From: a virus
IMG/VR virus record: IMGVR_UViG_3300046167_000873
Location: 86,921 to 150,920 of that record
Direction: 5' to 3' (one strand)
Length of the DNA stretch: 64,000 nt
Shown here: positions 1-64,000 of the stretch, in pieces
Layout: each line of letters opens with the position of its first letter
Numbering within the stretch: the first letter of the stretch is position 1
Made by a program: the position numbers and the translations under genes
Notes under the pieces: model-generated
What the model was told of the DNA's origin: nothing
What the model saw: only the letters and a program-made list of their open reading frames with translations
Databases searched by the model: none

Positions 1-2844
1 AAAGACACCTGGTAAACCAAGCGACTTTGGAAATGCACCGGTCGTTGATATTTTCACAAAACGATTACGGTTTGCAGTAATTGGTGTTGATGAAACATTC
101 TTTGCTTTGACGTTATAGGTAACAGCCAGAGTAACAGATGTCGTAGTTATAGGTTGACCTGCACCGAGGTTAATTGTCATCGACGTGCGATCACTATTAA
201 CTGTAGCATTTGCTGTTGTTCGAGAACCTAAGTTGATTGGAATATTCTTTGGGAATACCCTTCGCATTGGTTCAGCACTAAATGCAAATGAACCCGAAGG
301 CTTTCGAATTGTAATTCTGTCTTGAGAATCTACACTTAAGACTTGTACAACATCGCCAGAGTTATTCTTGATCCAATCACCAGAAACTAAGTTATCTGAG
401 AATAGAGGAGTACCTACTGTTGCATCTAATACTTCAACTGAACTATTGCTTTGTCCGGCGTCTTGAACTAAAGTAATACCAGTTGCAAAATCACCGACCG
501 TTATTTCATCCTCTGGAACAATGATTAAAGTGCCTTCTTCGCTATCAGTAAGTTCACCGATATAATTAAAGATATTACCAGCTGGCAATCCTGATATTGA
601 AATATCACCACCTGAACTTACTGATTGGTTGACACTCGTTGTGCCATAGACATAGTTAATGCTGTCGCCTGAACCTGTCGTATTTGCAAATGCTTCACCG
701 GTTGTAACTGGTGAACGCCCAGTGGGTACAACAAGGCTCGTTGTTTGAGATTGAAACAACTCAGCAAACCGAGTATATGTTGAAGGTGAATATTGGTCTT
801 CTTCACCGGTTTCAGTAATTTTTCGAAGTACATCACTACCACTTGTTAATACAATATCAGCGATGCCATCTTCTGAACCACCAGAGCTTGGGACGTAGAT
901 AGAACGAATATCTCTAAAGGATGCACGGTCTAATTGGATATCAAAAATGTATACACGATAAACTGCATCATTTGTACCGTGATTGCCTGATTCAAGAAAT
1001 ACCGATCTTATCTTTGCAGTACCAATCTGATCGCCACTAATTCTTGCTGCACTTACTGCAGTATTGGTCGCGTAGTTATCGTAATACTTAACACCTTCAT
1101 CTGTTCCAGTCTGTGCTTTATATAAGTTAATTGTCTGGCCAGATTTAAATACGTGTGTACCTGCTAATTGGTTAACACGAATATAAGAACCGTAAATCAA
1201 GTCTTGTTCTTGGTTTATTTTGATTGATATATTCTTTGACTTTTCAACTTTCTTTGCATAGTTGCGTTCAGTCTTGACACGATAACCATTAATGTATGCG
1301 TGACCAGGATCTATAACATAAACGAAGTGAGTATCTGAATTTGCAATATCGCTTGTAGATCGTATAGTCAATTTAAATTGATCTAGTGCATAGTTACCAC
1401 TCTCTTCAAATGTACGTCTTGCAATCATGTCATTGATTTTATTGTACTGAGTAGTTTTAAACTGTGCGTATGGTCGACCTTCACTAAACTTAACTAAACT
1501 GAAGAACTCAGCGTCAGCTTCTTGTTCAGCAATTGTTTTTACAGAGAGCTGAGGAGTAAGCTGTAAACGGTTTGCACCAGGAGCTGAGAAGTTTGTAAAG
1601 TCATTTGAATTATCATAAAGAGTAGCATCTGTAAATACGTTAACGACCCCTTCTAATGTTGTAAATCCAACAGCAACATCACTCGGCGTATTTGAATACT
1701 TGTCAACAAAAGCAAATTGGGCATCAACGTTTAAGAAGTATCCTTTCTGATATATTTTTCCTTCAGAAACTTGGATACCATAACCAACACCAACTGGGTT
1801 AACATAACCGTCAGCAGTAGACGCAACAGTTAATTGCGTAAGGAAGGTTTGTGCTTCTAAATCTAAACTGTTGAGATTCAGTGTTGAGGCTGTTGTTGAT
1901 CCAACAGTAACATACGGTATAGTTGTATAACCAGAACCACCCCTTGTTATTTCAGCACTCGATATTGAACCGCCTCGTGTTGTTTGAATAAGGCCCGTTG
2001 CACCTGAACCAATAATCTGAGTAACACTTACTTCTTCGTTGTTACCAGATGTCTGGTTAATAAGAACTGTGTTTTCTTCGATATCATCCCATTTGCTTGA
2101 ATCAGGAGCAGGAACCAAGTCACTGTTGACTGGTTTAACTGGTACAATAAGTGTTCCAGTATCTTCATCGACTGTGGGAGTATCATAAATCTGTACGCGC
2201 AACGTTGGAGTAATAAGATCATCTACAAGAATATCGTTAATAGTAAATGATTCAATGTCAGATGTATTTCCTGAAACGACGTTGGCAATCTTAAGTGCAC
2301 TAACAACATAAACGATATCAGCGTTTGAGAAACCAGCAGATGCGCCACCTGGCACAACATTAATATCGTAGACAATATCTTGGTTACTAAATATTTTAAC
2401 AGATTCGCCTTCAGCAAACTTTGAATATTGATCATCAATGCCATTATCTTGGTATTCAACATATAATGTGTTTAAGTTGATACCGTCACCTTGGAAACCA
2501 GCAGTTCCTCGGGAAACCCTAGCAGTTATTCCAGTACTTTGACCCCTTGCAAACAGACCAATATACTCATTAACATCAACTGCTCCACCAGTACTTGACC
2601 TATCAAGTACTTTAATAAAAGGCATTTCATCCTTAAAGGTGAACTGACAGCCTGATAATATAGTGCCAGCTTTTAATATGTTATCGCCAAATTCTTCAAT
2701 TTGATTTTGCAGCATCGTCTGCAGCTGGTTCATCTCTCTTACTTGAACCGCAGTTGATGGCTTGAAAAGAACTTTATAATAATTCTTATCAGAATCGTAA
2801 TCGTCGAAATATGGAGATACGGAAAAATTAGTTGTTAACGGCAT
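1..2844 (-). CDS. DUF4815-like virion structural protein, 3' end outside window
   Basis: An open frame starts with ATG at 2844 and runs without a stop for 948 codons to the left edge, so the C-terminus is missing. The N-terminus (MPLTTNFSVSPYFDDYD, then FKPSTAVQVREMNQLQ) is the hallmark of the large DUF4815 virion proteins of marine T4-like phages; the body is beta-rich and Gly/Ser/Thr-rich, as in tail or baseplate appendages. It begins 4 bp after the gp8 stop, which places it at the end of the baseplate wedge operon. It is probably a baseplate-peripheral or fibre-attachment protein; the exact role is inferred. Confidence 0.85.
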   Translation of the reverse strand, partial: MPLTTNFSVSPYFDDYDSDKNYYKVLFKPSTAVQVREMNQLQTMLQNQIEEFGDNILKAGTILSGCQFTFKDEMPFIKVLDRSSTGGAVDVNEYIGLFARGQSTGITARVSRGTAGFQGDGINLNTLYVEYQDNGIDDQYSKFAEGESVKIFSNQDIVYDINVVPGGASAGFSNADIVYVVSALKIANVVSGNTSDIESFTINDILVDDLITPTLRVQIYDTPTVDEDTGTLIVPVKPVNSDLVPAPDSSKWDDIEENTVLINQTSGNNEEVSVTQIIGSGATGLIQTTRGGSISSAEITRGGSGYTTIPYVTVGSTTASTLNLNSLDLEAQTFLTQLTVASTADGYVNPVGVGYGIQVSEGKIYQKGYFLNVDAQFAFVDKYSNTPSDVAVGFTTLEGVVNVFTDATLYDNSNDFTNFSAPGANRLQLTPQLSVKTIAEQEADAEFFSLVKFSEGRPYAQFKTTQYNKINDMIARRTFEESGNYALDQFKLTIRSTSDIANSDTHFVYVIDPGHAYINGYRVKTERNYAKKVEKSKNISIKINQEQDLIYGSYIRVNQLAGTHVFKSGQTINLYKAQTGTDEGVKYYDNYATNTAVSAARISGDQIGTAKIRSVFLESGNHGTNDAVYRVYIFDIQLDRASFRDIRSIYVPSSGGSEDGIADIVLTSGSDVLRKITETGEEDQYSPSTYTRFAELFQSQTTSLVVPTGRSPVTTGEAFANTTGSGDSINYVYGTTSVNQSVSSGGDISISGLPAGNIFNYIGELTDSEEGTLIIVPEDEITVGDFATGITLVQDAGQSNSSVEVLDATVGTPLFSDNLVSGDWIKNNSGDVVQVLSVDSQDRITIRKPSGSFAFSAEPMRRVFPKNIPINLGSRTTANATVNSDRTSMTINLGAGQPITTTSVTLAVTYNVKAKNVSSTPITANRNRFVKISTTGAFPKSLGLPGVF

Positions 2845-2848
2845 CGAT

Positions 2849-4036
2849 TTAGAACTCCAAAATTACTCTTATTTCTTCTGTTTGATCTTGCTGGCGTGAA
2901 ATAGGTACGTCATTTTGTATATATATGACGGCTCCTTCGTTAGGATCTAAATCACCGTATGATAAATCTAAAATATCTGCATTTACTCCGGAGACCACAC
3001 TCGCGAATGTTGCGCCAGATGATCGGCCAGTAATAATTGCTGATTGTCCTGCAGATGCTGTTACAAAATCGCCTACAACACGAGTAAGGTTTAACTGATC
3101 ATCATTCCAAGAGTGAATGTATCCAGTTGTTTCTTCGCCTGTTGCAGCATCTACTTGAAAAACCTGTTCATCAAGTTGAAATACACCTTGAGTCACATTA
3201 CCTTGTATCTTAAACAGCTGATTAAAATCTTCAAATTGGAACTGTGCACTGAATGTTCCTATTCTACTATTTATATCAATTGACTGAACGTTTCCTGTGG
3301 CTCTTGAAGTCAAACCATAAATGAGCTCACCAGTCTTAAACTTAGGAACTACTTTGTTACCAAGAAATGATGTATAGTTTGTTGGTGTTCCAACTGGTTT
3401 AGGTGGTGCATTATTATCAACAACACATGTAGCCAATTCTTTTGTTTGATATGCAATGATGCTGTAATCACCACCGGGTTCTAAGAATGGAATAGTATCT
3501 TGTAAAATGATTGCTGTTGTATTACTGCCAGCACCAACCGTACCTAGATATTTACCAGTACCAGTCACGGATTGCATATAGATATTTTCACCAGGAGTTA
3601 AGAATGTATCGAAGGATGAATCTCCTGATTGCAATACTAAAGACTTACCATCATCTTGTACTGTATTTGCAGTAAATGTACCTTCTATTTTTATTTTCTT
3701 AAACTGAACAACATCTTCGCCTTCAATAAATTCAGTTGTTGCTTCAGTAAAATAGAATTGTGTGTTTGAGAAAACAGGATCACGAATAACACCAAACTGC
3801 GAGAATGTATTTTCTGGAGAGACTAAGTCAGATTCTGAACTGTTGAAGTTAGCAACAATGCTCATCTTAGATGCACCTAACTCAACAATGTTGTTTGCCC
3901 CATGGCCTCCCTGTGGAGGTATGATGGCTCTTAAATCAGAAGGTATAATAGTAACTGGTTCGCCATTAATTTCATCAGAAATCAATGGAGGAATCTTGGC
4001 GGTAGCAAACTTATAATCTGCACCAGTATCAAACAT
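2849..4036 (-). CDS. 8: Baseplate wedge gp8, C-terminal part (separate frame)
   Basis: The open frame is the C-terminal portion of a gp8-type baseplate wedge protein. It ends RQQDQTEEIRVILEF, and T4 gp8 as I remember it ends with a very similar DQTEEI tail. The frame stays open upstream of this ATG to about 4092 and encodes KAFARAIVDSNASNSIIRVE before the Met, so the ATG at 4036 is probably an internal Met, not a start. The part lies in the -1 frame relative to the gp8 N-terminal frame at 4072-5091. A joined product would be about 747 residues, longer than the 334 of T4 gp8. Either recoding or a one-base deletion explains the split. Confidence 0.8.
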   Translation of the reverse strand: MFDTGADYKFATAKIPPLISDEINGEPVTIIPSDLRAIIPPQGGHGANNIVELGASKMSIVANFNSSESDLVSPENTFSQFGVIRDPVFSNTQFYFTEATTEFIEGEDVVQFKKIKIEGTFTANTVQDDGKSLVLQSGDSSFDTFLTPGENIYMQSVTGTGKYLGTVGAGSNTTAIILQDTIPFLEPGGDYSIIAYQTKELATCVVDNNAPPKPVGTPTNYTSFLGNKVVPKFKTGELIYGLTSRATGNVQSIDINSRIGTFSAQFQFEDFNQLFKIQGNVTQGVFQLDEQVFQVDAATGEETTGYIHSWNDDQLNLTRVVGDFVTASAGQSAIITGRSSGATFASVVSGVNADILDLSYGDLDPNEGAVIYIQNDVPISRQQDQTEEIRVILEF

Positions 4037-4071
4037 TTCAACACGAATAATACTATTAGATGCATTACTAT

Positions 4072-5091
4072 CTACGATTGCTCGAGCAAATGCTTTTTCG
4101 TTTCTGTACCATCGCCGATAATTCTTACTTCTGGGAAAATATCATATGATGATGTATTGTCAAGCGGCGTAGTAAATTGATCTTCAACATAGATAACTAC
4201 GCCAACACCTGTTACAACATCAGACCTTAATATCCGTCTATATTGACCGGCACCTACTCCTGATGTAATATAGATGATGCAGTTCTTGTAGAAATCAATA
4301 ATTTGTCGTCCACCAACAACTCTATACCATTGGTTAACATTTGCTTCACCAGCAACACTAGTCAGTGTTTGACCTGATGCAATTAATGCACCGTTCTCAG
4401 CAATATCTGGTGTAATTCTATTAAAGTCATTATCTGAAAAATCAGCTGAGATATAGTTGTTATGGTTTTTGCCTTCATCAAGAACGCGAATAACATCAAT
4501 AGCACCAGGTTTTGAGTTGCTTTGAATTGTAGTATTAGCAGTAATTGGAATGAGCTTTTGTGTAGCAAACTTATTGAAGGTTGTAGAATCTATGCTGTAC
4601 AGGTATTTCCACTGATAACCATCGTTTGTTTCGTAGTAATCATCACCTGATACAAAAAGATTCTCATCATATCGTGCATCTTGGAATAAAGGCTTAACAG
4701 TTGATGGAGCGCCATTGTTGTTATACAAACACTTATAAACGTGTTTAAACGCATCTTCATCAACAACAGTATAGAAGTTCTTTTCAAAAAGATTAACTTC
4801 AGTATCATCGTACATCGTGAATATCGTACCAGCTTCCCAATCATTGCGATTAACAACAAAGTTAAAATCCCTTTCGTCAAGTTTCTTGCCTATGATCATA
4901 TTTCGAAACGCACCGATATTCATTTTTTGAGTGGTTTCAATAGGCGCTGAAATTTCATCAAGCGTAGAACCATCAGTGACATGATCACCAATAAATGAAT
5001 AATAAACAGTATTAGCCGGTTCAGTAATCGATTCTATAAACTGATCGATCATGTGAGTTTTAAATTCAGCTGGTACTAGTGACTTAGCCAT
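4072..5091 (-). CDS. 8: Baseplate wedge gp8, N-terminal part, stops early
   Basis: This frame carries the gp8 N-terminal signatures: a start resembling the VTSKFRTEKML region of T4 gp8 (here VPAEFKTHMIDQF), a VNRNDW motif like the T4 IPRRDW, and YQWKYLYSI like YVWEYLFEI. It stops at 4072 after a short out-of-frame tail (HLLEQS), while the -1 frame continues with conserved gp8 sequence to 2849. gp8 is a dimer in the baseplate wedge that contacts gp7, gp10 and gp53. The gene follows gp7 with an 18 bp gap, in the T4 order 6-7-8. Confidence 0.82.
   Translation of the reverse strand: MAKSLVPAEFKTHMIDQFIESITEPANTVYYSFIGDHVTDGSTLDEISAPIETTQKMNIGAFRNMIIGKKLDERDFNFVVNRNDWEAGTIFTMYDDTEVNLFEKNFYTVVDEDAFKHVYKCLYNNNGAPSTVKPLFQDARYDENLFVSGDDYYETNDGYQWKYLYSIDSTTFNKFATQKLIPITANTTIQSNSKPGAIDVIRVLDEGKNHNNYISADFSDNDFNRITPDIAENGALIASGQTLTSVAGEANVNQWYRVVGGRQIIDFYKNCIIYITSGVGAGQYRRILRSDVVTGVGVVIYVEDQFTTPLDNTSSYDIFPEVRIIGDGTETKKHLLEQS
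4093..4099 (-). other. Apparent frameshift point in gp8 (A-run G AAA AAG)
   Basis: On the minus strand the zero frame reads ACG AAA AAG CAT and the -1 frame reads GAA AAA GCA TTT, where conserved gp8 sequence resumes. The A5 run resembles the bacterial slippery heptamer A AAA AAG but has G in the first position. Adding one A to the run would also restore the frame, so a homopolymer error or a real one-base deletion fits equally well. Confidence 0.6.
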
Positions 5092-5109
5092 TATTGTCTC
5101 TTATATTAT

Positions 5110-7926
5110 TTACGATATTGTGATTGGATAGAAAGTGTTTTCATTTACAAACAATCCAAATTGCTTAATGTTATATTCTGTACTTGTTCCGGTAGCCGTA
5201 ATATTAACATTTTCTTCTTGTGTTCCAACATAACCACCGAATGGTTTGCTGCCGGCAACGTGTAGTATTTCAATAAGCGTCTGCTTATACTTATCGAATG
5301 GTAAAGCAGTCAATACCTGATAAGAATATTCTTGATAAAAATTGTTATCTTGAAGATACTTATCTGTTGATAAAAACGACTTTTTACTTGGCCAACTACC
5401 TTCACCAATTCCTTGCTTACCAAGATAGCCATATGCACTTACTGATCTATTTGAATCTTCACTTGATATAAGAGTAAGTACTTCTCCATCTGTAACAACA
5501 CCGTTGACAAAGCGCTTACCAAAATATCCAAATCCAGAATTAAGAATTCTAAGATCGGTAACGAATCCTTCACCTGAGAATGCTTCAGATAGAATATCAG
5601 AATTAAGACCAACACGATTCATCATTCGTGTTTCATCAACAACATATACAGATGCAGATACACCTGAGTTTTCACCGGTGATTATGTCGTTCCTTCTAAA
5701 ATCGCGCTCAGTATAAATGTGGCTGTTATCTGTAATATCAGATGATACATTTAATCTTACTGCCCATATCTCACCAGTAAGAGGCTTATGTTTTAATATC
5801 CTTGCTCTTGCAAGAGGATCACCGGTTGGTGTTGTGATAATCTCATTAATACGGAATGCTTTTAATTGAGGTTCTCTTCGGTATCTAAAATATAGGTCGT
5901 ATCTTTCCATATGATAATCACGTGGTTCAAATACAACATAATAAGGTGACCGTGAATAGCCTTGACCTGGATCAGTAACAACAATAGATTTTAATGAACC
6001 TATTTCAACAGCTTCATCTGATATATTTAAAAAGTCGCTAAGTAATGTATTTGCAAATTCTGTAGGTCCAGTTCCTTCTGAAATATATTGAATCTCAGAA
6101 TTAGCTGTGTCCCATATAGATGTATTTGCAAGAGTATCAAAGTCGTCGATAACCATCTCTGCTCCACCAGGAAATACCTTTGGCAAATCATCAATGATTT
6201 CTACTGAATCCCAATCTCTTAAAGATTGTTCTTCTTCATATTCAAATACATCGAACTTAGCAACCGTATTAAAACCAAACTGGTCAATTGAGCCAGATGT
6301 CATTCCAGTATTAGCGTTATATGTATTCGCGTTATTAAATATGTAGTTGTCAGCCTGAAGCTCACCTTCGACACCTACGACACCTGCATACGCGTTAGAG
6401 ACATTGGTTAATGTGAATGCAGTTCTAGATATTGTTTCTTGTCTAAACAATGGTTGATCGTTACGAGGCCAACCAACATTGCGCACTACGTTAGCATACT
6501 TAAGACCATTGACTGTACTAACGTATGTGTTTGAGACTTCAATTTCAGTATACCTTAAAAAGTTTTTTGGATCTTCTTGATAAAGTATGTCGCCAGCTAC
6601 AAGACTAAATTGGTCTTCATTTGAATATTCAATTGTAAATTTATCGTCCCATGCAATAACGTTAGCTTCTGCTTTTGCATCAATGACTGCTGAAGTAGTT
6701 TCTTGATTTACAGGAATTTCAATTGAATTATTAGAGGCATAAAATGTTGGAATACTATTTCCAAAGAGTGATCTTCCGTCGACAATGATTTCTCCATTTG
6801 AATTTCGTGGATAATCAGTGCCATTGTAGTTTAATGTAATGACGTTATTCTCAGAACTACTATAAACAATATGACCTTCAAATTCTACGTTTCCAGCAGG
6901 ATCATCGTTTGTTCGTACTTCAACAATTTCATTTAAATTAAGTGAAAATGCAACATCTGATACATCGGTGTTCGTAATATCTACTTTAATTGTCACAAGA
7001 TCCTGTTCGATCTTGTCAAAAACATATGATGGATCGTGGTTATAGAAATACTTGTCGTCATTAAAAACAATATCATTTAATTGTATGACTTTATCTGAAC
7101 CAATAATCTCTGCTTGGTTTGTATAACCCCAACCACCATCAATAAGAGTAAAGTTAACAACGCCAATATAGTCTGCTGTTTTACTAACGACTGCTTTTGC
7201 TTTTTTACCTTTTCCATCCGAAACATAAACTTGCTCTCCTGATGAAAAGTTAGGAGAACTAAATGTAATTTCAAATGCTGATAAAGACCCATCAATTCTT
7301 GCTGAGTAGTTATCCGTCAATAATTGTGTAGATATTCTTTCACCGGTTTTAAAGTTACCAGTAACATCTGTAATATATAGAACTTCAATATATTGATTAT
7401 CTTTCTTAACACGAACTAGCCGTTCTGCAAATGCACTTGTTGTAGAAACACTACCAAAGACTTGTTCGCCTACAAAATTAATGTTATTCTTATTAGGCTT
7501 AAGCTCAAGGTATTGTGTGTCTAACCAAGTGTTATCACTAAGTTTAAATAAGTCATCAGCAGGATAATAAACACGAGCTTCTAGACCGTAAATAAGTTTA
7601 AAGAAAAGGTCAACAGCTCTTTCTGTTCCTTTAGCACGATAGAAGTCTAACGCGTTTTTAATGAATAGCTGTTTATTCGTTGCTGTATTAAATTGAACGT
7701 TAGGCAAATACTTGTTTTTAAAATCAATAATAAATTCATCGATTGTTTTATCGATGTCACGATACTCAGGCAAATTACGTGTATGGTATGCTACTTGATT
7801 TTGTTGTTCCATCCACTCATAATACGCCTGTATGAAGGCAATAAACTTATCACCTTCTTCGCGATAGAGCTCTGGAAACTGTGACTCCAGTAAAGCACTA
7901 ATATTCTTTTCAATTTCTATAGCCAT
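5110..7926 (-). CDS. 7: Baseplate wedge protein gp7
   Basis: The 938-residue protein sits between gp6 and gp8, exactly as gp7 does in T4 (1032 residues). Its N-terminus (SQFPELYREEGDKFIAFIQAYYEWMEQ) matches the start of gp7-type wedge proteins of marine T4-like phages, followed by a helical region (TNKQLFIKNALDFYRAKGTERAVDLFFKLIY region) and a long beta-rich body. gp7 organises the wedge by binding gp10, gp8, gp6 and gp53. Its ATG overlaps the gp6 stop by one base, so the two are translationally coupled. Identity rests on gene order plus N-terminal pattern; sequence conservation of gp7 is low across the family. Confidence 0.78.
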   Translation of the reverse strand: MAIEIEKNISALLESQFPELYREEGDKFIAFIQAYYEWMEQQNQVAYHTRNLPEYRDIDKTIDEFIIDFKNKYLPNVQFNTATNKQLFIKNALDFYRAKGTERAVDLFFKLIYGLEARVYYPADDLFKLSDNTWLDTQYLELKPNKNNINFVGEQVFGSVSTTSAFAERLVRVKKDNQYIEVLYITDVTGNFKTGERISTQLLTDNYSARIDGSLSAFEITFSSPNFSSGEQVYVSDGKGKKAKAVVSKTADYIGVVNFTLIDGGWGYTNQAEIIGSDKVIQLNDIVFNDDKYFYNHDPSYVFDKIEQDLVTIKVDITNTDVSDVAFSLNLNEIVEVRTNDDPAGNVEFEGHIVYSSSENNVITLNYNGTDYPRNSNGEIIVDGRSLFGNSIPTFYASNNSIEIPVNQETTSAVIDAKAEANVIAWDDKFTIEYSNEDQFSLVAGDILYQEDPKNFLRYTEIEVSNTYVSTVNGLKYANVVRNVGWPRNDQPLFRQETISRTAFTLTNVSNAYAGVVGVEGELQADNYIFNNANTYNANTGMTSGSIDQFGFNTVAKFDVFEYEEEQSLRDWDSVEIIDDLPKVFPGGAEMVIDDFDTLANTSIWDTANSEIQYISEGTGPTEFANTLLSDFLNISDEAVEIGSLKSIVVTDPGQGYSRSPYYVVFEPRDYHMERYDLYFRYRREPQLKAFRINEIITTPTGDPLARARILKHKPLTGEIWAVRLNVSSDITDNSHIYTERDFRRNDIITGENSGVSASVYVVDETRMMNRVGLNSDILSEAFSGEGFVTDLRILNSGFGYFGKRFVNGVVTDGEVLTLISSEDSNRSVSAYGYLGKQGIGEGSWPSKKSFLSTDKYLQDNNFYQEYSYQVLTALPFDKYKQTLIEILHVAGSKPFGGYVGTQEENVNITATGTSTEYNIKQFGLFVNENTFYPITIS

Positions 7927-9737
7927 TAGATTCTTACTTGTTGTACGTTAATTTGAACATCCGAATCAAGTACTCTTAATATGCTCGTCTGTTGCGACTC
8001 AATATCTCTATCTTCTGGTGTAATTGAGAATGTAAGGACACCACCTTCAACTGCTTGGAATGATACATTAGAAAGAATAATCACGCCAGTAGCATAATTA
8101 ACTTCACCGGCTTGTGCAATTGCTACGTGACGATCACCTTCTTCTCTAACTATAACCATGTTGCCTTCGCCGTCATCCTCAAAGAAACATTCACTATCTT
8201 GGAATGTAAACGGAGAACTTGAAACGGCAGCTATGTCGTAAGAAAAATGTGATTTTCTTCCTTGACCAATATCACGTCTAATAGGAATATTAAATGCAAT
8301 CCTATAGTTATTTGATCCGTTAATATCAACAGTTAAAAACTTAGTAGCAAGTACATCAGTATCATTACTCACAATTGATTGTTGAGAATTATCGATTGCT
8401 GAAACGAGTTTACTGTAACGAAGTGTTTTGCCAAAGCCATTAATTTCAGATTCGTTATAACTTTGAATAGAAGATAAAACCAAGCTTCGTATATCATCGA
8501 TATTTAATGATGTTTGGTTAATGTTATATTTAACTGTTGTTCGTATACTAACGTATGTATAGTCAGGTTTAACGAAGACTGGATCAATAGACAAAGGACT
8601 TCTTGGTTTAATAAAAGAATTGTACTTTGTTTTAAATGAAGCTGGTAAGTCATCACTGTTCTTTAAATCAACCGCAACAATAACCTTACCATAAAGAGGT
8701 GGATCAAATAGTTCTCCACCATATGCAACAACATCGTTAATTTCTGAGAAGTTTGCTTTCAATAAAGTACTATAGTCACTTGAGGTTACAACACGTTCTT
8801 GAGTTGTAAAGGCTCTTGGTGCATTTAACTTAATTGAATTTAAAGATTCTGGTAAAGATCCACCAGACGCAGCAGTATGAGTTTCAACACTTAAAACAGT
8901 TGCTGTATCAATTGAATCGTTTGGAGTAAATCTCTTGATTCCATTTGGCAACTCACCATTACACGTTCTATATTCTATATTGACGATTGAATTATCTTTT
9001 GGTGGTCTTCCAATGACTCCATCACCAAAGAATATCTCGTAAGTATCCCCTTCAGATGGTTGAATAAAGAAGACCTGTGATTGTGCATCAAGACCAAACA
9101 GAGTATCTCTTTTAAGATATTGTAAAACAGTTGAACCATTATCTTCAATAACAGTAACAATTAAGCTGTTTGTATCAATTGTTTTGTTACTTGCAATATA
9201 CTTAACTGGGTTTTTAGCATTCACAACAAACGTGTCAAGAATATAATCACCTTCATAGAGCAAAACATCTTCAGCTTTAAAGTTTGCTTGTGCAGGTGCT
9301 CCAGGTGTGCCTGTAGTAATGCTTTTAGCAAGTATGTTTTCTGATGTTACGAAGGTAAAGTTTCTATTTCCTTCGGTTCCTGTAAATGATGTTCCTCGTG
9401 GAATTAATACAGTTGCATCATCAGAAGTATCTCTGAGATAAACATCAACGCTTGCAATCGCCGATCGAAATGACCTCGGAAGATAATTAAGTTCTTTTGC
9501 ATGAGAGATAATGCTGTCTCTTAGTATAGCAGAATCAAGGAACATCTCGTTTGCTACCATGTTTAGATAAAATGCATTGAGGTTTGTGTTGTATGCAAGA
9601 ATATCTAAAAGAACATTAATGTTTGAGGCTTCAAAATCGTAATCTTGAAAGATAGCCTGAGACTTTAAATACGACTTAAGATTCTCTTTAACCGTATTAA
9701 AATCAAGTGTCGATAAATCGTTACTTACGTTTGCCAT
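7926..9737 (-). CDS. 6: Baseplate wedge protein gp6
   Basis: The protein has 603 residues against about 660 in T4 gp6. The N-terminal block (LKSYLKSQAIFQDYDFEASN, then LLDILAYNTNLNAFYLNMVANEMFLDSA) is the typical gp6 start; a J-like baseplate core with VEYRTCNGELPNG and SYNESEINGFGKTLRYS follows. gp6 forms the ring of cross-linked dimers that holds the inner baseplate wedges together. The gene lies one base after gp25, giving the order 25-6-7-8 seen in marine T4-like phages, unlike T4, where gene 25 is located elsewhere. Confidence 0.93.
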   Translation of the reverse strand: MANVSNDLSTLDFNTVKENLKSYLKSQAIFQDYDFEASNINVLLDILAYNTNLNAFYLNMVANEMFLDSAILRDSIISHAKELNYLPRSFRSAIASVDVYLRDTSDDATVLIPRGTSFTGTEGNRNFTFVTSENILAKSITTGTPGAPAQANFKAEDVLLYEGDYILDTFVVNAKNPVKYIASNKTIDTNSLIVTVIEDNGSTVLQYLKRDTLFGLDAQSQVFFIQPSEGDTYEIFFGDGVIGRPPKDNSIVNIEYRTCNGELPNGIKRFTPNDSIDTATVLSVETHTAASGGSLPESLNSIKLNAPRAFTTQERVVTSSDYSTLLKANFSEINDVVAYGGELFDPPLYGKVIVAVDLKNSDDLPASFKTKYNSFIKPRSPLSIDPVFVKPDYTYVSIRTTVKYNINQTSLNIDDIRSLVLSSIQSYNESEINGFGKTLRYSKLVSAIDNSQQSIVSNDTDVLATKFLTVDINGSNNYRIAFNIPIRRDIGQGRKSHFSYDIAAVSSSPFTFQDSECFFEDDGEGNMVIVREEGDRHVAIAQAGEVNYATGVIILSNVSFQAVEGGVLTFSITPEDRDIESQQTSILRVLDSDVQINVQQVRI

Positions 9738-9738
9738 G

Positions 9739-10173
9739 TTATCTTACTCTGTAGAGTGTTAGTTCTAGGTTAGCGACTTGGTTTGATGTTACAATTGCAA
9801 ATTCTATATTAACGACAATAGCATTTTCATCGGGCTGTGAATCTACTGTGCAATCTATAACTCTCACTCTCGGTTCATGTGTTTCTATTGCATTATAGAT
9901 TTCTTCTTTTATTTCTTCTTCGATATGACTATCGAATTGCTCAAAAACAAATCTACTTAAGCGTGTACCGAACTCAGGATTGCGTAATCTTTCATACTTA
10001 TTCGTCAATAAAAGGTTACGTAATGCTTGCTTTACAGATTCGACATTTACTTTTCTGGTAATCTGACCCGTATTAGGGTTAGGTAAAAATGATTTGTTTA
10101 AATCACTATACTTGTCAGCGAGTGCACCAGACTGTCTATATTCATCGTTTTCTTTGGCTATTCTAATGCCCAT
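9739..10173 (-). CDS. 25: Baseplate wedge protein gp25 (lysozyme-like fold)
   Basis: The 144-residue protein is close to the 132 of T4 gp25. It has the family features: NLLLTNKYERLRNPEFGTRL, the FVFEQFD segment and the diagnostic EPR motif in HEPRVRV. gp25 is the wedge subunit that nucleates sheath assembly at the baseplate; homologues exist in all contractile injection systems. It is the first gene after an exact late promoter (TATAAATA at 10205-10198), with a short leader containing CGGAA before the ATG, so it heads a late operon 25-6-7-8. Confidence 0.93.
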   Translation of the reverse strand: MGIRIAKENDEYRQSGALADKYSDLNKSFLPNPNTGQITRKVNVESVKQALRNLLLTNKYERLRNPEFGTRLSRFVFEQFDSHIEEEIKEEIYNAIETHEPRVRVIDCTVDSQPDENAIVVNIEFAIVTSNQVANLELTLYRVR

Positions 10174-10197
10174 GAGAATATTCCGTGTTTATAGTTT

Positions 10198-10205
10198 TAT
10201 TTATA
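10198..10205 (-). promoter_or_regulatory. T4-type late promoter upstream of gp25
   Basis: The minus strand reads TATAAATA exactly, the consensus used by the gp55/gp33/gp45 late transcription system. The expected start is about six bases downstream (near 10192), leaving a leader of about 19 bases before the gp25 ATG at 10173. Confidence 0.75.
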
Positions 10206-10222
10206 CAACTTTAAGTGTAGCG

Positions 10223-12160
10223 TTAATACAACTTTAAGTATAACCTTAATTTTTCTATTTCTGAATTTAAGTCTGCGATCATTGCTTGCTGTTCTTGTAT
10301 TGCCTTGATCAACCGGGTCTCAACAGTTCCCAAACCAGAAACCTGTTTGAATCCATCTTCGCCTTCGCTAACCAGATCAGACCAAGCTGTCTGCTCAAGT
10401 TCTTGTGCAATGAATCCCTCACCAGAACCTACTGTAGCATCTTTCCAGTCCCAACGCGCAGGACGTAAAGACATAATGTTGTCTATCTCTGACTCGTGGT
10501 CAACTATATTTTCTTTAAGTCGTATATCAGAGTTAGATGCAAAAGTTGGAGCGCTCGCTGAAGCTGCCTTTATTGTACCTGCTAGAGCATTCCCTCGGTA
10601 GAACTGAATAATGTTTGCAGAAGCTGTACCGTCTTGTCTGTTAATGGCTAATACAGTGTCACCGGTAGCTTCAAAAAGACCTCGACCGTTGTTCAACAAT
10701 GCAACACCCGCGTCGCCTGTACCAAAAGACGACGATGTCTTAGATACCAGGAGATTGCCTGAGGCGTCGATACGCATTCGCTCTCCGCTATTAGTTTCGA
10801 ACCTCATGTGATTAGTGCCGTGGGCATACACAACCTTACCAACTGTATCGCTGGCGCTATCTCCAAACAACAGTTGACAGTTATCGTCATTAGTAGAAAC
10901 TAAAGAAAGTAGAGTTGCTCCTGATCCGCTTAGAGTCAGAAGCCTAGAAGGACTATCAGTGCCAATACCTACGTTGCCATCGCCGTCAAGAGTCATTCTA
11001 TTTACGCTATCTGTAAAATCAAATAAATGAAACTTATCAGCGCTAGCATCAACATACCAAGCATAGGAACCTTGATTATTTGTTGCTTTAAAGGCGGCAA
11101 CATTGTCTGTGCCTTCTACCTCTATTCTTGCAATTCCTGTTTTGTAAACGTGTAGCAGTTCTTCAGGAGATGATATACCAATGCCCACTTGCCCATCGGA
11201 GCCAATGCGCATGGATTCGTCTGTCGCATTTCTATAGAACACAGTATCAGACGATGAGCCACCTGCTGCTGCGAAAAACGATAGTTCACGAGTAGTTGTG
11301 TCCTTGGTGAAAATTGCTTTACGAGTGTTGGAGCTTGGGCCGCCTAGGACGATAGAGATAGGGCCTACGTCTGTGTTAGTTCCTGTAGATACTTCAAGTT
11401 TTTCTATAGGATTATCTGTACCAATGCCCATGTTTCCTGTGGAGTCAATGGTTACCCTATCGTTATTTCCGCCAGTTGCAAAAGTTAAGTTTTGGCTGAA
11501 AGTGTCACTAGTGATTTTAGCTGCTGTTATTCCGTCCGACCTAAATCGCAAAGCCGCGGCTGAAGGAGAATCTATCGCTACTGTAACTGCGCCATTAGCG
11601 GTTCTAACGTCAAGCAGCGCAGTTGGATCTTCAGTGCCAATTCCAATATTTCCATCAGGCGTTACAACAAATCTTTCCTGAATAGTACCGGTATCATCAT
11701 TTGTTTCAAGTACAATTTTCATTGGTACTTCGTTTGATGCAGCGGTATTGGCTACACCATCGACTTTAAATCTAATCGCAGAAGAAGGTTGGAAGTCTTC
11801 ACCATCATGACCCCAGCAATAGATGCCACCTGCGATATCTCCATCTTCTACTGCCTCTGTGTTTGCTTGGCTGCCACGGGCTTTTCTTTGGGATATAACA
11901 CCACCGCCGTTTGAGTCGCCAGAAAAAGTGATCATGTTTGGATTATCGGCATGTGGGGTAGTTCGATCAGTAATAATACTAATGACTGCGTCAGAGTTTG
12001 TTCCAAGGTTTAACTTACTGCTTGAACCAAAAGTTGCAGTTGGAATACTCGCATCAGGAACTGGAATATTATTAACGGTATTTGCATATTCTTCTAATTC
12101 ACCAATTACTTGATTGGATCTCGTTAGAATATCATTAATTGCATCATCGATATCAGACAT
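10223..12160 (-). CDS. Tail fibre protein with C-terminal S74 intramolecular chaperone
   Basis: The 645-residue protein has an N-terminal stretch with no clear match, then at least four GxxGIGTxxPxxLL repeats (for example GNIGIGTEDPTALLDV and GNVGIGTDSPSRLLTL) typical of trimeric beta-helical fibres. From residue 544 comes SDIRLKENI, the start of a Peptidase_S74 chaperone: family knowledge says the chaperone trimerises the fibre and cuts itself off at the Ser-Asp bond. GEGFIAQELEQT and a C-terminal coiled coil complete it. It is inserted between gp5/12170 and gp25, downstream of hub genes, and is probably a receptor-binding or host-contact fibre. Confidence 0.85.
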   Translation of the reverse strand: MSDIDDAINDILTRSNQVIGELEEYANTVNNIPVPDASIPTATFGSSSKLNLGTNSDAVISIITDRTTPHADNPNMITFSGDSNGGGVISQRKARGSQANTEAVEDGDIAGGIYCWGHDGEDFQPSSAIRFKVDGVANTAASNEVPMKIVLETNDDTGTIQERFVVTPDGNIGIGTEDPTALLDVRTANGAVTVAIDSPSAAALRFRSDGITAAKITSDTFSQNLTFATGGNNDRVTIDSTGNMGIGTDNPIEKLEVSTGTNTDVGPISIVLGGPSSNTRKAIFTKDTTTRELSFFAAAGGSSSDTVFYRNATDESMRIGSDGQVGIGISSPEELLHVYKTGIARIEVEGTDNVAAFKATNNQGSYAWYVDASADKFHLFDFTDSVNRMTLDGDGNVGIGTDSPSRLLTLSGSGATLLSLVSTNDDNCQLLFGDSASDTVGKVVYAHGTNHMRFETNSGERMRIDASGNLLVSKTSSSFGTGDAGVALLNNGRGLFEATGDTVLAINRQDGTASANIIQFYRGNALAGTIKAASASAPTFASNSDIRLKENIVDHESEIDNIMSLRPARWDWKDATVGSGEGFIAQELEQTAWSDLVSEGEDGFKQVSGLGTVETRLIKAIQEQQAMIADLNSEIEKLRLYLKLY

Positions 12161-12169
12161 TATTTTTCC

Positions 12170-12751
12170 TTAAATGTTTGGCAGACCGTCAACTGTATTT
12201 TCGACATTATCAAGTGTCCCTCCAACCTCTGATACATCATCGACGACACCTTGTATTTCATCAGTTACGTCTGTAATACCGGCCTTTTCTAATATATCAT
12301 CTTTTATTGTTTCTGCTTTTGCAAGCGCTTTGTTTGCTTGATCAATCAATTCATTTTCAATATCTCTCATTGCGCTTAAAACTGCTTGCTCAGTACAAAA
12401 CTGTAATCTATCAACCGCTGATGTAACAGAACTTGCAAGACCAGCTAAAGCACCTGCAAGTTGTGCAAGCTCAATTGCTTGTTTTGCCATAAGTTCTACT
12501 TGCGCAGCAATTGGTCCACCTACAACCTTTGAAGCCCAAGTAAGAATATCTAAAGGATCAGTTGGCAAGTCTACAAGAGGCGCCCATTGACTTGCGATAT
12601 TAGTAATAGACTCTGTCTTTTGTTCTATAACACTGGTGATATCCTTTACCGCAGTATCAACATATCCCTGGATTGCCTGACAGCTCGTGGCCGCATCGAT
12701 ATCTTCAGTTAGTTCTTCTATGTACGCAGTACTTTCGTTTACACTCGCCAT
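12170..12751 (-). CDS. Unknown helical virion protein next to gp5
   Basis: I do not recognise this 193-residue protein. It is acidic and mainly helical, with a small-residue, Ala-rich central helix (ELAQLAGALAGLASSVTSAVD) and a C-terminus of repeated hydrophobic-acidic heptads (VDDVSEVGGTLDNVENTVDG) that could be coiled coil. It lies between gp5 and the S74 fibre with gaps of about 10 bases, so it is probably made late and may be a hub-associated or fibre-attachment protein; the role is inferred from position only. Confidence 0.6.
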   Translation of the reverse strand: MASVNESTAYIEELTEDIDAATSCQAIQGYVDTAVKDITSVIEQKTESITNIASQWAPLVDLPTDPLDILTWASKVVGGPIAAQVELMAKQAIELAQLAGALAGLASSVTSAVDRLQFCTEQAVLSAMRDIENELIDQANKALAKAETIKDDILEKAGITDVTDEIQGVVDDVSEVGGTLDNVENTVDGLPNI

Positions 12752-12762
12752 TCTTATGCGCC

Positions 12763-14277
12763 CTACGTGATTGCTGTTACGATACCGGCTATGACAGTAA
12801 CTACCTTACCATCTGCCGAAGTAAATGAGCCTGATGCACCTTTTGTTGTTCCTAGGTTACCATCAACTTTAATGCCGCCGTCTACGTAAATACCAGCATT
12901 AATAACTAAACCGCCTTTTGCTTCTATCTTTTGAAACCCCTCAACAACAATATTACTGTCTTCTTTTACTGACATATAATGTTGTTGTTGAATAGTTGTT
13001 ATTTGTGCACCACCAACAATTGTCTTTTGGTTATTAGCAACTGTCAATATAAAATTATTCTTGTCCTCAATCGGAGCAGGTGTTAATCTGTACTCATTTG
13101 CCGGATCTACACCAACACTCAATACATAGTTATTGCCAGTTGTTTGTATTGTGTTATTAGATACATCTAAATATAGGTTATTGCTGTCAATTGCACCTGT
13201 TTGATAGTTGTCCCTACCGTTATTATTTTTTCGATTATCAGGTGTTTGATCCCAACCAATTGTCCAGTGTGCAGTGTTACCTATCTTTTGGGTTGACGTG
13301 TTTGCAACTTCTACGTTGTGATCTCTTAAAAGCAATTGATTCTTATCTTTAACAACGACCTCAAAAGAAGAGTCCATTGTCTTTTTGCTACGGCGACCTA
13401 AGTAATCGTCTTCGGTAACTCCACCTGCTGTTACATAAGAATAACCAGATGGTCCAAAATCAGGCCACGTAGTTTTATCCTTGTCACCTGATGATCTTGT
13501 ATCGCCGTCAAAGAATGGTGATGGACCATTTGATATCTCTTCGTAACAACCACTGCGATGCCAAATATGTATTCTTTCATGCTTAGGTGTATCATCTATT
13601 TCTATTGCATGACCAGATTTAGTCGTGTACGTTGTGTTATATGGATATTCTGTTGAGTATGCCGTAGGGAATTCATCAACTGGTGATTTTTTCTTTGGGT
13701 CATCTTTCCACAAAGTACTAACACTGTATGGTTCTTTTGGAAGTGTTTGACCAGATCCACCACGCTCTTTCTCGTCATCAAAGAAATAACCTTTTGCAAG
13801 AGAGCTTACATCATGAAACTTAAAGTTCTCTTCAGGTGGTTCTCTTAGATCTTGAAGCATCGATTGTGGATCACTACCAGGTTCAGGATACATCGACACC
13901 TTATGGTATGTTCCAAAGATCATTGGAATATTTGCTTCGTGGCCGTCTAAATAAAAGCCAAAGCAATAAGTCCCTACTGCGATACCAGTCGGTGATAAGC
14001 CAACAGCATCAATCCAATCAGGTACAAATGTTTCTTCATCATATTCTAGTTCGTTAATTTTCTTCCAAGATAAGCTTGCCGATTGGATTGCAGACATCGG
14101 ATATGCCCACAAAAGATCTTCATCTTCTAAACCAAATGTTTCTTTTTTAAGACCTAACTCACCAGTTTGATCGTGGATAACACGTATTTTAACTCGGCCT
14201 AATCTTTCCTCGTCTTTTATATCTACAACTCTGGCCATAAACCAGTGAAAAGAATCTCCGAGATTATAATATGACAT
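12763..14277 (-). CDS. 5: Baseplate central spike gp5-like (OB fold plus beta-helix)
   Basis: The 504-residue protein begins with a gp5-type OB domain (FHWFMARVVDIKDEERLGRVKIRV, ending near GTYCFGFYLDGHEANIPMIFG). The C-terminal third, rich in NNxxxxVxxxxxxxV strands and repeated Ile/Val-Gly-Gly turns, is consistent with the triple-stranded spike helix. I see no T4-lysozyme-type catalytic region between them, as in marine relatives that lack the gp5 lysozyme. The spike pierces the outer membrane and sits on the hub. The start has a strong GGAGAG ribosome-binding site. Neighbour on the upstream side is the gp27-like hub, its known partner. Confidence 0.85.
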   Translation of the reverse strand: MSYYNLGDSFHWFMARVVDIKDEERLGRVKIRVIHDQTGELGLKKETFGLEDEDLLWAYPMSAIQSASLSWKKINELEYDEETFVPDWIDAVGLSPTGIAVGTYCFGFYLDGHEANIPMIFGTYHKVSMYPEPGSDPQSMLQDLREPPEENFKFHDVSSLAKGYFFDDEKERGGSGQTLPKEPYSVSTLWKDDPKKKSPVDEFPTAYSTEYPYNTTYTTKSGHAIEIDDTPKHERIHIWHRSGCYEEISNGPSPFFDGDTRSSGDKDKTTWPDFGPSGYSYVTAGGVTEDDYLGRRSKKTMDSSFEVVVKDKNQLLLRDHNVEVANTSTQKIGNTAHWTIGWDQTPDNRKNNNGRDNYQTGAIDSNNLYLDVSNNTIQTTGNNYVLSVGVDPANEYRLTPAPIEDKNNFILTVANNQKTIVGGAQITTIQQQHYMSVKEDSNIVVEGFQKIEAKGGLVINAGIYVDGGIKVDGNLGTTKGASGSFTSADGKVVTVIAGIVTAIT

Positions 14278-14288
14278 CTATCTCTCCA

Positions 14289-14399
14289 TTATCCTAATGA
14301 TTTACCAAACTGATCTGGCTTTCGTAACTCATAGACCATTGTATGCACAAATTCATTTGCTTCATTTTTATCACAGCGATGTTTTAACGCTGTTATCAT
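14289..14399 (-). CDS. Probable C-terminal tail of the gp27-like hub in the +1 frame
   Basis: The frame MITALKHRCDKN..., 36 residues plus stop, overlaps the end of the hub gene in the +1 frame and ends 11 bases before the gp5 ATG. Baseplate hub proteins typically end with a (G)xYxITALKHR-like strand followed by a short acidic tail, which is what this frame encodes, while the annotated hub frame ends in an unrelated KQLYDNSVKTSL. The in-frame extension upstream is only about eight codons to a stop, so a frameshift near 14405-14412 would be needed to join the two. Independent expression from the ATG at 14399 is the alternative. Confidence 0.5.
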   Translation of the reverse strand: MITALKHRCDKNEANEFVHTMVYELRKPDQFGKSLG

Positions 14400-15564
14400 A
14401 TAGTTGTTTCGAGAATATTTCTACTTTCTTAGGTGCTCTTCCTGATAGACCTGATATTTCTGGAAGATTTAATTGCACAATATCGCCTACCTTTATATCT
14501 GTATTACCATAGACTCTAATTCGTACACCTTGCTGTGTCATTCTTTCAATAAACGGTCTTTGATAGTGTAGGTTTTTGTTGTGCTCCATTTCAGGCCGTA
14601 AACTATCTGTAACTGCCATACGGGTTACACTTGGTAATTGCTGTGTAAACGCATTAAAATCAGGACTATTTAAATCAATGCCTTGATCAATTGCTGTATA
14701 GCTACCATGATCTGATATATTGATATATTCTTCAGTATTAAAATATGTACCACGAAAAATATCAAACTCGCGATACTGATTTCTCATTGCACCTTTTTTT
14801 GTTTTTTCTGCTTGTTGGCCCTGACTCATTACTTCATAAGATAGTATTTCCCATGCATTAACATTTAGTTTAAAGTCAGCTTTGTTACCTGTTCGATACT
14901 CGTACTTCTTTCCGGCCGCACCAGCTTTACGATCAGCGATTAATTTTTCAATCGTCTGGAAATGATAACCTTGATTGTCTTCATAAAAAACAAAAACACT
15001 TGACAGGTATTTTTGTGATACGGCTCTTTCTTTAATAACGTCAATAATCTGAAAAGGTCTCTTGTTATTTACAACGTAATCAAAGTGGCCTTTTGTTTGC
15101 TCAAGTGTTACTAAAGGTGTTCCTGCTGACATATCAACGTTTAACAATGTAGCAAGTGCAATATCGTACTTCATGTCAGTATATCTTTTTGTAAACGACA
15201 TTGAAGAGTTCTTGAGAAAATCCTTTGTGACACAACGTAAAACATATGAACGAAGATTTGCCATATCGTTTGTCTTCATGTTTTGAATGGCGTTGATCAT
15301 AAAGTTATATGTAATAGCACCTCTCGATGGTGTTTGGATTGTTACTTCTATTGTTTCTTCACCACCGAGAGGATAATTATTAATTAACTCAATACCGTCA
15401 GTAATATAAAAGTCTGCCGTTACGGTGTAGTTATCAAGGTCTTCATAAATATCAAAGCTTGATACTTGCGCATATATATTGAGCTCGTCGGCACCACTAA
15501 ACTTTTTAAGTGATACCTTTTTACCAACAATAATAACCTTGCCCGCATCGTATACATTACTCAT
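14371..15564 (-). CDS. 27: Baseplate hub protein, gp27-like
   Basis: The 397-residue protein has the length of T4 gp27 (391) and sits between gp53 and gp5. It contains FDIYEDLDNYTVTADFYITDG and ELINNYPLGGEETIEVTIQTP, which fit the first tube-like beta-barrel domain of hub proteins, and ends with a GDIVQLNLPEISG barrel. gp27 forms the trimeric hub that connects the gp5 spike to the tail tube. The C-terminus looks wrong in this frame: a typical hub ending lies in the +1 frame at 14399-14289. Its ATG overlaps the gp53 stop by one base. Confidence 0.75.
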   Translation of the reverse strand: MSNVYDAGKVIIVGKKVSLKKFSGADELNIYAQVSSFDIYEDLDNYTVTADFYITDGIELINNYPLGGEETIEVTIQTPSRGAITYNFMINAIQNMKTNDMANLRSYVLRCVTKDFLKNSSMSFTKRYTDMKYDIALATLLNVDMSAGTPLVTLEQTKGHFDYVVNNKRPFQIIDVIKERAVSQKYLSSVFVFYEDNQGYHFQTIEKLIADRKAGAAGKKYEYRTGNKADFKLNVNAWEILSYEVMSQGQQAEKTKKGAMRNQYREFDIFRGTYFNTEEYINISDHGSYTAIDQGIDLNSPDFNAFTQQLPSVTRMAVTDSLRPEMEHNKNLHYQRPFIERMTQQGVRIRVYGNTDIKVGDIVQLNLPEISGLSGRAPKKVEIFSKQLYDNSVKTSL

Positions 15565-16436
15565 TATTTTAGTACTTCCGTTAGACTAAGGTTTATATCA
15601 TCTGCGTAATAGTTTTCAACAAGACTTAGGTCTCTCTTTTTCTCGTTTAAATCTTCTTCGTATGAGTAATAACTATATTGACTATAATAGACTTCCTCAT
15701 CGACAGGTATGCATTGTTGCAAAAGAATATATGAATCAAAGTCTATTTCAACCTCTACACCAGATTTCTTACCAACAAGCGTATAGTTACTTAATCTTTC
15801 AAAAGATCCATTAATGTTTTTCAGTATGATACCTGTTGAATTTGCACTAGATACCGTAGCTGTCTGATCAAGATTATTTTTAATGTAAACATTTTCATTG
15901 TCATCAAATGTTATTGATTGCTCTGAAGTGAATGATAAAGAGATAATGCGGTTTGTTGTGACATATAAATCTTCTTTAGATCGAGAGTAACCAACAACTC
16001 CGGTTGGTGAAACAATAGGCTGCCAATATTTCTTTTGATTACCAGGTAACGCTTGATAAGCACTTAGCGCTAAAATATTATCAATATATGCAGCATAGTT
16101 TGTTTTATACGTCAATATACTTTTTTGTGCTTCTTCGATTGATCCATATTTCTTTTTAATAAAGCTTGTAAAATCAGTGCTGTTTAGTGGAGTACCGTAA
16201 TAAGGATCTACGATATCATTTGCGAGATAGATTAACCAATCAAAATCGACGTCATTATAATAGTCATGTGCAAGGTGTTGTATGTTATCATCTTCTTTCA
16301 TCGTGTATTCATAAAAGGCTTCATAGAATCCCTTTACGTTTGAGTTAAAATCAACACGCTTTAAGATATTAACACCTACAGTTCCACGGTAATCTATGAG
16401 TGGAAATTTACGGAAATACTCTTCTCTATTTGACAT
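15564..16436 (-). CDS. 53: Baseplate wedge protein gp53
   Basis: The N-terminus (FRKFPLIDYRG, then IKSR-like NILKRVDFN) and the LysM-like segment HDYYNDVDFDWLIYLANDIVDPYYG are typical for gp53-type wedge proteins; the 290 residues exceed the 196 of T4 gp53 by a beta-rich C-terminal domain. gp53 clamps neighbouring wedges around the hub. I place the start at the ATG at 16436 (MSNREEYF), directly after the gp48 stop, instead of an upstream in-frame start that would overlap gp48. Confidence 0.85.
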   Translation of the reverse strand: MSNREEYFRKFPLIDYRGTVGVNILKRVDFNSNVKGFYEAFYEYTMKEDDNIQHLAHDYYNDVDFDWLIYLANDIVDPYYGTPLNSTDFTSFIKKKYGSIEEAQKSILTYKTNYAAYIDNILALSAYQALPGNQKKYWQPIVSPTGVVGYSRSKEDLYVTTNRIISLSFTSEQSITFDDNENVYIKNNLDQTATVSSANSTGIILKNINGSFERLSNYTLVGKKSGVEVEIDFDSYILLQQCIPVDEEVYYSQYSYYSYEEDLNEKKRDLSLVENYYADDINLSLTEVLK

Positions 16437-16437
16437 T

Positions 16438-17646
16438 TTATTGTCCGTCGTAATTTTCAACTTCTTGGAAGTTTAAGCCTAAGTTAATTGATACTGGATT
16501 TCCATCAACAAAATAAGCACTCGATCCTTCAGCAGAAAAGTTAATATTGAGTTGACTTACCATTGATCTTTTAAATGTACCATACATCCATGTATCACCA
16601 TCGCCGTTGACTTTAGGCTTTACTAAAAATGGATATTCTAGGTAACCGTTTAAATCTTGAGGAATTGTAAATGCACGAAGAACTGAAAGAATAGCTTTTA
16701 TCATATTAGCATCTTCTTGTGATCGTGGCACCATTTTCCAATTCCATTGAAACTGGCGTAAATCCATACCTTTAAAGAATACCGATGGGTGTGGGTTTGG
16801 TATACCGCCTATAAGTTGACCAGCAAGACCACCAGCAACAGGATCTACAGATTCTAAACCAGTAAATGCCGCTCTTCCTGCAACCTTTGATACAGCACCA
16901 TCCCCGAGAGCATCCTTTACTCTGCCGACAATATTATCACGATCGCTAGCAGTTCCGGCTGCACTTGGTTCTATCATTTTAAGTAATTGACCATGAACAC
17001 CAGTATCAGCATCATCTAATCTAATGCTAGATGTAAATGAAAAGTTTTCAGGTAGAGGTAAATGAATATTGGTATACCCACCAACTGATCCTGGAGCAAA
17101 TGGATTTGTTCGGCTATACTTTGCAAATTGTAATGTTATCCAAACAGGTGCATAAGTATCGAGATCATTAGGAAACTGAAGACCAGCATAACTTAAATCG
17201 AGCATATCTAAATCTTCTAGAACAGCACCAAGAATATCTGATTTGTTTCTCTTAATAACTTCATCAGCGCTCTTTCTTTTGGTGAGTGGTCTATTCTTTG
17301 AGTTTGCTACACTATTCCTAAATTTATTTTCTACGTTGTGTATTGCATTCTTATCTTGTATTACTTTAGGAATTATACTGCCAATAAACTCTCTAGAATT
17401 CTTACGAACAGCTCCAGCAGATTCTAGGTTTTGTGAAATACTTGCACCGATTTCCATGGTCGATCGAGCAGTGTTATTAATATTAGACAGTGCAGTTGAA
17501 ACACTACCATTAATTTTACCAGGTGTCGCTGTAATAGACACTCCGGTATTTGTAATCGCGCCTATTTGGGTTTTTTCAATAAAAGAAAGCTTTTGACTCA
17601 ACTGCCCGGTATCTGGTCCGATTTGTTTTAGTTTAGTATCAGTCAT
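16438..17646 (-). CDS. 48: Baseplate tail tube cap gp48
   Basis: The protein has 402 residues against 364 in T4. The central part (DLDTYAPVWITLQFAKYSRTNPF) and the tube-like end (GTFKRSMVSQLNINFSAEGSSAYFVDGNPVSINLGLNFQE) fit gp48, whose C-terminal domain has the tail-tube fold and forms the first ring on the baseplate hub. The N-terminal 130 residues are polar and probably extended. It is the first gene of the leftward tail operon and lies back to back with gp4; only 23 bases separate the two start codons. Confidence 0.82.
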   Translation of the reverse strand: MTDTKLKQIGPDTGQLSQKLSFIEKTQIGAITNTGVSITATPGKINGSVSTALSNINNTARSTMEIGASISQNLESAGAVRKNSREFIGSIIPKVIQDKNAIHNVENKFRNSVANSKNRPLTKRKSADEVIKRNKSDILGAVLEDLDMLDLSYAGLQFPNDLDTYAPVWITLQFAKYSRTNPFAPGSVGGYTNIHLPLPENFSFTSSIRLDDADTGVHGQLLKMIEPSAAGTASDRDNIVGRVKDALGDGAVSKVAGRAAFTGLESVDPVAGGLAGQLIGGIPNPHPSVFFKGMDLRQFQWNWKMVPRSQEDANMIKAILSVLRAFTIPQDLNGYLEYPFLVKPKVNGDGDTWMYGTFKRSMVSQLNINFSAEGSSAYFVDGNPVSINLGLNFQEVENYDGQ

Positions 17647-17655
17647 TGATATCCC

Positions 17656-17663
17656 TATAAATA
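17656..17663 (+). promoter_or_regulatory. Late promoter abutting gp4
   Basis: TATAAATA lies six bases before the gp4 ATG. With the normal late start site six bases past the element, transcription would begin at about 17669, one base before the ATG at 17670, implying a practically leaderless transcript. The motif is exact; use as a promoter is inferred. Confidence 0.5.
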
Positions 17664-17669
17664 GCTACT

Positions 17670-18107
17670 ATGAAAACATACAAAGGTTATTTTAAACCCG
17701 AAAACTGCCAAAAATATAAAGGTGATCCTTCTAACATTATTTATAGAAGTCGCTGGGAGCTCGTTTTTATGCGTTATTGTGATAAGCACCCAGATATCTT
17801 AAAGTGGTCAAGCGAAGAAATTATTATACCTTATAAGTCTCCAATTGATGGAAGGTATCACCGATATTACCCTGACTTTTATATAAAGAAAAAGAATCGC
17901 CAAGGAAAAATCGAAGAGGTGGTTATTGAGATTAAGCCAAACGCTCAAACAAAAGAACCAAAACCACAAAAGAAGCTCACTAAACGTTATTTATCTGAGG
18001 TGCAAACTTGGGGTATAAATAAATCTAAGTGGATAGCTGCAAATAAATATTGTAAAGAAAAGGGATGGGAATTCACAATAATGACCGAAAAGGAATTAGG
18101 GTTATAA
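17670..18107 (+). CDS. 4: Head completion protein gp4 (nuclease-like)
   Basis: The 145-residue protein matches T4 gp4 (150 residues) in its start (MKTYKGYFKPENCQKYKGDPSN) and in IYRSRWELVFMRYCD. YYPDFYIKKK and EVVIEIKPNAQ give the D ... E-x-K pattern of a PD-(D/E)XK-type nuclease (Asp near residue 71, ExK near residue 90). gp4 acts at the portal vertex after DNA packaging, before tail joining. No Shine-Dalgarno sequence precedes the ATG. It heads the short rightward operon. Confidence 0.92.
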   Translation: MKTYKGYFKPENCQKYKGDPSNIIYRSRWELVFMRYCDKHPDILKWSSEEIIIPYKSPIDGRYHRYYPDFYIKKKNRQGKIEEVVIEIKPNAQTKEPKPQKKLTKRYLSEVQTWGINKSKWIAANKYCKEKGWEFTIMTEKELGL

Positions 18108-18722
18108 ATGGCACGCAGAGAATCTAAATATCTGTTTCAACAGATATCAAAAGAAGGCGAAGCTGTCGGTATTAAGCCAGGATCGATCGACTCTAGAGAT
18201 TGGTTTAGAGACCGAGCAATGGATATTACTAGAGTTAACGCACAAAGGCTTATGACAAACAAGGCATCGATGTATCCAAATCTCACTGAGATGGATGCTG
18301 GCAGAATGTATATGTTTTTCTATGATCCTAAGCACAAAGACAAACTACCGTTCTATGATCGATTTCCGCTCATTTTTATGATGGAAAAATATACCGATGG
18401 GTTTCTTGGTATGAACATGCACTATTTGCCATTGGTTTATAGGGCAAGATTGATGGATCATTTATATGATATTGAGCGCAATGATACTCAAAGAGATAGT
18501 AAAAAGCTTGCACTTAGCTATGGTTTATTGAGAGCTGCTTCGAAATATAAATATTTCACCCCCACAGTAAAGCGTTATCTTACTGGCCATGTAAGGTCAA
18601 GGTTCTTGTATATCCCAGCAGAACAATGGGATATTGCTCTTATGTTGCCAACAGAGAGATTCAAGAAAGCGAGAAAAGGTACTGTGTGGAAAGATTCTCG
18701 TAAGAAAATTAACCAGAGATAA
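18108..18722 (+). CDS. Conserved T4-like assembly protein downstream of gp4
   Basis: This 204-residue basic protein begins on the base after the gp4 stop. It carries a pattern I recognise from T4-like phages: MYMFFYDPKHKDKLPFYDRFPLIF, GFLGMNMHYLPLVYRARLMD, YFTPTVKRYLTGHVRSRFLYI and WDIALMLPTERF. I cannot name it with certainty; it belongs to the conserved set of head/tail assembly proteins encoded beside gp4, and could be a DNA-end or neck-associated protein. Coupling to gp4 suggests a role in the same head-completion step. Confidence 0.7.
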   Translation: MARRESKYLFQQISKEGEAVGIKPGSIDSRDWFRDRAMDITRVNAQRLMTNKASMYPNLTEMDAGRMYMFFYDPKHKDKLPFYDRFPLIFMMEKYTDGFLGMNMHYLPLVYRARLMDHLYDIERNDTQRDSKKLALSYGLLRAASKYKYFTPTVKRYLTGHVRSRFLYIPAEQWDIALMLPTERFKKARKGTVWKDSRKKINQR

Positions 18723-18727
18723 AACAC

Positions 18728-19255
18728 ATGCCATTGAACATCAATGAATTTAAAAGCTCGTTCAGTGAAAGTTTACCAATAACACACTATGAAATGATCG
18801 TCAATCCACCTGGCAATGCCGGAGGTGGTCAAGAAATCAATCTTAGAACAGAAAGTATTATGTTGCCTGGTGTTTCTTTTTTCAGTGTTGATAATTATTC
18901 TGCGTACGGTAATGGTTTGATGTACAACATACCATACCGTTATAGCCCTCAAGAAATCTCAGTCGTCCATACTATAGACGAAGATGCTAATATGATTTCT
19001 ATTTTTAGGGATTGGACGAATAAAATTATTGACTTAAATGGAGATGATAAGTTCGGCGCAAAGTATTTCAAAGATTATGTCGTTGAAGGGCAGATTATTG
19101 TCTTCAATAGACAGTTACAAAGTGCCACTAAAAAGATAAAGCTTTTTGATTTATACCCAATATCTGTAGAACCTATCAATATGAGTTGGGGACAAAATGA
19201 TGATATAGCAAAATTAGCTGTATCGTATCGATTTACAAGATATGAAATGAATTAA
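18728..19255 (+). CDS. Tail-tube-like protein (gp19/gp54 family)
   Basis: The 175-residue protein is of tail-tube size. Its pattern (ITHYEMIVNPP, ESIMLPGVSFFSVDNYSAYGNGLMYNIPY, then a C-terminal FDLYPISVEPINMSWGQNDDIAKLAVSYRFTRYE) is the gp19-like tube fold. Because it sits with gp26 and the tape measure rather than with the sheath, it is more likely the baseplate-tail tube initiator (a gp54 counterpart, though shorter than the T4 protein) than the major tube subunit gp19. Ribosome-binding site is weak (GAGATAAAACAC). Confidence 0.75.
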   Translation: MPLNINEFKSSFSESLPITHYEMIVNPPGNAGGGQEINLRTESIMLPGVSFFSVDNYSAYGNGLMYNIPYRYSPQEISVVHTIDEDANMISIFRDWTNKIIDLNGDDKFGAKYFKDYVVEGQIIVFNRQLQSATKKIKLFDLYPISVEPINMSWGQNDDIAKLAVSYRFTRYEMN

Positions 19256-19270
19256 TAATGGAGAAAAATT

Positions 19271-19978
19271 ATGTTACCTAAGATATCACAACCGTTATAT
19301 GAAATTAATCAACCTTCGACCGGTGATATTCTTCAAGTTCGGCCGTTCCTTGTTAAAGAAGAAAAGATACTACTAGGAGCAAAAGAATCTGGTGATGGCA
19401 ATGACATTTATATGGCGATTAAGCAGATCGTTAATAACTGTGTCACGAATGAAGGGTTTGACGTTAACGATATCCCAATTGTAGATATGAACTATATTTT
19501 TATTAAATTGAGAGCATTATCTGTAAGTCCAATTGTAAAGTTTAAAGTCCAAGATAGTACTGATAATATCGAGTATGAACTTGAAATGGATTTAACTGAA
19601 GTAGAAATAAAGACTGACGAAGATCATAGCATGAAAATAGATATTGATGATCAGATTGGCATTATGATGAAGTATCCTACTCCGTCACTTTCAGAAAAAG
19701 TAAAAGATATTGAAACAGAGGTTGAATTAACAACGGCAACAATTGAAGATTCGATAGATTATATTTGGGATGCTGATGATGTTTATCCATGGAGAGATGT
19801 TGTTCAAAAAGAAAGAACAAAGTTTTTAGATGAATTACCTATTGAGATCTATAAGAAAATACAGTCTTTTTACAATACAGCTCCGAGGATTGAGCATGTT
19901 GTAACATATGAAAATAGTGAAGGTACGGAGAAGCGCGTTGTGTTTCGGGATTTGAACGATTTTTTTACGCTAGCCTGA
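19271..19978 (+). CDS. 26: Baseplate hub protein gp26 (T4_baseplate family)
   Basis: The 235-residue protein is a gp26 homologue: start LPKISQPLYEINQPSTGDILQVRPFLVKEEKILL, DMNYIFIKLRALSVSP and the MIDLTE-like EMDLTEVEI block. The strong site GGAGAAAAATT precedes the ATG. The zinc-ribbon cysteines of some relatives are replaced (the C-terminal THVVTYENSEGTEKR region has none). The frame ends right after FF encoded by T TTT TTT, while the -1 frame continues with conserved sequence, so a longer fusion product is probable. gp26 is required for hub assembly in T4. Confidence 0.88.
   Translation: MLPKISQPLYEINQPSTGDILQVRPFLVKEEKILLGAKESGDGNDIYMAIKQIVNNCVTNEGFDVNDIPIVDMNYIFIKLRALSVSPIVKFKVQDSTDNIEYELEMDLTEVEIKTDEDHSMKIDIDDQIGIMMKYPTPSLSEKVKDIETEVELTTATIEDSIDYIWDADDVYPWRDVVQKERTKFLDELPIEIYKKIQSFYNTAPRIEHVVTYENSEGTEKRVVFRDLNDFFTLA
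19960..19966 (+). other. Putative -1 ribosomal frameshift site (T TTT TTT)
   Basis: In the gp26 frame the codons are GAT TTT TTT ACG, so the T7 run makes a perfect X XXY YYZ heptamer. Slipping one base back gives TTT TTT TAC GCT AGC and enters the frame that runs to 20178. The zero-frame stop (TGA) follows 9 bases later. A T8-to-T7 error is the alternative explanation. Confidence 0.6.
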
Positions 19979-19989
19979 GTTATATCAAT

Positions 19990-20178
19990 TTGTATAACCA
20001 TTACAAAATATTATTTGACATAACTCAGTATCACAAATTATCGATGACGGATATCAATGAAATGATTCCATACGAAAGAGAAATCTACGTCGATATGATC
20101 GTTGAAAAAATGAACACAGAAAAACAAGAACAGCTTGGTGGTGGTGGAGCAGGAGTTCCAATCGAAACCATGCTATAG
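19990..20178 (+). CDS. gp26 frameshift extension (gp51-like small hub/chaperone segment)
   Basis: The frame encodes YASLSYINLYNHYK, FDITQYHKLSMTDINEMIPYEREIYVDMI and a Gly-rich tail. It has no good independent start: the first candidate is a TTG at 19990 without a ribosome-binding site, and the conserved-looking sequence extends upstream to TAC at 19966, inside gp26. With a -1 slip the product would be about 302 residues. The location, immediately before the tape-measure gene, is where gpG/gpGT-type chaperones are made. The IPYERE-type segment is typical of sequences that follow gp26 in marine T4-like phages as I remember them. Confidence 0.65.
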   Translation: MYNHYKILFDITQYHKLSMTDINEMIPYEREIYVDMIVEKMNTEKQEQLGGGGAGVPIETML

Positions 20179-20187
20179 GAAAAAAAC

Positions 20188-22695
20188 ATGTCAGCAGCGT
20201 CAGTAGCAAAGATCTATAAAAGATTAGAGAAATTAAAAACAACATCAAGAGGCGTTGGCAAAGCTGGCGGTGATGTCCATAAAGCTGCCAGTGGTTCAGT
20301 CAGATCTATTACCAATATTATTAAAGGTGGTACATTAGGTGCTGTAGGTACCAGTTTATTGACTGGTCCAGATGTTCAACAACAAACTAACTTTGCTGCA
20401 CCTTTTTCTGTTGACTATACTAATCAAGCATCGAGGGTCATTGAAGACCCGATTATTGATGTACCGAATATAGTAGCTGCAGTTGAATCTGAAGAAATAG
20501 ATCAAACTCTACCAGAAGCACCAGAAAAAATTGATTTAACAACAACCGAAGAAATACCAGTTGTAGCTGAGGTTGATCCTAAAATTGTTGTTGAGAATTA
20601 TTTTAATAATGAATTAAAACCAATTCCTATTGAAGCGTCGCTACCAGCAAGCGTTTCATTTTCTGCAGAATCGCCTGAATTCCAAGCACTTCAAACTGAT
20701 GTCCAAAAACTGAATGGTTTATTGAATACAATCGGTGTTCGAATGAATACCGTTGAAGAAGCAATTGAATCTGCTGTACTTCAAAACCAAAAAACACTTA
20801 GAGATAATGAAAGGCGCAGAGACGAATCAGATGTAGAAGAAAGACCACAACCACAACAGCAGCAAAAACAACCTGGCGCACTAAGTAAAGCTGGTGATTT
20901 TATTGGTGCTGCACTTGGAGCACAACTCGCAAGATATACTCTACCCGCTATTGCATTACTTGGCGCTTCACTTGCTAGTTCTGCTGAATCTGCGTTTGAA
21001 GATGATAGTGAAGAAGCACTTGTCGAAGAGATGGATACAATTGATTCGATGCACGAGAACTATGTAAAAGCAACTGTTGGTGTTATGGCTGCAAAGTCGA
21101 CAGGCGCACTTAAAACAATTGCTGTAGGTTCTGCAATAGGAATAAGTCAGCTCAATGAAAAAGTTCCAAATGTAAAGACTGCTGTAAGCGCTCCTATGAA
21201 AAGAGCTACCCAAGCAATTGTAACAAAATCAGCACCTGTAACCACAGCAGTTAATTCGGCTTTAAAGTCTATTAAAGATATTCGGCCTAATCCAGTCATG
21301 ACTAAAGTTGTAGCTGGTTTAAAAGCATTATCTCAATTTATTACTTCTTTTGCTAAGAGTGTCGCAACTCCTTTATTGTCTAGTGCTTCTCGCTTATTAA
21401 CACCCGTTGCTGATGTTGCAGGAAAGGTCTTAAAAAGCGTGCTTGCAAAACCAGTTAATTGGTATGTAGGTATAGAGGCATTATTTTTGGCAATATCAAT
21501 GGGTGATGCATACCTAATAAACCCATCGCCAGAAGCAGAAAAAGCATTTCACAAAGAGACCAAAACAGCAATCAATAAGCTCATTGATATCATGGGTGGT
21601 ACATATATTGCTACGATGATTGGTGTTGCAATTGGTGGATCACTCGGCACTTTAGTATTACCAGTATTTGGTACTGTAGCAGGAACAATAATTGGTGCAA
21701 TATTTGGCATAATGCTTGGTGAGACTGTTTTTCAAATACTGCCGATCGATTCCATTGTCAATGCTACATACGATTATTTTATAAGGGGTGATAAAACAGC
21801 GTTTAATTCCCTTGGCAATAAAATGCTAAATCATGTTAAAAAAGAGCTTGCTGGATATGCGGACAGTTTGATTGAGACCGTCGATATAGTAACAGGTGGT
21901 GGTATTGAATTAGCCACGACTGAAGATATCTTATCTGAGTATGGTGATTTGACTCCAGTAAAATTACTCGACCAGGCTATGTCTGGTGTTGGTACTGATG
22001 AGAATGCAATTGCATACGCGTTTAAAGATATAAAGACTGAAGCACAAAGAGTTGCTATAAATGAAGCATACAAAGCTGAGACTGGATTAGATCTAGATGT
22101 ACAGCTAAAAAGTGAATTAAGCTCGTCTGAATATACAAAACTTGAACAGCAAATTAGCAAACAATTACAGAGACCAGTTCGAAGTGTACAAATCAACAAT
22201 ATAGAAACGGATATTGTAGAATCGAATATTGTACCGGCAGAGGTTGCACCAAACCAACAATCGCTTGTTCAACCAGTACGCACTGATGCTACTGTAACAT
22301 CATTAACAAAACCTAATATAACCACAAGTGGAAACATATTAGAAGTTATGACAGCGCCTCAGGGAGTTGTGGTGCCGCCTGCACAAGAAACAGAACAGAT
22401 TATTTCAAACATCTTAAATGAATCTACGGTGGTACAAGAAAAAATTGTTGATAATATGAACGTAACCAATATTAACACAGCAACGATAAGAAGCATACCA
22501 GATATTAGAATGGCTACTGTTGAACAAAAAGCTGGAGAAGGTGCTATTATTCCTATTATAGTTCAACCAAAAATAAGTCAACAACAATTTCAAAATCCGC
22601 TAGGATCAACATCTGGTCAATCGCAAATTGATACAGCAAGATCTGGATATAGAACAAGCGATGAATTCTTATCAAACTCATCGCTTCAGACTTAG
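20188..22695 (+). CDS. 29: Tape measure / hub protein (gp29-like) with annexin-like repeat
   Basis: The 835-residue protein follows gp26 as gp29 follows in T4-type order. A charged coiled-coil segment (about 165-225) and Gln-rich linker precede two Ala/Gly-rich hydrophobic stretches (about 236-265 and 472-518) of the kind seen in tape-measure proteins, which cross the host membrane. Residues about 592-655 contain LLDQAMSGVGTDENAIAYAF and YKAETGLDLDVQLKSELSSSE, closely following the annexin repeat consensus. The remaining C-terminus is polar and low in complexity. Length is above T4 gp29 (590). Its last 4 bases overlap the convergent gene. Confidence 0.78.
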   Translation: MSAASVAKIYKRLEKLKTTSRGVGKAGGDVHKAASGSVRSITNIIKGGTLGAVGTSLLTGPDVQQQTNFAAPFSVDYTNQASRVIEDPIIDVPNIVAAVESEEIDQTLPEAPEKIDLTTTEEIPVVAEVDPKIVVENYFNNELKPIPIEASLPASVSFSAESPEFQALQTDVQKLNGLLNTIGVRMNTVEEAIESAVLQNQKTLRDNERRRDESDVEERPQPQQQQKQPGALSKAGDFIGAALGAQLARYTLPAIALLGASLASSAESAFEDDSEEALVEEMDTIDSMHENYVKATVGVMAAKSTGALKTIAVGSAIGISQLNEKVPNVKTAVSAPMKRATQAIVTKSAPVTTAVNSALKSIKDIRPNPVMTKVVAGLKALSQFITSFAKSVATPLLSSASRLLTPVADVAGKVLKSVLAKPVNWYVGIEALFLAISMGDAYLINPSPEAEKAFHKETKTAINKLIDIMGGTYIATMIGVAIGGSLGTLVLPVFGTVAGTIIGAIFGIMLGETVFQILPIDSIVNATYDYFIRGDKTAFNSLGNKMLNHVKKELAGYADSLIETVDIVTGGGIELATTEDILSEYGDLTPVKLLDQAMSGVGTDENAIAYAFKDIKTEAQRVAINEAYKAETGLDLDVQLKSELSSSEYTKLEQQISKQLQRPVRSVQINNIETDIVESNIVPAEVAPNQQSLVQPVRTDATVTSLTKPNITTSGNILEVMTAPQGVVVPPAQETEQIISNILNESTVVQEKIVDNMNVTNINTATIRSIPDIRMATVEQKAGEGAIIPIIVQPKISQQQFQNPLGSTSGQSQIDTARSGYRTSDEFLSNSSLQT

Positions 22696-22907
22696 GACTT
22701 TAGGACTCTTGCAATTTCTTCTTGAGTAAACTCACCCCATGTCTGATCGCCTGATGCTGCACGCTTCCATAAAGACTTAAGCTCTTGTAGCGTCCATGAT
22801 TCTTTACCGGTACCTTGAAGTATATCATCAAGAAGGCGGACGCAATAGGCCTCAGTGTAAACTGCTGAACGCGCTAGTCGCTGCCAGTTCATTTTTTGGA
22901 CATCCAT
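22692..22907 (-). CDS. Small hypothetical protein
   Basis: A 71-residue soluble protein with a good ribosome-binding site (AGGAG, 6 bases before ATG). Helical pattern WTLQELKSLWKRA and FTQEEIARVLKS suggests a small helical domain. Its end overlaps the convergent tape-measure gene by 4 bases. It lies beyond a terminator, so it probably depends on read-through or an unseen promoter. Unrecognised. Confidence 0.6.
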   Translation of the reverse strand: MDVQKMNWQRLARSAVYTEAYCVRLLDDILQGTGKESWTLQELKSLWKRAASGDQTWGEFTQEEIARVLKS

Positions 22908-22930
22908 ATTTTTCTCCTATTGACAGACTT

Positions 22931-22955
22931 AAAAAGCCCCTTAAATAAAAGGGGC
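22931..22955 (-). terminator. Rho-independent terminator
   Basis: Stem GCCCCTT (22936-22942) / AAGGGGC (22949-22955) with a six-base loop, followed on the minus strand by five U. It overlaps the 3' end of the gene at 22941-23156. Confidence 0.85.
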
Positions 22956-23156
22956 GAGAGATGAAAGCTTAGGCTTTTTTAATTGCTTTAAGAATTCTCC
23001 AAGATCAGACCATCCTTGTTGCTTATGAATAGCGGTTAACCATTCGTGCATCGCCTCGTTTTCCTTTTTAAGATTTTCCATCTTTGCGTTGTACTCAATC
23101 TCTACTGCTGAACGCACCATTCGACGTGCTTCTTTAATTTCTTTTTCAATATTCAT
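22941..23156 (-). CDS. Small hypothetical coiled-coil protein
   Basis: A 71-residue protein, the first 40 residues a charged heptad-like helix (KEIKEARRMVRSAVEIEYNAKMENLKKENEAMHEWL pattern). It shares the short ARS/MVRSAVE motif with its downstream neighbour (LARSAVYTE), perhaps by chance. Its start overlaps the previous stop by one base. The terminator stem lies over its last codons. Confidence 0.6.
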   Translation of the reverse strand: MNIEKEIKEARRMVRSAVEIEYNAKMENLKKENEAMHEWLTAIHKQQGWSDLGEFLKQLKKPKLSSLAPFI

Positions 23157-23380
23157 TATGACACCTCAGAAAAAGCTTGAATTTCACGATACTCACCACC
23201 AACAGGCCAAACATAAAACTTCATATTAATACTATGGCTATTCAATATGCCAACTTCAGGATTAGCTTGAAGCCATTCTTGTACATCTTCAAGCCACTTA
23301 ACGTTAGCAGCATATTCTAGATCTTGCTTGATCTCTTTAGGTGTAAGCCGTTTTTGATCGCGGGCTTCAGACCACAACAT
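23156..23380 (-). CDS. Small hypothetical protein
   Basis: A 74-residue protein with a helical N-terminal half (LTPKEIKQDLEYAANVKWLEDVQEWL) and a beta-like C-terminal half (NMKFYVWPVGGEYREIQAF). It is coupled on both sides by one-base stop/start overlaps, so it belongs to the operon from the promoter at 23806. Unrecognised. Confidence 0.6.
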   Translation of the reverse strand: MLWSEARDQKRLTPKEIKQDLEYAANVKWLEDVQEWLQANPEVGILNSHSINMKFYVWPVGGEYREIQAFSEVS

Positions 23381-23736
23381 TACGCTGCCTCCTTAACTTC
23401 AGTGAATCCAAAAGGATCTACCATGTAAGACGTATTTGTAGTTTCGTCTACAATGATATCACCGACAGAGATTGAATGCATTTTATGCAACACATTCATT
23501 GAACCTTTGCACACATTTCCAATATGAAATACCTCATCAAGATCGTTGGCTTCAACAGTAGCAACACGCTTAAACAGTGGCATCATGTCAGCAGTAAACT
23601 TTTCTGAACCGAAACATTTGACATCTCGTTGGATGCGAATCTCAAGATCAAAGCTTCCATGATCACCACCCCAACCGACATTGTTGAGTACGTCTATAGC
23701 TTCTTTTGAAATTTTGTTCTGCCAAATTGAATACAT
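23380..23736 (-). CDS. Hypothetical protein, first gene after an early promoter
   Basis: 118 residues starting at ATG 23736; an upstream in-frame TTG-like start would swallow the ribosome-binding site AAAGAGAGAAG, so the shorter form is chosen. The leader is a copy of the promoter/leader module repeated elsewhere in the window. The protein has SVGDIIVDE and SYMVDPFGFTEV near its end, a pattern common in small phage proteins that carry a short beta domain. Function not recognised. Confidence 0.7.
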   Translation of the reverse strand: MYSIWQNKISKEAIDVLNNVGWGGDHGSFDLEIRIQRDVKCFGSEKFTADMMPLFKRVATVEANDLDEVFHIGNVCKGSMNVLHKMHSISVGDIIVDETTNTSYMVDPFGFTEVKEAA

Positions 23737-23777
23737 AATCTTCTCTCTTTTTAAGTGGTTGCTCAATTGATGAAACC

Positions 23778-23806
23778 ATTATAGTACAGTTCTTTTGAAA
23801 AGTAAA
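23778..23806 (-). promoter_or_regulatory. Sigma70-like promoter, module copy 1
   Basis: On the minus strand TTTACT, 17 bases, TATAAT, followed by a leader with a GGTT/AACC inverted repeat and AAGAGAGAAG before ATG 23736. Confidence 0.8.
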
Positions 23807-23817
23807 CACTTTTTTTT

Positions 23818-23844
23818 AAAAAAAAGAGAGCTTTTGCTCTCTTT
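23818..23844 (-). terminator. Terminator of gene 32
   Basis: Stem AAAGAGAGC (23823-23831) / GCTCTCTTT (23836-23844) with a TTTT loop, and an eight-base U run on the minus strand, 18 bases after the gp32 stop. The stem is T-flanked on the plus side as well, so it could work in both directions. Confidence 0.88.
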
Positions 23845-23861
23845 TTCTTGGTTCTTCTTGG

Positions 23862-24851
23862 TTAGAATGGAATGTTATCTCCTTCCGAAGAAGTTTTATC
23901 TTCCCAATTCTTAAAGAAGTCTAGGTCATCATCATCGTCAGAGGCTTGCGGCGCTTCAGGTGCAGGCGCTTTAAAGTCTTCAGTTGGTGGTGTCCATGCA
24001 GCTTCAGTAGCAGGTTCAGGTGTAGGTGTAGCAACAGGTGCTTCCCAATCTGAATCTTGATTTGCTGGTGTTGGGCTTTTAAGATCTAAAACCCAGTCAA
24101 GCTTATCTTTAAGATCATCGTACGACTTAAAGTTGCTTTCAGCATTAATCTCTTCAAGAGAATATTGCTTCTTCCAGATGTTCTCAAGAACCTGATCGTC
24201 GTTATGAAGAGCTGAAGATGAATCGAAGTAAGACTTATCGTATGTCATAAAGTTATTTGAACCTTTATAGATACGCAACCTAAAGTTAGCACCTTCCCAA
24301 AAATCAAATGGGTTAATTGCTTCGTCTTCTTCAAACTCTGGATGCATCTTATCATTGATCATACTAAAGATACTAGGACCATACTCAAACAGAAAAACAC
24401 GGCCTTCATTTTCTTTGTTTGCAGGATCTTTGATAACAAGAATATTAGAAACATATTTGTTGCTGCGCTTTTGACGACGAGCTTGATTACGAGCAGGTCC
24501 GTCGTTATCATCGCTGCTGTCCCATAAAGCTTTATTCATTTCAGATACTGGATCGGGTTGGTTAATGGTTGCTCGCGAGCGTTCAATATACCAACGCTTT
24601 TGGCCACCCACTATATTATTGAAACTGTGAGTCCAGTACTTTGTGAAAGGTACATCTTCGTTTTCTGGTGCTGGCAAAAATCGAATAATGGCAGAACCGT
24701 TATCTGATTCATCACGCTTAAGTTTCCAATAGCGTGGGTCAGGTTCATATTCTTTCTTTGCTGGTCGAGAATTACCAGATGCTATATTGGCTTTATCTGC
24801 AAGTGCACCGAATTGGCTCTTGCGGTTGGCTTTTAATTGACTAAAGTCCAT
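23862..24851 (-). CDS. 32: Single-stranded DNA binding protein gp32
   Basis: The 329-residue protein has the gp32 layout: basic N-terminal oligomerisation segment (QLKANRKSQFGALADK), OB core (YWKLKRDESDNGSAIIRFLPAP, FTKYWTHSF, KRWYIERSRATIN, SNILVIKDPANKENEG) and an acidic C-terminal tail (DDDDDLDFFKNWEDK) that recruits partner proteins. The Cys zinc ligands of T4 gp32 are absent (ERSRAT and DPVSE replace the Cys-containing segments), as in other marine relatives. It coats replication intermediates. A late promoter and a terminator bracket it. Confidence 0.95.
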   Translation of the reverse strand: MDFSQLKANRKSQFGALADKANIASGNSRPAKKEYEPDPRYWKLKRDESDNGSAIIRFLPAPENEDVPFTKYWTHSFNNIVGGQKRWYIERSRATINQPDPVSEMNKALWDSSDDNDGPARNQARRQKRSNKYVSNILVIKDPANKENEGRVFLFEYGPSIFSMINDKMHPEFEEDEAINPFDFWEGANFRLRIYKGSNNFMTYDKSYFDSSSALHNDDQVLENIWKKQYSLEEINAESNFKSYDDLKDKLDWVLDLKSPTPANQDSDWEAPVATPTPEPATEAAWTPPTEDFKAPAPEAPQASDDDDDLDFFKNWEDKTSSEGDNIPF

Positions 24852-24901
24852 ATGTATATCCTTTTTAACTATTTTGAAATATTTTTTTAAATGTTTTTAA
24901 A

Positions 24902-24922
24902 GGCCGACAAACAGCGTCGGCC
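24902..24922 (-). other. Strong hairpin in the gene 32 leader
   Basis: GGCCGAC (24902-24908) pairs with GTCGGCC (24916-24922) around a seven-base loop. On the minus strand it lies just downstream of the late promoter, so it would form the 5' end of that transcript; it may also end the upstream gene at 24938, although only three U follow. Confidence 0.6.
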
Positions 24923-24925
24923 ATA

Positions 24926-24933
24926 TATTTATA
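24926..24933 (-). promoter_or_regulatory. Late promoter of gene 32
   Basis: An exact TATAAATA on the minus strand, with the predicted start at about 24920 at the base of the hairpin. The leader to the gp32 ATG is about 70 bases and ends with AAGGATAT. Confidence 0.6.
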
Positions 24934-24937
24934 CCAC

Positions 24938-25138
24938 TTAGGAGTTAGCGAGGCTATAGAAGCTTCGTGTTTCACCTTTAGAGTTAGTTCGCTGAGTAGT
25001 TACAATATTATTACCTGCGGAGCGCAAGTGTGTAATTACTGCAGTTGGGTTGGCAACACGAAATCGTGCAGCAATTTGCTTTGCAGTCATTGAAGCACCT
25101 GATTGCATAGCTGAAAGAACTCGTTGACCTTGTGACAT
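24938..25138 (-). CDS. Small winged-helix DNA-binding protein
   Basis: The 66 residues resemble a winged helix: MTAKQIAARFRVANPTAVITHL reads as helix-turn-recognition helix, followed by a two-stranded wing (NIVTTQRTNSKGETRSFYSL). It may be a transcription regulator of replication genes. It sits between gp59 and gp32, where T4 has no counterpart, and has its own promoter. A ribosome-binding site (GGAGAAAC) precedes the ATG. Confidence 0.75.
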   Translation of the reverse strand: MSQGQRVLSAMQSGASMTAKQIAARFRVANPTAVITHLRSAGNNIVTTQRTNSKGETRSFYSLANS

Positions 25139-25201
25139 AATGTTTCTCCAAATTTAAGTTTAGGTTTTGATTATTTTAAATGGATAATCAACCATTGTTG
25201 C

Positions 25202-25230
25202 ATCCTACACATGTGTGTAGAATTTGTACA
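25202..25230 (-). promoter_or_regulatory. Promoter for the winged-helix gene
   Basis: Minus strand TGTACA, 17 bases, TAGGAT. The spacer contains the palindrome ACACATGTGT, a possible operator. The spacing equals that of the other promoters in the window. Confidence 0.5.
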
Positions 25231-25238
25231 ATACTATT

Positions 25239-25826
25239 TTAAAAAAGTTGCTTTAAGATAGTGTTGTACTCTTCTTTGTCGTACCGTGAATTTAAGAACT
25301 CACCATACTTCAAAAGACTTTTCTTTATCTTTGGCCAGATGATTTCATCTGCGATAGTCTTATCCCAATAATTAAAAATATTGAGAGTACCATTCAGTAT
25401 ACACAACGTTTCAGCAGATACTTTCTTCTGTTGGAACATTTTAAATATCTTAGGGTATTCTCCTTGTCTAACCACGAGAGCATCATCTAATGAATCACAC
25501 TGCTTAACCTCATTGCAAAAATGGTACTTAAGACCCATTAGATTCTTCTTAGTATGTTTCCACGCTGTCTGTGTTGGGGCATCACAGAGATTGCCAATCC
25601 ATACGTCTGGATTATCACGTAAAACACTTGCAAGAAATATTTCAAAGTCATCAACATTACCTTTAAACTTCATGGCAAGTTTATGAAACTGATAACGATC
25701 CTTACGTGTTTCGAAACTTGATGCTGTTAACTTGACTTTACCACCATATCGAAAATAGCTATAGCTATCATTTTTAAAATGTATTTTGACAGCCATGTAT
25801 TTCTTGTAAGCTTCAAATGCATCCAT
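25239..25826 (-). CDS. 59: Loader of the replicative helicase gp59
   Basis: About 195 residues, against 217 in T4 gp59. RKDRYQFHKLAMKF matches RRDKYFFQKLSEKY of T4, DNPDVWIGNLCDA matches NQDAWIGDISDA, and VSAETLCILNGTLNIFNYWD matches the ISFETFILLDSFLNIID segment. gp59 binds forked DNA and gp32 and loads the gp41 helicase. I start at ATG 25826 (MDAFEAYKKY); a TTG two codons upstream is the alternative. The gene follows gp33 in the T4 neighbourhood 33-59-32. Confidence 0.9.
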   Translation of the reverse strand: MDAFEAYKKYMAVKIHFKNDSYSYFRYGGKVKLTASSFETRKDRYQFHKLAMKFKGNVDDFEIFLASVLRDNPDVWIGNLCDAPTQTAWKHTKKNLMGLKYHFCNEVKQCDSLDDALVVRQGEYPKIFKMFQQKKVSAETLCILNGTLNIFNYWDKTIADEIIWPKIKKSLLKYGEFLNSRYDKEEYNTILKQLF

Positions 25827-25828
25827 TA

Positions 25829-26074
25829 TCAAATCGGTAACCTCGGCATTTTATTCAAGTAATTTAAATCTTCTGCTTCTTGTTGAAGCTTTGCTTTTAG
25901 TACAACATTCTTCTTAATGTATTTCGCTATTGACTCAATTTCAACATCATTTTTCTCGCAGTAAACAATAATTGCAGACATATAGTCGCCATTATTAGAT
26001 TTTGCAATATCATCTATTTCACTAAAGATTCGTTGCAACAGTATTGCTTCCGAATCATCTATTAATTCTGGCAC
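25829..26074 (-). CDS. 33: Late transcription coactivator gp33
   Basis: 81 residues, shorter than T4 gp33 (112). The ending IAKYIKKNVVLKAKLQQEAEDLNYL fits the conserved gp33 C-terminal helix, and YMSAIIVYCEKNDVEIESIAK the preceding segment. gp33 bridges RNA polymerase and the sliding clamp for late transcription, consistent with the TATAAATA promoters in the window. The start is GTG at 26074. The gene lies directly before gp59, as in T4. Assignment leans on size, pattern and position. Confidence 0.8.
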   Translation of the reverse strand: MPELIDDSEAILLQRIFSEIDDIAKSNNGDYMSAIIVYCEKNDVEIESIAKYIKKNVVLKAKLQQEAEDLNYLNKMPRLPI

Positions 26075-26076
26075 AA

Positions 26077-26382
26077 TCAGACGCCGAAAAAGTCAGCCGG
26101 TACAACTTGACCAACCAAAAGATTTTTTAGTGTTGGCTTTGTCTGCCGTGAGAGCCACCGTTCTTCAAGATTAGCATCGGCTTTTACCGCAAGTATTACA
26201 AGCTGATTCTTAGTGTATACACTCAAATCTTCTTGGGTAATAACAATAGTACTTGATTCTTGTGGTTCATCACCTTCTACAACTCCGCTGCTGTTATCTC
26301 GAGCCATGACGAACAAGATGGCCAGTATAGCCAGTCCGACGACGAGTAGTACTAATTCTAAAGTTTGTTCAGCAAGATCCAT
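26077..26382 (-). CDS. Small membrane protein with cytoplasmic domain
   Basis: 101 residues: a transmembrane helix at about 9-26 (LELVLLVVGLAILAILFVMA) followed by an acidic linker and a helical C-terminal domain (YTKNQLVILAVKADANLEER, TKPTLKNLLVG) reminiscent of SAP-like folds. The ribosome-binding site is ACGGAGAAAACC. The stop is one base from the gp33 start. Function unknown. Confidence 0.65.
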   Translation of the reverse strand: MDLAEQTLELVLLVVGLAILAILFVMARDNSSGVVEGDEPQESSTIVITQEDLSVYTKNQLVILAVKADANLEERWLSRQTKPTLKNLLVGQVVPADFFGV

Positions 26383-26409
26383 ATGGTTTTCTCCGTTGTG
26401 TGTTGTGTA

Positions 26410-26469
26410 TTAAAGAGTCAATAAAATGCCAATGATAATCCAAAGCGTAATGCGTAGTTCCATATCCAT
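26410..26469 (-). CDS. 19-residue membrane peptide
   Basis: ATG-started frame MDMELRITLWIIIGILLTL, preceded by a strong AGGGAGGA site seven bases upstream. The peptide is a single hydrophobic helix. Size, start signal and position between two minus-strand genes support it, but coding function is unproved. Confidence 0.5.
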   Translation of the reverse strand: MDMELRITLWIIIGILLTL

Positions 26470-26539
26470 GATTTTGTCCTCCCTATCGTTGATGTTAAAA
26501 AAAGGCGGCTTTCGTCAAAGACTAATCACCGCCAAAGGG

Positions 26540-27541
26540 TTACGCCGCTTCGGCGTACTCGCAAGCCAGACCAAGGGCTTCGATATTTGTGTTCTTGTTG
26601 GCACCATACCATGTTGACTGCAGACGTGTATCTGCGCTGTTGCCTAATGTGTGGTTAGTCATATAAGTTACAGCGTTATATGCTGCCCACCATGATCCAC
26701 GACCAAGATCTGCACCAGGTTGTGTATCAATTACTTCAAGAGCATTAACTGCATTTCGTGAAAGCACGTTTTCACCTTTACGAATTTTGTTCATCATCTC
26801 TTCAAACGAAACAACATCGTTTTTTGTTGTCTTAGGAAAGACTCGAGCGAAGTACTCAGTCAGCTTCTCTTGAGAGAATCGCTTAGAACTTAAGAACTCA
26901 GATGCTTCTCGATATGTTTCCATGTGCTTTGAAGCAGCATCGAGTGCAGCCTTTACTTTCTCAACATCAAACTCTTGACGGTGATTCACTGAGATACCGA
27001 GTTCAGCTTTACCACTAAGAGCGAGTGAGAGAGTATTGTTGCACACAACACGAGTTGGTGTAAACCGTACATCAACACCACGACCATAATTATGTGGATT
27101 AGAAAGCAGCATATAGGATTCTACTTCGTCTTTACCACCGAACAGTGAAAAGGTTTCATTGACTTTTGCCAAGCCCCAAATGATTTTGCCTTCTTTCAAA
27201 GAACCAGCAGTGTGCATAGTCATACCACCTGCTTTTACATAATCATCGAAGAAGTTAAACGCGTCTTCGTTTTGTACTGGAATCCACTGATCACCAACAA
27301 CATCAAGTACTTTGTTATCAGAAGAACGCACTAACGCTTTCTTGCCAGGTACCGTAATTGTTTCATCACCGACATTAGTTTGCAGTGGGAATCGCTCAAC
27401 TGACCAATCAAGACCGGCAGCTTCCATGATTTCTTGAGGTGTTAGATTATCACCAACCCTTACACCAAGACCGTGCCAAGGAAGATCACCTGCGTAGGCC
27501 ATCTGAGCTTGACCGTTAATAATTTCCAATTCGTGACTCAT
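26540..27541 (-). CDS. DUF932 protein
   Basis: The 333-residue protein is a DUF932 (phage/plasmid-like) member: AGDLPWHGLGVRV near the N-terminus, GDQWIPVQNEDAFNFFDD, MLLSNPHNYGRGVDVRFTPTRVVCNNTL and ending YNAVTYMTNH with TRLQSTWYGAN. The family is common in phages and conjugative plasmids, of unknown function and linked by some to DNA or nucleic acid metabolism. A dedicated promoter lies at 27607-27635. Confidence 0.92.
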   Translation of the reverse strand: MSHELEIINGQAQMAYAGDLPWHGLGVRVGDNLTPQEIMEAAGLDWSVERFPLQTNVGDETITVPGKKALVRSSDNKVLDVVGDQWIPVQNEDAFNFFDDYVKAGGMTMHTAGSLKEGKIIWGLAKVNETFSLFGGKDEVESYMLLSNPHNYGRGVDVRFTPTRVVCNNTLSLALSGKAELGISVNHRQEFDVEKVKAALDAASKHMETYREASEFLSSKRFSQEKLTEYFARVFPKTTKNDVVSFEEMMNKIRKGENVLSRNAVNALEVIDTQPGADLGRGSWWAAYNAVTYMTNHTLGNSADTRLQSTWYGANKNTNIEALGLACEYAEAA

Positions 27542-27606
27542 AATATTACCCTTTATTAATTTAAGTTTTAACGCTTTTTAACTTCATGTTCTCACATGAT
27601 GAAGAC

Positions 27607-27635
27607 ATTCTATATAGACTAACTTACCTTGTACA
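27607..27635 (-). promoter_or_regulatory. Promoter for the DUF932 gene
   Basis: Minus strand TGTACA, 17 bases, TAGAAT. The transcript would begin near 27600 with a leader of about 60 bases. Confidence 0.6.
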
Positions 27636-27662
27636 CATTTTTTTTAACAAATATCTTCTCCT

Positions 27663-27881
27663 TCATTCTTCCGAAAATGTTACGTTAGGTGGTACTTGCT
27701 TACCTATGGCAGTCCAGTAATCTCGACACCATATTCGTGTCTTGAGTATCTGTAGTCGGGTCATCTCTTTGATGACAGGGTCTAGTTCATTCTGAAACAA
27801 GCGGTCTAACTCTTTAGTAATCGCATTCTCAAATATGTGGTATGGATGACGTCCATTACTGAACCCTAGTATCTCACTCAT
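27663..27881 (-). CDS. Small hypothetical protein
   Basis: 72 residues, starting MSEILGFSNGRHPYHIF and helical in the middle (LDPVIKEMTRLQILKTRIW). It overlaps the previous gene's stop by four bases (ATGA). Last gene of a coupled run of small genes before the 27541-27663 promoter region. Unrecognised. Confidence 0.65.
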   Translation of the reverse strand: MSEILGFSNGRHPYHIFENAITKELDRLFQNELDPVIKEMTRLQILKTRIWCRDYWTAIGKQVPPNVTFSEE

Positions 27882-28162
27882 CTTTTAAAATTCCTCAAGA
27901 TATGATTATCGATTGCTGCATCCAGTTTAGGATCTAGATCAAGACCTTTGATCTCGAGTTTGCGACCAAACTCCATGGCATATGAAACGACATAACTTTT
28001 CATTCTCTCACGCCACTCAATTTCTGCAAGTGAATCCAACATGGCGTTTCTTTTTTCTATGTCCTCTTGTATCTCCTTTTTGGCATCAGGAGAGTGTTTC
28101 ATGAGGACTTCCACCATGCTTTGTAACTGTGTGATTTTACTTTCAAGTAGGTTCATATTCAT
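27878..28162 (-). CDS. Small hypothetical helical protein
   Basis: 94 residues from ATG 28162, chosen because that ATG overlaps the stop of the gene at 28159-28323 (ATGA). The N-terminal half is coiled-coil-like (MNLLESKITQLQSMVEVLMKH). Unrecognised; coupled to both neighbours. Confidence 0.65.
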   Translation of the reverse strand: MNMNLLESKITQLQSMVEVLMKHSPDAKKEIQEDIEKRNAMLDSLAEIEWRERMKSYVVSYAMEFGRKLEIKGLDLDPKLDAAIDNHILRNFKR

Positions 28163-28323
28163 TTCCAAGCTTCCCATCTTGTTGTATGAGTAGTGCACTC
28201 AATAAACTTGATAAGAACGTCATCTACCTGCACTAAACGTTCTACTATGGATAACCACAAGTCATGCTTTGTCTTGCATTCGTGGATTGGTATTGCTAAC
28301 TCACCGCTCTTAATTAATGTCAT
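28159..28323 (-). CDS. Small hypothetical protein (54 aa)
   Basis: The frame from ATG 28323 encodes MTLIKSGELAIPIHECKTKH and a helical WLSIVERLVQVDDVLIKF segment. It overlaps its neighbours by ATGA on both sides (28320-28323 and 28159-28162), which strongly supports it. A GGAGAGGAAA site lies upstream. Unrecognised. Confidence 0.65.
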   Translation of the reverse strand: MTLIKSGELAIPIHECKTKHDLWLSIVERLVQVDDVLIKFIECTTHTTRWEAWK

Positions 28324-28508
28324 AATTTATATTTTCCTCTCCACATCTCACTAAAAAATAAATCAATCGATTCGCCTGTGTGTACTACCATTGCCATGAA
28401 ATCTACGCCATATCTTTTTTCTATGACAACCTTGCTACCTGCATTAGGATGCACTTTAAAAGGATGCACGTAATAGTACTCACCAACTTTAACATCTTGA
28501 GGACTCAC
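28320..28508 (-). CDS. Small beta-rich hypothetical protein
   Basis: 62 residues: DVKVGEYYYVHPFKVHPNAGSKVVIEKRY and HTGESIDLFFSEM suggest a small SH3-like barrel. Overlaps both neighbours by ATGA. Unrecognised. Confidence 0.65.
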   Translation of the reverse strand: MSPQDVKVGEYYYVHPFKVHPNAGSKVVIEKRYGVDFMAMVVHTGESIDLFFSEMWRGKYKL

Positions 28509-28762
28509 GCGTATTCCTTTATGATGGCAGTTGCTAACATAAACAAAGATACTACGTTAAGAATAATAAGTGCGCGATCTTTCCACATGATGCTGACCCA
28601 CAACCATAGAGCTACACCAAAGAATCCAACAACCAAATCAAAATCACGATACTCAACACCCGCAGCTCTAAAAGCCAGGGAAGTTAGAATCAATATGGAT
28701 GCTAGCCATTTAACGTACCAATCAAAATTGTTTGGGTACCACTTAGAATCAGGCTTGCTCAT
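28505..28762 (-). CDS. Small membrane protein (three helices)
   Basis: 85 residues with hydrophobic segments at about 19-33, 43-56 and 66-80 (WLASILILTSLAFRA, VVGFFGVALWLWV, LIILNVVSLFMLATAI). Ends in a short Lys/Glu tail. ATGA overlap with the downstream gene. Probably inserts in the host inner membrane; role unknown. Confidence 0.7.
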   Translation of the reverse strand: MSKPDSKWYPNNFDWYVKWLASILILTSLAFRAAGVEYRDFDLVVGFFGVALWLWVSIMWKDRALIILNVVSLFMLATAIIKEYA

Positions 28763-28908
28763 TTAATTTGACCCATAATTCTACGGTACTGGTGACGTGC
28801 GATATAGAACAAGTCATCAGCCTGATACTCGTCAAGGTTGTGTTGATTGATGGCGTACTGGTTGCTTGAGTCTTCATAATATGTCTTATATATTGATCTA
28901 TAAGATAG
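28759..28908 (-). pseudogene. Open frame without a start codon, possibly disrupted gene
   Basis: The frame encodes YYEDSSNQYAINQHNLDEYQ and DDLFYIARHQYRRIMGQIK, ends with TGA overlapping the ATG of the membrane protein gene, and looks coding, but contains no ATG, GTG or TTG until a TTG 18 codons before its end. The alternative ATG frame (from 28877) gives a Ser/Thr-rich 42-residue peptide that looks like a shadow. A perfect 11-bp inverted repeat lies exactly where the start should be. Confidence 0.45.
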
Positions 28909-28932
28909 TTATTTGTTCATAATATAAGACAT
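28881..28932. repeat. Perfect 11-bp inverted repeat
   Basis: ATGTCTTATAT at 28881-28891 and ATATAAGACAT at 28922-28932, separated by 30 bases. It spans the end of the 45-residue gene and the missing start of the next frame. Confidence 0.8.
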
Positions 28933-29035
28933 TATGGTCTAAAAGCACTATAACGTCCAGAGCTTCAGTCCACGTGTACGCGCCTCTTTTAAGATTTACT
29001 GCTGTAGTAACAGCAGCTAACATATCATCTGTCAT
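28898..29035 (-). CDS. Small hypothetical protein (45 aa)
   Basis: The frame from ATG 29035 begins MTDDMLAAVTTAVNLKRGAY and continues WTEALDVIVLLDH. GAGGAGGAAGA immediately upstream is a very strong ribosome-binding site, and the ATG overlaps the previous TGA. It ends within the inverted repeat loop, so its original C-terminus may have been altered. Unrecognised. Confidence 0.6.
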   Translation of the reverse strand: MTDDMLAAVTTAVNLKRGAYTWTEALDVIVLLDHNVLYYEQITIL

Positions 29036-29184
29036 TCTTCCTCCTCAATCCATGCCTGTATGTAATTATTCGAAAACATAGTTTCCGCGATACGATTAGC
29101 GGCCTGCCAGTCAATAGCCTGAATCGTTATCCTGCCTAGTGTGCCTTCGGTGGTGTGTATCAGATCAATAGTATAAGTTTTCAT
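29032..29184 (-). CDS. Small hypothetical protein (50 aa)
   Basis: MKTYTIDLIHTTEGTLGRIT, IQAIDWQAANRIAETMF and an acidic end. The strand-helix-like pattern of a small ferredoxin-like domain is possible. Ribosome-binding site GGAG in the preceding gene's end, ATGA overlap with the next gene. Confidence 0.65.
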   Translation of the reverse strand: MKTYTIDLIHTTEGTLGRITIQAIDWQAANRIAETMFSNNYIQAWIEEEE

Positions 29185-29190
29185 GATTCA

Positions 29191-29337
29191 TCAAACTCCA
29201 TCTTCTTGTATTTCATAAGACACCCAGCGCCAGTCCAACATAAACTCACCATGGCTCTGCGCGTCACTCTGGCAGTCATAGGGGCCTTCTGGATCTAGCT
29301 CCCCTCCGTCTCGGTCAAACATTACCACCCAGTACAT
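29191..29337 (-). CDS. Small acidic hypothetical protein (48 aa)
   Basis: Start chosen at ATG 29337 (MYWVVMFDRDGGELDPEG), ten bases after GAGGAG; the longer in-frame form would overlap the previous gene. YDCQSDAQSHGEFMLDWRW is distinctive but unrecognised. Confidence 0.6.
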   Translation of the reverse strand: MYWVVMFDRDGGELDPEGPYDCQSDAQSHGEFMLDWRWVSYEIQEDGV

Positions 29338-29377
29338 TATTCGTTCTCCTCTACAGGCATTGCTAGTGCCTAGTTCG

Positions 29378-29599
29378 TTAGCAGCCTTGGTCGTGATCCT
29401 TCTTGGCCTCGTCCCAAGCCACATCACACATCTCAGCGATAATGTCGGCCTGCAGGGAGTCAGTTACGTCGTTAGTGCCGAGTGTTGCTTTAACAACAAT
29501 TGAAAAAGGGTCTAACTGTCCGTCCTTATTGTGCCAGTAGACCACGTATTTAGCGTCCTGACCGTAAAAGATGAAACTCTTAATTAGTCCTTGCTTCAT
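29378..29599 (-). CDS. Small hypothetical protein (73 aa), promoter-proximal
   Basis: Starts MKQGLIKSFIFYGQDAKYVV at 29599, behind the AGAGACAAAATATT ribosome-binding leader shared with other module copies. Ends AWDEAKKDHDQGC. Beta-strand-rich N-terminal half, helical end. Unrecognised. Confidence 0.65.
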   Translation of the reverse strand: MKQGLIKSFIFYGQDAKYVVYWHNKDGQLDPFSIVVKATLGTNDVTDSLQADIIAEMCDVAWDEAKKDHDQGC

Positions 29600-29634
29600 A
29601 ATATTTTGTCTCTTCAATTAAAGTTGATGAAACC

Positions 29635-29663
29635 ATTCTACAATAGTTTTTTTGAGAAGTAAA
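29635..29663 (-). promoter_or_regulatory. Sigma70-like promoter, module copy 2
   Basis: Minus strand TTTACT, 17 bases, TAGAAT, followed by a shortened copy of the common leader. Confidence 0.8.
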
Positions 29664-29673
29664 CACATTTTAT

Positions 29674-29883
29674 TCACTCTCCCTCCAACTCTCCTACTCT
29701 TTCAAACTTTGGATCTTCTTGTTGTGTTACCTTCCACACCACACCTTCCGAGATAAACACTGTACCGCGGTAGTCATTATCACGTAGCTGCTTCGATAAC
29801 TTAGATTTGCGGCTATGCAAATTTAGATCCGCCTTTCCAATTCGCTGTGATTCTTCAAGCAACTTCTCTAGTTGTTTAATCAT
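29674..29883 (-). CDS. Small hypothetical protein (69 aa)
   Basis: Start at ATG 29883 (MIKQLEKLLEESQRIG), overlapping the end of the upstream gene region only slightly. Charged helix followed by YRGTVFISEGVVWKVTQQ beta region. Unrecognised; last gene before the copy 2 promoter. Confidence 0.6.
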   Translation of the reverse strand: MIKQLEKLLEESQRIGKADLNLHSRKSKLSKQLRDNDYRGTVFISEGVVWKVTQQEDPKFERVGELEGE

Positions 29884-29885
29884 TA

Positions 29886-30134
29886 TTAATCCGCCCATTC
29901 ACTGTAAGTCATCAACGTTCCAAACTTTTTGAGTAATCCTTTTTCGACAGCTTTCATTTCTATGTCACGCATCTTTTTTTCACAATCCCTCACCACCTTG
30001 GCAGACGGTGTCATACTTGTACCATTTTTACGTATTGTAGGGAAATTTGATGAATCATTACGATAGTAAACTCTTGCCTCTCCAAGCATTCTACTACGAT
30101 AACATAGCTCATAGAGAATTTCTTTTTTCTTCAT
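29886..30134 (-). CDS. Small basic hypothetical protein (82 aa)
   Basis: KKKEILYELCYRSRMLGEARVYYRND, then TPSAKVVRDCEKKMRDIEMKAVEKG. Strongly basic and largely helical. Start has no clear ribosome-binding site in front. Unrecognised. Confidence 0.6.
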   Translation of the reverse strand: MKKKEILYELCYRSRMLGEARVYYRNDSSNFPTIRKNGTSMTPSAKVVRDCEKKMRDIEMKAVEKGLLKKFGTLMTYSEWAD

Positions 30135-30141
30135 AGTATGT

Positions 30142-30477
30142 TTATCCTTCTTTCTCTAGATCCCAAACACCACGTCTGTCTTTGGCATCAGGCAGTCTAT
30201 TGCGAATTACCCAGGTATGTCCATTCTTTTCAGCCTCTTGAAATATCATTGCTGTTATAAAGAATCCGCCAATCACTAGAAGATGACCGCCTACGCTGTA
30301 GATGCCATAATAGATAGTATAACCTGCCCATGCAGTAAAAATTGCAGACCACATTACACTGAGATAAAACATCAGAATAAACTGAGTGTACGGGCTGGGT
30401 ATATGCCGCAAAGGATTGATCTTTAGATCGAAGAAAAAGTTATATAAATCGTAAATCCAAAATCCTACTTTCTTCAT
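30142..30477 (-). CDS. Small membrane protein (111 aa)
   Basis: Start at ATG 30477 (MKKVGFWIYDLYNFF), one base overlapping the previous stop and preceded by GGAGAAAAC. Hydrophobic helices at about 32-50 and 60-80 (YTQFILMFYLSVMWSAIF, GGHLLVIGGFFITAMIF). The end is charged (LPDAKDRRGVWDLEKEG). Function unknown. Confidence 0.7.
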   Translation of the reverse strand: MKKVGFWIYDLYNFFFDLKINPLRHIPSPYTQFILMFYLSVMWSAIFTAWAGYTIYYGIYSVGGHLLVIGGFFITAMIFQEAEKNGHTWVIRNRLPDAKDRRGVWDLEKEG

Positions 30478-30941
30478 TATTGGTTTTCTCCATTTAACCA
30501 CTTTTGTGCTTGTTCAGGCGTGAGACGATATCGTCTAATGCCGTTATCGGTTCTGTACAAATCCCATTGGTCCTGATCTTCCCAGTTCTTCAACTTGGAA
30601 TCGTCGTTAGTTGTAAGGATGTATTGTACGTGCGGGAATACTTCAGGACAAGAAAGCGTCACCCAATCGAATGGATCAATTTTGACGATGTCGTCTTCAG
30701 TAAACGTCCAACTGGCCACAATTATAGGCTGGTGCCACTTTTGATATTGCTCTGCGGTGAGGTGATACCGTGGAATACCACCACCATTATCACTTTCACT
30801 GATCCGGTGCAATCGCCATTCATCTTCATCTTCCCAGTTATGATTATCCGCCCTTTTCTCTATACACATATGAGGCGAGCAGTCGGATGACATCGCGACG
30901 AACTCAAAGTGGGGTTTGTTTGGGGTTTCTGTTTTACTCAT
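30477..30941 (-). CDS. Protein with two NWED-type repeats
   Basis: The 154-residue protein starts at ATG 30941 (MSKTETPNKPHFEF) behind CAGGAG. It contains two copies of one motif: NWEDEDEWRLHRI...PRYHLTAEQYQKW and NWEDQDQWDLYRTDNGIRRYRLTPEQAQKW. The same unit appears once in the upstream neighbour. No family recognised. Coupled to neighbours by ATGA and a one-base overlap. Confidence 0.65.
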   Translation of the reverse strand: MSKTETPNKPHFEFVAMSSDCSPHMCIEKRADNHNWEDEDEWRLHRISESDNGGGIPRYHLTAEQYQKWHQPIIVASWTFTEDDIVKIDPFDWVTLSCPEVFPHVQYILTTNDDSKLKNWEDQDQWDLYRTDNGIRRYRLTPEQAQKWLNGENQ

Positions 30942-31171
30942 TGAGGTTTCTCCTGTTTGGTACGGAACTTTTCCCATTGCTCGGCAGTGAGATGATACCG
31001 TCTATACCCACCGGACGTCGTGGTCGAAAGACCGAGGTCTTGCCATTCGTCTTCATCTTCCCAGTTTAAGACCGAGCCAGACCTTTTTTCCACTCTAATA
31101 CTAAAAGGCGGCTCTGGCTTATCCCACGAAAACACTACAAAGTTGTCATCAAAGTTGTCATCATCATTCAT
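30938..31171 (-). CDS. Protein with one NWED-type repeat
   Basis: 77 residues: an acidic N-terminus (MNDDDNFDDNFVVF), then NWEDEDEWQDLGL and YRRYHLTAEQWEKF, a single copy of the unit doubled in the next gene. Suggests intragenic and intergenic duplication. Function unknown. Confidence 0.65.
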   Translation of the reverse strand: MNDDDNFDDNFVVFSWDKPEPPFSIRVEKRSGSVLNWEDEDEWQDLGLSTTTSGGYRRYHLTAEQWEKFRTKQEKPQ

Positions 31172-31391
31172 TTAAATCTCTCCTTAGTTCTTCAGTCCAC
31201 TCTTCGAGTTGTCCTAGATCTATACCGTATTGAGCTTTAAACGCTGCGCCCGGCGTCATATTCTGGAATTTGCCATCGGCAGCCTGTATTGATTCTCTCG
31301 AATTCAGCTCAAATATCTTGGTAAGATATTTTATCTCCCACATTGTTGAGAGCATTTGATCTTTAATTAAAGTTAAATCTTGGGATTTCAT
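31164..31391 (-). CDS. Small helical hypothetical protein (75 aa)
   Basis: Charged helices (LTLIKDQMLSTMWEIKYLTKIF, QLEEWTEELRRDLNE) with a middle GAAFKAQYGIDLG segment. Stop and start overlaps tie it to both neighbours. Unrecognised. Confidence 0.6.
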   Translation of the reverse strand: MKSQDLTLIKDQMLSTMWEIKYLTKIFELNSRESIQAADGKFQNMTPGAAFKAQYGIDLGQLEEWTEELRRDLNE

Positions 31392-31555
31392 TTCTTGTTC
31401 CTCGTTTTACACTTGCCGCTCATACACATCGGGCAGTAGTGCTTTCTATCTTCGTGCTCAAAACCATACGCTATTATAACACTACATCCGTCACAGAGCA
31501 AGGCTCCTCTACCGCCATTAAACTTGACTTGTGCAATCTTATACTTGCTCGCCAT
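31388..31555 (-). CDS. Small zinc-ribbon protein
   Basis: Start at ATG 31555 (MASKYKIAQVKFNGGRG). CDGC and CPMC pairs, 18 residues apart, form a treble-clef or ribbon-type zinc site; the Lys/Arg-rich end (MSGKCKTRNKK) could bind nucleic acid. ATGA overlap with the downstream gene. Confidence 0.75.
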   Translation of the reverse strand: MASKYKIAQVKFNGGRGALLCDGCSVIIAYGFEHEDRKHYCPMCMSGKCKTRNKK

Positions 31556-31764
31556 TAGGCTATGATCCACTCGTGGTCTTCTTCACTCGGCCACAATGTA
31601 AGTGTTTCTACACGACGTTTTTCTGCATAGTCATGTGTGTACCACGTACCACCTTCAACTGACCAATTCTGAACATCACAAAATATCTGTCCATCTTCTT
31701 TGAATACTTCGACACTAGCTTCTACTTCAAGGAGGCCGGTTTCGTGAATTACATTAAAAACCAT
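31555..31764 (-). CDS. Hypothetical protein, paralogue of 32732-32932
   Basis: 69 residues from ATG 31764, behind the common module leader (GAGAGAAAATATT). MVFNVIHETGLLEVEASVEV is clearly similar to MQLEVILEQGVIEVSANVWV of the gene at 32732-32932. Both follow the same promoter module, so gene and promoter probably duplicated together. Confidence 0.65.
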   Translation of the reverse strand: MVFNVIHETGLLEVEASVEVFKEDGQIFCDVQNWSVEGGTWYTHDYAEKRRVETLTLWPSEEDHEWIIA

Positions 31765-31811
31765 AATATTTTCTCTCTTCAATTAAGTGGTTAACTTCAT
31801 TTGATGTAACC

Positions 31812-31840
31812 ATTCTACGATAGTTTTTTTAACAAGTAAA
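31812..31840 (-). promoter_or_regulatory. Sigma70-like promoter, module copy 3
   Basis: Minus strand TTTACT, 17 bases, TAGAAT; leader forms a GGTTA/TAACC stem and ends GAGAGAAAATATT before ATG 31764. Confidence 0.85.
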
Positions 31841-31847
31841 CACTTTT

Positions 31848-32072
31848 TTAAATTTCTCGAGGCAACGGCATCCAATGAGTAAACTTCTCATCCCATGCAA
31901 AACTATCCTTGAAAATATTGTACGTGTCACCGTACGCCCCATTACATAAATGGTAGGTTTTACCATTCATATCGATTATCTCTCCGACAACGATTAGCGG
32001 CCGATTTTCATCGAATATCTTTATTAGCACGATGTTCTGATCACGCGGGGTTTTTGCGTTAATAAGTTCCAT
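31848..32072 (-). CDS. DUF551-like protein
   Basis: 74 residues; start at ATG 32072, six bases after AAGGAG, preferred over the ATG two codons upstream. The C-terminal HWMPLP motif is the DUF551 signature, and PLIVVGEIIDMNGKTY fits the beta core. The family is typical for phages, of unknown function. Confidence 0.7.
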   Translation of the reverse strand: MELINAKTPRDQNIVLIKIFDENRPLIVVGEIIDMNGKTYHLCNGAYGDTYNIFKDSFAWDEKFTHWMPLPREI

Positions 32073-32082
32073 GCTCATCTCC

Positions 32083-32319
32083 TTAGTTAGCGCCTACGCT
32101 AATTCGATTTTCAAAGCGAGTGAGCATTAAGAACTCTTGTGCTTTGATGCCAAAGTTTTGAAGCTCTGAAGTGTGGTAACCGCCAGGCGAATACACTTTA
32201 ACGGTGTCTTCACTATCCATCAGCTGCATCGTCACTTCATGCTGAATAGGATCGATACCATTTAGCTTTGCACCAACTTGAGCAATAACCCAACCATCTT
32301 GCATTTTAAATTCACTCAT
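32083..32319 (-). CDS. Small hypothetical protein (78 aa)
   Basis: Beta-rich (GWVIAQVGAKLNGI, HEVTMQLMDSEDTVKVYSPGGYHT) with a good AAAGGAG site. Four bases from the DUF551-like gene. Unrecognised. Confidence 0.62.
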   Translation of the reverse strand: MSEFKMQDGWVIAQVGAKLNGIDPIQHEVTMQLMDSEDTVKVYSPGGYHTSELQNFGIKAQEFLMLTRFENRISVGAN

Positions 32320-32332
32320 AGGTAGTTCTCCT

Positions 32333-32497
32333 TTAGTTTGTGTTATTCATGCACAGTAGATCAGTTTTTAACTCAGCTAAATAAGCTAGAGTTTCTTCAG
32401 TGATCGTATCTGGGCGGACGCTGTTGACATAGTTGATACAGTCAATTGCAGTTTTAAGTGCAGTCAATTTCTCTTGCGGATTAGAAATCTCCTTCAT
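32333..32497 (-). CDS. Small helical hypothetical protein (54 aa)
   Basis: The frame from ATG 32497 (MKEISNPQEKLTALKTAIDC) continues TITEETLAYLAELKTDLL, a helical hairpin. It overlaps the previous gene by 17 bases; GAGGCG upstream may serve as ribosome-binding site. Unrecognised. Confidence 0.5.
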   Translation of the reverse strand: MKEISNPQEKLTALKTAIDCINYVNSVRPDTITEETLAYLAELKTDLLCMNNTN

Positions 32498-32729
32498 GAT
32501 TTAAACGCCTCTTTACGTAATCAATGTCGTATTCAATAGTCGACCATAAAACATTTTTATCTGTTACCTGCCTATTAACTTTGGTAAATCCAGCCGGTAT
32601 AACCTCAGGCTGTTCTATACCATCGCATAATATAAGTTCTGCAAGTTCATTGATTTCACGCTTTGCATCAGCACATGTAACGCGAGAATGTAGCTGACGC
32701 AATTTTTCATAGATCTCTAGTTGATTCAT
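32481..32729 (-). CDS. Small hypothetical protein (82 aa)
   Basis: MNQLEIYEKLRQLHSRVTCA and REINELAELILCDG are helical; the end (NVLWSTIEYDIDYVKRRLN) is mixed. Two bases after the previous stop. Unrecognised. Confidence 0.62.
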   Translation of the reverse strand: MNQLEIYEKLRQLHSRVTCADAKREINELAELILCDGIEQPEVIPAGFTKVNRQVTDKNVLWSTIEYDIDYVKRRLNHEGDF

Positions 32730-32731
32730 AA

Positions 32732-32932
32732 TTACTCCGCAAATCCTGATTCATACTCTTCTTCAGCTAGTTCACACAGAAGCGCGTAAAGAGCATCTGA
32801 AGGAGCGGCCTTCATTTCTTGGCCTTCTAACCACCACTTCATAACTTCACTAGCATCTTCTCGCGCAGGATCAACCCACACATTAGCAGAAACTTCAATA
32901 ACGCCTTGTTCCAAAATAACTTCTAATTGCAT
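32732..32932 (-). CDS. Hypothetical protein, paralogue of 31555-31764
   Basis: 66 residues from ATG 32932, behind a copy of the promoter leader. MQLEVILEQGVIEVSANVWV matches the start of the gene at 31555-31764. The acidic helical C-terminus (ALYALLCELAEEEYES) differs. Confidence 0.65.
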   Translation of the reverse strand: MQLEVILEQGVIEVSANVWVDPAREDASEVMKWWLEGQEMKAAPSDALYALLCELAEEEYESGFAE

Positions 32933-32978
32933 AATATTTTCTCGCTTCAATCAATGGTTAACTTCATTTGATGTAACC

Positions 32979-33007
32979 ATTCTACAATAGTTTTTTTAAC
33001 AAGTAAA
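32979..33007 (-). promoter_or_regulatory. Sigma70-like promoter, module copy 4 (extended)
   Basis: Minus strand TTTACT, 17 bases, TAGAAT. Upstream similarity to copy 6 extends further, through TTTGACAAATAAG to an ATGCATCGGGATCATCAT block (33028-33046). Confidence 0.85.
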
Positions 33008-33054
33008 CACTTATTTGTCAAAAAAGATGATGATCCCGATGCATGACTGTGGCC

Positions 33055-33360
33055 CTAGCCCCAATGCAATTTAGCGTTGCTAAGGTCATGGGCTGACCAG
33101 CCCAACCCACTACACAAAAACGTATCAGCGGCGTCAGCCCAATTCATTCTGCCTAGAGTAGAACCTAGCTTCACCTCGACACCATCCTTGTGCGCGGACC
33201 AGGCGCGTCGCTCATTCCACTCACCAGCATCGATCACATCGGATCGCTCAAGCGTCCAACCGTTCTCGTTGATTAGGTCGAGCAGAAACCCCTTGGAGCC
33301 GACAAAAGAACTGCGACGGCCGTGGAGAGTTCCATGTATTCGGTTACCTGACTTAGCCAC
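33055..33360 (-). CDS. Hypothetical protein, more GC-rich than its neighbours
   Basis: 101 residues from a GTG start behind AAGGGGAAG. Contains RRSSFVGSKGFLLDLINENGW and WNERRAWSAHKDG, then WADAADTFLCSGLGWS. Its codons are visibly richer in G and C than those of surrounding genes, which suggests recent transfer. Unrecognised. Confidence 0.6.
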   Translation of the reverse strand: MAKSGNRIHGTLHGRRSSFVGSKGFLLDLINENGWTLERSDVIDAGEWNERRAWSAHKDGVEVKLGSTLGRMNWADAADTFLCSGLGWSAHDLSNAKLHWG

Positions 33361-33392
33361 AATCTTCCCCTTAGAGTTGAATTTCAGTAAAA

Positions 33393-33590
33393 TTAGAACG
33401 GATATCTACCGTCAAATGTAGCAGTGAGCTCGTAGTCTACGCTTTCGGTGTAATCAAACAACGCATTAAGAGTACACACGTAATCTAAAGTACTGAGGGG
33501 TTCCTCATAAGCGTGATGTGTTTTTTGCAGTGAACGTATCTCAGCTACAAGCTTATCATATGCTGCTGCTTTCATTTCTAAATCGGTCAT
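33393..33590 (-). CDS. Small hypothetical protein (65 aa)
   Basis: Start at ATG 33590 (MTDLEMKAAAYDKLVAEI) after the shared GAGAAAATATT leader. Helical N-terminus, aromatic end (DYELTATFDGRYPF). Unrecognised. Confidence 0.62.
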   Translation of the reverse strand: MTDLEMKAAAYDKLVAEIRSLQKTHHAYEEPLSTLDYVCTLNALFDYTESVDYELTATFDGRYPF

Positions 33591-33632
33591 AATATTTTCT
33601 CGCTTCAATGGTTAACTTCATTTGATGGAACA

Positions 33633-33661
33633 ATTGTAAAATAGTTTTTTTCAAAAGTAAA
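33633..33661 (-). promoter_or_regulatory. Sigma70-like promoter, module copy 5
   Basis: Minus strand TTTACT, 17 bases, TACAAT, followed by the common leader. Confidence 0.8.
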
Positions 33662-33664
33662 CAA

Positions 33665-33841
33665 TTATTTTTTAGCTCTAGCAAGAGAACAAAGTTGATC
33701 ATGCTCCTTTCGTGACAGATCGCTAACAGGCATGGGTCGTCCATCCATGCTCCATTCTAATACTGCATCGCCACTATCATTAACCTCAACAGTTGCGAAG
33801 ACTATATCTGGGCCAAAGTCTGTTGTAACTCGTATAATCAT
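33665..33841 (-). CDS. Small hypothetical protein (58 aa)
   Basis: ATG 33841 overlaps the exonuclease stop (ATGA). MIIRVTTDFGPDIVFATVEV then WSMDGRPMPVSDL, a small beta domain with a helical basic end. Reads as translationally coupled to the nuclease gene; role unknown. Confidence 0.6.
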   Translation of the reverse strand: MIIRVTTDFGPDIVFATVEVNDSGDAVLEWSMDGRPMPVSDLSRKEHDQLCSLARAKK

Positions 33842-34518
33842 CCTAATTTACCTTTGTGATAAAGATCGAAAAAATGCTCGGTGATTGGTTTCCAGTTGCT
33901 CAACGGTTCGTTGAATACAAGGGAACCTTCGCCATGGTTGACAGCCATGAGAATTACAAGTTGTTCAATATCGATATCGTAATGCTCTTTTACCATCTGA
34001 GCATACGCAGCACCTTGCATAAAATAAGATTTAATTTCACCTGCTGATTTAAACCTTTTTGATGTCTTATAATCAAGTATCGTATTTTTACCTTGATACT
34101 TGCAAATAAGATCAGATGTGCCTGCAGTTTTTAACTTATCTGAATACATCTGAAGCTCAACGCCATAGACAGTATCTACGTGTTCATCAAGATATGGTTT
34201 GATGACCTTAAACGTTTCAGATGCAATTGGATTCGGTGGTTTTTCTGGAGTTCTGCCTAGGACATAGTCTTCAGCAATATTGTGAACAGCAGTACCAGCT
34301 CGTGATGCTGTACCGGCAATCTTATTTGCTTTCTCATAACCAACTCGCTTTCTCCAAGCTTGAATTGATTTTCTGCTTAAGACACCGAGAGCTGATGTAA
34401 CTGAAACATACTTGTTACCTGATTCATTTACATACAGCCTCGGGCCATCACCTTTTCCATCAATTCTATTGAGTCGCACTGGTTCCAGTAATTTAAATTC
34501 TGCTTCAAACTTATCCAT
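33838..34518 (-). CDS. PD-(D/E)XK exonuclease (RecB/Cas4-like)
   Basis: 226 residues with the RecB-type nuclease order: H79 in GTAVHNIAEDY, D136 in GTSDLICKY, and D149-x-K151 in TILDYKTSK, followed by a helical QGAAYAQMVKEHY. Such nucleases are common in marine T4-like phages and process DNA ends in recombination or host DNA breakdown. A promoter lies upstream (34549-34577). ATGA overlap with the following small gene. Confidence 0.88.
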   Translation of the reverse strand: MDKFEAEFKLLEPVRLNRIDGKGDGPRLYVNESGNKYVSVTSALGVLSRKSIQAWRKRVGYEKANKIAGTASRAGTAVHNIAEDYVLGRTPEKPPNPIASETFKVIKPYLDEHVDTVYGVELQMYSDKLKTAGTSDLICKYQGKNTILDYKTSKRFKSAGEIKSYFMQGAAYAQMVKEHYDIDIEQLVILMAVNHGEGSLVFNEPLSNWKPITEHFFDLYHKGKLG

Positions 34519-34548
34519 GGTATTTCCATCTTCAATTGTGTATTGAAC

Positions 34549-34577
34549 ATTCTATCATAGAATTGTAGGTTTGTACA
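34549..34577 (-). promoter_or_regulatory. Promoter for the exonuclease gene
   Basis: Minus strand TGTACA, 17 bases, TAGAAT, directly after the PhoH stop. Confidence 0.6.
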
Positions 34578-35351
34578 TCATGCAACAGATTTTATACTAA
34601 TGATCGAGTTACGATCTAGCAATTCGCTTTCTGCAATGATATATTCCCTTACAAATCCTGACCTCACAATATCATCGATACCAAATTCTATCTGAGTCAT
34701 CGATGGTACATTATTAAATACCTTCATTGCTGTCATCAGACCAGATTCTTGGTTATATCGAGAACTTGTAAGATCATCTTGTAATACATCGCCGCATAAT
34801 AGAATTCGACTATTTTCACCGACTCGAGTGAGTACTGTCTTTAATTCCATATACGATAAATTTTGTGCTTCATCCAAAATGATAATGCTATTATCAAATG
34901 TGGTTCCCCTTAGGAATGAAGTAGATTGGAATTCTACAAGACCTTTCTGCTTGAGGATGTCATATGCATCGCCTCTGGAAAATAATTCACTGCAGATAGA
35001 ACTGTATGGGGCCTCATAATTCGCCAACTTTTCTGACTCTTTACCTGGAAGGAAGCCAATGTCTTTTGTTGGTTGTGCGGATCGAATTATGGTAATCTTA
35101 TCATATCCTGATTCTGTATATTCAAAGAGATCATAAAGAGAAAGATATAGGGATAAGAAGGTTTTCCCGGTTCCTGGAGAACCGTGGAGAATGAGATGTT
35201 GACCATCGTCATATGCATCAAAAGTAAGCTTTTGATTATTTGTTTTTGGGTGGATAGTGTTTAATTTCATGCCTCTCTGGGGTACTCGATCGGACTCATC
35301 TAACACACCTTGCCTGCGAAGTGCCCGTCTTTTTCTTTTTGAAAGTGCCAT
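34578..35351 (-). CDS. phoH: PhoH-like ATPase
   Basis: 257 residues with Walker A GSPGTGKT (57-64), Walker B IIILDEAQN and the following YMELKTVLTRVGENSRILLCGD sensor segment. A short basic N-terminus precedes the P-loop domain. PhoH is a frequent marine phage gene, part of the Pho regulon in bacteria; RNA-associated roles are proposed, the phage function is unclear. Stands apart, with gaps of about 60 bases on both sides. Confidence 0.95.
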   Translation of the reverse strand: MALSKRKRRALRRQGVLDESDRVPQRGMKLNTIHPKTNNQKLTFDAYDDGQHLILHGSPGTGKTFLSLYLSLYDLFEYTESGYDKITIIRSAQPTKDIGFLPGKESEKLANYEAPYSSICSELFSRGDAYDILKQKGLVEFQSTSFLRGTTFDNSIIILDEAQNLSYMELKTVLTRVGENSRILLCGDVLQDDLTSSRYNQESGLMTAMKVFNNVPSMTQIEFGIDDIVRSGFVREYIIAESELLDRNSIISIKSVA

Positions 35352-35417
35352 GTAAAACCCTTTTTGTTATGAATTAAGTTAACGACTAATAATATAGGGT
35401 TTAGTTTTCCTCCTTTT

Positions 35418-35651
35418 TTAGAATGTGTTTATATTTTCTCCTCGGCCTGAGGCCTTCTTAATTGATTTAAGAACATCACGGAATCCTTCATCAGGTTTCA
35501 TAGTGCCACTATCTCTTACAAGACCTTGGCCGCCTGAGATGACTTGGGTGAGTTCTGGATTGGCTTGTTTGAATTCATCAAGCTGTGACATACGTAATAT
35601 GTAGTCCTCAACTTCGCCTGATTCTATATGTTTAAAAGTATATGTTGGCAT
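35418..35651 (-). CDS. FmdB-like small conserved phage protein
   Basis: 77 residues from ATG 35651 (MPTYTFKHIESGEVEDYI). The MPTYxFKxxxTGE start and the ending FRDVLKSIKKASGRGENINTF are found in small proteins of marine T4-like phages related to the FmdB family, although the zinc cysteines are missing here. Function unknown. GATAAATA six bases before the start is a weak late-promoter-like match. Confidence 0.75.
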   Translation of the reverse strand: MPTYTFKHIESGEVEDYILRMSQLDEFKQANPELTQVISGGQGLVRDSGTMKPDEGFRDVLKSIKKASGRGENINTF

Positions 35652-35655
35652 GGAC

Positions 35656-35850
35656 TTATTTATCCTTAACAACATCTTTAAAACGATAATATTCGTCCAT
35701 CCAGGTATGAGTAATTGCTTTACCTGTCATGGAACGGCCAGTATTCATACCTTGAGCTTGAACGCCTCTCAATGGCCCTTTACGGGCACCACCATCTGAA
35801 AATACTTTATCATACTCACGATGGATCTTATCTTTACGTGTTTTGCTCAT
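35656..35850 (-). CDS. Small basic hypothetical protein
   Basis: 64 residues, Lys/Arg/Gly-rich (KTRKDKIHREYDKVFSDGGA), ending WMDEYYRFKDVVKDK. Overlaps the DUF6433-like gene by four bases. Unrecognised. Confidence 0.65.
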   Translation of the reverse strand: MSKTRKDKIHREYDKVFSDGGARKGPLRGVQAQGMNTGRSMTGKAITHTWMDEYYRFKDVVKDK

Positions 35851-36269
35851 TTGAATAACTCCGGTAATGCCTCACTAACAGTCTTTAAAGTAATTCCTTT
35901 AATTGGTTTATTATCTTTAATGTCTAAAAGGAATTTAGCATCATCTCCATTAAGTGACTCTAACAGTTCAATAAACAAACTTTCCCTTCGGTTCCGCTTA
36001 ACAGCGTTTTGTGGATGATCAAAGAAATACTTTAGTTTCCTATATTCACGGTATAACCCGCCGTGATCATCGATCATATCTTCAGCCTCTTTATAAGGAG
36101 GCGAACCTTCAGGCAAACTAAATTTAATCCTATCATCGTATATTGTTTTTAAGATAACCATAGCGGCTGGAATACTACGAAGACCTTGTAGCTTTGTTAT
36201 CTTTTCTTTACGTGAACCAATTTCTCCTATTTCTTTGAGGAGGACCGATAGTTTTTTCAGTTGTGGCAT
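35847..36269 (-). CDS. DUF6433-like conserved phage protein
   Basis: 140 residues. The pattern ILKTIYDDRIKFSLPEGSPPY, LYREYRKLKYFF, NRRESLFIELLESLNGDDAKFLLDIKD is that of a conserved marine T4-like phage family. Mostly helical; the family function is unknown. One base after the RNase H gene, and coupled to the small basic gene downstream. Confidence 0.82.
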   Translation of the reverse strand: MPQLKKLSVLLKEIGEIGSRKEKITKLQGLRSIPAAMVILKTIYDDRIKFSLPEGSPPYKEAEDMIDDHGGLYREYRKLKYFFDHPQNAVKRNRRESLFIELLESLNGDDAKFLLDIKDNKPIKGITLKTVSEALPELFK

Positions 36270-36270
36270 T

Positions 36271-37128
36271 TTAAAACTCCATTATGACATCTGTTAGATT
36301 TTTTAGTTTGTGTTTAATAAAGTAATTGAAAAGTTTATTACGTGGTTTGTTGTCCTGTTCTTTCAATTGCTGAAGCGATTCTGCCTTTATCCTTGCTGGG
36401 ACATTATCTAAGTCTATCATCATTTTGTTTCTAGCGTAATTACGCTTAAGTTCATCATTCATTCCATTCCAATCTTCGGTTGAAAGTATCTCATCAACTT
36501 TGGTTTGGCGGAGTTGCTTCTGACGCTTATCTACATTAACAAATGTATCATCATCAGATAAGAAATTAGGAACGCCATCACCAGAATCACCACGAAGAAT
36601 ATGCGTTGCAAGATATAGGTTAGCGTCCTTACAATCAATCCACTTTTTCTGAACTGGACTATATTGCTTGACGTTACTATATTTTTGGAGTTGTTGGAAA
36701 TCTTTATCGCTTGAAAGAATTAAAATAGGATCACCACCAAGCTCTCGCCCATATTCTTGAACGATACTTGCAATAATATCATCTGCTTCTGCTTTTTCTA
36801 TAAGAATAGTAGGATAAGGAAAGAATTCATAAATTTCTTCACGAATCTTATTCAGAATTCTGTAGACTTCATTCCAGTCAAATTGTGATTTTGTGCGGGC
36901 AGTTGCACGAGATGCTTTATAGTAGGGGTAAATTTCTTTTCGCCAGTTAGACGAAGAATCGCATGCAATAACTAATTGACCAAATTCTTTTTCAAATTGA
37001 TTTTTCGAAAGACGAATAGAATTAAGAATGGTATGGCGCACTAAATCTTCGTGAATCACACCATTAAAGTTTTTTGCTTCGGCCATAATACTAGCAATAG
37101 CTACATGATTAAAGTCTAAAATTATCAT
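36271..37128 (-). CDS. rnh: RNase H (5'-3' exonuclease, T4 Rnh type)
   Basis: 285 residues against 305 in T4. Characteristic blocks: MIILDFNHVAIA (first metal Asp), LVRHTILNSIRL, VIACDSSSNWRKEIYPYYKASR, EKAEADDIIASIV, ILSSDKDFQQLQKYSNVKQYSPVQKKW and LRGDSGDGVPN. A flap-type nuclease that removes RNA primers and trims Okazaki fragments. GGAG precedes the ATG at 37128 in a short leader. Confidence 0.95.
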   Translation of the reverse strand: MIILDFNHVAIASIMAEAKNFNGVIHEDLVRHTILNSIRLSKNQFEKEFGQLVIACDSSSNWRKEIYPYYKASRATARTKSQFDWNEVYRILNKIREEIYEFFPYPTILIEKAEADDIIASIVQEYGRELGGDPILILSSDKDFQQLQKYSNVKQYSPVQKKWIDCKDANLYLATHILRGDSGDGVPNFLSDDDTFVNVDKRQKQLRQTKVDEILSTEDWNGMNDELKRNYARNKMMIDLDNVPARIKAESLQQLKEQDNKPRNKLFNYFIKHKLKNLTDVIMEF

Positions 37129-37162
37129 TAAAAAATCTCCATCATAATGATATATATACTAT

Positions 37163-37483
37163 TTAAAAATCAAACTCAAGCTGTTCTTCAGAGCTTTCTT
37201 GATACTTTAACGATAGATTATACATCGTCCTTGATAAATCTTGAATAGGGTGATGTAGCTTCTCTGCTTTATACATAACTGATTTAATCGCCTCATATGC
37301 CATTGATATATCTATGATGTAGTCGTCTGATGTAACGTCATATCCATCTTCTATGAGAGTGAATACAACATCATCAAAAATATCATCGCAGTACATCTCT
37401 ATTCTATTTACAATTTCAAGAATATCTTCGCCGCTAGATTCTGTGGGTTTATTTACCCCAGGGAATTGTATAATTTCACCCAT
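37163..37483 (-). CDS. Conserved acidic phage protein (106 aa)
   Basis: Begins MGEIIQFPGV and has IVNRIEMYCDDIFDDVVFTLIEDGYD with YIIDISMAYEAIKSVMYKAE; entirely helical and acidic. Similar acidic proteins lie near replication genes in marine phages. Overlaps the glycosyltransferase stop by eight bases. Confidence 0.7.
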   Translation of the reverse strand: MGEIIQFPGVNKPTESSGEDILEIVNRIEMYCDDIFDDVVFTLIEDGYDVTSDDYIIDISMAYEAIKSVMYKAEKLHHPIQDLSRTMYNLSLKYQESSEEQLEFDF

Positions 37484-38486
37484 TTGTTGTTGAGTAACTA
37501 AACATGGTTGATGGATCTACCTCAAAAGTTCTTGATTCTACGGTAGGATATCTATCACTCAATAATTGTAAAACGGCATTCCATTCATTTGCACGTGTTG
37601 GCCAACCATAAAACAAATTAGCGTATGACGCGGCTGATGCAGTTCTGGGCTTGATTACGTCGTAATTAGTTATGACACCATCTAACATATTATAAAACGT
37701 ACTAGCGTGTGCTGAGACGTCCTCATGCCATTGATACATCTCGGTCCAGTTTGCAGCTGTTTCGTAGAGAGCACCATAATTAGGATGAACGCAAATATTA
37801 CCAGCAGCCATTGCTTCCATGAGACATAAACATGACGTCTCTTGCCAAGTTGATGGGTATGCAAAGATGTGTGAATTTTGTAACGCAGTTCTAATTTCAC
37901 TATTACTTACAGTTCCATGATTTGTGACAGTTGGCAGTGATTCCAGTTTATCAAATACCATCTTATAATTTTCATCATTTTTGCCCCATCCATAAAGCTC
38001 AAATGAAGAGTAAACATCGAGAGTGATATTATCATGCTTTTCAAGAAGTTTCTCATAGACAGCAGCTAAAATATTAAGTCCACGATGCGGAGTACTATGA
38101 TAGATTAAATTAATTGTGTCTGTTGGTTTTTCCTTAGGCTCAATTGGTTGAATAGCATTTTGCAATACAAGACACTTAGACCACGGAATATTAAACCTAT
38201 TAATATATCCTTGGGCTTGCCAATTAGAAACGAAGACAAACATGTGAAACTGATGAATACTATCTGCAAACAAGTTATTTTCTGGATCCTCTGGTAAATC
38301 ATGGGCCCAAAAGATTCTAATCTTTTCTTCATCAAGTTCACGAACACGGCTTGATACTATTTGAAAGTCTTCAAGCCTTTCTTTAGGTATTACATCAAGT
38401 AATGCGTAATTGAGTAGTTCAGTACCACCTAATGAATTTTCATTTGTGTCATTTCTTTTAAATTCGCCGTCATAAATCTCAGCCAT
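37476..38486 (-). CDS. Glycosyltransferase (GT-B fold, GT4-like)
   Basis: 336 residues. The C-terminal Rossmann half has INLIYHSTPHRGLNIL, TVSNSEIRTALQNSHIFAYPSTWQETSCLCLMEAMAAG, the nucleotide-sugar binding pattern (E-rich segment) of GT4 enzymes. The N-terminal half has GGTELLNYALLD. It may glycosylate phage or host surface components or DNA, or interfere with host polysaccharides. It stands outside the main glycan cassette. Confidence 0.9.
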   Translation of the reverse strand: MAEIYDGEFKRNDTNENSLGGTELLNYALLDVIPKERLEDFQIVSSRVRELDEEKIRIFWAHDLPEDPENNLFADSIHQFHMFVFVSNWQAQGYINRFNIPWSKCLVLQNAIQPIEPKEKPTDTINLIYHSTPHRGLNILAAVYEKLLEKHDNITLDVYSSFELYGWGKNDENYKMVFDKLESLPTVTNHGTVSNSEIRTALQNSHIFAYPSTWQETSCLCLMEAMAAGNICVHPNYGALYETAANWTEMYQWHEDVSAHASTFYNMLDGVITNYDVIKPRTASAASYANLFYGWPTRANEWNAVLQLLSDRYPTVESRTFEVDPSTMFSYSTTNG

Positions 38487-38489
38487 AAC

Positions 38490-38678
38490 TTATTTTCCTA
38501 TCATCGTGTCACGATCTTTTTTAATGTTTGATTCTCGAACAGAGCGAACATCTGCAAGATTACCTTTCTTACTTTTATTGTCTAAAGAAAAAAGGCAGTA
38601 TATATAACCTGGTTTGCCAGCCTGTGCTATGGGATGCACAATTTCGTTTGTTTTTTTAACGCGCCAAATATCTAACAT
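38490..38678 (-). CDS. Small basic hypothetical protein
   Basis: 62 residues (LDIWRVKKTNEIVHPIAQAG, YIYCLFSLDNKSKKGNL). Four bases before the glycosyltransferase start. Unrecognised. Confidence 0.6.
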   Translation of the reverse strand: MLDIWRVKKTNEIVHPIAQAGKPGYIYCLFSLDNKSKKGNLADVRSVRESNIKKDRDTMIGK

Positions 38679-38693
38679 AATAAATCTCCAAAT

Positions 38694-38918
38694 TTAATTC
38701 ATTTCAAGGTGAAGAATAGGATCATATACAAATTCATCATTAATGTACACAATCGGTGTTCCATGATCTACGTGCTCAGCATGGTCTTTCATAAAATCAT
38801 CGTAAGATAAATCTTCGTTTATTACTTGTTCTTTAAATGGCAATTTTTTCCATTGTAAATATTCTTTGACTGTATTGCACGCACCACAATCTTTTTGAGA
38901 TATAACTAGTATTTTCAT
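38694..38918 (-). CDS. Glutaredoxin
   Basis: 74 residues of glutaredoxin fold: CGAC redox site at 11-14 (QKDCGACNTVKEYL) and cis-Pro TPIVYIND at 54-61. Likely electron donor for the class Ia ribonucleotide reductase encoded at 40996-44409. ATGA overlap with the larger glutaredoxin-like gene upstream. Confidence 0.9.
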   Translation of the reverse strand: MKILVISQKDCGACNTVKEYLQWKKLPFKEQVINEDLSYDDFMKDHAEHVDHGTPIVYINDEFVYDPILHLEMN

Positions 38919-39448
38919 TTTTGAAAATCCTCACTTTCTATATATTCTTTCCAATCTGGCCTGTTCTCGCCATTGATAATCACATATGGAAAATTTAAAT
39001 ATTGTTTTTCTTCAACAGATTCATCTACAAAAAAATCTTTTATGAACTTAGACGTAGGACCAACATCATCGTCTATTCTTACGACTTTATAGATTATCTC
39101 TTTTTCTCGCAAATACTCTTCAGTTTCTTTGCATCCTTTACAATTAGGTATTGATATTAAAGCAATAACATCAGATAATCTTCTGTGATACCAGCCTTTA
39201 GATTCTTCTATGTGTGTTTCTACACAACCATTTTCATAGTACGCAATAAAATCAGCAATGTATTTTCCATCAACATATACGGCTGGTGTGCCTTTTATAT
39301 TTGAAAATATACACTCTGCTTCTGGTACAGGAAGATCCCCATCAGGAGCAACACGATACGTTTTGTATTGTATATTATTCTGCTGGAAATATTTTTCTAG
39401 CTCAAGAGAAAATAGATCAAATGGTTGTATCAACATTGTTACTTTCAT
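38915..39448 (-). CDS. Two-domain glutaredoxin-like protein, first domain degenerate
   Basis: 177 residues made of two glutaredoxin-type halves. The first (1-80) lacks the redox Cys pair (IQPFDLFSLELEKYF in its place) but keeps GTPAVYVDGKYIAD at 53-66. The second has CKGC at 103-106 (PNCKGCKETEEYL) and FPYVIINGE near 150. Probably a redox protein for deoxynucleotide synthesis; the intact copy next door makes duplication likely. Confidence 0.85.
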   Translation of the reverse strand: MKVTMLIQPFDLFSLELEKYFQQNNIQYKTYRVAPDGDLPVPEAECIFSNIKGTPAVYVDGKYIADFIAYYENGCVETHIEESKGWYHRRLSDVIALISIPNCKGCKETEEYLREKEIIYKVVRIDDDVGPTSKFIKDFFVDESVEEKQYLNFPYVIINGENRPDWKEYIESEDFQK

Positions 39449-39870
39449 AATTTCGTTAAATGCCTACCGTTAATTTTTCCACCAATAAAATCATTATAAT
39501 ATTCTTCACTAATGATTGCTTCGCTATCTACTTGATGCTTTAATTCATAGTAATTACATTGTGTTCTTGTGTAACACAATTCTAATACAGACCTTTTAAA
39601 TTGTAAACATCCATATTCTTCGATATCTGCTTTTAGTGAGTTGCTCGATCCATAATAATCTTTCCAGTCTGTCTCAACAATCTTTTTTCTTTTGCGAGTC
39701 TTACCTTTGAGCGGCGGGAGTTTGCGTGTAGCGAAGAAGAATTTTTTACCAATGTATTTTCGACCAGTTTCGATATGTTCAATTAGGTATACCATTCCGG
39801 TATACTCTTCAATATCTGCTGACTCCAGGGGTTTTCCGTTCAGCATCCAAGGGTTTTCGTATGTTGACAT
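39445..39870 (-). CDS. GIY-YIG-like nuclease protein
   Basis: 141 residues. GMVYLIEHIETGRKYIGKK (25-43) matches the GIY...YIG core, with a basic patch (KLPPLKGKTRKRKK) and YYGSS after it. Relatives occur as free-standing putative homing endonucleases in T4-like phages. The GIY strand begins with Met instead of Gly-Ile, so activity is uncertain. Its 5' end overlaps the dCMP deaminase gene by 62 bases. Confidence 0.75.
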   Translation of the reverse strand: MSTYENPWMLNGKPLESADIEEYTGMVYLIEHIETGRKYIGKKFFFATRKLPPLKGKTRKRKKIVETDWKDYYGSSNSLKADIEEYGCLQFKRSVLELCYTRTQCNYYELKHQVDSEAIISEEYYNDFIGGKINGRHLTKL

Positions 39871-40303
39871 ATTTTATAATTACGTCCGCTTCTTCAAAGA
39901 GATGTTTTGTAAACTCGAAGCTCTCGTTCCACTTCGGTATGGTAAAACTTCCCTCATCAATAATGACTTCTTTGATGCCAACCTGTATAATACCTTTTGC
40001 ACATTCACTACAAATAGGAAGACCATACGCATAAAGTTTAGCACCGGCTAATGATATACCATTCAAACAAGCATTGTAGATACAATTCTTTTCTGCATGT
40101 ACTACATATTTATACTTAACTTCACGGTCTTCATAACGCTCTTCATCATCTGAAATACTACGAGGAAAGCCGTTGTATCCAGTAGATAAGACTTGGTGGT
40201 TATCACCAACGGCTACACAACCAATTTGCTTAGATGGATCTTTTGACCACTGCGAAACTTCCCTGGCCATCTCCATAAAACGTATATCCCATTTATCCAT
40301 CAT
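39809..40303 (-). CDS. cd: dCMP deaminase
   Basis: 164 residues with the zinc site H69-x-E71 (YVVHAEKNC) and PICSECAKG (C98, C101), and QIGCVAVGDNHQVLSTGYNGFPR upstream, as in the phage dCMP deaminase family. It makes dUMP for thymidylate synthesis. The T4 gene name is cd. It overlaps the following GIY-YIG gene. Internal TATAAATA at 40114-40107 falls on Lys-Tyr-Lys codons and is likely chance. Confidence 0.93.
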   Translation of the reverse strand: MMDKWDIRFMEMAREVSQWSKDPSKQIGCVAVGDNHQVLSTGYNGFPRSISDDEERYEDREVKYKYVVHAEKNCIYNACLNGISLAGAKLYAYGLPICSECAKGIIQVGIKEVIIDEGSFTIPKWNESFEFTKHLFEEADVIIKYVNIRKPLDAERKTPGVSRY

Positions 40304-40306
40304 AAT

Positions 40307-40834
40307 TTAATGCTCTTTAATATACCAACTCGCAATTGTAAATCTAAAATAATCTGCCTTATAAGAATATGTAGCAGCACAATGATTCATTTCACCATCA
40401 AACGCAACAATCCTTCCTGGTCTATAGTTGCATACATGTCTTACTTCATCTGAATGGCTATCCCAAAACTTAAGTTCACCACCCCATGCGCTATCCCATT
40501 GCATGTTAACCATGTATAAACAAGTGACTAACTGGTTTTTTCTATCGCCAAATTGATCACGGTGTGCTCTGTTAACAGCACCTGGTACTCCACAATTGAT
40601 GACTGTTTGTACGAGCTGATGATGTTCAATATCTTCTTTAAACACATTCCTAAAATAGCCGTCTAATAAACCTGCTATATGCGAATCATTAACAACCTTA
40701 TGGAGAAAAATATCTTGGGTGTATGTGTCATCTTTCCACCCAAGATGATAGTTCTCTTGCATGCAATGTTCGAACAATTTATGACGATGATCCATACTCA
40801 AAACATTATCATGAATTTTTACCTTCACCTTCAA
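40307..40834 (-). CDS. 2OG-Fe(II) oxygenase
   Basis: 175 residues of the double-stranded beta-helix oxygenase fold with iron ligands H91, D93 (NRAHRDQF) and H151 (MNHCAAT), and R164 (DYFRFTIASWY) for 2-oxoglutarate. WGGELKFWDSH and RPGRIVAFDGE match prolyl-4-hydroxylase-like phage enzymes. The start is TTG at 40834, overlapping the previous TGA; no ATG is available nearby. Substrate unknown. A second such gene lies at 61598-62245. Confidence 0.9.
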   Translation of the reverse strand: MKVKVKIHDNVLSMDHRHKLFEHCMQENYHLGWKDDTYTQDIFLHKVVNDSHIAGLLDGYFRNVFKEDIEHHQLVQTVINCGVPGAVNRAHRDQFGDRKNQLVTCLYMVNMQWDSAWGGELKFWDSHSDEVRHVCNYRPGRIVAFDGEMNHCAATYSYKADYFRFTIASWYIKEH

Positions 40835-40986
40835 TCATCTTCTATATCTTCATCCATATCTGAAAGCAACGCACTACACATTGGACAATATAATATTTCT
40901 AGTTCTTCAGTTTCGTAATTTGTCTGCTTGACAATAACATCGCTTTTAATTTCACACGACAGACAATTAATTGTTTTCTTATACAT
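40831..40986 (-). CDS. Small zinc-ribbon protein (51 aa)
   Basis: The frame from ATG 40986 (MYKKTINCLSCEIKSDVIV) has CLSC and CPMC pairs 26 residues apart and an acidic tail (SDMDEDIEDD). Overlaps the oxygenase start (TTGA). Too short for most gene finders but well placed between coupled genes. Confidence 0.65.
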   Translation of the reverse strand: MYKKTINCLSCEIKSDVIVKQTNYETEELEILYCPMCSALLSDMDEDIEDD

Positions 40987-40995
40987 TATTATACC

Positions 40996-42081
40996 CTAAA
41001 ATGAAAAATCTTTAAACGTATCATCATCAAGATCCTTTTTAATACCACCAATTATATATGATGTAATTTCTGTTTCTTGTGGTGCTACTTGTACTTCGCC
41101 GCCACCGATCCATTTCTCCGTCCATGGCAATGGATTAGTAGATACACGAGGACCTAAGGCAATCGCATGTAAACGCTTAGCAACAATAAAGTCTACATAT
41201 TCAGCCAATAAAGTTTCGTTTAAACCAATCATTGATCCGCCACTAAATAAATAAGATGCCCATGTTTTTTCTTGTTCGCCGACATCAGTAAAGATCTGAC
41301 GTACTTCGTCCGCGCAGTCTTCAGCGATCTTCTCAAAATCTTTATCTTCTCTTGGCAACAATTTAATCAACTGTTGTGTTGATGCCATGTGAATATTTTC
41401 ATCGCGAGCAATAAACTTAATAATCTTCGCATTACCCTCCATCTTCTTCAATTCAGCAAACGCCCATGAGCATGCAAATGAAACATAGAAGCGCACACCT
41501 TCAAGCGCATTGACAGCATTTAAACACAACCATAAAAGCTTTTTATGTTCATATAAATCATATTTTGCTTTTTGTGTTACTGCATGATTTGTTGTATATT
41601 CCATCAGCAAATCATAATATTTAGAAATAGAACTAGCGCACTCGGCAATCTCTTTAATATCGAGCATCTCATCAAATACTTTAGATGGATCATTATAGAT
41701 GTTACGGATAATGTGAGTATACGACCGTGAATGAATCGTTTCAAAAAATGACCAAGTGACCAACCAATTCTCAAGTTCAGGTAAAGAACAGATCGGCAAA
41801 AATGCTTCAACCGGGCCTCGACCTTGTACTGAGTCAAGTAAAATCTGTCTTTTAAGATTACTTGTAAATATATGTTGTTCATGTTGAGTTAGCGTTTTAA
41901 AATCTTTGCTGTCACGGCTCACATCAACTTCTTCAGGCCTCCAAAAGAAACCAAGCTGCTTTTCAGTTAATTTCTCGAATATGCTATAACGTTGCTTGTC
42001 GTAACGAGCAATATTAACCGATTCACCAAAGAACGCTGGTTGTGTTGTAGCATCTATCTTTTTTGTATCGAATACCGACAC
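40996..42081 (-). CDS. nrdB: Ribonucleotide reductase class Ia, small subunit
   Basis: 361 residues. Metal ligands and radical site align with the E. coli enzyme shifted by one: D83, E114, H117, radical Tyr Y121 (SFFETIHSRSYTHI), plus DENIHMA (second E-x-x-H). The C-terminal DDDTFKDFSF tail docks on the large subunit. It makes the tyrosyl radical for deoxynucleotide synthesis. Lies 18 bases after nrdA. Confidence 0.97.
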   Translation of the reverse strand: MSVFDTKKIDATTQPAFFGESVNIARYDKQRYSIFEKLTEKQLGFFWRPEEVDVSRDSKDFKTLTQHEQHIFTSNLKRQILLDSVQGRGPVEAFLPICSLPELENWLVTWSFFETIHSRSYTHIIRNIYNDPSKVFDEMLDIKEIAECASSISKYYDLLMEYTTNHAVTQKAKYDLYEHKKLLWLCLNAVNALEGVRFYVSFACSWAFAELKKMEGNAKIIKFIARDENIHMASTQQLIKLLPREDKDFEKIAEDCADEVRQIFTDVGEQEKTWASYLFSGGSMIGLNETLLAEYVDFIVAKRLHAIALGPRVSTNPLPWTEKWIGGGEVQVAPQETEITSYIIGGIKKDLDDDTFKDFSF

Positions 42082-42099
42082 TTATACCTCCTATATTCC

Positions 42100-44409
42100 T
42101 TAAAGTTTACACGCATCGCAGTCTTCAGGATTTCTCCAATCACATGCTTGCGGTTCTTCTTCTGCTTCTGCTTCTTGGTTTGATGATACTATTTCGCCAG
42201 CACCGTCATATGTTTGAAAATAATATAGTTGCTTACCACCATACTTGTAAAACATTAACATATGTTGTAGCATATCTGACAATGGTATTTTTTCATCTTT
42301 AAAGTGTAAAGGATTATAAGAAGTATTTACAGATATGCCTTGATCGATAAACTTCTGCAATACAGCCATAATCTTAAGATAACCTATAGGAGACGTTTGA
42401 TCCCACAACAAGTCATATTTATTTTTTAGATTTCGTATGTTAGGAACAACCTGCTTTAGAACGCCATCCTTGGATTGCTTAATGCTCACAAGAGATCGTG
42501 GTGGCTCAATGCCGTTAGTACTATTACTAATCTGTGCTGATGTCTCAGCGGGCATCAGGGCCATCAGAGTAGAGTTACGAATACCATACTTTCTAAGTTG
42601 ATTGCGCAAAGATTCCCAATCTAGCTTATATACTGGTTTAACTAATTCATCAACAGTTGTTTTGTAAGTATCGATAGGCAGTTGACCTAAACTATATTTT
42701 GTTTCATTAGACTTACTACACGCACCTTTGTCTTGCGCTATATCGGCAGATGCCTTAATAAGACAGTACGACCATGCTTCGGCGTATTCATGAATCAACT
42801 CAAGATTAGGGTCTTGATAGTTTGTATTATTCTTTGCTAACCAATACGCAAAGTTGATAATACCAATACCCAAAGGTCGGCGAGCTTCTGTTCCAAGCTG
42901 CGCAGCAATGACTGGATAATTCTGATAATCAAGAAGTGCATCAAGTGCCATTACCAAAATAGTACATGGCTTGAAGAAATCTTCAGGCGCTTTGATGTTG
43001 CCCCAATTGACAGCGGCAAGAGTACAAAGACTAATCTCACCATTAGGATCGTTAAGATCATTCAATGGCTTTGTCGGTAGATTAATCTCACAACAAAGGT
43101 TGCTCATACGAATAGGTGCTTTTTCTTTAATGAACGCACCATGATCGTTGGCGTTATCAACGTTCATTAAATAGATTCTACCAGTATCTTTACGTTCTTG
43201 CATGAACGCAGCAAATAGATCACGTGCAGCAACCGTCTTCTTACGAATCGATGTCTTACGTTCAGCCTGTTCATACAAAGTTCTAAACGCATCAACATCA
43301 GTAAAGAATGTTTCGTACAATTCAGGAACTTCATTTGGACAGAAAAGTGTGATGTTCTGCCCTTTTACAAGACGTTCATACATAACCTGATTAAACTGTA
43401 CGCCATAATCAAGATGACGTACTCGGTTGTCTTCGGTACCTTTGTTGTTCTTAAGAACCAATAGGTCTTCTACTTCCAAGTGCCAGAGTGGATAATAGAG
43501 AGTAGCCGCACCTCCGCGGACGCCACCTTGGCTGCAAGACTTGACAGCACTTTGAAAATACTTATAGAAAGGTATAGACCCAGTGTGACTGGTATCGCCA
43601 TCCCGAATAGCAGAACCCAGAGAACGAATGCGACCAGCGCCGATACCGATTCCGGCTTTTTGAGATACATATTTAACAATGGAGGATGCTGTTGCATTGA
43701 TAGAATCCAATGAGTCATCAGTTTCGATGAGAACACATGATGAGAACTGTCGCTGACTCGTACGAACTCCCGCCATGATAGGTGTAGGTAAACTAATATC
43801 AAAATTAGATAGAGCGTTATACAGATCACCAGCGTAAAACATCCTGTTAACACCGTAATTGTGGAATAGACACATAGCAATACACATCATTGCCATTTGT
43901 GGTGTTTCGTATATATCATTAGTGACACGATTTTTTACTAAGTACTTACCACGCATTTGTTCCATTGCTGCGTAAGTAAGATTAAAATCGCGTGTGTGAT
44001 CAATTTTAGATTCTAAGTACTTGTATTCTTCGTCGGTGTATCCTAGCTCAGGATCTAAAAAGATTTCGTCATATGTTCCTTTGCTAACACAATTTTGGAT
44101 GTGTTCTTTTAATGAAGGCGGATCAAACTGACCATAAACTTCTTTGCGTAATCCATAATTAATCAGGCGACCTGCAACATATTGATAGTTTGGTGCTTCT
44201 TCACTAATCATATCAGCAGCAGCTTTAATCAATGTTTCTTGAATATCTGTTGTACTAATATTATTATAGAACTGGATATGTGTTTTTATTTCTAACTCAG
44301 AAACAGAGACACCAGTTAAATCTTCACAAGCAAACCTAGTAACCCTGTGAAACTTTTCAAGATCAATTACTTCTTTCTTACCATTTCTCTTTACTACATT
44401 AATTTCCAT
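42100..44409 (-). CDS. nrdA: Ribonucleotide reductase class Ia, large subunit
   Basis: 769 residues. ATP-cone at the N-terminus (KRNGKKEVIDLEKFHRVT), catalytic C225 in FSSCVLIETDDS, NLCCEINLPT with the active Cys and Glu, GSIPFYKYFQSAVKSCSQGGVRGGA and ALMPAETSAQISNSTNGIEPP. The redox-active C-terminal tail ends CDACKL, with a further Cys nearby, and is reduced by glutaredoxin. Complete, and directly upstream of nrdB. Confidence 0.97.
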   Translation of the reverse strand: MEINVVKRNGKKEVIDLEKFHRVTRFACEDLTGVSVSELEIKTHIQFYNNISTTDIQETLIKAAADMISEEAPNYQYVAGRLINYGLRKEVYGQFDPPSLKEHIQNCVSKGTYDEIFLDPELGYTDEEYKYLESKIDHTRDFNLTYAAMEQMRGKYLVKNRVTNDIYETPQMAMMCIAMCLFHNYGVNRMFYAGDLYNALSNFDISLPTPIMAGVRTSQRQFSSCVLIETDDSLDSINATASSIVKYVSQKAGIGIGAGRIRSLGSAIRDGDTSHTGSIPFYKYFQSAVKSCSQGGVRGGAATLYYPLWHLEVEDLLVLKNNKGTEDNRVRHLDYGVQFNQVMYERLVKGQNITLFCPNEVPELYETFFTDVDAFRTLYEQAERKTSIRKKTVAARDLFAAFMQERKDTGRIYLMNVDNANDHGAFIKEKAPIRMSNLCCEINLPTKPLNDLNDPNGEISLCTLAAVNWGNIKAPEDFFKPCTILVMALDALLDYQNYPVIAAQLGTEARRPLGIGIINFAYWLAKNNTNYQDPNLELIHEYAEAWSYCLIKASADIAQDKGACSKSNETKYSLGQLPIDTYKTTVDELVKPVYKLDWESLRNQLRKYGIRNSTLMALMPAETSAQISNSTNGIEPPRSLVSIKQSKDGVLKQVVPNIRNLKNKYDLLWDQTSPIGYLKIMAVLQKFIDQGISVNTSYNPLHFKDEKIPLSDMLQHMLMFYKYGGKQLYYFQTYDGAGEIVSSNQEAEAEEEPQACDWRNPEDCDACKL

Positions 44410-44420
44410 TGACGTCTCTC

Positions 44421-44639
44421 TTATTCTTCATCTTCATCTGTTTCTTCGTTAATTTCAACATCATATGAGTATTTTATACCATATAATTGTTCTAGTGAAT
44501 TAAAACAACTGCGAATGCCATCGGTTGCACCTAGTTGATAACCAATATTATTGCCTTTATAATAACCCATTGTTCTGCCTATCATAAAAGCAATGAATAT
44601 TGTACCTAAGGTTGCAAGCGCGTGCTCAGTACTACTCAT
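44421..44639 (-). CDS. Small membrane-anchored protein
   Basis: 72 residues: one hydrophobic helix at 8-25 (LATLGTIFIAFMIGRTMGYY) and an acidic C-terminus (YDVEINEETDEDEE). Its ATG overlaps the end of the preceding short frame by eight bases. Function unknown. Confidence 0.65.
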   Translation of the reverse strand: MSSTEHALATLGTIFIAFMIGRTMGYYKGNNIGYQLGATDGIRSCFNSLEQLYGIKYSYDVEINEETDEDEE

Positions 44640-44757
44640 CTAAAACACCTTCTTCTAAGTTTTTAAATTCGCCATAGCCTTCAACAAAGTTTTCACACAA
44701 GTCTTCAGCAAAACCAAGTGCATGATCATAGACGAGCCGTGTGGCCCACAGAGTCAA
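44632..44757 (-). CDS. Possible small protein with TTG start
   Basis: The frame encodes LTLWATRLVYDHALGFAEDL and YGEFKNLEEGVLDE. The only candidate start is TTG at 44757, seven bases after AGAAGG. It overlaps its downstream neighbour by eight bases and the end of 44726-44902 by 32, so it fills a gap that otherwise has no gene. Confidence 0.4.
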   Translation of the reverse strand: MTLWATRLVYDHALGFAEDLCENFVEGYGEFKNLEEGVLDE

Positions 44758-44902
44758 TTCTTGCCTTCTCGCTAACTTTGTACAAACGACAAATATAACG
44801 AGCTTTTGGTGGATTAGTCAAGGACATAATACTATCTTTTGAAAGGATAGCTTTACGTGACTTATCTTGCGCGTAATATTGGGATACCGTTTCTTCTGTC
44901 AT
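44726..44902 (-). CDS. Small hypothetical protein (58 aa)
   Basis: Start at ATG 44902 (MTEETVSQYYAQDKSRK), which overlaps the primase TGA by ATGA; an upstream ATG would overlap the primase. Basic, with NPPKARYICRLYKVSEKAR. Unrecognised. Confidence 0.6.
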   Translation of the reverse strand: MTEETVSQYYAQDKSRKAILSKDSIMSLTNPPKARYICRLYKVSEKARIDSVGHTARL

Positions 44903-45918
44903 GCTTTTCTCCATGCTGTGAATATCAGTTTTGCTTCTAAACCAGATGATATATTACACTGTAATAACTCATTAATGATACCAATTTCATTATTTAATAC
45001 CATATCATTAATATCTTTAGAATTTATCCATTCAGGAAATATAACAATGCTGTATCCTTTATCTATTACTCTTTCCATTCTTTGGCATGTTTCTTTTGAT
45101 CGGGGTTCATTATCAAAAACAAACACTGAATTTTCGTTCACCAAATCATAATTTATAGATGCACCTGACATAGCGATACTATTATCTACGAACATCGAAT
45201 CGATAGGTCCCTCGAGAATATAGTGGGTTTTAGACCTATCACACTTGTCTAATCCGAAAGCTTTTGGCTTTGTTTTATCAAGCATTATAGTTATATATCT
45301 AAGACCTGACGGACGAAGGGAGCGCCCCTGAAAACCAAATAAAGATGAATCTTCATCTAAAAACGGAATGATAATGCGTGGTTCATCTTCACCAGGTTTT
45401 TTCGCTAAAAGGCTTTCATCGATATTCATTACCCATTCCATGAATTTTGGGGCATAGAATAGTCTATGGTGAGCAGTCGTTGGTATTTTTCTTGATACAA
45501 CATACTGCTTAACAGGATGGTGGTGTGGAAGCTGAGAGATTTTCTTTAGCTTCGCAAGAGGACTTAATTTAACAAACGTAGGGGGTTTCATCTTTGCTGC
45601 AAATATTTCAGCTTCAGACTTAACTCTTTTCTTAGAACCACCGGATTCGATTAACTTTTCTCTCACAAACTCTTGGTAGAGATTAGGATCAACCATTTCG
45701 ATGAGTTTATCGATACTTAGTGTTATAGAACAATTATGACAATGGTACAATAAACCAGAGGTTTTTGTATTTGGAAATATCCACCCTCTAGCTTTATATT
45801 TGTTTTTAAGGGAATCACCACATGCCGGACAGCGGAAGTTATACGTATCTTGCTTCTTCCTTTTAAACATGTCCAATCGGTTAGACATCAAACCTATATA
45901 CTTCTGTTCAAGCCACAT
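44899..45918 (-). CDS. 61: DNA primase gp61
   Basis: 339 residues, as T4 gp61 (342). Zinc ribbon C30-x2-C33 (FRCPACGDS) and C60-x2-C63 (YHCHNCS). TOPRIM-like core: HYILEGPIDSMFVDNSIAMSG and VFVFDNEPRSKETCQRM. It makes RNA primers with the gp41 helicase. Long phage-typical start MWLEQKYIGLMSNRLDMFKRK. Confidence 0.93.
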   Translation of the reverse strand: MWLEQKYIGLMSNRLDMFKRKKQDTYNFRCPACGDSLKNKYKARGWIFPNTKTSGLLYHCHNCSITLSIDKLIEMVDPNLYQEFVREKLIESGGSKKRVKSEAEIFAAKMKPPTFVKLSPLAKLKKISQLPHHHPVKQYVVSRKIPTTAHHRLFYAPKFMEWVMNIDESLLAKKPGEDEPRIIIPFLDEDSSLFGFQGRSLRPSGLRYITIMLDKTKPKAFGLDKCDRSKTHYILEGPIDSMFVDNSIAMSGASINYDLVNENSVFVFDNEPRSKETCQRMERVIDKGYSIVIFPEWINSKDINDMVLNNEIGIINELLQCNISSGLEAKLIFTAWRKA

Positions 45919-45968
45919 ACTATATAATCCTTTAAGTTTTACACTCTTAAAGAGATTCTAACACGCAA

Positions 45969-46433
45969 TTACAATAAATGGAACACATTATTTCCTACGT
46001 ATGCTGAAAAACCAGTAATGAATACCCAGAAAGCTCTGTTGATTAGAGTTGTAGTACGGTGTACTTCAGCTGTCTTCAGCTCTAGATCAGCAATACGGGT
46101 TTTTTGTTCTTGGCGATCTTCTTCACATTGTTGGTTATCTTGATCAAAGTGGCTCTTAAGAAGATTGTACTTACCGATCTGCACTGATATCTCTTCTTTT
46201 AGATGATCAATCTCTTCAGAATGGCGATTCAAGCGATTCCAGTAGTCGACCTTATTAATTTCTATTTGTGCAACTCTTTCTTCTACGCGCGCAGATTCTA
46301 CTCTTGCAGTGGCAAGAGCTTCCATGATTTTATCTAGCTTATCATTTAATGCGTCTAAGCGTACAACAGTTTGCTCTAACCGTTGATAATAACGGTTGCT
46401 CTCTATATCAGACATATCGGTTATATTATCCAT
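45969..46433 (-). CDS. Coiled-coil protein with C-terminal membrane anchor
   Basis: 154 residues: a long coiled coil (about 20-125, LDKIMEALATARVESARVEERVAQIEI and following heptads) then a hydrophobic end (INRAFWVFITGFSAYVGNNVF). Next to a holin-like gene, so it could act in lysis as a holin regulator or spanin-like protein; a membrane-proximal structural role is also possible. Confidence 0.6.
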   Translation of the reverse strand: MDNITDMSDIESNRYYQRLEQTVVRLDALNDKLDKIMEALATARVESARVEERVAQIEINKVDYWNRLNRHSEEIDHLKEEISVQIGKYNLLKSHFDQDNQQCEEDRQEQKTRIADLELKTAEVHRTTTLINRAFWVFITGFSAYVGNNVFHLL

Positions 46434-46895
46434 TTAAGGTCGATTAAAAATATTTTTTTCTAATGCTCTCGATCCAAACCAAAATGATATAATTGCGGCG
46501 AAAATAGCCTGAGTTTCTGGATCCCAAACAATCAATATTGCCGTTTGGAAATCTTGTGTTTCTGTTGCAGCCACTAGAGATGAAATCTTAACCGCGGCGA
46601 ACAACCCAAAAAATAAATAAGTTATAACAGGTCTTACACTCTTTCTTAACCAAGACAAAGGACCTGTGTCTTTCTGCATTGCTGTGTCGTGCGCAATCAA
46701 TCTTTGGTGTTCATTATCCAGTGCCATGGCTTGAAACTTCATCAGATCGATGTCTGCATTCTTCTCAGCCATCGTCATCTGCATTCTCATAATTTCAAGT
46801 TGCTTCTTATTATCTTCCTTCTTGCCAAAGTGATTAATTACACTTGGAACAGTGGATCCTAAGAAACCTACTATTGAACCCAATAAAGTTAACAT
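46434..46895 (-). CDS. Three-TM holin-like protein
   Basis: 153 residues with hydrophobic segments at the N-terminus (LTLLGSIVGFLGSTVPSVI), about 90-110 (ITYLFFGLFAAVKISSLVAA) and about 120-140 (ETQAIFAAIISFWFGSRALEK), flanking a charged helix. The WFGSR end and arrangement resemble the holin-of-3TMs (gene transfer agent release) family. No endolysin was seen in the window. Role in lysis inferred. Confidence 0.65.
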   Translation of the reverse strand: MLTLLGSIVGFLGSTVPSVINHFGKKEDNKKQLEIMRMQMTMAEKNADIDLMKFQAMALDNEHQRLIAHDTAMQKDTGPLSWLRKSVRPVITYLFFGLFAAVKISSLVAATETQDFQTAILIVWDPETQAIFAAIISFWFGSRALEKNIFNRP

Positions 46896-47407
46896 TACTT
46901 CATCATCTTAGATTGAAGTAGTCGTCGGCCACCGACTTCAATATAATTTCTTGTCAGTACCTGCGTCTTTCTTTTCTTTTTAATTCCTGGCTCACCATCA
47001 GGACCAACACCGATACCAGCAACCTGACCTGATCCCGCTGTATTCACTGGCGCTTCTTCTATAATCATTTGAGCTTCATCCATATACTTGTTCAATGTTT
47101 CTTCTAAGTAATCAAGATCATCTGCGTCAATGTTCTCTTCTCTTATAAGCAACAATGCTGCAGCAAATGAAGCAAGTCTTGTTTTGCCCGCAGGTAATTT
47201 ACCTAAAAGCTTTTTAAGGTTAGCAACTAAACGATCAAAGTATCCCCAAGATTTATCTTGATCAATACTCCTATTTTGTTTTGATACAATAACCTTTCCA
47301 TCTTTATCAATGACACCAGACTTATATGCATCCCATTTTTCAAAAGGCGTAACCAGTCTCCGAAGAAAACTGTATATTAATCCTATGTCTATTGCGCCCT
47401 TTGCCAT
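46895..47407 (-). CDS. Conserved phage protein (170 aa)
   Basis: Start IDIGLIYSFLRRLVTPFEKWDAY and WGYFDRLVANLKKLLGKLPAGKTRLASFAAALLLIREE are a pattern I associate with marine T4-like structural or internal proteins. C-terminus LTRNYIEVGGRRLLQSKMMK is basic. One-base coupling to neighbours. Function not known. Confidence 0.65.
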   Translation of the reverse strand: MAKGAIDIGLIYSFLRRLVTPFEKWDAYKSGVIDKDGKVIVSKQNRSIDQDKSWGYFDRLVANLKKLLGKLPAGKTRLASFAAALLLIREENIDADDLDYLEETLNKYMDEAQMIIEEAPVNTAGSGQVAGIGVGPDGEPGIKKKRKTQVLTRNYIEVGGRRLLQSKMMK

Positions 47408-47796
47408 TATAGTTCCCTTAAAAGTTTTACTATATTAATATCAACTCCAATATCGTTTGATATTATATGGTTGCCTTCAGTTTCAATATGCTGTACTACT
47501 TCTGGCATCTTCGATAAAAACAACAAAAACGTTTTTAGTATCGGCCAATGATGACGGTCAATTTTAAAAAATAACATTCTTGTTGCACCATCATGTTGAA
47601 AAACGTTATATAGAGTAATCAAATGATTTAATATAAGCCTTTCTTTTAAATCATCATTTTTTTGATAACGAGAAAAAAGTCTTTTAAGATACTTAAATCT
47701 TTTTAGATCGTCATAAAACTCTTCAGTGTCATAACAAACGCTTGTATAATTTGCAGCAGCATATAATAAAAAATTAGATTCAGTCAATACCTTCAT
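47407..47796 (-). CDS. Conserved phage protein (129 aa)
   Basis: The segment YDTEEFYDDLKRFKYLKRLFSRY, LKERLILNHLITLYNVF and RMLFFKI recurs in T4-like marine phages. Helical, function unknown. Overlaps the next gene by one base. A terminator follows the upstream neighbour 47855-48211, so this gene needs a promoter or read-through. Confidence 0.72.
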   Translation of the reverse strand: MKVLTESNFLLYAAANYTSVCYDTEEFYDDLKRFKYLKRLFSRYQKNDDLKERLILNHLITLYNVFQHDGATRMLFFKIDRHHWPILKTFLLFLSKMPEVVQHIETEGNHIISNDIGVDINIVKLLREL

Positions 47797-47806
47797 AACC
47801 TACCTT

Positions 47807-47845
47807 AAAAAAACTCCCGCGTACCAAACTAGGAAGAGGCGGGAG
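47807..47845 (-). terminator. Rho-independent terminator
   Basis: Stem CTCCCGC (47814-47820) / GCGGGAG (47839-47845) with an 18-base loop and seven U on the minus strand, directly after the 47855-48211 stop. Confidence 0.85.
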
Positions 47846-47854
47846 CCGTATACA

Positions 47855-48211
47855 TTAACTATCTGGGAATTCAGTATCGTCTGCAGTACCAGCCGGATCT
47901 GCTACTAAAGTAGTCGCAGTATTAGCAAAGTCTACCGCATCGCCAGTAGCAAATGCGTTTTTAGATAGAGCAACAAGTACTTCGTGATGGACTCGACCGG
48001 CACGAAGACCAGTTCCTTCTTCACGAAGAACCCAACCTGTAGGTACGCTGCCTTTTCCATCGCCGCGTGCTGCAGCTGATTCGTCAGTGTCTACTCCAAA
48101 CGTACCGATTGGTGTAGTACCATAGATATCTTGTCCGCTTTCGCCAGTATCACCGTCCGCAATAAACTTAGGTGCATCAGAAAGTTGGTCTCTATTTCCC
48201 CATTGTGACAT
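47855..48211 (-). CDS. Small virion-type protein (118 aa)
   Basis: MSQWGNRDQLSDAPKFIADG and GWVLREEGTGLRAGRVHHEVLVAL are typical of a small beta-rich protein of marine myoviruses; Gly/Asp/Thr-rich, no Cys. Possible capsid decoration or neck component. The upstream GATAAATA (48239-48246) is a near match to the late promoter. Confidence 0.7.
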   Translation of the reverse strand: MSQWGNRDQLSDAPKFIADGDTGESGQDIYGTTPIGTFGVDTDESAAARGDGKGSVPTGWVLREEGTGLRAGRVHHEVLVALSKNAFATGDAVDFANTATTLVADPAGTADDTEFPDS

Positions 48212-48250
48212 GGTTTTATCCTCTGAGTGGTTTACTTTTTATTTATCTGA

Positions 48251-49897
48251 TTATTTTTTTCGCATATTGCGAAGCTTCTTAAAATCCTTACTATCAATTT
48301 TGCCATCATCATGAACGTCCAGATGCTTATCTTGCGCTGGCGTTAGAGCTTCGTTCTTTTTAGCTAATTTTTTGGATGCAAGATCAGAGCCGTCTTCACG
48401 CTTTTTAGCTAAGTTTGCATTCTTCTTCATAGCAGGAGTATCATCCGCGAAATCACTTCGACGGCTTGCTGCCATTGAATAACTATTGCGAGCCTTAAGA
48501 GCTTTCTTGTTGGCCTTCTTAATATAAGATTTAAGAGTAGAAGTATCAAGCTCAACTACCTGCTTGACATCTTCGTGAACAGGATTTTCCCGATCAAAGA
48601 CTTTTTGGTCTGCACGATCTTGACCACGTTGTCGTTTAGCCATCTTCTTGTCGTGGTACTTCTTCCCCGCTTCGCCTGGATTATACTTGTCGCCAGCAAC
48701 AGCGTGCTTATCTGCTTCACGACCTGCTTTCTTAGAATAAGACTTAAGAGTAGAAGTATCAAGCTCATCAACCTGCTCGACTTCTTCGTTGTATCTCCTT
48801 TTAGCTCGATCAATACCGCTTTGACGTTTATCGGCTTTGGCGAATCTCTTGTTGCCTTTATCAAATTCCGAGTCGCTCATTTTAGTGTCGCCAAAGCTGG
48901 CTGCTGATTGACTCCTGTCTAAGTGATCCATACCATGTGCCTTGTTCACATTGCGGCTTTTTATTGCCTTGGATAGATAACTCTTAACAGTATTTTTTTT
49001 TAGTTCATTAACTTGCTCGACTTCGTCAGGTTGACTTACTGACTCGTGGTGAGTTTTCATACCAAGGTTCTTTTGGTTGTAACCCATCTTGTTCATATGC
49101 GACTTATATGCTTTGTGCGCTTCACTACCAGATCCACCAAGATGCTTCTTGACAAAATCGCCGTGAAAACCCTTCTTACCACTTGACACCATACCGTTAT
49201 CGTGGTTGTCTGCATCGCTAGTGTGCTGCTTTACTGCGGCAGCAGCTTTGTCGCCATGAACAGATTTAATTTTATTCAGGATCTGGCCAGCTGCTGCTTT
49301 ACCGTAGTTTTGAAAGTGCTTCGCAGCAAGGTGACCTAGATTGTTCTCATCGAGTTGACTCATTTCAGCAAAGTGACTTACTGACTCGTGATGAGTTTGC
49401 ATGCCAAGGTTCTTTTTCGTGTAACCCATCTTGTTCATGTGAGACTTGTACGCTTTATGTGCTTCACTGCCCGACCCGCCAAGATGCTTACTGACGAAAT
49501 CCTTGTGAAAACCCTTCTTGCCTGACGATACCGTGCCGTTATCATGGTTATCGGCATCAGCAGAGTGTTGCTTTACAGCAGCAGCAGCGGAAGCACCATG
49601 AACAGATTTGATTCGGTTCAGAGTCTGAGCAGCTGCTTGTGATGCTCGCTCTGGATTACGGTGACCTGACTCTGAGTTTGAGTTACTGTAGTGCTGGAAG
49701 TGCTTTGCAGCGAGGTGACCAAGATTGGACTCTTCAATTTGACTCATCTCGTCAAGATAGATGCTGTACGCTTCTTTGACAGACATTTTTTTCTTTTCAT
49801 CTGCTTTAGAAGCATGAACTGCTTTTCGTTGAGCATCTGATACATAACCCTCACGATTTAAAATTCGATCAATAAGATCTCTTGTTATATCTCTCAT
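48251..49897 (-). CDS. Repeat-rich basic probable internal head protein
   Basis: 548 residues, Lys/His/Ala-rich. Residues 51-174 and 179-288 are a tandem duplication (MSQ[IL][ED]E[SN]NLGHLAAKHF to KTHHESVS). The C-terminal half carries three VEQV(D/N)EL-type units followed by (D/K)xSTLKSYxKKA. Such acidic-basic boundaries could be prohead protease (gp21) sites (L/I-x-E cut). Ends with an EF-hand-like DVHDDGKIDSKDFKKL segment. Most likely packaged with DNA or part of the prohead core. Confidence 0.7.
   Translation of the reverse strand: MRDITRDLIDRILNREGYVSDAQRKAVHASKADEKKKMSVKEAYSIYLDEMSQIEESNLGHLAAKHFQHYSNSNSESGHRNPERASQAAAQTLNRIKSVHGASAAAAVKQHSADADNHDNGTVSSGKKGFHKDFVSKHLGGSGSEAHKAYKSHMNKMGYTKKNLGMQTHHESVSHFAEMSQLDENNLGHLAAKHFQNYGKAAAGQILNKIKSVHGDKAAAAVKQHTSDADNHDNGMVSSGKKGFHGDFVKKHLGGSGSEAHKAYKSHMNKMGYNQKNLGMKTHHESVSQPDEVEQVNELKKNTVKSYLSKAIKSRNVNKAHGMDHLDRSQSAASFGDTKMSDSEFDKGNKRFAKADKRQSGIDRAKRRYNEEVEQVDELDTSTLKSYSKKAGREADKHAVAGDKYNPGEAGKKYHDKKMAKRQRGQDRADQKVFDRENPVHEDVKQVVELDTSTLKSYIKKANKKALKARNSYSMAASRRSDFADDTPAMKKNANLAKKREDGSDLASKKLAKKNEALTPAQDKHLDVHDDGKIDSKDFKKLRNMRKK
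49034..49747 (-). repeat. Tandem duplication within the internal head gene
   Basis: Two near-identical direct repeats at about 49376-49747 and 49034-49363. The first copy contains a 16-residue Ser/Asn/Glu insertion absent in the second. The encoded units are about 80 percent identical by eye. Confidence 0.85.
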
Positions 49898-49909
49898 TGT
49901 TTATTCCCC

Positions 49910-50830
49910 TTATTTTAATAATTCTGGCATGTGTTTTTTAAATACTTTAAGAACATCTTTATCTGCATCTTTTGATTTTAAGAATGCTCTTAAATCCCTA
50001 GTGTCGTTATCTGCGGATTGATTTAAAAGAAACGCAGCCATTTCACCAGAAGATGATTTTATTTTCTTGAGTTCGTTTTCTACTTTACCTTTCTTTGCGA
50101 TCCGCATTTTCAAAGACGCTTCGTTTATCTTCGCAATAAGGCCGTCGACTTCTTCACGAGCGAGTTTCTTATTTGCTAACTCAATTCCCTTGCGTCTCTT
50201 CGCAGCACGAGCTTTGAATGTGTTTTTAATCCAAGCGTGCTGAGGCTCAGGGTAGTGAGATGCATTGGTCTCGCCAGCTTTAGCAGAAAGCTCTGACTTT
50301 TTCTTATAAGACTGTAAAGTAGATTTATCCAACTCATCAACCTGTTCGACGTCTTCTTTTCTATAAGGATAATCCGAAAGTTTACCAGTAGCACCAACTT
50401 TTGTTTTACCAGCTAATTTTTTATCTGCAAGATCGTGGCCTTTTTCACGGCGCTTTTGAATCTCAGTTGCACCCGCTGCTTTAGCATCACGGTGATGAAG
50501 TGCTGCTTGATCTTGGTATCGTTGGATTGTCTTTTTAGTCAGCTCATTAATTTGTTTTAACTCTTCAAGTGATCTCTGCTTTTTCCTATCGTATGAGCCT
50601 TTACCTTTTTTTGGTTTCATGGCGCCAGGTTTACGACCAGAAAGAATATCGCTTAACCTCTTTCTAGCAGATTTTTTATTCATATCTGCTTCTTTAATTT
50701 CCTTATCGCTCATTTTATCTTGTCCTGGAGTTTTATTTTTAAAATCTTTTACGCCTTCGGGTTCACCCCATTTGTGCAAAGGGCCGTCTGGATCTTTTTT
50801 ATTCGGCACCTGACTCACCGTTTTGATCAA
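49910..50830 (-). CDS. Basic repeat protein with VEQVDEL motif, probable internal head protein
   Basis: About 300 residues with two units of the module found at 48251: EELKQINELTKKTIQRYQDQA...KKL and EDVEQVDELDKSTLQSYKKKS...ANKKL, then an MRIAKKGKVENELKKIKSSS end shared with marine phage proteins. The start is uncertain: the TTG at 50830 lies inside the upstream gene; GTG at 50809 (MPNKKDPDGPLHKW) is more plausible. Confidence 0.65.
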   Translation of the reverse strand: MIKTVSQVPNKKDPDGPLHKWGEPEGVKDFKNKTPGQDKMSDKEIKEADMNKKSARKRLSDILSGRKPGAMKPKKGKGSYDRKKQRSLEELKQINELTKKTIQRYQDQAALHHRDAKAAGATEIQKRREKGHDLADKKLAGKTKVGATGKLSDYPYRKEDVEQVDELDKSTLQSYKKKSELSAKAGETNASHYPEPQHAWIKNTFKARAAKRRKGIELANKKLAREEVDGLIAKINEASLKMRIAKKGKVENELKKIKSSSGEMAAFLLNQSADNDTRDLRAFLKSKDADKDVLKVFKKHMPELLK

Positions 50831-51011
50831 AGGTTACCGCAGGTTGTACCGGTTCAATAGTTGGTACTTCATTTTCTTTTGCTCTAGCATAAGCTGTTGC
50901 AGGATTAAATTGTGCCTCAGCGTTTTGCTGGTAAAGATCTTGATTCTTTTGAACGACATCTAAAACAGAAGCCATCAAATTAGCATTTTGTTTTGTACTT
51001 TTAATATCCAT
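50799..51011 (-). CDS. Small head-region protein (70 aa)
   Basis: MDIKSTKQNANLMASVLDVV and an extended polar C-terminus (PTIEPVQPAVTFDQNGESG). Preceded by GGAGTTATCACA. Overlaps the next gene's 5' region. Perhaps a prohead core or scaffold fragment; unproved. Confidence 0.6.
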   Translation of the reverse strand: MDIKSTKQNANLMASVLDVVQKNQDLYQQNAEAQFNPATAYARAKENEVPTIEPVQPAVTFDQNGESGAE

Positions 51012-51041
51012 TGTGATAACTCCTATTGTGTCTGTTATTTA

Positions 51042-52661
51042 TTAAGCTAAATCTTTATCGTGGTTTAAACCACCTTTCTTCTTCTTCGTAATAAAGGCGT
51101 TTACGCGCGCATGTCCCCATTGTTGTGGAGTAGTACCAGGACGATGGCCTGTTTTCCATGCTGCAACACCACGGTTATAAACCTTTTTTAAAGTAGCTAC
51201 AGAAATACCAGACTTCTTTGACTTTTCAGCAAAACTATTTTCTTGTATAACTTCTTCTTTATTGAGTTTTTTATTTCTTGCATCACGTTCTTTCTTTAAC
51301 AACGCTGCAACTGCGCTCATTTTCTGACGATCAGCAGATGTAGGTTGATTTGCTTTAGATGCACGATAGTCAGCAAAGTTAGTTCCTTCATCAGCTTGCT
51401 CGACTTCTTCAGAGAAACCAAAGACCTTGTCTACCTTCTTCTTACCATACTTGGCACGTAAGATTTCAGAGACAGCACCTTCTTTATCATAACCCTTGAC
51501 ATCGTCACCTCTGTTTACAAGAGCAACTTTATTACGGAGTTGTTTGATAGGCATCTTCTTCAGTTCTTGATATTCTTTATACATCGGTGAAGACTTATCA
51601 ATCTTGCCTTCATCAACCTGCTCGACTTCTTCACCCTGCCACTCTGGTTCTTGTTTCTGTCTATTTTTCTGCAAATAATCATGATCTGCTTTAGTCCATT
51701 TTCCAGAACTAGACTTCTTACCAACTTCTTTCTTTACTTCCGGTTTTTTAGCCTGCTCGAGCGACTCTGGAACACAGTTAGGAACTTGCTTATCACCTTT
51801 CTTCTTCATGCCTTGTTGCTTATACCCTTTCCAACAAGTCTTTTCATCCATCATATTGTCAACAAATTTAGTAAATCTTGATTTCTTCATTGGCTTTTCT
51901 CTCGCTTCTTTATCTCCAGGTGCATCTTTATACGCTGATGGATTATCATCGCTCTTTGGACCGTGCTTCTTGAAGTGTGCATCTCGCTTTGCTTTTGTTG
52001 TTTTCTTTAAACCTTTGTGATATGCAGCGGGTTGGGTGCCCTCTCTATCTTTAATATCAGGATCTTGTGCTGACTTTTCTTCGGAGAACTCAACACCAGT
52101 TGCATGAGGCTTCAGATCTTTATGCAGTCTATCAGCATGTGCTTTACTCTTTGCTTTAAAGATTACACCCTTATCAGTAGAACCACCATACTTAATATGA
52201 CCAGCCTTTTCATGTTTCTTCATCACATCATTAGCTTTCTTTTGACGAGAATCACCATCGAGGTGATCAAGGCGTACATGAATCTCTGACTCAGTCATAG
52301 CGTTCTTGATTCGGGTATCTCTTCGACGTGCTTGATCCATCATGCGGTCATGCTTTTCTTTATCGGCTTGTTTTTCTCGCTGAATCTTTTCTCTCGCCAT
52401 CTTAGCATTGACACTTTCTTTTTGAAGTAACTCGTAAGCAACCTTTGCATCAATTGGCAAGCTATACTTGTCAACAATCTTTGAAACACGAAAAACCTTA
52501 GTTGCGCCGAGATTTTCTACTGTCTTTAATTTCTTTTTAATAAAATCAAGTGCTTTTTTATACTTCTTTCTATGAACTGTTTTTGCTCCAATAACTTTCA
52601 TCATTGACGCTGCTTCATCAACGCACTCACCTTCGTCTAAAAACTGACCAAACCTTTTCAT
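51042..52661 (-). CDS. Large basic phage protein with DUF5872-like C-terminus
   Basis: 539 residues, Lys-rich. Contains CWKGYKQQGMKKKGDKQVPNC, two VEQ(V/A)DEG boundaries and a C-terminal domain KSGISVATLKKVYNRGVAAW...GTTPQQWGHARVNAF that matches DUF5872 of phage and giant-virus proteins. The N-terminal half is coiled-coil-like. Likely an internal head or DNA-binding cargo protein; starts at ATG 52661 overlapping the previous gene. Confidence 0.75.
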   Translation of the reverse strand: MKRFGQFLDEGECVDEAASMMKVIGAKTVHRKKYKKALDFIKKKLKTVENLGATKVFRVSKIVDKYSLPIDAKVAYELLQKESVNAKMAREKIQREKQADKEKHDRMMDQARRRDTRIKNAMTESEIHVRLDHLDGDSRQKKANDVMKKHEKAGHIKYGGSTDKGVIFKAKSKAHADRLHKDLKPHATGVEFSEEKSAQDPDIKDREGTQPAAYHKGLKKTTKAKRDAHFKKHGPKSDDNPSAYKDAPGDKEAREKPMKKSRFTKFVDNMMDEKTCWKGYKQQGMKKKGDKQVPNCVPESLEQAKKPEVKKEVGKKSSSGKWTKADHDYLQKNRQKQEPEWQGEEVEQVDEGKIDKSSPMYKEYQELKKMPIKQLRNKVALVNRGDDVKGYDKEGAVSEILRAKYGKKKVDKVFGFSEEVEQADEGTNFADYRASKANQPTSADRQKMSAVAALLKKERDARNKKLNKEEVIQENSFAEKSKKSGISVATLKKVYNRGVAAWKTGHRPGTTPQQWGHARVNAFITKKKKGGLNHDKDLA

Positions 52662-53251
52662 TTTTTATCTCCAGATTTACCAATTAAACCTAAAACTTTT
52701 CTTTTGTTTTGAACAGTTAAACTATTAAAGTCTTGTTTCCAAGATTTTACATCACGAGAAGAAACTTGAGCAGCGTTACCAGCAGCAACACCAAGAACAA
52801 TTGCACCAATAAGCGCCATTTTTGCCAACTTGCCTTCTTCTAATGAATTGTTGCCTTCATATGCAATAAATGGTGTCTTTGATTGAAAGTTCTTTTTTCT
52901 CATAATCGTTTTTGCTTTAACAGCAATCATCTCTTTACCAGATCTATCTCTTTCAGGTTTAATCACTGCTGGTATATTAATCTTAGACTTCTTATCTTTT
53001 AATACAGCTTCAGAACCCTTTTTTGCTTTAATCTTTTTACCTTGTTGACCATCTATTTTATCGATGATTGAAGAAATCTCATCAGCAGAAATATCTGGCT
53101 TATTTCTAGGATCATTAATCCTGTCCCTAAAATGATTGCCTTTAATATCAAGATCAATCTTATGCTTCTTTAATTTTAAGTCGGCTTTTTTCTGCAATGC
53201 ATTCAACTCAGAATTTGAAACGTCTTCTTTAAATTGACTAAATGATTTCAT
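52658..53251 (-). CDS. Basic phage protein with hydrophobic segment
   Basis: 197 residues from ATG 53251 (MKSFSQFKEDVSNSELNAL), chosen over upstream in-frame starts that overlap the DUF6321 gene; MKSFxxF is a typical start of the repeat proteins around it. Lys-rich in the middle, with a hydrophobic stretch near the end (MALIGAIVLGVAAGNAA). Member of the basic head-region group. Confidence 0.68.
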   Translation of the reverse strand: MKSFSQFKEDVSNSELNALQKKADLKLKKHKIDLDIKGNHFRDRINDPRNKPDISADEISSIIDKIDGQQGKKIKAKKGSEAVLKDKKSKINIPAVIKPERDRSGKEMIAVKAKTIMRKKNFQSKTPFIAYEGNNSLEEGKLAKMALIGAIVLGVAAGNAAQVSSRDVKSWKQDFNSLTVQNKRKVLGLIGKSGDKK

Positions 53252-53253
53252 CG

Positions 53254-54084
53254 TTAACAGTTCCAACGCTTTAATGACATTGCCTTCCTTGTCGGACGAC
53301 CTTTCTCGTCTTTCATAGGACCTTTCATTCCGCCCATTCGAGCACAAAATGATTTACGGCGCTTAGCAGCTTTACCGTCTGGATCGAGCTTACTTGGTGG
53401 AGTAGTTACAGCAGTTTTAACGCCAGCTGCCTTTGCACCTTTACGCGTCAAGCCAGCACCATCCTCGGTTGGTCGCCTATGACCTTTGGCATCATCACCA
53501 CGCTTATTTGGTTTGTCATCTTCGGTGATTGCGAGTTCAGTGTTGATAGCATCAAACGTTTCTTGAGCTGACATAGTATTGCGATATTCTAAAAATGCTT
53601 CCTTTAAATCTTCGTAGCATACATTGTACTTTTCGCTTTTCCTACGCAGATTCTTTTCAATCTTTTCGGTAATGATCTTCTTATATTCAGTTTCATAGAA
53701 ACCATAAACGACATTCATGATGTCATAGTTTTCACGACGAGTTTTTCTTGCTTGACTTAGCCTGCTCATTTCAGCTTTTCGTACTTTAGGAAGTAAGCGT
53801 TTAGCAAGACGAGCAATAACGGCTTTCTTATTAGATAATTTCTTATCAACCTGAGCTCGTTGTGAAAAGCCTAATTTTTTATAGTCTTGGCCGATCTTTC
53901 CTGCTAGTTTACCACGCAAAATTTGACGAGCTTGTTTTTGTGCCCGATTCTTTAGCTTTTTCTGGTCAGCCATTTTAAACTTTGCTTTCTTTCTTCCAAT
54001 TCTCAGTTTGCCCTTGATTCTTTTGGCAACCTGTCTTTTCTTCATTCTTTGCTGTAAATTTAGCACTTCATTGATATTAGACAT
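53254..54084 (-). CDS. Basic protein with DUF6321 C-terminus
   Basis: 276 residues, extremely Lys/Arg-rich. The N-terminal two thirds are helical and basic (RQVAKRIKGKLRIGRKKAKF); the C-terminal DUF6321 region GAGLTRKGAKAAGVKT, TPPSKLDPDGKAAKRRKSFCARM and RKAMSLKRWNC is well preserved. Likely DNA- or RNA-binding and packaged. First gene of the basic block, after a structured intergenic element. Confidence 0.75.
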   Translation of the reverse strand: MSNINEVLNLQQRMKKRQVAKRIKGKLRIGRKKAKFKMADQKKLKNRAQKQARQILRGKLAGKIGQDYKKLGFSQRAQVDKKLSNKKAVIARLAKRLLPKVRKAEMSRLSQARKTRRENYDIMNVVYGFYETEYKKIITEKIEKNLRRKSEKYNVCYEDLKEAFLEYRNTMSAQETFDAINTELAITEDDKPNKRGDDAKGHRRPTEDGAGLTRKGAKAAGVKTAVTTPPSKLDPDGKAAKRRKSFCARMGGMKGPMKDEKGRPTRKAMSLKRWNC

Positions 54085-54115
54085 GCTTTTCCCTGTAATA
54101 ACAGAGAAGCAAGGA

Positions 54116-54172
54116 TGAGGCGGGATATAAAGAATCCTGGCGATTGCCAGAATATGATGAAGGATTGCCTCA
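54116..54172. other. Nested intergenic hairpin structure
   Basis: TGAGGC (54116-54121) pairs with GCCTCA (54167-54172); AATCCT (54133-54138) with AGGATT (54161-54166); CTGGC (54137-54141) with GCCAG (54146-54150) as an alternative inner stem. Region 54085-54209 has no gene. It separates the glycan cassette from the basic head genes. Confidence 0.55.
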
Positions 54173-54209
54173 GCCTAACTTCATTAATTGTTATTATACT
54201 TATATGTTT

Positions 54210-54818
54210 TTAAAATTCACTAAATGGAACGTGATCCCAGGGTAACATGGTCTTTGGATCGTTGGATAAGTTGACTATTTGTGTATCACCTTTAAGAGCG
54301 ATCAGGCGATCCATAAGCGTCTTATATGGATCGGCCATTGCAATATACTCAGGTACATTTTTAAATTGCCAGAGAGGATCTGGGATGCCTCTGGTTTGCA
54401 TATCATATCCAACACCGTATGCTGCAGTTGATCCATCTGGTTGTGGTGTATAGTTCATATCAAAACCAATACAACCAATATGAGTCGGTTTTAAGTGGTG
54501 AAGTATCCAATACATTGTACCGAAATAGATAGGCAGACCTAAGTAAATCCTTGCTTTTTCCCATGGCATCTTTGACATGCCGCAATACGATGCTTTGAAT
54601 CCAAGATTGCCTTCTCTCGAGTGTACTTTCTGATACGCTCTCTTTTTCATATAGAGTTGTTTTCTTAAATCTTGAGGATAATCACCTGCATGTATTAAAT
54701 GGTCCCATTTCGTTGTTACTCGCCAAACATTATTTACACCAACAACCGTAACTTTATCTGTGTGCCAGTCGTTTATTTGTACGAGACTTGGTCCTGATCC
54801 TGCTGCAATGACTTTCAA
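54210..54818 (-). CDS. Putative glycan-modifying enzyme (DUF115/sialyltransferase-like)
   Basis: 202 residues beginning MKVIAAGSGPSLVQINDW, a GxGPS nucleotide-binding start like that of MAF/DUF115 and sialyltransferase-like proteins, then HIGCIGFDMNY. Last gene of the seven-gene cassette and coupled to it by ATGA. The enzymatic activity is a guess from fold pattern and context. Confidence 0.6.
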   Translation of the reverse strand: MKVIAAGSGPSLVQINDWHTDKVTVVGVNNVWRVTTKWDHLIHAGDYPQDLRKQLYMKKRAYQKVHSREGNLGFKASYCGMSKMPWEKARIYLGLPIYFGTMYWILHHLKPTHIGCIGFDMNYTPQPDGSTAAYGVGYDMQTRGIPDPLWQFKNVPEYIAMADPYKTLMDRLIALKGDTQIVNLSNDPKTMLPWDHVPFSEF

Positions 54819-55591
54819 AATCTACGGCCTCTTGCATGGTCTCTATCTTTAAACATAAAGCAGTCATAGTGACTGCCGTGATGACCTGTTTTTGTGAGAC
54901 TATCATTAAGTGTTTTGATTTCTCTGTATCCATATTTTTCATGGTTTTCAACAAATATATTATAGCCATGACTTCGCACTTCGTCTTCCATATCTTGCAT
55001 TGTATAGTTTTGTTCTTTTAATGCCAGATCACTGCATTCAATATAAAGGACAGGCGAGTGCTTCTTTAATAGTTCACGAAATCCTTTTAGCGCCCTAATT
55101 TCACTACCTTCAATATCCATCTTTACAAAATCAATACTATCCAAATCCTTAAACATTTCATCAAGAGTAAAACCTTTGACCCCTGTTTTAGATGGGTGGT
55201 ATTGCTTAATCCAGCTTTCGTTTGCTTTTACTCTTGATGGGTCTTTTACAGCCATTGTTTGATTACTATCAGAAACAATCGCATGGATTGGTGCGATAAC
55301 ATTCTCTAGTCGATTATGCTTTATATTTCTTAAAAGAACTTCATAGCTTTCATTAGTCGCTTCAACAGCATAAATCTTTGGTGGTTTACACTGCAACGCA
55401 AAAGGAATCGAGAAGGTTCCAACATGTGCACCAATATCTAAAACAATATCTGTGCTATGTATGACTTTTTGATCTAACATGATCTTTTGCTTTGGTGTTT
55501 GTAATCCACCGTATCTGACCATGTTACTGTATATTTTATCGTCTGGAACTTCGAGGTTGCCATACTTAGACTCGATCATTTTTGTTTTCAT
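54815..55591 (-). CDS. FkbM-family methyltransferase
   Basis: 258 residues. SAM motif I VLDIGAHVGTFSIPF (50-64), acidic YAVEATNESYEVL, and FVKMDIEGSEIRALKGF with YIECSDL, diagnostic for FkbM enzymes that O-methylate sugars or natural products. Coupled by ATGA on both sides in the glycan cassette. Confidence 0.92.
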   Translation of the reverse strand: MKTKMIESKYGNLEVPDDKIYSNMVRYGGLQTPKQKIMLDQKVIHSTDIVLDIGAHVGTFSIPFALQCKPPKIYAVEATNESYEVLLRNIKHNRLENVIAPIHAIVSDSNQTMAVKDPSRVKANESWIKQYHPSKTGVKGFTLDEMFKDLDSIDFVKMDIEGSEIRALKGFRELLKKHSPVLYIECSDLALKEQNYTMQDMEDEVRSHGYNIFVENHEKYGYREIKTLNDSLTKTGHHGSHYDCFMFKDRDHARGRRF

Positions 55592-56178
55592 AGATACAGT
55601 TCCGTGTCGATTCTTGTGTGAGCCTTTATATTATATCCAAGTTCTGCATATAATTCTGCAACCTTATTTCTTTCTTCTATTGCTGCGTGCTTGTGTTCAA
55701 ATATAATTCTTTTTGGATACACTGACTTATCTTTCCCTACAAGGTACGAATAATAATCAATGAGTATTTTACAGTCATTGCCTTCTACATCAATCTTTAA
55801 CTGCTTTATTTCTTCAATCTGCTTTAACTCTATAAAATCACCGAGTGACATCTGCGGCACAGTTGTCTTTACAAACTTGTGTTCCATCTTAAACCGAATT
55901 GCTTCTGGGTGCATATAACCAATTGAGTTACAACCTTTCCACCAATAAGGTAGATTTTCTTGAGCAATGATTTCAGGTGGTATATGATATATTTCACATG
56001 TTCCATTTGTACCATCAGGTGAAATTGCAATACAGCATTTCTCTACCTTAGGTTTATTCGGTAACCTATCTAGATATGTTTGTATCGGCTCTATTGAGAA
56101 TCCAACAGTGTGATCATCAGCAACCTCGATTAATGTCCTAAAATCACTTGTACCAATTTCTATAAAATCCACATTCAT
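55588..56178 (-). CDS. FkbM-like methyltransferase, short
   Basis: 196 residues. MNVDFIEIGTSDFRTLIEV is a variant SAM-binding start and LKIDVEGNDCKIL the FkbM DxEG motif, followed by KRIIFEHKHA. The Gly-rich loop is shorter than in the neighbour. Probable paralogue acting on the same glycan. Confidence 0.85.
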   Translation of the reverse strand: MNVDFIEIGTSDFRTLIEVADDHTVGFSIEPIQTYLDRLPNKPKVEKCCIAISPDGTNGTCEIYHIPPEIIAQENLPYWWKGCNSIGYMHPEAIRFKMEHKFVKTTVPQMSLGDFIELKQIEEIKQLKIDVEGNDCKILIDYYSYLVGKDKSVYPKRIIFEHKHAAIEERNKVAELYAELGYNIKAHTRIDTELYL

Positions 56179-56828
56179 TTCATAATCCTTTCATCATTAA
56201 ATTCTTCCTTCATCCAACCCTTATACTTACGGTGATAATGAATGAGTGTTTGATCAAATCTTGGTTCTTGATCCCAGCGGCCTAAATGCCAATTAAACTT
56301 TTCAGGCAATCCGTTAAACCTCTGCTGCTCAATCACAAATAGATTAATCATCAATTGATCCCATCCACCCATATGACCACCTGGTGGATTTTGAATATTC
56401 TTTTTAAAGTATTCACCGACCAAAGAATATATTTTTCGAGGAAATACAACAACACCAGAATTGCCATGTCCACCATGTGCATCTAACCATTGGTTTCTCG
56501 ATTTCAATTTCATTTGAACATAGTTAATTCTATCATCTTGTATATGATCAAATATATTATCAAAGTTATTAGTGGCGAGTATGTCGCTATCCATAAAACA
56601 AATTGCGTCGTAGTCTTCACACCAACCTTCAATAAACGGCAGAAAGATACCATAGAAAGGCGCATGCCCAAAATCATGGTCTAAAAACTTATAATCAGAT
56701 CTACACTTTTCAGCATACTTTGATACTGACTTACGACTTAACACGTGATATTCATACCCTAAATCTAAACACGGTCCATCTGTCGCACGTGCTCTATCTC
56801 TGTAATATTGGTATATTAATGTCTTCAT
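56175..56828 (-). CDS. Glycosyltransferase, GT-A type
   Basis: 217 residues. AICFMDSDILATNNFDN contains the DxD metal motif after a nucleotide-binding strand, and YVQMKL, GNSGVVVFPRK and GGWDQLMINLF fit the GT8/GT32-like acceptor side. Likely transfers a hexose in the cassette. Coupled to the GT25-like gene by ATGA. Confidence 0.85.
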   Translation of the reverse strand: MKTLIYQYYRDRARATDGPCLDLGYEYHVLSRKSVSKYAEKCRSDYKFLDHDFGHAPFYGIFLPFIEGWCEDYDAICFMDSDILATNNFDNIFDHIQDDRINYVQMKLKSRNQWLDAHGGHGNSGVVVFPRKIYSLVGEYFKKNIQNPPGGHMGGWDQLMINLFVIEQQRFNGLPEKFNWHLGRWDQEPRFDQTLIHYHRKYKGWMKEEFNDERIMK

Positions 56829-57679
56829 ATTCTTTTTCTTCTTCTATAGCCTGCAGTTTTATTTGTTGGTTTATTCTTATACACATCTGTATTATTAGTA
56901 GTTGCCGGCTTCTCTGGTTCTGGCTTTGGCTTTTGTTTTCGTACCATTTTAGGTCTGTGTCTTGGGTGTGTTGTATCATGCGCCCCAATATAGTGTTCTG
57001 CAAATGATCCAATAAAGGGATAGTTCTTTGTGGCGCTTTTTGCCCAGATCGTACTTTTTCTTAACCAGCCAACTGCTGGTGTTGGCGACATAATTTTAAT
57101 CGGCACTTTTGTTTTGCGTGATTTTAAGAAGTGTGTATTATCTATAGCACCTGGAATACCAATATCTTCAAGCTCTTTTAAAAGAAGTCGTGCAGTTTCT
57201 GGTGTAATAGCATAAGCATGAGCACCTTCGTGGCCGGCACCAATAACATCTACAATTTCAGTCGGAGGGCCTGCTGTCACATGATCATAATCTTCTAATT
57301 TTTGTATCTTATATCCAAGTGCAATAATGCAGTTATCAATAAGATCGATATCTATCTTATGAAACATTACTGCATCATGTTCAAGAATAATCGCAGGCTT
57401 ACCGTGATCCCGTACTTTGCACCACGCCATTGCGTGACCTGATGTTGCGCATTGTGCTGTATTTCTTTTTGGTTTAAATGAATTAACGTTGAGTATCTTG
57501 GTTGGTACTTTTGCCCAAGCGTCCATTGCAACATTAGGTCCGCCGTGATTTCCATCAAACCACTCGATGTATTCCCATTCTAAACCAATTTTATCACACG
57601 AGTCAGAACAAACCTTTGCGTATTCTTCACTGATTAAATTGCCCTTCATCATAATAATAAAAGCTTTTGTTGGTTTCAT
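56825..57679 (-). CDS. Glycosyltransferase family 25-like
   Basis: 284 residues. KAFIIMMKG, AAQ-like AQCATSGHAMAWCKV and AIILEHDAV (E-x-D metal motif) plus HAYAITPETARLLL fit GT25 (LPS galactosyltransferase-type). The C-terminal 50 residues are basic and Pro/Lys-rich (RKQKPKPEPEKPATT), an unusual tail perhaps for membrane or virion attachment. Confidence 0.85.
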   Translation of the reverse strand: MKPTKAFIIMMKGNLISEEYAKVCSDSCDKIGLEWEYIEWFDGNHGGPNVAMDAWAKVPTKILNVNSFKPKRNTAQCATSGHAMAWCKVRDHGKPAIILEHDAVMFHKIDIDLIDNCIIALGYKIQKLEDYDHVTAGPPTEIVDVIGAGHEGAHAYAITPETARLLLKELEDIGIPGAIDNTHFLKSRKTKVPIKIMSPTPAVGWLRKSTIWAKSATKNYPFIGSFAEHYIGAHDTTHPRHRPKMVRKQKPKPEPEKPATTNNTDVYKNKPTNKTAGYRRRKRI

Positions 57680-58341
57680 AAAAGAATATCTAGTGCTTCA
57701 AAATCATTAGCGTAGTATCTTAAAACAGCATCCTTTGTTTTTTGGTCATAATACTCTTCAACTAATTCGTTCATTGGTTTTTGTGGACGCTTACCTGACT
57801 TATGTTGTTTAATTGAGTGCTTGATACTATGGCTTTTACTAAAAAGTTCAAGCTCTTGATTTAAATTTTCATATCGCCATATTTCTATGTTTGGTTGGAT
57901 TTGATCAGCCACTTTAATATAATCAATTTGACAAAATGCATTATTAGTATCTGATTCGTGAACGCCGTTAGAAAACACTTCTCTAAAATGGTTTGCGCTA
58001 GGTTGTTTTCTCTGTTGCTTACACAAAAAGAAATATAGACTTAACTGTCGATCAAACGGATTACGGAGAACCATAATTTTAGTCATTGATTTTGCTTTAT
58101 CACGGGTGATAATCTCGTTACTCACTAATTCATCGAGAGTTAAATGTATAAACCTACTCTGATGTCTATACTTGGATAAGACTGCTGGTGGGATATTATT
58201 GTTGTTTATCCCACAATCATTGACCGCAGTATACTGATCATTAGAGTCACAACAATTCCTTACAAAAAATTCTGCAAGACTAGAGCTTGCATTTTTTGGG
58301 ACTCGTAAGAATATAAAATTGTTTGAATGAGATACTACCAC
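57676..58341 (-). CDS. Sulfotransferase-like protein 1
   Basis: 221 residues. FLRVPKNASSSLAEFF (11-26) has the 5'-phosphosulfate loop pattern PKxASSS, and KIMVLRNPFDRQLSLYFF (89-105) the 3'-phosphate binding R...S pattern, as in carbohydrate sulfotransferases using PAPS. Ends YYANDFEALDILL. Coupled by ATGA with the GT25-like gene. Acts probably on a surface glycan. Confidence 0.82.
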   Translation of the reverse strand: MVVSHSNNFIFLRVPKNASSSLAEFFVRNCCDSNDQYTAVNDCGINNNNIPPAVLSKYRHQSRFIHLTLDELVSNEIITRDKAKSMTKIMVLRNPFDRQLSLYFFLCKQQRKQPSANHFREVFSNGVHESDTNNAFCQIDYIKVADQIQPNIEIWRYENLNQELELFSKSHSIKHSIKQHKSGKRPQKPMNELVEEYYDQKTKDAVLRYYANDFEALDILL

Positions 58342-59189
58342 TATTCTGACGCCTCAATAGCATTATAGATTTTAAAATCATTCGAATAATATTCTTTGAT
58401 TTTATCAATTATATTTTGATCTAATGATTCGAAATGCTTATGGATTGTTTTATTGGATTGAAAATCTGGCAGTGATCTACCACACATTTCTTCTAGCATG
58501 GGCTTTATTTTGGTATCTATATCACATGTTCTATAGACAGTCATCGGCTTACTAAAGTCAATTGTCTCGCTCTGAAGCGTTAAAATAAACCCGCTATACA
58601 AGTGACTTAAAACAGAAACAATCCCTTCAACTGGCGCTTCTGGATCATACTCATAAGGTTTAATGTGTTGGTATTCAATAAAATCTAATGGCTTAAATTC
58701 AGTTAATCTTTCAGGTGAAAAGAGATCACGCAATTTTTTACTTGTATTATTAAAATGGTTTTTTTCTCTGTCTGACTTTGCCAAATATGTTACGTTAGTA
58801 TGTTCCCAATCGATTATCCGCATATGTAGATTATTAAGAGCAGACACAAATCGAATCATTGGATCTTGTACAATAGCAATACATACTACTGGCGCCAGGT
58901 CTGAAACTTCTTCCTCAAAGTTTGATCTATATTTTTCTTCTGAGGCCCTCAGATATTTGATTTTTGTTTCTGCTGAAATCTCACTGTTTAATTTCCGTTT
59001 TTCATACTGATTTGGATCAATTATCCAATTATCTAAATAATCACACGAATCTTCACCTGACGCAGCAGCAACAAGCAAATTCTTGATTGTTTTTGAACCA
59101 CACCTTGGATTAGAATGTACTCTTACATACGTATCGCCGGCTTTAATTATTAAATGCCCTGTATCACCAGGCTGTACTGAGGATTGCAT
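58341..59189 (-). CDS. Sulfotransferase-like protein 2
   Basis: 282 residues. Same architecture as the neighbour: VRVHSNPRCGSKTIKNLL (22-39), AIVQDPMIRFVSALNNL (105-121) and a final IKEYYSNDFKIYNAI. The 5' loop is NPRCGSKT, less canonical than in its neighbour, so substrate or cofactor binding may differ. Heads the cassette; an AATAAATA-like element lies just upstream. Confidence 0.7.
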   Translation of the reverse strand: MQSSVQPGDTGHLIIKAGDTYVRVHSNPRCGSKTIKNLLVAAASGEDSCDYLDNWIIDPNQYEKRKLNSEISAETKIKYLRASEEKYRSNFEEEVSDLAPVVCIAIVQDPMIRFVSALNNLHMRIIDWEHTNVTYLAKSDREKNHFNNTSKKLRDLFSPERLTEFKPLDFIEYQHIKPYEYDPEAPVEGIVSVLSHLYSGFILTLQSETIDFSKPMTVYRTCDIDTKIKPMLEEMCGRSLPDFQSNKTIHKHFESLDQNIIDKIKEYYSNDFKIYNAIEASE

Positions 59190-59230
59190 ACCAATTCACC
59201 CTTGTCAATATTTCTTATATTTATTAAACA

Positions 59231-59875
59231 CTATTTAATAGTTTTACCTGGCGTTCCCATCATTACTTTAAACATTGTCTTACCACTAAAATCACGAAGG
59301 TATCCATAGTCGATGAGAAACGGAAATTTCTTAAGAGTTAATTTTGCATCGTCTGGTAATTCACCTCTATAGCCTTTAACAGGTATAATAGTATCTTTGC
59401 CCTTTGACATTTTAAGGACATCGTCAGGAGATATAAGAAATTGTTTTATGACTTCAGGGGGTGTTATTTTAAGCGCGAGCCCTAAAGCAGCTTTAGATTT
59501 TTCACCATACGCTCGCTTTAAGTCGTTTTTGCATATCTCTATTATACGGCGTTTTCCATCAGCGGATCCATCTGTTCCTGATGCAACGATCTTCCGTCCA
59601 CCCTTGTCTTTGTAAAAAGCAACAGCCACGACTTTACCGTTGACTGTTGCTACTTTCCAAAAAGGGATTTTCATCATGGCTTCTTTGGATTGGAAGCCAT
59701 TACTTTTGATGCCACCTATTGATGCATAGGATTTTTGAACCATATCCCAAACAGTGTCGATATAATCTTCTTTCTTAGGATTATCTGCAATTAAATTGAC
59801 GAATCCTTCGTTTAAGCTTTTAAACTCCTTAAATGACGTCGTCTGTATCTTCGTGTCCATATATAAGCTCTGCAT
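59231..59875 (-). CDS. Conserved phage protein (possible GNAT-like fold)
   Basis: About 208-214 residues; the start may be at 59857 (MDTKIQTTSFKEFKSLNEGF). YASIGGIKSNGFQSKEAMMKIPFWKVATVNGKVVAVAFYKDKGGRK fits an acetyltransferase-like beta-sheet core, and proteins of this kind occur in marine myoviruses near head genes. Overlaps the hydrolase gene by 47 bases. An exact late promoter lies 100 bases upstream. Confidence 0.6.
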   Translation of the reverse strand: MQSLYMDTKIQTTSFKEFKSLNEGFVNLIADNPKKEDYIDTVWDMVQKSYASIGGIKSNGFQSKEAMMKIPFWKVATVNGKVVAVAFYKDKGGRKIVASGTDGSADGKRRIIEICKNDLKRAYGEKSKAALGLALKITPPEVIKQFLISPDDVLKMSKGKDTIIPVKGYRGELPDDAKLTLKKFPFLIDYGYLRDFSGKTMFKVMMGTPGKTIK

Positions 59876-60458
59876 TTATATAAAATGATTTTATCAGTTC
59901 TATACTTTCATCCCAATGCTGAAACCGGTGATTACCACCAGGAAAAGAATGAACTTTAAAACTGCTATCATACTTATTTATAGTTGCATGAGAGTCAATA
60001 ACTTCATCATCCATATCAAGTAAAATAAGTCCACAGCCTTCATGACCCATCGGGTCATATGAATTTACAGTAGCTTCAGTAAGATGATACTTTTTACCGT
60101 CATACGTTTCACCATCACCAATTCTACGCTGTAGAGTCTTTTCAGGATCAACGGCTGGATTAATTGCAACAAACGGTATGCCGTATTTGTGGCCAAGACG
60201 TTGAGCTAACCAACCTCCCATAGAAGTGCCTATAAAAAGATCTATTTCAAGCAATTCTGATTGATGGTAAATACTATGATAAAACTCTAGCTGATCATCA
60301 ACTGATAAAGTATAATCTGGTGTAAAGTTCCAAACCGTTCCATGATGCAAGAATGAACTTACAAGCTTATTTAAATAGTACTTCTTAGTGCCTGGTTCTG
60401 GCAGTGGTCCATTGTCTAATGGTTGACCGCCAAACCCATTAATATACATCACATTCAT
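59829..60458 (-). CDS. Alpha/beta hydrolase (esterase/thioesterase type)
   Basis: 209 residues from ATG 60458 (MNVMYINGFGGQPLDNG). Catalytic triad by pattern: S79 in GTSMGGW, D151 in LLDMDDEV, H177 in PGGNHRF. YqiA-like small hydrolase. GGGAG lies ahead of the start. Contains an internal late promoter on the same strand for the next gene. Substrate unknown. Confidence 0.85.
   Translation of the reverse strand: MNVMYINGFGGQPLDNGPLPEPGTKKYYLNKLVSSFLHHGTVWNFTPDYTLSVDDQLEFYHSIYHQSELLEIDLFIGTSMGGWLAQRLGHKYGIPFVAINPAVDPEKTLQRRIGDGETYDGKKYHLTEATVNSYDPMGHEGCGLILLDMDDEVIDSHATINKYDSSFKVHSFPGGNHRFQHWDESIELIKSFYINAELIYGHEDTDDVI
59975..59982 (-). promoter_or_regulatory. Late promoter inside the hydrolase gene
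   Basis: Exact TATAAATA on the minus strand, 100 bases upstream of the gene at 59875, giving a leader of about 90 bases. Could drive the 59231 gene and the glycan cassette late. Chance occurrence cannot be excluded. Confidence 0.45.
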
Positions 60459-60459
60459 A

Positions 60460-60642
60460 TTAAACCATCTCCCGCTGTTCGTCGATTTGATCACCAATTC
60501 GATCTTCTATTTGATCAAGTTTGATACTTTTTTCTTTACCTTCAGGCGTACCAGAAGACCATGACTCCCTACTATTAAGAGTAAGCGAAGATATAATCAT
60601 ATAAATGTCTTCACCAGAAAGTTCTAGATTAAATTTTTTCAT
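60460..60642 (-). CDS. Small hypothetical protein (60 aa)
   Basis: MKKFNLELSGEDIYMIISSL and SIKLDQIEDRIGDQIDEQR: helical, acidic end. Two bases before the hydrolase start. Unrecognised. Confidence 0.6.
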   Translation of the reverse strand: MKKFNLELSGEDIYMIISSLTLNSRESWSSGTPEGKEKSIKLDQIEDRIGDQIDEQREMV

Positions 60643-60644
60643 TA

Positions 60645-60902
60645 TTACATGCCCCGTACAGTACGAATTGAAGATCGAGTAAACCTTGCACCTACTGAGC
60701 GTCGCTGTCGCAAATTAGCTTTGATCAACATGTGACGCACACCACGGTTGGTTTTTACTGGCTTTATATTACGACTGAAATTGAGGTTGAGGATAGGGCA
60801 GTTACCAGCCATGTGACACTCAGTGTCAAGGACACGCCAGTCCCACTGAGCAGGGTTACGTGCATCGCGTCGATCTTGAAGTTGCTGTAAAGTGATTGAC
60901 AT
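60645..60902 (-). CDS. Small basic hypothetical protein (85 aa)
   Basis: Start at ATG 60902 (MSITLQQLQDRRDARNP) after the shared GAGAGAAAATATT leader. Two Cys (DTECHMAGNCP) and an Arg-rich end (RQRRSVGARFTRSSIRTVRGM). May bind nucleic acid. Unrecognised. Confidence 0.65.
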   Translation of the reverse strand: MSITLQQLQDRRDARNPAQWDWRVLDTECHMAGNCPILNLNFSRNIKPVKTNRGVRHMLIKANLRQRRSVGARFTRSSIRTVRGM

Positions 60903-60948
60903 AATATTTTCTCTCTTCAATTAAAGGTTAACTTCATTTGATGGAACC

Positions 60949-60977
60949 ATTATACGATAGTTTTTTTGAAAAGTAAA
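60949..60977 (-). promoter_or_regulatory. Sigma70-like promoter, module copy 6 (extended)
   Basis: Minus strand TTTACT, 17 bases, TATAAT; similarity to copy 4 continues upstream into the ATGCATCGGGATCATC terminator arm. Confidence 0.85.
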
Positions 60978-60990
60978 TACTTATTTGTCA

Positions 60991-61071
60991 AAAAAAATGA
61001 TGATCCCGATGCATGATGCCCCCTCACCCGTCGGTGGGCAGGTCAACAGTTTTATCGGGCATGGGATCATC
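60991..61071 (-). terminator. Structured terminator or small RNA end
   Basis: GATGATCCC (60999-61007) plus ATGCCC (61016-61021) pair with GGGCAT plus GGGATCATC (61057-61071), 15 bp with an eight-base bulge. An apical CACC/GGTG hairpin lies inside. Seven U follow on the minus strand. It ends the operon at 61077-62555, or is itself a stable RNA. Confidence 0.65.
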
Positions 61072-61076
61072 AAAAA

Positions 61077-61160
61077 CTAGTATCCAGAAAGAGTTAAACC
61101 GAAATCCATGAGTAAACCAAAGGCAATTCCGATCAAGGCAATAATGATATAATCTTTCAT
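61077..61160 (-). CDS. 27-residue membrane peptide
   Basis: MKDYIIIALIGIAFGLLMDF... is one hydrophobic helix. The ATG overlaps the previous stop (ATGA), and GGAGC is ten bases upstream. Similar in kind to the 19-residue peptide at 26410. Role unknown. Confidence 0.5.
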   Translation of the reverse strand: MKDYIIIALIGIAFGLLMDFGLTLSGY

Positions 61161-61519
61161 GAATTTGCTCCATTAAAATCAGCGATAACATCGTTCATTT
61201 TCTCAAAAAGCCTGTTAACTTCTGTGATTGATAACTCTTCCAAGCTATCCCACAAGTGCCCTACAAACTCTTGTGCCATAGTTTCAATGACATCATGACA
61301 TATCATGTCCATACCATGGATATCATGATCTAAAGCTTCATTGAATGACATAATTTCACTGACAGATCTAGGATCACTCCAGGCTGTGTGGCACCTTCGT
61401 TGAGAATCATCAATCATCTCGTTTCTCTCTGAGGTCCCATCAGTCCACTCGATCGCTGTCATCGGCTCTTTGCTTTTATCAGTCCAGCAGAAAACTTTAA
61501 GATTTTTTATATCGGTCAT
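61157..61519 (-). CDS. Small acidic hypothetical protein (120 aa)
   Basis: MTDIKNLKVFCWTDKSKEPM, AIEWTDGTSERNEMIDD and many acidic helices (DVIETMAQEFVGHLWDSLEEL). Start behind a module-type leader. Coupled to the 27-residue peptide. Unrecognised. Confidence 0.62.
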   Translation of the reverse strand: MTDIKNLKVFCWTDKSKEPMTAIEWTDGTSERNEMIDDSQRRCHTAWSDPRSVSEIMSFNEALDHDIHGMDMICHDVIETMAQEFVGHLWDSLEELSITEVNRLFEKMNDVIADFNGANS

Positions 61520-61565
61520 AATATTTCCTCACTTCAATCAAGGGTTAACTTCATTTGATGGAAAC

Positions 61566-61594
61566 ATTATAGAACGGTTTTTCTTAAAAGTAAA
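61566..61594 (-). promoter_or_regulatory. Sigma70-like promoter, module copy 7
   Basis: Minus strand TTTACT, 17 bases, TATAAT, followed by the common leader. Confidence 0.8.
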
Positions 61595-61597
61595 CAA

Positions 61598-62245
61598 TTA
61601 TTTTCGCAATATTGCTTGTTCTCCACGGACGACGAGTGATGTTCTTATCTCATAATTGCAATTGACTGGAGCATCTGCTGAGTGAAGCGTTCTGCCGTCA
61701 AAGAAGACAAGGCGGTTTGGAATATAGTCAATTGACTCAACAAGTTCTTTTTCACGATTGTAAAAATGAAGCTGACCTCCCCAATCCTTATTCCATGTTG
61801 GTTGGTCGTAATATAAAAAAGATATATTTTGATCTGATTGACTATCAAGGTGTATCGTTCCTTGAAGACCAACAGTTTGCCCATTAGTACCAATATAATC
61901 TAAGCTTCCCCAATCAAAACCAAAACTATCTTGAATAAGATTGTGCATAAATCTTGTGAAGACATGTCTTCCTGAGGTATACTCTTCTTCACGTATTATA
62001 TTACTGAGAGGATCAAACGTATCAGGGCAATTCCGATGTTTTATATACAAAGCGGTACCCCAAAATCGGTGTGCATATTCACCATTGGGTTTTTGTACTT
62101 GATTCGAGAGCTGCCAAGAAAAAGAACTTATCATCTTATTCACCCAAGCGTGCGTTAAAGGGTGAAGCCAATTGTCTATAATGTTAATATTTTTCAAAGG
62201 AAGCTCATCGATGTGAAAAGCTTTTTCGTGCTTAACTACTTTCAT
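61598..62245 (-). CDS. 2OG-Fe(II) oxygenase
   Basis: 215 residues with H132-x-D134 (GTIHLDSQSD), H188 (TLHSADA) and R201 (YEIRTSLVV), and WGGQLHFYN with RLVFFDGR as in prolyl-hydroxylase-like phage enzymes. Second such enzyme in the window, not closely similar to the one at 40307. Substrate unknown; protein or nucleic acid hydroxylation is possible. Confidence 0.9.
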   Translation of the reverse strand: MKVVKHEKAFHIDELPLKNINIIDNWLHPLTHAWVNKMISSFSWQLSNQVQKPNGEYAHRFWGTALYIKHRNCPDTFDPLSNIIREEEYTSGRHVFTRFMHNLIQDSFGFDWGSLDYIGTNGQTVGLQGTIHLDSQSDQNISFLYYDQPTWNKDWGGQLHFYNREKELVESIDYIPNRLVFFDGRTLHSADAPVNCNYEIRTSLVVRGEQAILRK

Positions 62246-62555
62246 CTGATTGGCTATCTTGGTGTTCAGAAGTAATAAGCATCTGAAGATAATCTTCGAT
62301 AGACAGATAATCCGCTGGTTCTGTTTTATCTAATAAAGCAGCAACCTCATATAGCATATTCCAGGCATCATCAAAGAACTGCAGCGCTCTTCTTGCATCT
62401 TCTTTTCGGTAGTGAGTAGATCCTTCACGACCAATAATTGATGCTTCTAACAGTCCGGATTCAGAAAAGAATCCATGGTTTTCATTGCTTCTATTGATTT
62501 GCTGAAAAGTATATTCGTGCAGTTGATCCATGATTTGTTGAAGTTCATCAGCCAT
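62232..62555 (-). CDS. Small hypothetical protein (107 aa)
   Basis: Acidic and helical (ARRALQFFDDAWNMLYEVAALLD, DYLSIEDYLQMLITS). Its 3' end overlaps the oxygenase start by 14 bases. Unrecognised. Confidence 0.62.
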   Translation of the reverse strand: MADELQQIMDQLHEYTFQQINRSNENHGFFSESGLLEASIIGREGSTHYRKEDARRALQFFDDAWNMLYEVAALLDKTEPADYLSIEDYLQMLITSEHQDSQSDESS

Positions 62556-62571
62556 AATATTTCACCTTGTA

Positions 62572-63309
62572 TTATTTTCCTAAGTAAACCCTCGGCTTAA
62601 TTGTGCCTGAGGTAATTCGTTCAAATTCAATATCTCTTTTTTCTATTCTAGCAATTCTTGCAACATCACCCATTTGATAACCGCCACCGTTTTGGTTGGC
62701 CATAAAAATAATGTTGTGGCTCTTAAAATATTTGTCGTATGCTAGATCTTGGAAATCTTTAAATGCTTGCTCTAATTCATTTGGAAATTTCTTCTTAATA
62801 ATACCTAGCTCGGTCTTATTTACCTCTGCTGGATTAGCGGTTAATCCTGCTGCTTTCTTTAAATCTTGAACTGATCGTATGATATCACTCATGACAATCT
62901 TACCGCCTAATTTAAAGTTAGATGCATATCCGTCAGGACTTACATTGACCGCTTTAACTTCAAACTTCTTACTTCCTACCTCTAAGTCACCATCTGTTTT
63001 GCCACCTGATAGTGATGCAAGTTGAATCAAATAAAACAGTGTGACTTCACCTGGACCTATATTTTTAAGCGGATACATATGGAGCGCTTTAAAGGCAGCT
63101 GCATCTTGATTTCTCAGTTTAGAAATAGCCTGATTAAGTGCTATTTTAGTGAGATTAGTAGTCTTAATAAATTTTGGTTCTACCTTATTAAAATATTTGG
63201 TCGTAAATAAATGTTGGATTTCTTCTTTATATCTTAAGGTTTCGAAGTCAGTAGTCTTAAGATTAAAGTTTGTTGACTGCAAAGCATTCTTAATAAATTT
63301 CCTGTCCAC
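62572..63309 (-). CDS. Possible PD-(D/E)XK endonuclease-like protein
   Basis: 245 residues from a GTG start. GPGEVTLFYLIQLASLSGGK precedes DGDLEVGSKKFEVKAVN: a D-x-E ... E-x-K arrangement of restriction-like nucleases, with FKLGGKIVMSDIIRS after it. An exact late promoter lies upstream. Could be a packaging-related or structural nuclease; nuclease activity is inferred from motif only. Confidence 0.6.
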   Translation of the reverse strand: MDRKFIKNALQSTNFNLKTTDFETLRYKEEIQHLFTTKYFNKVEPKFIKTTNLTKIALNQAISKLRNQDAAAFKALHMYPLKNIGPGEVTLFYLIQLASLSGGKTDGDLEVGSKKFEVKAVNVSPDGYASNFKLGGKIVMSDIIRSVQDLKKAAGLTANPAEVNKTELGIIKKKFPNELEQAFKDFQDLAYDKYFKSHNIIFMANQNGGGYQMGDVARIARIEKRDIEFERITSGTIKPRVYLGK

Positions 63310-63339
63310 GAAAATGGCCTTATCTTTTTTATGTAATGT

Positions 63340-63347
63340 TATTTATA
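63340..63347 (-). promoter_or_regulatory. Late promoter of the 62572 gene
   Basis: Exact TATAAATA on the minus strand, expected start near 63334, 25 bases before the GTG. Confidence 0.65.
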
Positions 63348-63353
63348 TAAAAT

Positions 63354-63376
63354 AAAGGGGACATAAAGCCCCCTTT
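63354..63376 (-). terminator. Hairpin after the 63393 gene
   Basis: Stem AAAGGGG / CCCCTTT with a nine-base loop; weak U run (UUUAUUUU) follows on the minus strand. Confidence 0.6.
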
Positions 63377-63392
63377 AGAATAATCTTAACAA

Positions 63393-63980
63393 TTACTTAT
63401 AGCAGAACCAACTTGGAACATCACGTTTTGTCCATACCATTTTAAATCGTTCTTGCTTTGTTTCGTAGAACTTACGATAAGAACCAACAACATCACTTGG
63501 ATCTATACACTCAGGATTAGAACCCATAGCAAGAGGCATTGGAGTGAGTTCTAATGATTGATCTATATTGACAGGTGGTGATATTAACCATGGTAGCAAT
63601 GATTCTGACTTGTGTTTCTTATCATAGCGGTGGGTGTACTCGTCACACATTGCCATAAGAAGTCTTACTGCCCAATTATAGTTACCAAGCGTCTGGCGAG
63701 CCCAGATTGTACATGGATGATTTGCATGTGCAACCTTATACAGATTATCTTCTCGAGCGTCAGGAAGCACCCAGTGCTTCTTAGTGCGCCTCCTACCTGA
63801 CTTAAGGAAAACATGTAGGCCTTCTTCATCAACTACAGGAATATCTTTTTGGTTACCGTCAAGCAGCCGATGAACTGCTGAAAGCATTTGTGCTTCCTCA
63901 ACAACCATCTTAGGTACATGCTTATCACAAAGTGATTGCGCTGCAGCGCGTGGATTATGCTCAATAATAAAACGATTCAT
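63393..63980 (-). CDS. Conserved phage protein (195 aa)
   Basis: HNPRAAAQSLCDKHVPKMVVEEAQMLSAVHRLL, HANHPCTIWARQTLGNYNWAVRLLMAMCDEYTHRY and KQERFKMVWTKRDVPSWF form a pattern I have seen in phage and large-virus proteins of unknown function. Many His and Cys could bind metal. Starts near the window edge; the leader carries AATATTATT. Confidence 0.75.
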   Translation of the reverse strand: MNRFIIEHNPRAAAQSLCDKHVPKMVVEEAQMLSAVHRLLDGNQKDIPVVDEEGLHVFLKSGRRRTKKHWVLPDAREDNLYKVAHANHPCTIWARQTLGNYNWAVRLLMAMCDEYTHRYDKKHKSESLLPWLISPPVNIDQSLELTPMPLAMGSNPECIDPSDVVGSYRKFYETKQERFKMVWTKRDVPSWFCYK

Positions 63981-64000
63981 AATAATATTAACCCTACTTT

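Follow-up and report, generated by a model that had tools for sequence, protein, structure and literature searches.

The tail assembly chaperones of phage lambda, gpG and gpGT, are reportedly produced through a -1 frameshift (Levin 1993; Xu 2004). In Escherichia coli, the -1 signal of the dnaX gene is made up of three parts: a Shine-Dalgarno-like (SD-like) element about 10 nt upstream, a slippery heptamer and a downstream stem. Among the long-tailed phages, a 2016 review presented the G-T frameshift as conserved ‘except T4’ (PMC5009743), and the literature on the T4 tail refers to gp51 as an essential protein with an unknown function (PMC3004832). According to passages in two later papers (PMC10885494 and PMC12846349), it was Vladimirov, Gautam and Davidson who, in 2022, identified the gp26 and gp51 proteins of T4-like phages as tail assembly chaperones. 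A passage of the first one, citing Vladimirov et al. 2022, adds that, in some T4-like phages, the short and the long chaperone each have a gene of their own, in place of a frameshift (PMC10885494). The corresponding passage of the second one, also citing Vladimirov et al. 2022, mentions poly-T frameshift signals as known in T4-like TAC-N genes, and describes a poly-T -1 frameshift for the chaperones of the Vandenendeviridae and Andersonviridae (PMC12846349). As far as these passages go, the kind of frameshift studied here is thus already known, given the naming by Vladimirov et al. 2022 and the later citation of the poly-T signals.

The DNA analysed here, hereafter the window, is a whole stretch of 64,000 nucleotides, which forms part of an IMG/VR virus record of 150,920 bases (IMGVR_UViG_3300046167_000873). 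Its gene order at the locus is tail tube, gp26/51 and probable tape measure (Table 1), and we consider it very probable, judging from sequence comparisons, that gp26 and the frame following it constitute one gene, which would yield two products by a -1 frameshift in the manner of a G/GT-type tail assembly chaperone pair. From position 19958, and preceded by AAC, the 0 frame reads GAT TTT TTT ACG CTA GCC TGA, with its stop at 19976-19978, whereas the -1 frame continues after the heptamer as TAC GCT AGC CTG AGT and stays open until a TAG at 20176-20178. An earlier sequence-only reading of this DNA had described a -1 frame open past the T7 run and a gp26 stop three codons on, which is exact when the sequence is read directly. 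The fused product (TAC-NC) would comprise gp26 residues 1-232 plus the -1 extension, 302 aa in total, and its alignment with phrog_150 (gp26) spans positions 7-278 of 282. The -1 part, which the sequence-only reading had left without a name, is gp51, since the family that it matches, phrog_634, is annotated as ‘baseplate hub assembly catalyst’.

Table 1. Features of the gp26/gp51 locus (positions in the window).
Feature	Positions	Strand	Basis
Tail tube (gp19-like) gene, upstream neighbour	18728..19255	+	phrog_45 E=3.6e-17
gp26 CDS (TAC-N, short form), 235 aa	19271..19978	+	PF12322 T4_baseplate E=5.8e-47; phrog_150 E=2.5e-52
Weak Shine-Dalgarno-like CGGGA, 9 nt before heptamer	19946..19950	+	pairing profile, 94 loci, and window values
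Slippery heptamer T_TTT_TTT (0 frame GAT TTT TTT)	19960..19966	+	sequence and relatives
-1 extension, gp51 C-terminal part	19966..20178	+	phrog_634 E=2.3e-16, purifying selection, T4 gp51 alignment
Putative stimulatory stem, 5′ arm CTGAGTTAT, 8 nt after heptamer, holding the 0-frame stop TGA	19975..19983	+	fold, covariation
Putative stem, 3′ arm ATAACTCAG	20020..20028	+	fold, covariation
Probable tail tape measure gene, 835 aa, downstream neighbour	20188..22695	+	phrog_167 E=0.016

That the frameshift lies right before the tape measure holds as far as the position goes, but the window gene itself is only weakly recognisable as such, and the assignment leans on its 38%-identical homologue in the near relative L003, which matches phrog_167 with E=1.7e-7. 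At residues 592-646, the probable tape measure product also scores above threshold for the Pfam domain Annexin (E=2e-7), which is uncommon among the tail proteins of phages. Searching phages at the nucleotide level with the 4-kb region returned zero matches, and an NCBIfam search gave no match.

The set of relatives was enlarged through two IMG/VR scans based on alignments of the fused protein, to a total of 148 scorable loci in 77 clusters at 60% identity. Three more loci were unscorable, either because the contig ends at the junction (two cases) or because of the presence of two heptamers (L105). In this last locus, two in-frame T7 heptamers occur 21 nt apart at the gp26 end (positions 3171-3201), the second one followed by the usual downstream stem. 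All 148 scorable relatives have the gp51 part in the -1 frame, together with an in-frame heptamer located 0-8 codons before the gp26 stop. The longest distance observed, eight sense codons between the heptamer and the 0-frame stop, is found in L029, L038, L040, L041, L052, L056, L070 and L095. In L003 (~70% amino acid identity), the T7 run, the TGA and the open -1 frame are all kept, while the flanks have diverged. By-eye inspection of this locus and 12 others, which come from named phages and marine single-cell viruses (phages of cyanobacteria, Sinorhizobium, Rhizobium, Vibrio and Aeromonas), revealed an identical junction, either T_TTT_TTC or T_TTT_TTT.

The sequence-only reading had looked to relatives for conservation of both frames and of the T7 run. 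The two frames are indeed kept throughout, but the run itself is not: the heptamer is TTTTTTC in 86 loci, TTTTTTT in 61 and TTTTTTA in a single one. The same reading had regarded as the main alternative a sequencing or assembly error, in which an eighth T would have been lost from a gene with a single frame, an idea that the T7 homopolymer and the metagenomic nature of the contig make natural. However, the same -1 break is present in every scorable relative, so that one and the same error would be needed again in each lineage; the TTTTTTC loci carry no plain homopolymer; and all relatives retain the 0-frame stop shortly after the site. An eighth T with a single gp26 frame was found in none of the 148 loci. 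The slip signal in all of them therefore speaks for biology and against a sequencing error, whose probability we deem negligible.

Codon usage at the site points in the same direction as the preferred reading of a frameshifted gene. The first Phe of the site is encoded by TTT in 94/94 loci, versus 73% elsewhere in gp26, and the codon before the Phe pair ends in T in 94/94 loci as well. With representatives at 60% identity, the choice of Phe codon has log10 P values near -4.5 and -7.2, and the T ahead of it has values near -11.7 and -10.1. Judged by these codon choices, conservation of the heptamer exceeds what the amino acids need, and this holds on the 77 clusters. For the 60 codons of the -1 frame after the site, the window and L003 show 18 synonymous and 14 nonsynonymous differences, versus ratios of 3:34 and 1:36 in the other frames. 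By this comparison the -1 frame is under purifying selection and, together with the match to phrog_634, the ‘conserved-looking’ aspect attributed to it proves well founded. Just upstream of the slip site (19914-19966), the DNA of the window and that of L003 are almost identical, whereas the genes are far more diverged elsewhere; the final 18 codons hold 2 synonymous codon differences, compared with 42 for 153 codons.

The conserved gp51 part could also be made as a separate protein, by translational coupling or reinitiation near the gp26 stop, the T run being then incidental. An ATG does occur in 46/148 relatives in the interval that runs from the upstream -1 stop to the ninth codon of the -1 frame, and gp51 stands in GenBank as a gene of its own, with an ad hoc start, for the phages S-ShM2, S-PM2 and P-HM1. 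However, 77/148 relatives have neither ATG, GTG nor TTG in that interval, so a separate start is not the general route for gp51. In the window, the only start-like codon ahead of the conserved core is the TTG at 19990, with zero ATG, in agreement with the earlier statement that this frame lacks a usable start. Moreover, the heptamer is never lost, and T4 gp51 holds both parts in one chain. A separately translated gp51 is thus, in our opinion, very unlikely.

The public annotations of gp51 inspected (L005, L011, L014, L016 and other loci) include relatives where this part is left unannotated, such as ACG-2014j, DSL-LC03, AS-zj and ACG-2014d. A frameshift annotation was found in none of the relatives' public records inspected.

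The comparison with T4 itself supports the preferred reading of one gene with two products. Residues 12-244 of the 249 of T4 gp51 align to the fused profile (E=3e-6), and T4 gp26 aligns to the same profile (hhalign, E=1.6e-9) and ends exactly at the junction. T4 gp51 and gp26 are themselves paralogues (E=2e-6). T4 gp26 is thus the homologue of the short form and T4 gp51 that of the fused form; the end-to-end alignment of the latter and the stop of the former at the junction suggest that gp26/gp51 act here as a G/GT-type chaperone. The proposal of a gpG/gpGT-type pair in the sequence-only reading, made with no reference to the assignment of 2022, finds support in this in-frame fused version, as well as in the gene position. 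In T4, genes 26 and 51 are separate, lie on opposite strands, and the end of gp26 has no slip site, unlike the window with its one gene in two frames. Aeromonas phage 44RR shares the T4 arrangement of genes 26 and 51, also with no slip site at the gp26 end.

Of 1,339 T4-relative records, 1,334 match the T4-type gp51 over 80% or more of its length and, among the matches listed, they do so nearly always in one piece. On the other hand, 565 records match the fused protein of the window, which appears in two pieces among the best matches listed. By inspection, the frameshifted arrangement was seen in cyanophages, Sinorhizobium, Vibrio and some Aeromonas phages. No second gp26/gp51 gene was detected in the 150,920 bases of the record, which may be incomplete. 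In Enterobacter phage EC-F2 (L157), genes for the long and the short form (ECF2_0170 and ECF2_0171) lie side by side on one strand, unlike in T4.

Structure models were obtained for gp26, with a pLDDT of 93.7 for AlphaFold when an 86-row alignment was used and of 33 from the single sequence. Among the PDB matches listed for this model, the one with the highest probability was the tail assembly chaperone of HK97 (2ob9; probability 0.35, E=1.3, not significant), whereas the best named matches in a viral library were gp26-type hub proteins. No relative emerged when solved structures were searched with a profile.

The sequences flanking the heptamer bear on how the two frames would be joined. Predicted anti-Shine-Dalgarno pairing over 94 loci shows a peak 7-9 nt before the heptamer, the element itself lying about 7-10 nt upstream. 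The strength of this SD-like element differs between heptamer types: the TTC type has a strong one (mean -5.5), whereas it is weak both in the T7 type (about -2) and in the window (approximately -3.8 kcal/mol). Many relatives of the TTC type have a strong GAGG or GGAGG element, and the Glu at that position is encoded by GAG in 16/20 TTC-type representatives versus 195/774 (25%) elsewhere (p=7e-7).

Downstream of the heptamer, the predicted RNA folds of the 94 loci are more stable than those of shuffled sequence (mean z -1.95, with a separate, custom shuffle). The putative stem of the window comprises 9 bp closing a 36-nt loop, with -15.7 kcal/mol and a z of -2.76 (shuffle of the folding tool), and its distance to the heptamer falls within the 5-9 nt of dnaX-type signals. 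The register of this stem was set on 23 T7 loci, 11 of them with at least 8/9 pairs, and, when applied unchanged to the loci added later, it held for these as well. At least 8/9 pairs form in 34/61 T7-type loci versus 1/86 of the TTC type. Among 50 T7-type sequences, both sides of a pair have changed in 22 cells, whereas shuffles gave 7.7 +/- 2.2 and reached that count in 0 of 500 cases; when the partner is displaced by 1-3 bases, pairing falls from 82% to 22-42%. Relatedness among the sequences is only partly removed in these controls. On a tree, the stem-bearing group shows several changes of pair type, and a tree-aware test for the T7 loci with the stem yielded 2 informative independent pairs only. 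About half of the T7-type loci have no long-range stem, so it is not essential everywhere. A coupled evolution of the T7 run and the stem, which the counts by heptamer type could evoke, is not claimed because of its few independent origins. An Rfam search at the site gave no family. As a design, the conserved long-range stem in the window's clade may be new to the literature.

T runs are able to cause slippage of RNA polymerases, so the seven T of the window might also lead to the addition of a U and to a fused protein translated from an edited mRNA. However, in most relatives the run consists of six T followed by C, which is short for polymerase slippage, and the SD-like spacing and the covarying stem 8 nt downstream are signals of a translational kind. 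We therefore see little room for transcriptional slippage, and the flanking signals support frameshifting by the ribosome.

In the mechanism that we propose for the gp26/gp51 gene, most ribosomes would end at the gp26 stop at 19976 and release the short form (TAC-N). We infer that a minority of them slips back one base on T_TTT_TTT when two tRNA-Phe occupy TTT TTT, after a pause probably prompted by the putative stem. The slipped ribosomes would read 70 further codons, and the resulting 302-aa product (TAC-NC) would be the long form, which corresponds to gp51 of T4. If the pair behaves like lambda gpG and gpGT, many short and few long chaperones would then bind along the tape measure protein as a coat, and the subunits of the tail tube would be recruited through the gp51 tail, after which the chaperones would leave.

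On a larger scale, we propose two designs of the chaperone frameshift signal within the T4 supergroup, a reading to which we assign roughly even chances of being right or wrong. One of them, present in cyanophages and others, would combine U_UUU_UUC with a strong internal SD-like element. In the U_UUU_UUU design of the window's clade, the SD-like element would be weak and accompanied by a long-range, covarying stem with the stop of the short form in its 5′ arm. T4 and its kin would have replaced the frameshift through duplication of the gene into 26 and 51. These data point to frameshifting in much of the wider T4 supergroup, with the two genes 26 and 51 of T4 as the exception. The role of gp51 thus becomes testable as the long form of a chaperone. 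Likewise, many of the small ‘gp51’ genes in the records of marine T4-like phages are suggested to be the tails of a frameshifted gene, and would need re-annotation.

Among the known systems, the likeness to lambda G/GT lies in the two overlapping frames between the tail tube and the tape measure, with the slip site close to where the first of them ends, and in a -1 extension which, in about half of the relatives studied here, has no start of its own. The differences are a protein family that is distinct by sequence, a poly-T slip site in place of G_GGA_AAG, and a covarying downstream stem, to which relatives add the upstream SD-like element. The chaperones of the Vandenendeviridae and Andersonviridae, as described in passages of PMC12846349, resemble the present ones in the GTTTTT motif located where the short chaperone ends and in the conserved open -1 frame. 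However, they belong to another phage group, and stimulators upstream or downstream do not feature in that paper's passage on the frameshift. The three-part layout of dnaX is reproduced in many of the TTC-type relatives, whereas the window departs from it with a weak SD-like element and, in place of a tight hairpin, a long-range stem with a 36-nt loop.

Follow-up and report, generated by a model that had tools for sequence, protein, structure and literature searches.

The annexin fold, familiar from animals and plants, binds calcium and membranes, and the annexins of eukaryotes are built from four or eight repeats. A survey that described bacterial annexins contained no viral ones, and named more distant homologues, possibly viral, as what the disputed origin of annexins calls for (Kodavali et al., 2014, PMC3894181). 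The annexin domain PF00191 has also been listed among the domains linked to extracellular contractile injection systems (eCIS), where it was classed as a likely eCIS effector (Geller, 2021, PMC8213781). On the phage side, pb2 of phage T5 is a tape measure described as both fusogenic and muralytic in the account of Boulanger et al. (2008) relayed in PMC6116005. In the open literature that we searched, with subscription papers outside its scope, we found neither a phage annexin nor an annexin connected with a phage tail or tape measure. The fold and the calcium site described below are known; their placement in a phage inner-tail protein is new.

The window analysed here is a stretch of 64,000 nucleotides, part of a viral record of 150,920 bases. 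An 835-aa protein is encoded at 20188..22695 on the + strand, after the genes for a gp26-like baseplate hub protein (19271..19978, +; PF12322 E 4e-47, phrog_150) and a gp51-like baseplate hub assembly protein (19990..20178, +; phrog_634), which served as anchors of synteny. The gene order leading up to it is gp4, gp2-like, tube-like, gp26 and gp51, and the genes for gp27-like, gp5-like (12763..14277, -; an OB domain and a weak C-terminal trimer match), gp53 and gp48 proteins lie on the strand opposite to it; the names gp27 and gp53 are our own reading of phrog_350 and phrog_232, respectively. With gp4, gp26, gp51, gp53, gp48 and gp5 as neighbours, the T4-type setting that the first-pass annotation had assumed for this open reading frame (ORF) is borne out. 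The same order is found at the locus in cyanophages S-PM2 and S-ShM2 and in the Methylophilales phage Melnitz, and it is comparable to gp51-27-28-29 of T4; in three relatives of the 835-aa protein (L096, L099 and L100) gp26 is encoded on the other strand, at a distance of about 1.2 kb.

Among the large ORFs inspected in the late structural region, the 835-aa ORF stands out clearly by its long run of strongly hydrophobic residues (473-520). Because it follows gp26 and gp51, is modelled as mostly helical and carries this run, the protein is a candidate tape measure by position, and we consider it most likely that the phage is a marine, T4-like relative of the Kyanoviridae in which this is an inner-tail protein at the tape-measure (gp29) position. 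The protein had at first been called a tape measure outright; its place after gp51 agrees with that name, whereas sequence homology to T4 gp29 was undetectable when a family profile was compared with it (hhalign, 0.2%), and such proteins diverge fast. When the family was compared by hhalign with S-PM2p209, S-ShM2_013, Melnitz_107 and other syntenic clusters, nothing exceeded 30-40%, the best cluster matches being C1 over the hydrophobic region and C7 and C10 over short stretches. As no homology is detectable, the comparison with the cyanophage locus proteins is one of synteny only. Elsewhere in the window, a baseplate wedge gene is split or in two pieces (2849-5091, -): the ORFs at 4072-5091 and 2849-4036 match positions 4-228 and 246-478 of phrog_438 (baseplate wedge), its first and second half. 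The region 53000-63300 (-) is dense with small ORFs, some of them sulfotransferase- or glycosyltransferase-like in appearance; one example, 57679-58341, contains MTKIMVLRNPFDRQLSLYF.

In related phages, the proteins at the locus after gp26 and gp51 often bear a murein hydrolase. A set of 69 large proteins from IMG/VR relatives, all encoded after gp26, gave SLT (6), Phage_lysozyme2 (4), Phage_lysozyme (4), M23, M15 and SLT_3 (3 each), CHAP and GH19 (2 each) and other hydrolases singly, with some proteins matching two families; no annexin match was present among these 69 outside the family of the 835-aa protein. A Pfam-A scan of the 835-aa protein detected no murein hydrolase domain, none of the lysozyme type was found in the gp5-like protein, and PF18013, PF01464 and PF01551 had no matches in the viral record. 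One separate 179-codon frame in the record matches Phage_lysozyme and presumably encodes an endolysin. Many of the syntenic loci hold two large ORFs at this place, and the window holds a single one.

The locus of S-CREM2 encodes gp208 (1565 aa, GH19) and gp209 (1456 aa, Phage_lysozyme), which were detected in purified virions by mass spectrometry with 73 and 71 peptides, respectively (PMC10665884). Our own arithmetic on that table, to be taken as a rough guide, gives 0.047 and 0.049 peptides per residue, similar to the values of the spike/hub proteins gp210 (0.059) and gp211 (0.049). We also considered whether tail length scales with the locus proteins in cluster C cyanophages: S-CREM2 combines a tail of 418 nm with 1565 + 1456 aa at the locus, S-N03 a tail of 138 nm with 933 + 722 aa, and S-H34 a tail of 129 nm with 936 + 735 aa, so that the longer tail goes with longer proteins, a supportive but not a proportional relation. 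A further S-CREM2 protein, gp124 (2668 aa), which was considered as the tape measure of that phage, has its gene flanked by those for the baseplate wedge and the short tail fibre. S-PM2p209 (L004:7880-11383) has, besides Phage_lysozyme2, an ADP-ribosyltransferase (ART) match near its N-terminus (PF01129 E 1.3e-5, above the cut-off), and may possibly be an ejected enzyme within a tail protein.

The first-pass annotation had placed an annexin-like repeat inside the 835-aa ORF, and had proposed a PF00191 profile search, a structure prediction and a look at related proteins as checks. Indeed, hmmscan of the whole protein against Pfam-A returned a single annexin repeat (E 2e-7; residues 592-646, profile positions 4-57 of 66) that scores 31.4 bits against a curated cut-off of 25 bits. 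In a profile search of the phage's own genome the ORF reached 35.1 bits (E 2e-9), and 0 of 14 control genomes were matched. All 45 sequences retrieved by phmmer from the PDB were annexins, the best being annexin VI (E 3e-10), and a profile of six family members found annexin IV at E 4e-9, with everything at E <= 0.01 being annexin. The peptide quoted originally (21961-22155, +; residues 592-656) was correctly located, and only its extent had to be mended: sequence searches and predicted fold together define a structural domain of residues 590-661 (21955..22170, +), consisting of one repeat. The four (or eight) tandem repeats of an annexin core are not present, and the protein contains an annexin repeat without being a canonical annexin. 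Searches by tblastn with the whole protein, the repeat, the relative L096 and another phage GTDE domain gave no match in 50,697 phage records.

The predicted structure agrees with the sequence searches. Modelled at full length, the protein is mostly helical and of low confidence overall (pLDDT 40), with better values of 70-83 confined to the surroundings of the repeat. A second model, restricted to residues 575-680 and based on 31 aligned phage domains, reached a pLDDT of 82 (about 90 in the core) and a pTM of 0.67. Its helices A (590-599), B (605-611), C (618-632), D (636-643) and E (646-661) follow the order of helices A-E in an annexin repeat, with one extra helix preceding them. Among the best 50 Foldseek matches in the PDB there were annexins or annexin fusions throughout (prob 1.00, typically ~2 Å over 67 residues); the small size of the domain keeps the E-values modest (4e-3). 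A second structural aligner gave Z up to 9.8 and 2.2 Å over 68 residues with annexins in the top rows; the Z of a helical bundle is not decisive by itself, and helical bundles reach middling structural scores. BFVD contains a fold match as well, A0A6J5RF64, which is 801 aa long and comes from an uncultured Caudovirales phage. The five annexin helices looked for are thus present in the domain model, and annexins are its top structure matches.

The type II calcium site of the window protein is complete. The A-B loop, MSGVGTDE (residues 598-605; 21979..22002, +), contains M598-x-G600-x-G602-T603, which aligns with M28-G30-G32-T33 of annexin A5, and the alignment of phage domains identifies E643 (22114..22116, +) as the putative acidic capping residue corresponding to annexin A5 E72. 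The protein conforms to the pattern GxGT-[38-40]-D/E, with E643 40 residues after T603; in annexin A5, where the ligands are M28, G30, G32 and E72 with T33 in the loop, the acidic ligand is one residue closer. The position equivalent to E643 is D or E in 29 of the 31 aligned phage domains, and it was absent from the DNA pattern by which most of these domains had been retrieved. Calcium binding by the repeat of the window phage is plausible on this evidence. Judging from the aligned sequences, however, it cannot be the function common to the whole family, because the type II site is eroded in most of the relatives that keep the fold.

The look at related proteins showed that the family has inherited the repeat, which is kept at the same place in at least 13 relatives of 22-37% identity, most of which were found through N-terminal patterns. 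L078 (the same as L095), which came from an IMG/VR scan with the pattern AMxGxGTDE, has 871 aa, is encoded within the same arrangement of genes, is 38% identical along its length and has a Pfam match of its own. Patterns from the N-terminal half (VIEDPII, VExYF, NERRRDE), which are blind to the repeat, added L096-L099 and then L194-L205. Every member of sufficient length retains the C-terminal part of the repeat (from DENAxxYVADxIxS onward). The state of the calcium loop varies: the window protein, L095 and L096 have it whole, L097 almost so (GTNE), and L098 and L101 in part (KMGTDE and GMGVDE), and L099, L194-L199, L202 and L203 no longer have it (no GxGT). The fold has outlived the loop, since the loop-less relatives are still matched in hhalign by a profile made from GTDE domains of unrelated phage proteins (94%, E 9e-8). 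In a tree with long branches, the window protein groups with L095 (100/99), and the loop was likely lost in more than one lineage. Having calcium loops in states from intact to eroded, the family comes with a natural set of built-in controls. Further towards the C-terminus, most relatives have a second, more degenerate stretch (about 11 bits; hhalign 49.5%) that we tentatively regard as a repeat; it was sought in the window protein and is absent there. A distant family member of 1841 aa (L102:1808-7330), more than twice the usual size, has degenerate repeat-like stretches at ~581-635 and 656-738.

Preceding the repeat is a glycine-zipper hydrophobic segment (residues 472-530; 21601..21777, +), a candidate membrane-inserting hairpin, recognized by its hydrophobic run and by matches to Gly-zipper_Omp (E 0.0012) and DUF6861 (E 5e-5) that both remain under the Pfam cut-off; the relative L198 attains the cut-off for Gly-zipper_Omp. 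The repeat starts about 70 residues after the segment, and both lie in the C-terminal third of the protein. The best supported reading is that the repeat would be a membrane- or envelope-docking module at the leading end of an inner-tail protein, situated where relatives bear a hydrolase. The intact loop, the D or E in 29 of 31 domains, the retention of the repeat in relatives, the neighbouring hydrophobic segment and the hydrolase theme of the locus all support docking; against it, a single annexin repeat may bind membranes weakly. That repeat and glycine-zipper segment act together in envelope or membrane docking in this phage, with the mechanism proposed below taken as a whole, has in our estimate a probability of roughly 0.45.

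In this mechanism, sheath contraction would let the C-terminal end of the protein leave the tail tube into the periplasm, an orientation that is assumed by analogy with other phages. Seawater contains about 10 mM calcium, and this calcium would load the type II site in the periplasm. The repeat would then dock on anionic inner-membrane lipids (phosphatidylglycerol, cardiolipin), holding the glycine-zipper segment at the bilayer, so that the segment could insert and a path be opened for the DNA. In the loop-less relatives, docking might be calcium-independent or directed to another envelope ligand. The lipid ligand in the inner membrane, the supply of calcium from the medium, the exit of the C-terminal end first and the help in seating a channel are what we infer for these steps. 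We regard as tentative, and as somewhat doubtful, the more ambitious proposal that a calcium-loaded annexin repeat docks the inner-tail protein on the inner membrane and seats a DNA-channel segment, that this module recurs in phage entry and lysis, and that the phage repeats form a viral branch of the annexins.

The main rival to docking would be a structural or assembly role, in which the repeat is a helical bundle that packs in the hub or binds gp27, gp5 or gp48 and has no membrane role, its calcium loop being a relic or a stabiliser of the fold. The survival of the fold without the loop in most of the family would fit such a role, as would the second degenerate stretch that most relatives have and the window protein has lost. 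We consider it less likely than docking: unrelated phage proteins keep the acidic capping ligand in the same domain, and several phage GTDE domains have a peptidoglycan-binding part or a glycine-rich hydrophobic one beside them, an arrangement suggestive of the envelope. Phage contigs yielded ~40 distinct GTDE domains, and 6 of the 10 tested singly pass the Pfam cut-off. Glycine-rich hydrophobic stretches accompany the repeat in L008, L016 and L039, PG_binding_1 (PF01471 E 7e-10) accompanies it in L073, and some of these domains have endolysin-type PHROG matches. L008, L016, L039, L044 and L071 represent a recurrent type of phage protein with an N-terminal leader of the RIKxLM/RILxLH type, a glycine-rich hydrophobic stretch and a GTDE annexin-like domain, in some with a peptidoglycan-binding-like end.

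The same observations on L073 and the endolysin-type matches, together with the murein hydrolases of the relatives' proteins at the locus, could also be read as signs of a cell-wall or envelope binder that replaces the hydrolase and has murein, teichoic or lipopolysaccharide ligands instead of lipid. We know of no annexin repeat that binds murein, however, and the type II calcium/lipid site is complete here, which makes this improbable. We give slightly less credence still to the idea that the protein is a separate hub-associated or ejected cargo whose repeat is an effector-like domain delivered to the host, as predicted near eCIS loci. The undetectable homology to gp29 and the two large ORFs at many syntenic loci would accommodate it, and bacterial annexins provide precedents: a DNA-pattern scan of bacterial genomes gave at least 41 annexin-repeat loci among the 119 matches listed, including multi-repeat proteins with eCIS_core (L311:142-3213) and with the toxin domain Ntox50 (L295:372-3368). 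The statement of the first-pass annotation that GTDE repeats occur in proteins of contractile injection systems holds for the former and accords with the classification of PF00191 as a likely eCIS effector (Geller, 2021, PMC8213781). A phmmer search with the window domain reaches the bacterial multi-repeat annexins L235, L266, L264 and L311, and annexins seem to be more frequent in bacteria than the 2014 survey, with its thirty or so, indicates (PMC3894181). Against delivery as cargo, the Pfam-A scan of the 835-aa protein revealed neither eCIS_core (PF13699) nor a toxin or catalytic domain, and the window has just the one large ORF at the locus, with no other unassigned large, helical and hydrophobic tape-measure candidate among the ORFs inspected. 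Lastly, the likeness to the annexin profile might be that of any short helical bundle, arisen by chance or convergence, for which the length of only about 55-70 residues and the middling structural scores of helical bundles might speak. This is refuted for practical purposes by the E-values of 2e-7 (Pfam) and 3e-10 (PDB), by annexins alone heading both fold and sequence searches, by the exact calcium-site pattern, and by the presence of the repeat at the same place in relatives found via unrelated N-terminal patterns.

Among known systems, T4 gp29 resembles the window protein in lying downstream of gp51 in the hub cluster and in having a hydrophobic run, but has no detectable sequence homology to it and, to our knowledge, no annexin repeat. 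The cyanophage post-gp51 proteins S-PM2p209, S-ShM2_013 and S-CREM2 gp208/gp209 share the gene order and the large size, but bear Phage_lysozyme2, GH19 or Phage_lysozyme in place of an annexin repeat and are likewise not detectably homologous. On the present reading, the protein would resemble T5 pb2, as far as pb2 is described in PMC6116005, in that one inner-tail protein combines a membrane-active hydrophobic segment with an envelope module at its C-terminus; in that siphovirus the module is muralytic, whereas the window phage has an annexin repeat and no hydrolase was found in the protein or in gp5. This suggests that some phages dock on the host membrane with an annexin-like module, and a known membrane-binding fold, on a protein that probably leads the DNA into the cell, would be a concrete docking candidate for the crossing of the inner membrane by the DNA of contractile-tailed phages once the tube has pierced the outer membrane. 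Bacterial annexins are similar to the window protein in having single or few repeats in larger multidomain proteins and a GxGTD motif (PMC3894181), but are cellular and often accompanied by a toxin or eCIS_core, while the window protein is viral and has neither. The eukaryotic annexins A4, A5 and A6, which have four or eight repeats where the window phage has one embedded in an 835-aa tail protein, nevertheless share with it sequence (identity reaches 43% with annexin IV, across 68 residues), the A-E helix order and the GxGT...E site, and viral annexin repeats of this kind bear on the disputed origin of annexins.

Follow-up and report, generated by a model that had tools for sequence, protein, structure and literature searches.

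A seven-gene cassette in a T4-like phage

The window analysed here (64 kb of a 150,920-bp record) comes from a T4-like phage and carries a seven-gene glycan cassette, ordered from ST1 (first) to the DUF115-like protein (last). An earlier note, made from the DNA letters, had proposed such a run, and seven minus-strand ORFs were confirmed between 54210 and 59189. The cassette and its surroundings are listed from upstream to downstream.

59829-60497, minus strand: UPF0227 gene (PF05728, 65.1 bits), the second border gene, which stays beside the border gene in relatives
59231-59875, minus strand: conserved border gene, with counterparts in C48C1 and in five IMG/VR contigs (54-71% identity)
59218-59225, minus strand: AATAAATA, a motif resembling T4-type late promoters, within the 41 nt between ST1 and the border gene
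54210-59189, minus strand: the seven-gene glycan cassette
58341-59189, minus strand: ST1, sulfotransferase-like protein 1, 282 aa, first gene of the run
57676-58341, minus strand: ST2, sulfotransferase-like protein 2, 221 aa, GTG start, core gene
56825-57679, minus strand: GT25-like glycosyltransferase, 284 aa, core gene
56175-56828, minus strand: GT-A-fold glycosyltransferase (AlphaFold model and DxD), 217 aa, core gene
55588-56178, minus strand: FkbM1 methyltransferase, 196 aa, accessory gene
54815-55591, minus strand: FkbM2 methyltransferase, 258 aa, accessory gene
54210-54818, minus strand: DUF115/GT42-like protein (PHROG 4603, weak), 202 aa, TTG start, core gene
54085-54210, minus strand: structured stretch separating the cassette from the DUF6321 border gene (RNA folding energy -35.1 kcal/mol; z -4.03 relative to 200 shuffled sequences)
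53254-54084, minus strand: DUF6321 gene (PF19846, 50.2 bits), the border on the opposite side of the slot; its relatives flank the slot
51042-52661, minus strand: DUF5824 gene (PF19141, 65.8 bits) downstream of the slot; its relatives lie downstream of other cassettes

Neighbouring genes overlap by 1-4 nt at all six junctions of the cassette. The description in the earlier note of ATGA overlaps between almost all genes is correct as regards overlap but too broad as regards ATGA, which occurs at four of the six (ST2/GT25, GT25/GT-A, GT-A/FkbM1 and FkbM1/FkbM2); the FkbM2/DUF115-like junction is a 4-nt TTGA overlap and the ST1/ST2 junction a 1-nt TAGTG overlap. Transmembrane-like stretches were looked for in the cassette proteins and none was found. 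Genes for a lipid carrier, a flippase or a polymerase are missing from the ORFs and Pfam matches of the seven-gene run, and no donor-making gene is present in the cassette. APS kinase is absent from this phage record and from seven others that were searched, hence PAPS would have to be supplied by the host. The marker gene psbA, looked for as an indicator of cyanophages, is absent from all eight records.

Family assignment of the cassette proteins

Four cassette enzymes (ST1, ST2, FkbM1 and FkbM2) exceed the cut-off of a Pfam family, and PF03567 and PF05050 have only two matches each in the entire record, all of them in the cassette. As the earlier note had anticipated, both sulfotransferase-like proteins score above the curated PF03567 (Sulfotransfer_2) cut-off of 22 bits, ST1 with 29.0 bits for the whole protein and ST2 with 43.9 bits; profiles matching neither protein, which the note had named as an outcome that would speak against it, were therefore not what was found. 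ST1 and ST2 are PF03567 members by score, and PAPS-dependent sulfate transfer is predicted for them. ST1 is the weaker of the two sulfotransferase claims, since its best single stretch in a six-frame search of the record reaches 16.1 bits for PF03567, below the cut-off. We take a 5'-phosphosulfate loop and a 3'-phosphate block to be the sulfotransferase motifs, with an arginine expected before the 3'-phosphate-binding block. ST1 has the loop (SNPRCGSKT), and its VQDPMIRFVS has Q at the position where R is expected. The PKNASSS and RNP..RQLS blocks of ST2 are invariant across three aligned relatives, so that both expected motifs are present. ST2 also matches PHROG 3347, galactose-3-O-sulfotransferase (E 6.8e-9), and its relatives exceed the PF03567 cut-off in 16 of 19 records. 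Searches of PDB by sequence yielded no significant hit; with the profile built from relatives of ST2, three rows came up at E<=5, every one a sulfotransferase (best E 1.6), and with the ST3 profile three chains from a single sulfotransferase entry (E 0.4). As the profiles of ST2 and ST3 fail to match one another, ST3 is named sulfotransferase-like on its loop alone.

The two FkbM methyltransferases recognised in the note belong to PF05050 by score (FkbM1 33.3 and FkbM2 66.9 bits, against a curated cut-off of 22.7), and FkbM2 also exceeds the cut-off of TIGR01444 (93.3 against 37.7 bits). The remaining labels fared unequally. The GT-A protein matches no Pfam family, but its AlphaFold model, of middling confidence (mean pLDDT 67.4), returns 23 hits from PDB at E<=1e-3, almost all of them nucleotide-sugar or GT-A glycosyltransferases, and D80 and D82 of its DxD motif are invariant in five aligned sequences; on the predicted structure the gene at 56175-56828 encodes a GT-A fold with a DxD motif, in line with the GT-A label of the note. 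The GT25 label was not upheld at family level (PF01755, 19.4 bits against a cut-off of 24), and we retain only "GT25-like". The DUF115/sialyltransferase label likewise falls below threshold: the protein has no Pfam family, its only match is a weak one to PHROG 4603 "alpha-2;3-sialyltransferase" (E 0.073), and among eight relatives two match this PHROG (best E 0.044) and none matches a relevant Pfam family at E<=1. Its model is poor (pLDDT 54.5) and gave nothing at E<=1e-3 with Foldseek; rows for CstII, which we take to be an LOS sialyltransferase, appear in the top nine with Z 6.0-6.5, and MurG, UGTs and thiamine pyrophosphokinases score alike.

PF03567 and FkbM are glycan-type families, which counts against the idea that the cassette enzymes modify phage DNA to resist restriction, an explanation we regard as highly improbable. 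It was set aside because Pfam, PHROGs and NCBIfam assign none of the seven proteins to a family of glycosyltransferases that modify DNA, even though DNA can be a substrate of such enzymes in T4-like phages, a target named as one option in a passage of PMC7029224.

Recurrence of the core in related phages

Relatives of the individual proteins are scarce among 50,697 phage records. At E<=1e-3 none was found there for ST1, ST2, GT-A or the DUF115-like protein (for ST2, relaxing the limit to E<=10 brought in Mosig alone), a single relative each for the GT25-like protein (29% identity) and FkbM1 (25% identity), and 22 distant records for FkbM2. Single-protein scans of viral_contigs by a short-pattern method, in which absence is weak evidence, recovered relatives of GT-A and none of ST1, ST2 or FkbM2; with the same reservation, scans of genome_contigs yielded no bacterial relatives of ST2 or the DUF115-like protein.

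A core of GT-A, DUF115-like, ST2 and GT25-like genes, usually accompanied by a SAM methyltransferase, recurs in reshuffled form in other T4-like IMG/VR contigs. The GT25-like gene comes after ST2 in 10 of 11 distinct relatives (ST2 clusters), and the same flanking gene is found downstream in eight of the 11. GT25-like relatives that follow ST2 in other phages are 44-48% identical. An independent query with the DUF115-like protein, whose relatives in other cassettes are 57-62% identical, found ST2 in the same run in four of six distinct contigs. Gene order differs among L058, L066 and L067, and accessory enzymes are swapped within their class, for example for a second PF03567 gene in L066 and a PF13489 methyltransferase in L051. 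The GT-A and DUF115-like parts are fused into one open frame in L021. Thus the genes are not scattered in relatives, the other outcome named as adverse to the earlier proposal, and the coupled sulfation-methylation-glycosylation set that it described is supported by profile matches together with this co-occurrence.

In phages more closely related to this one, the slot that holds the cassette is filled by cargo of other kinds (cytochrome c peroxidase, an exonuclease, a tRNA), ST2 occurs without core partners in L048, and GT-A adjoins a Ring_hydroxyl_A oxygenase in L017. These observations, and the broad substrates of the FkbM and sulfotransferase families, favour a collection of separate accessory enzymes gathered in a permissive slot, acting on different targets (host metabolites, lipids or single proteins) and having no common product. 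We consider this unlikely, as the same four core genes are found together with their order changed in distinct phages, two of them joined in one frame. Together, the seven adjoining genes for joining, sulfating and methylating sugars and the rearranged sets that related phages carry in the same slot suggest that the phage remodels its host's sugar coat, or that of its own particle, during infection.

The motif ATAAATA is enriched upstream of ORFs in the cassette phage record, where the scrambled, overlapping control TAAATAA is also enriched (11 against 1.5). Taken by itself, TATAAATA occurs in the window no more often than chance would give (10 against 6.5, a value reached by 14 of 100 shuffles); only placement relative to ORF starts is informative. 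In five of 10 cassettes examined, ATAAATA lies no more than 60 nt upstream of the first gene.

Comparison with known systems

Pelagimyophages possess a hypervariable "host recognition cluster" with LPS glycosyltransferases and tail fibres, located between VrlC and gp14, for which a change of the host O-chain has been proposed (passages of PMC7029224). Both are variable islands of T4-like aquatic myophages with glycosyltransferases and a proposed surface change directed against coinfection. The words "sulfotransferase" and "methyltransferase" do not occur in the main text of PMC7029224; the present cassette is a compact core with sulfotransferases, and its neighbours are DUF5824/DUF6321 and UPF0227 genes.

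A counterpart in an isolate is found in Pelagibacter phage Mosig EXVC030M (MT647606), where Mosig_00185-00191 form one run with two PF05050, one PF01501 and one PF03567 gene, all over cut-off. Two FkbM genes, a GT8 gene and a PF03567 gene in a single run represent an equivalent set, but identities are low (ST2 23%, FkbM1 25%, FkbM2 29-38%), the set sits elsewhere, beside ribonucleotide reductase, and BLAST found no GT-A, DUF115-like or GT25-like relatives in Mosig. The Mosig genome announcement does not discuss these genes. Sulfotransferases are also encoded by other aquatic phages, namely OM43 phages and S-SRM01; these belong to a different Pfam family (PF13469), and their function is stated to be unclear in a passage of PMC10580990, whose passages on them describe no cassette.

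Phage glycosyltransferase islands are already known; what is new here is the conserved sulfotransferase-centred core. Gtr serotype-conversion modules, such as that of P22, are phage genes that change the host surface glycan and block superinfection; they are membrane-bound, lipid-carrier-based and found in temperate phages. The present cassette differs in its soluble enzymes, which have no transmembrane-like stretch, and in sulfation. The gtrABC genes of temperate phages such as P22 are named in the abstract of PMC10883804.

Structurally, GT-A comes closest to a virus-encoded GT-A enzyme, the capsid glycosyltransferase of PBCV-1 (2p72), described as glycosylating the major capsid protein. This bears on the main rival to the role proposed below, namely that the same cytoplasmic enzymes place a sulfated, methylated glycan on a structural protein of the phage (tail fibre, capsid or decoration protein), which we judge a real possibility though not a probable one. 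Late timing, as suggested by ATAAATA upstream of half of the cassettes examined, fits decoration of the virion as well or better. A run devoid of carrier, flippase and polymerase genes counts on the same side, and in some relatives the flanks of the slot carry clustered genes with capsid-targeting-like N-termini; such N-termini are not enriched in the window (1 against 0.6 by shuffling). However, PBCV-1 infects eukaryotes and the match is distant (11% identity, TM 0.5), a likeness of fold only, and variation among host surfaces accounts more readily for a variable, shuffled gene set.

Proposed role in host surface remodelling

We tentatively favour, at somewhat below an even chance, the reading in which a swappable, late-expressed cassette remodels the outer core of the host LOS/LPS. 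The cassette would be replaceable cargo in a variable slot of the T4-like genome, its seven genes probably transcribed late, as one transcript, and translated in a coupled manner as one unit. The soluble, cytosolic products would draw on nucleotide sugars, S-adenosylmethionine and PAPS, presumably made by the host; the GT-A, GT25-like and DUF115-like enzymes would add sugars, the sulfotransferases sulfate and the FkbM enzymes O-methyl groups. The acceptor may be the lipid-A-linked outer-core oligosaccharide, modified on the cytoplasmic side of the inner membrane and afterwards exported by the host, giving a sulfated, methylated cell surface whose native receptor could no longer be bound by other phages or by released progeny meeting debris.

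In favour of remodelling of the host LOS/LPS we count the family matches, the GT-A fold, the recurrence of the core, the fusion in L021 and the Mosig set. Core-type enzymes are not expected to have transmembrane stretches, and the cassette proteins conform to this. The Vibrio cholerae RfbT model gives FkbM2 21.7 bits, short of its cut-off of 27.9, and Pfam names GT25 as an LPS family. Further points on the same side are CstII among the top rows of the poor DUF115-like model and the O-chain proposal in PMC7029224, as far as its relevant passages go. Against it we count the sub-threshold GT25 score, the ambiguous fold match of the DUF115-like protein, the Q-for-R substitution in ST1 together with the lack of ST1 relatives in the searches above, the absence of a donor-making gene from the cassette and of an APS kinase from the record, and the contigs in which the core is incomplete (ST2 without core partners in L048, GT-A without ST2 in L017 and L021).

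A broader proposal, which we hold to be rather doubtful, is that a modular "sulfoglycan" cassette, expressed late, is common to aquatic T4-like phages. Its core of GT-A, DUF115-like, sulfotransferase and GT25-like genes would be retained, and its second sulfotransferase and methyltransferase would be exchanged from lineage to lineage. Its product would be a sulfated, O-methylated acidic coat on the infected cell or the virion, fed by host PAPS even in streamlined, non-sulfate-reducing hosts that keep cysC and cysQ.

The role of phage sulfotransferases is described in print as unclear (a passage of PMC10580990), while glycosyltransferase islands are well known. The conserved core, together with an isolate carrying an equivalent set (Mosig on Pelagibacter HTCC1062), makes the question directly testable, as does the clear mass signature of the suspected product (sulfate and O-methyl). 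If aquatic phages do sulfate a surface, this would matter for competition between phages, for the charge of particles and for the use of sulfur by the host.

Gene content of the cassette

The 150,920-base IMG/VR virus record, of which the window is the final 64,000 bases, belongs to a T4-like phage, with family matches to baseplate wedge, hub/lysozyme, ribonucleotide reductase and primase. At the DNA level it matches a single phage record, that of Phage C48C1 (listed in the Kyanoviridae). The cassette itself is a real observation, a minus-strand run of seven genes (54210-59189), given here in order of transcription:

58341-59189, minus strand, sulfotransferase-like 1 (ST1), first
57676-58341, minus strand, sulfotransferase-like 2 (ST2), second
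56825-57679, minus strand, GT25-like, third
56175-56828, minus strand, GT-A, fourth
55588-56178, minus strand, FkbM1, fifth
54815-55591, minus strand, FkbM2, sixth
54210-54818, minus strand, DUF115-like, last

All six junctions overlap, but the ATGA overlaps described in the earlier note for almost all genes occur at four, the others being TTGA (one) and TAGTG (one). The gap after the cassette (54085-54210, minus strand) is strongly structured (z -4.03 versus shuffles) and is a candidate terminator or other RNA element. A 2OG-Fe(II) oxygenase is encoded at 61598-62245 on the minus strand (PF13661, 36.7 bits; FlmC model match below cut-off), and in the related locus L020 such a gene (PF13759) directly precedes the cassette.

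The assignment of two sulfotransferase-like proteins and two FkbM methyltransferases was upheld by Pfam, ST1 (29.0 bits) and ST2 (43.9) exceeding the PF03567 cut-off and FkbM1 (33.3 bits) and FkbM2 (66.9) that of their family, while the GT25 label falls short (19.4 against a cut-off of 24). Judged from its sequence, ST1 is the weakest sulfotransferase claim, because its best stretch in a six-frame search of the record scored 16.1 bits, one arginine that we take to be expected in the sulfotransferase motif is replaced by Q, and no relatives were found in the phage records or viral contigs searched. GT-A and DUF115-like matched no Pfam family. The GT-A label is supported by a predicted structure (built with four relatives, mean pLDDT 67.4) that matches GT-A enzymes, the PBCV-1 capsid glycosyltransferase being the best match. 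The DUF115-like model is poor (pLDDT 54.5); Foldseek returned no structure for it at E<=1e-3, and CstII-type sialyltransferases were among the top rows of a second structure comparison with middling Z scores (6.0-6.5).

Conservation and shuffling in related viruses

The cassette is conserved beyond chance. Rather than being scattered without co-occurrence, as expected were the idea of a coupled set wrong, core genes of the run co-occur in relatives. Scans with GT-A, ST2 and DUF115-like gave 22, 16 and 7 loci, respectively. Six of the GT-A loci (L016-L021) match at whole or near-whole length (40-42% identity) and the remaining 16 partially or more weakly. L016 and L019/L020 share the run methyltransferase (PF13578, 34.8 bits against a cut-off of 26.3), GT-A, DUF115-like, ST2, GT25-like and ST3, a sulfotransferase-like protein named from its FGLQRTGTT loop that has no Pfam family. 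Counting loci from L010 on with an ST2 relative of at least 35% identity over 100 residues (thus omitting L061, 23%) gave 26 loci, several of them repeats of one contig, in 11 clusters at 95% identity. GT25-like follows ST2 in ten clusters (exception L048), and a relative of the window genes 53254-54084 (DUF6321) or 51042-52661 (DUF5824) lies within 6 kb downstream in eight; of the remaining three, L046/L047 show it weakly by blastp (28%), L016 is on a contig that ends and L048 has none. These counts are biased because ST2 served as the query. The less biased DUF115-like query found ST2 within the run in four of six distinct loci (L062/L063, whose cassettes are near-identical, L064, L066 and L067); it is absent from L068 (the contig of L021), and the stretch retrieved for L065 ends too early to show it either way. 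Among full-length GT-A relatives, two of four distinct contigs carry ST2 (L016; L019/L020) and L017/L018 and L021 lack it. A ring-hydroxylating oxygenase alpha-subunit-like gene (L017:2599-3666; PF00848, 31.3 bits) adjoins one GT-A relative.

The gene set is shuffled, beyond mere inheritance. DUF115-like precedes GT-A in L058, the order in L067 is ST2, GT25-like, GT-A, methyltransferase, DUF115-like, and a further PF03567 gene (51.7 bits) adjoins ST2 in L066. Two proteins are encoded between GT-A and ST2 in L051, a methyltransferase of PF13489 (35.1 against 27) and one that matches PF00685 weakly (15 against 22), and a single 430-residue open frame in L021 comprises GT-A and DUF115-like. Glycosyltransferase, sulfotransferase-like and methyltransferase genes are thus kept together while individual accessory genes (ST1, FkbM1 and FkbM2 in the window) are exchanged.

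An equivalent gene set is present in an isolate, Pelagibacter phage Mosig EXVC030M, in one run beside ribonucleotide reductase (PF05050 twice, 41.9 and 58.5 bits; PF01501 GT8, 30.9; PF03567, 47.1), although aligned identities to the window are low (ST2 23%, FkbM1 25%, FkbM2 29-38%). The main text of its genome announcement contains no word starting with sulf-, glyco-, lipopolysaccharide, methyltransferase or auxiliary. No phage sulfotransferase-glycosyltransferase cassette was found in the titles or abstract starts of the literature searched, a set outside which subscription papers and preprints fall, and the word sulfotransferase is absent from the main text of PMC9599517 and PMC7029224. The function of phage sulfotransferases is described as still unclear in part of PMC10580990.

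The slot and its alternative cargo

In C48C1, L012 and L013 both flanks of the slot are conserved, the border gene (59231-59875) and the adjacent UPF0227 gene at one end and the DUF6321 gene at the other. There the slot spans ~5 kb and holds a tRNA-Ala, an exonuclease (annotated as such in C48C1), a gene related to the DUF6267 gene in L020 and a di-haem cytochrome c peroxidase-like gene:

L002 (C48C1), 10503-11924, di-haem cytochrome c peroxidase-like
L012, 6520-7968, di-haem cytochrome c peroxidase-like
L013, 10684-12102, di-haem cytochrome c peroxidase-like (PF03150, 82.2 bits)

None of seven neighbour-reached records (C48C1, AG-345-L05 and five IMG/VR contigs) has PF03567 at E<=0.01, and the cassette is therefore replaceable cargo. 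The peroxidase-like protein of C48C1 and the two IMG/VR contigs has a lipoprotein-type N-terminus and is unusual cargo for a phage.

Several genes around the slot in L002, L012, L013, L020 and L058 have FKxFLxE-like N-termini, which resemble the capsid targeting sequence of T4. Such an N-terminus occurs in 6 of 30 ORFs in L002 (0.4 by shuffling), and these genes may encode internal head proteins. Large tRNA arrays lie upstream of the border gene in two related contigs (L014 and L015), and a tmRNA-like gene with the tag AVNDDNFEYALAA lies downstream of it (L014:8721-9108; L015:11101-11488). Three adjacent genes occupy bases 7490-9617 of the L005 record, one of which starts like a sugar nucleotidyltransferase (MNVVIPMAGRGSRF) and matches solely PHROG 3980 (unknown function), with no Pfam family.

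A late-promoter-like motif upstream of the cassette

ATAAATA forms the core of T4 late promoters. In this record 15 of 54 such sites precede an ORF start by 10-60 nt (1.4 expected), compared with 4-11 sites (1.5-2.9 expected) for six scrambled controls in the same position test. In five of ten cassettes (window, L016, L020, L058 and L066) the motif stands no more than 60 nt before the first gene, for which the binomial figure is 2.4e-6 with a 60-nt limit set after viewing the data; a terminator-like hairpin between motif and gene in L016 leaves four convincing. L051, L060, L067 and L065 have no site within 60 nt, and that in L052, 12 nt before an upstream gene, is too near and was uncounted. 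The ten leave out L046/L047 and L055 (cut off at the contig start) and L048. In Mosig no ATAAATA was found within 300 nt.

Possible role of the cassette

From the protein families, a coupled sulfation, methylation and glycosylation chemistry is likely. The cassette proteins contain no transmembrane-like stretch (highest 19-residue mean 1.55) and the run has no Pfam match to a carrier, flippase or polymerase family, so the target should be cytoplasmic or on the inner face of the inner membrane. A search for APS kinase in eight records (the present one, C48C1, Mosig and five contigs with cassettes) was negative, which implies that PAPS comes from the host. This is possible for SAR11 hosts: Table 3 of PMC5069961 lists cysC, cysQ and aprA for HTCC1062 and not cysD, H, I or J, at odds with that paper's text, which counts cysC as absent.

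Two targets can be considered, the host surface and, close behind, the virion, which the enzymes would decorate instead. We favour the former, partly because the enzyme classes presumably resemble those of LOS outer-core synthesis. It also accords with a proposal in part of PMC7029224 that pelagimyophage glycosyltransferases change the host O-chain. In this reading the cassette enzymes would remodel the host LOS/LPS core with host PAPS.
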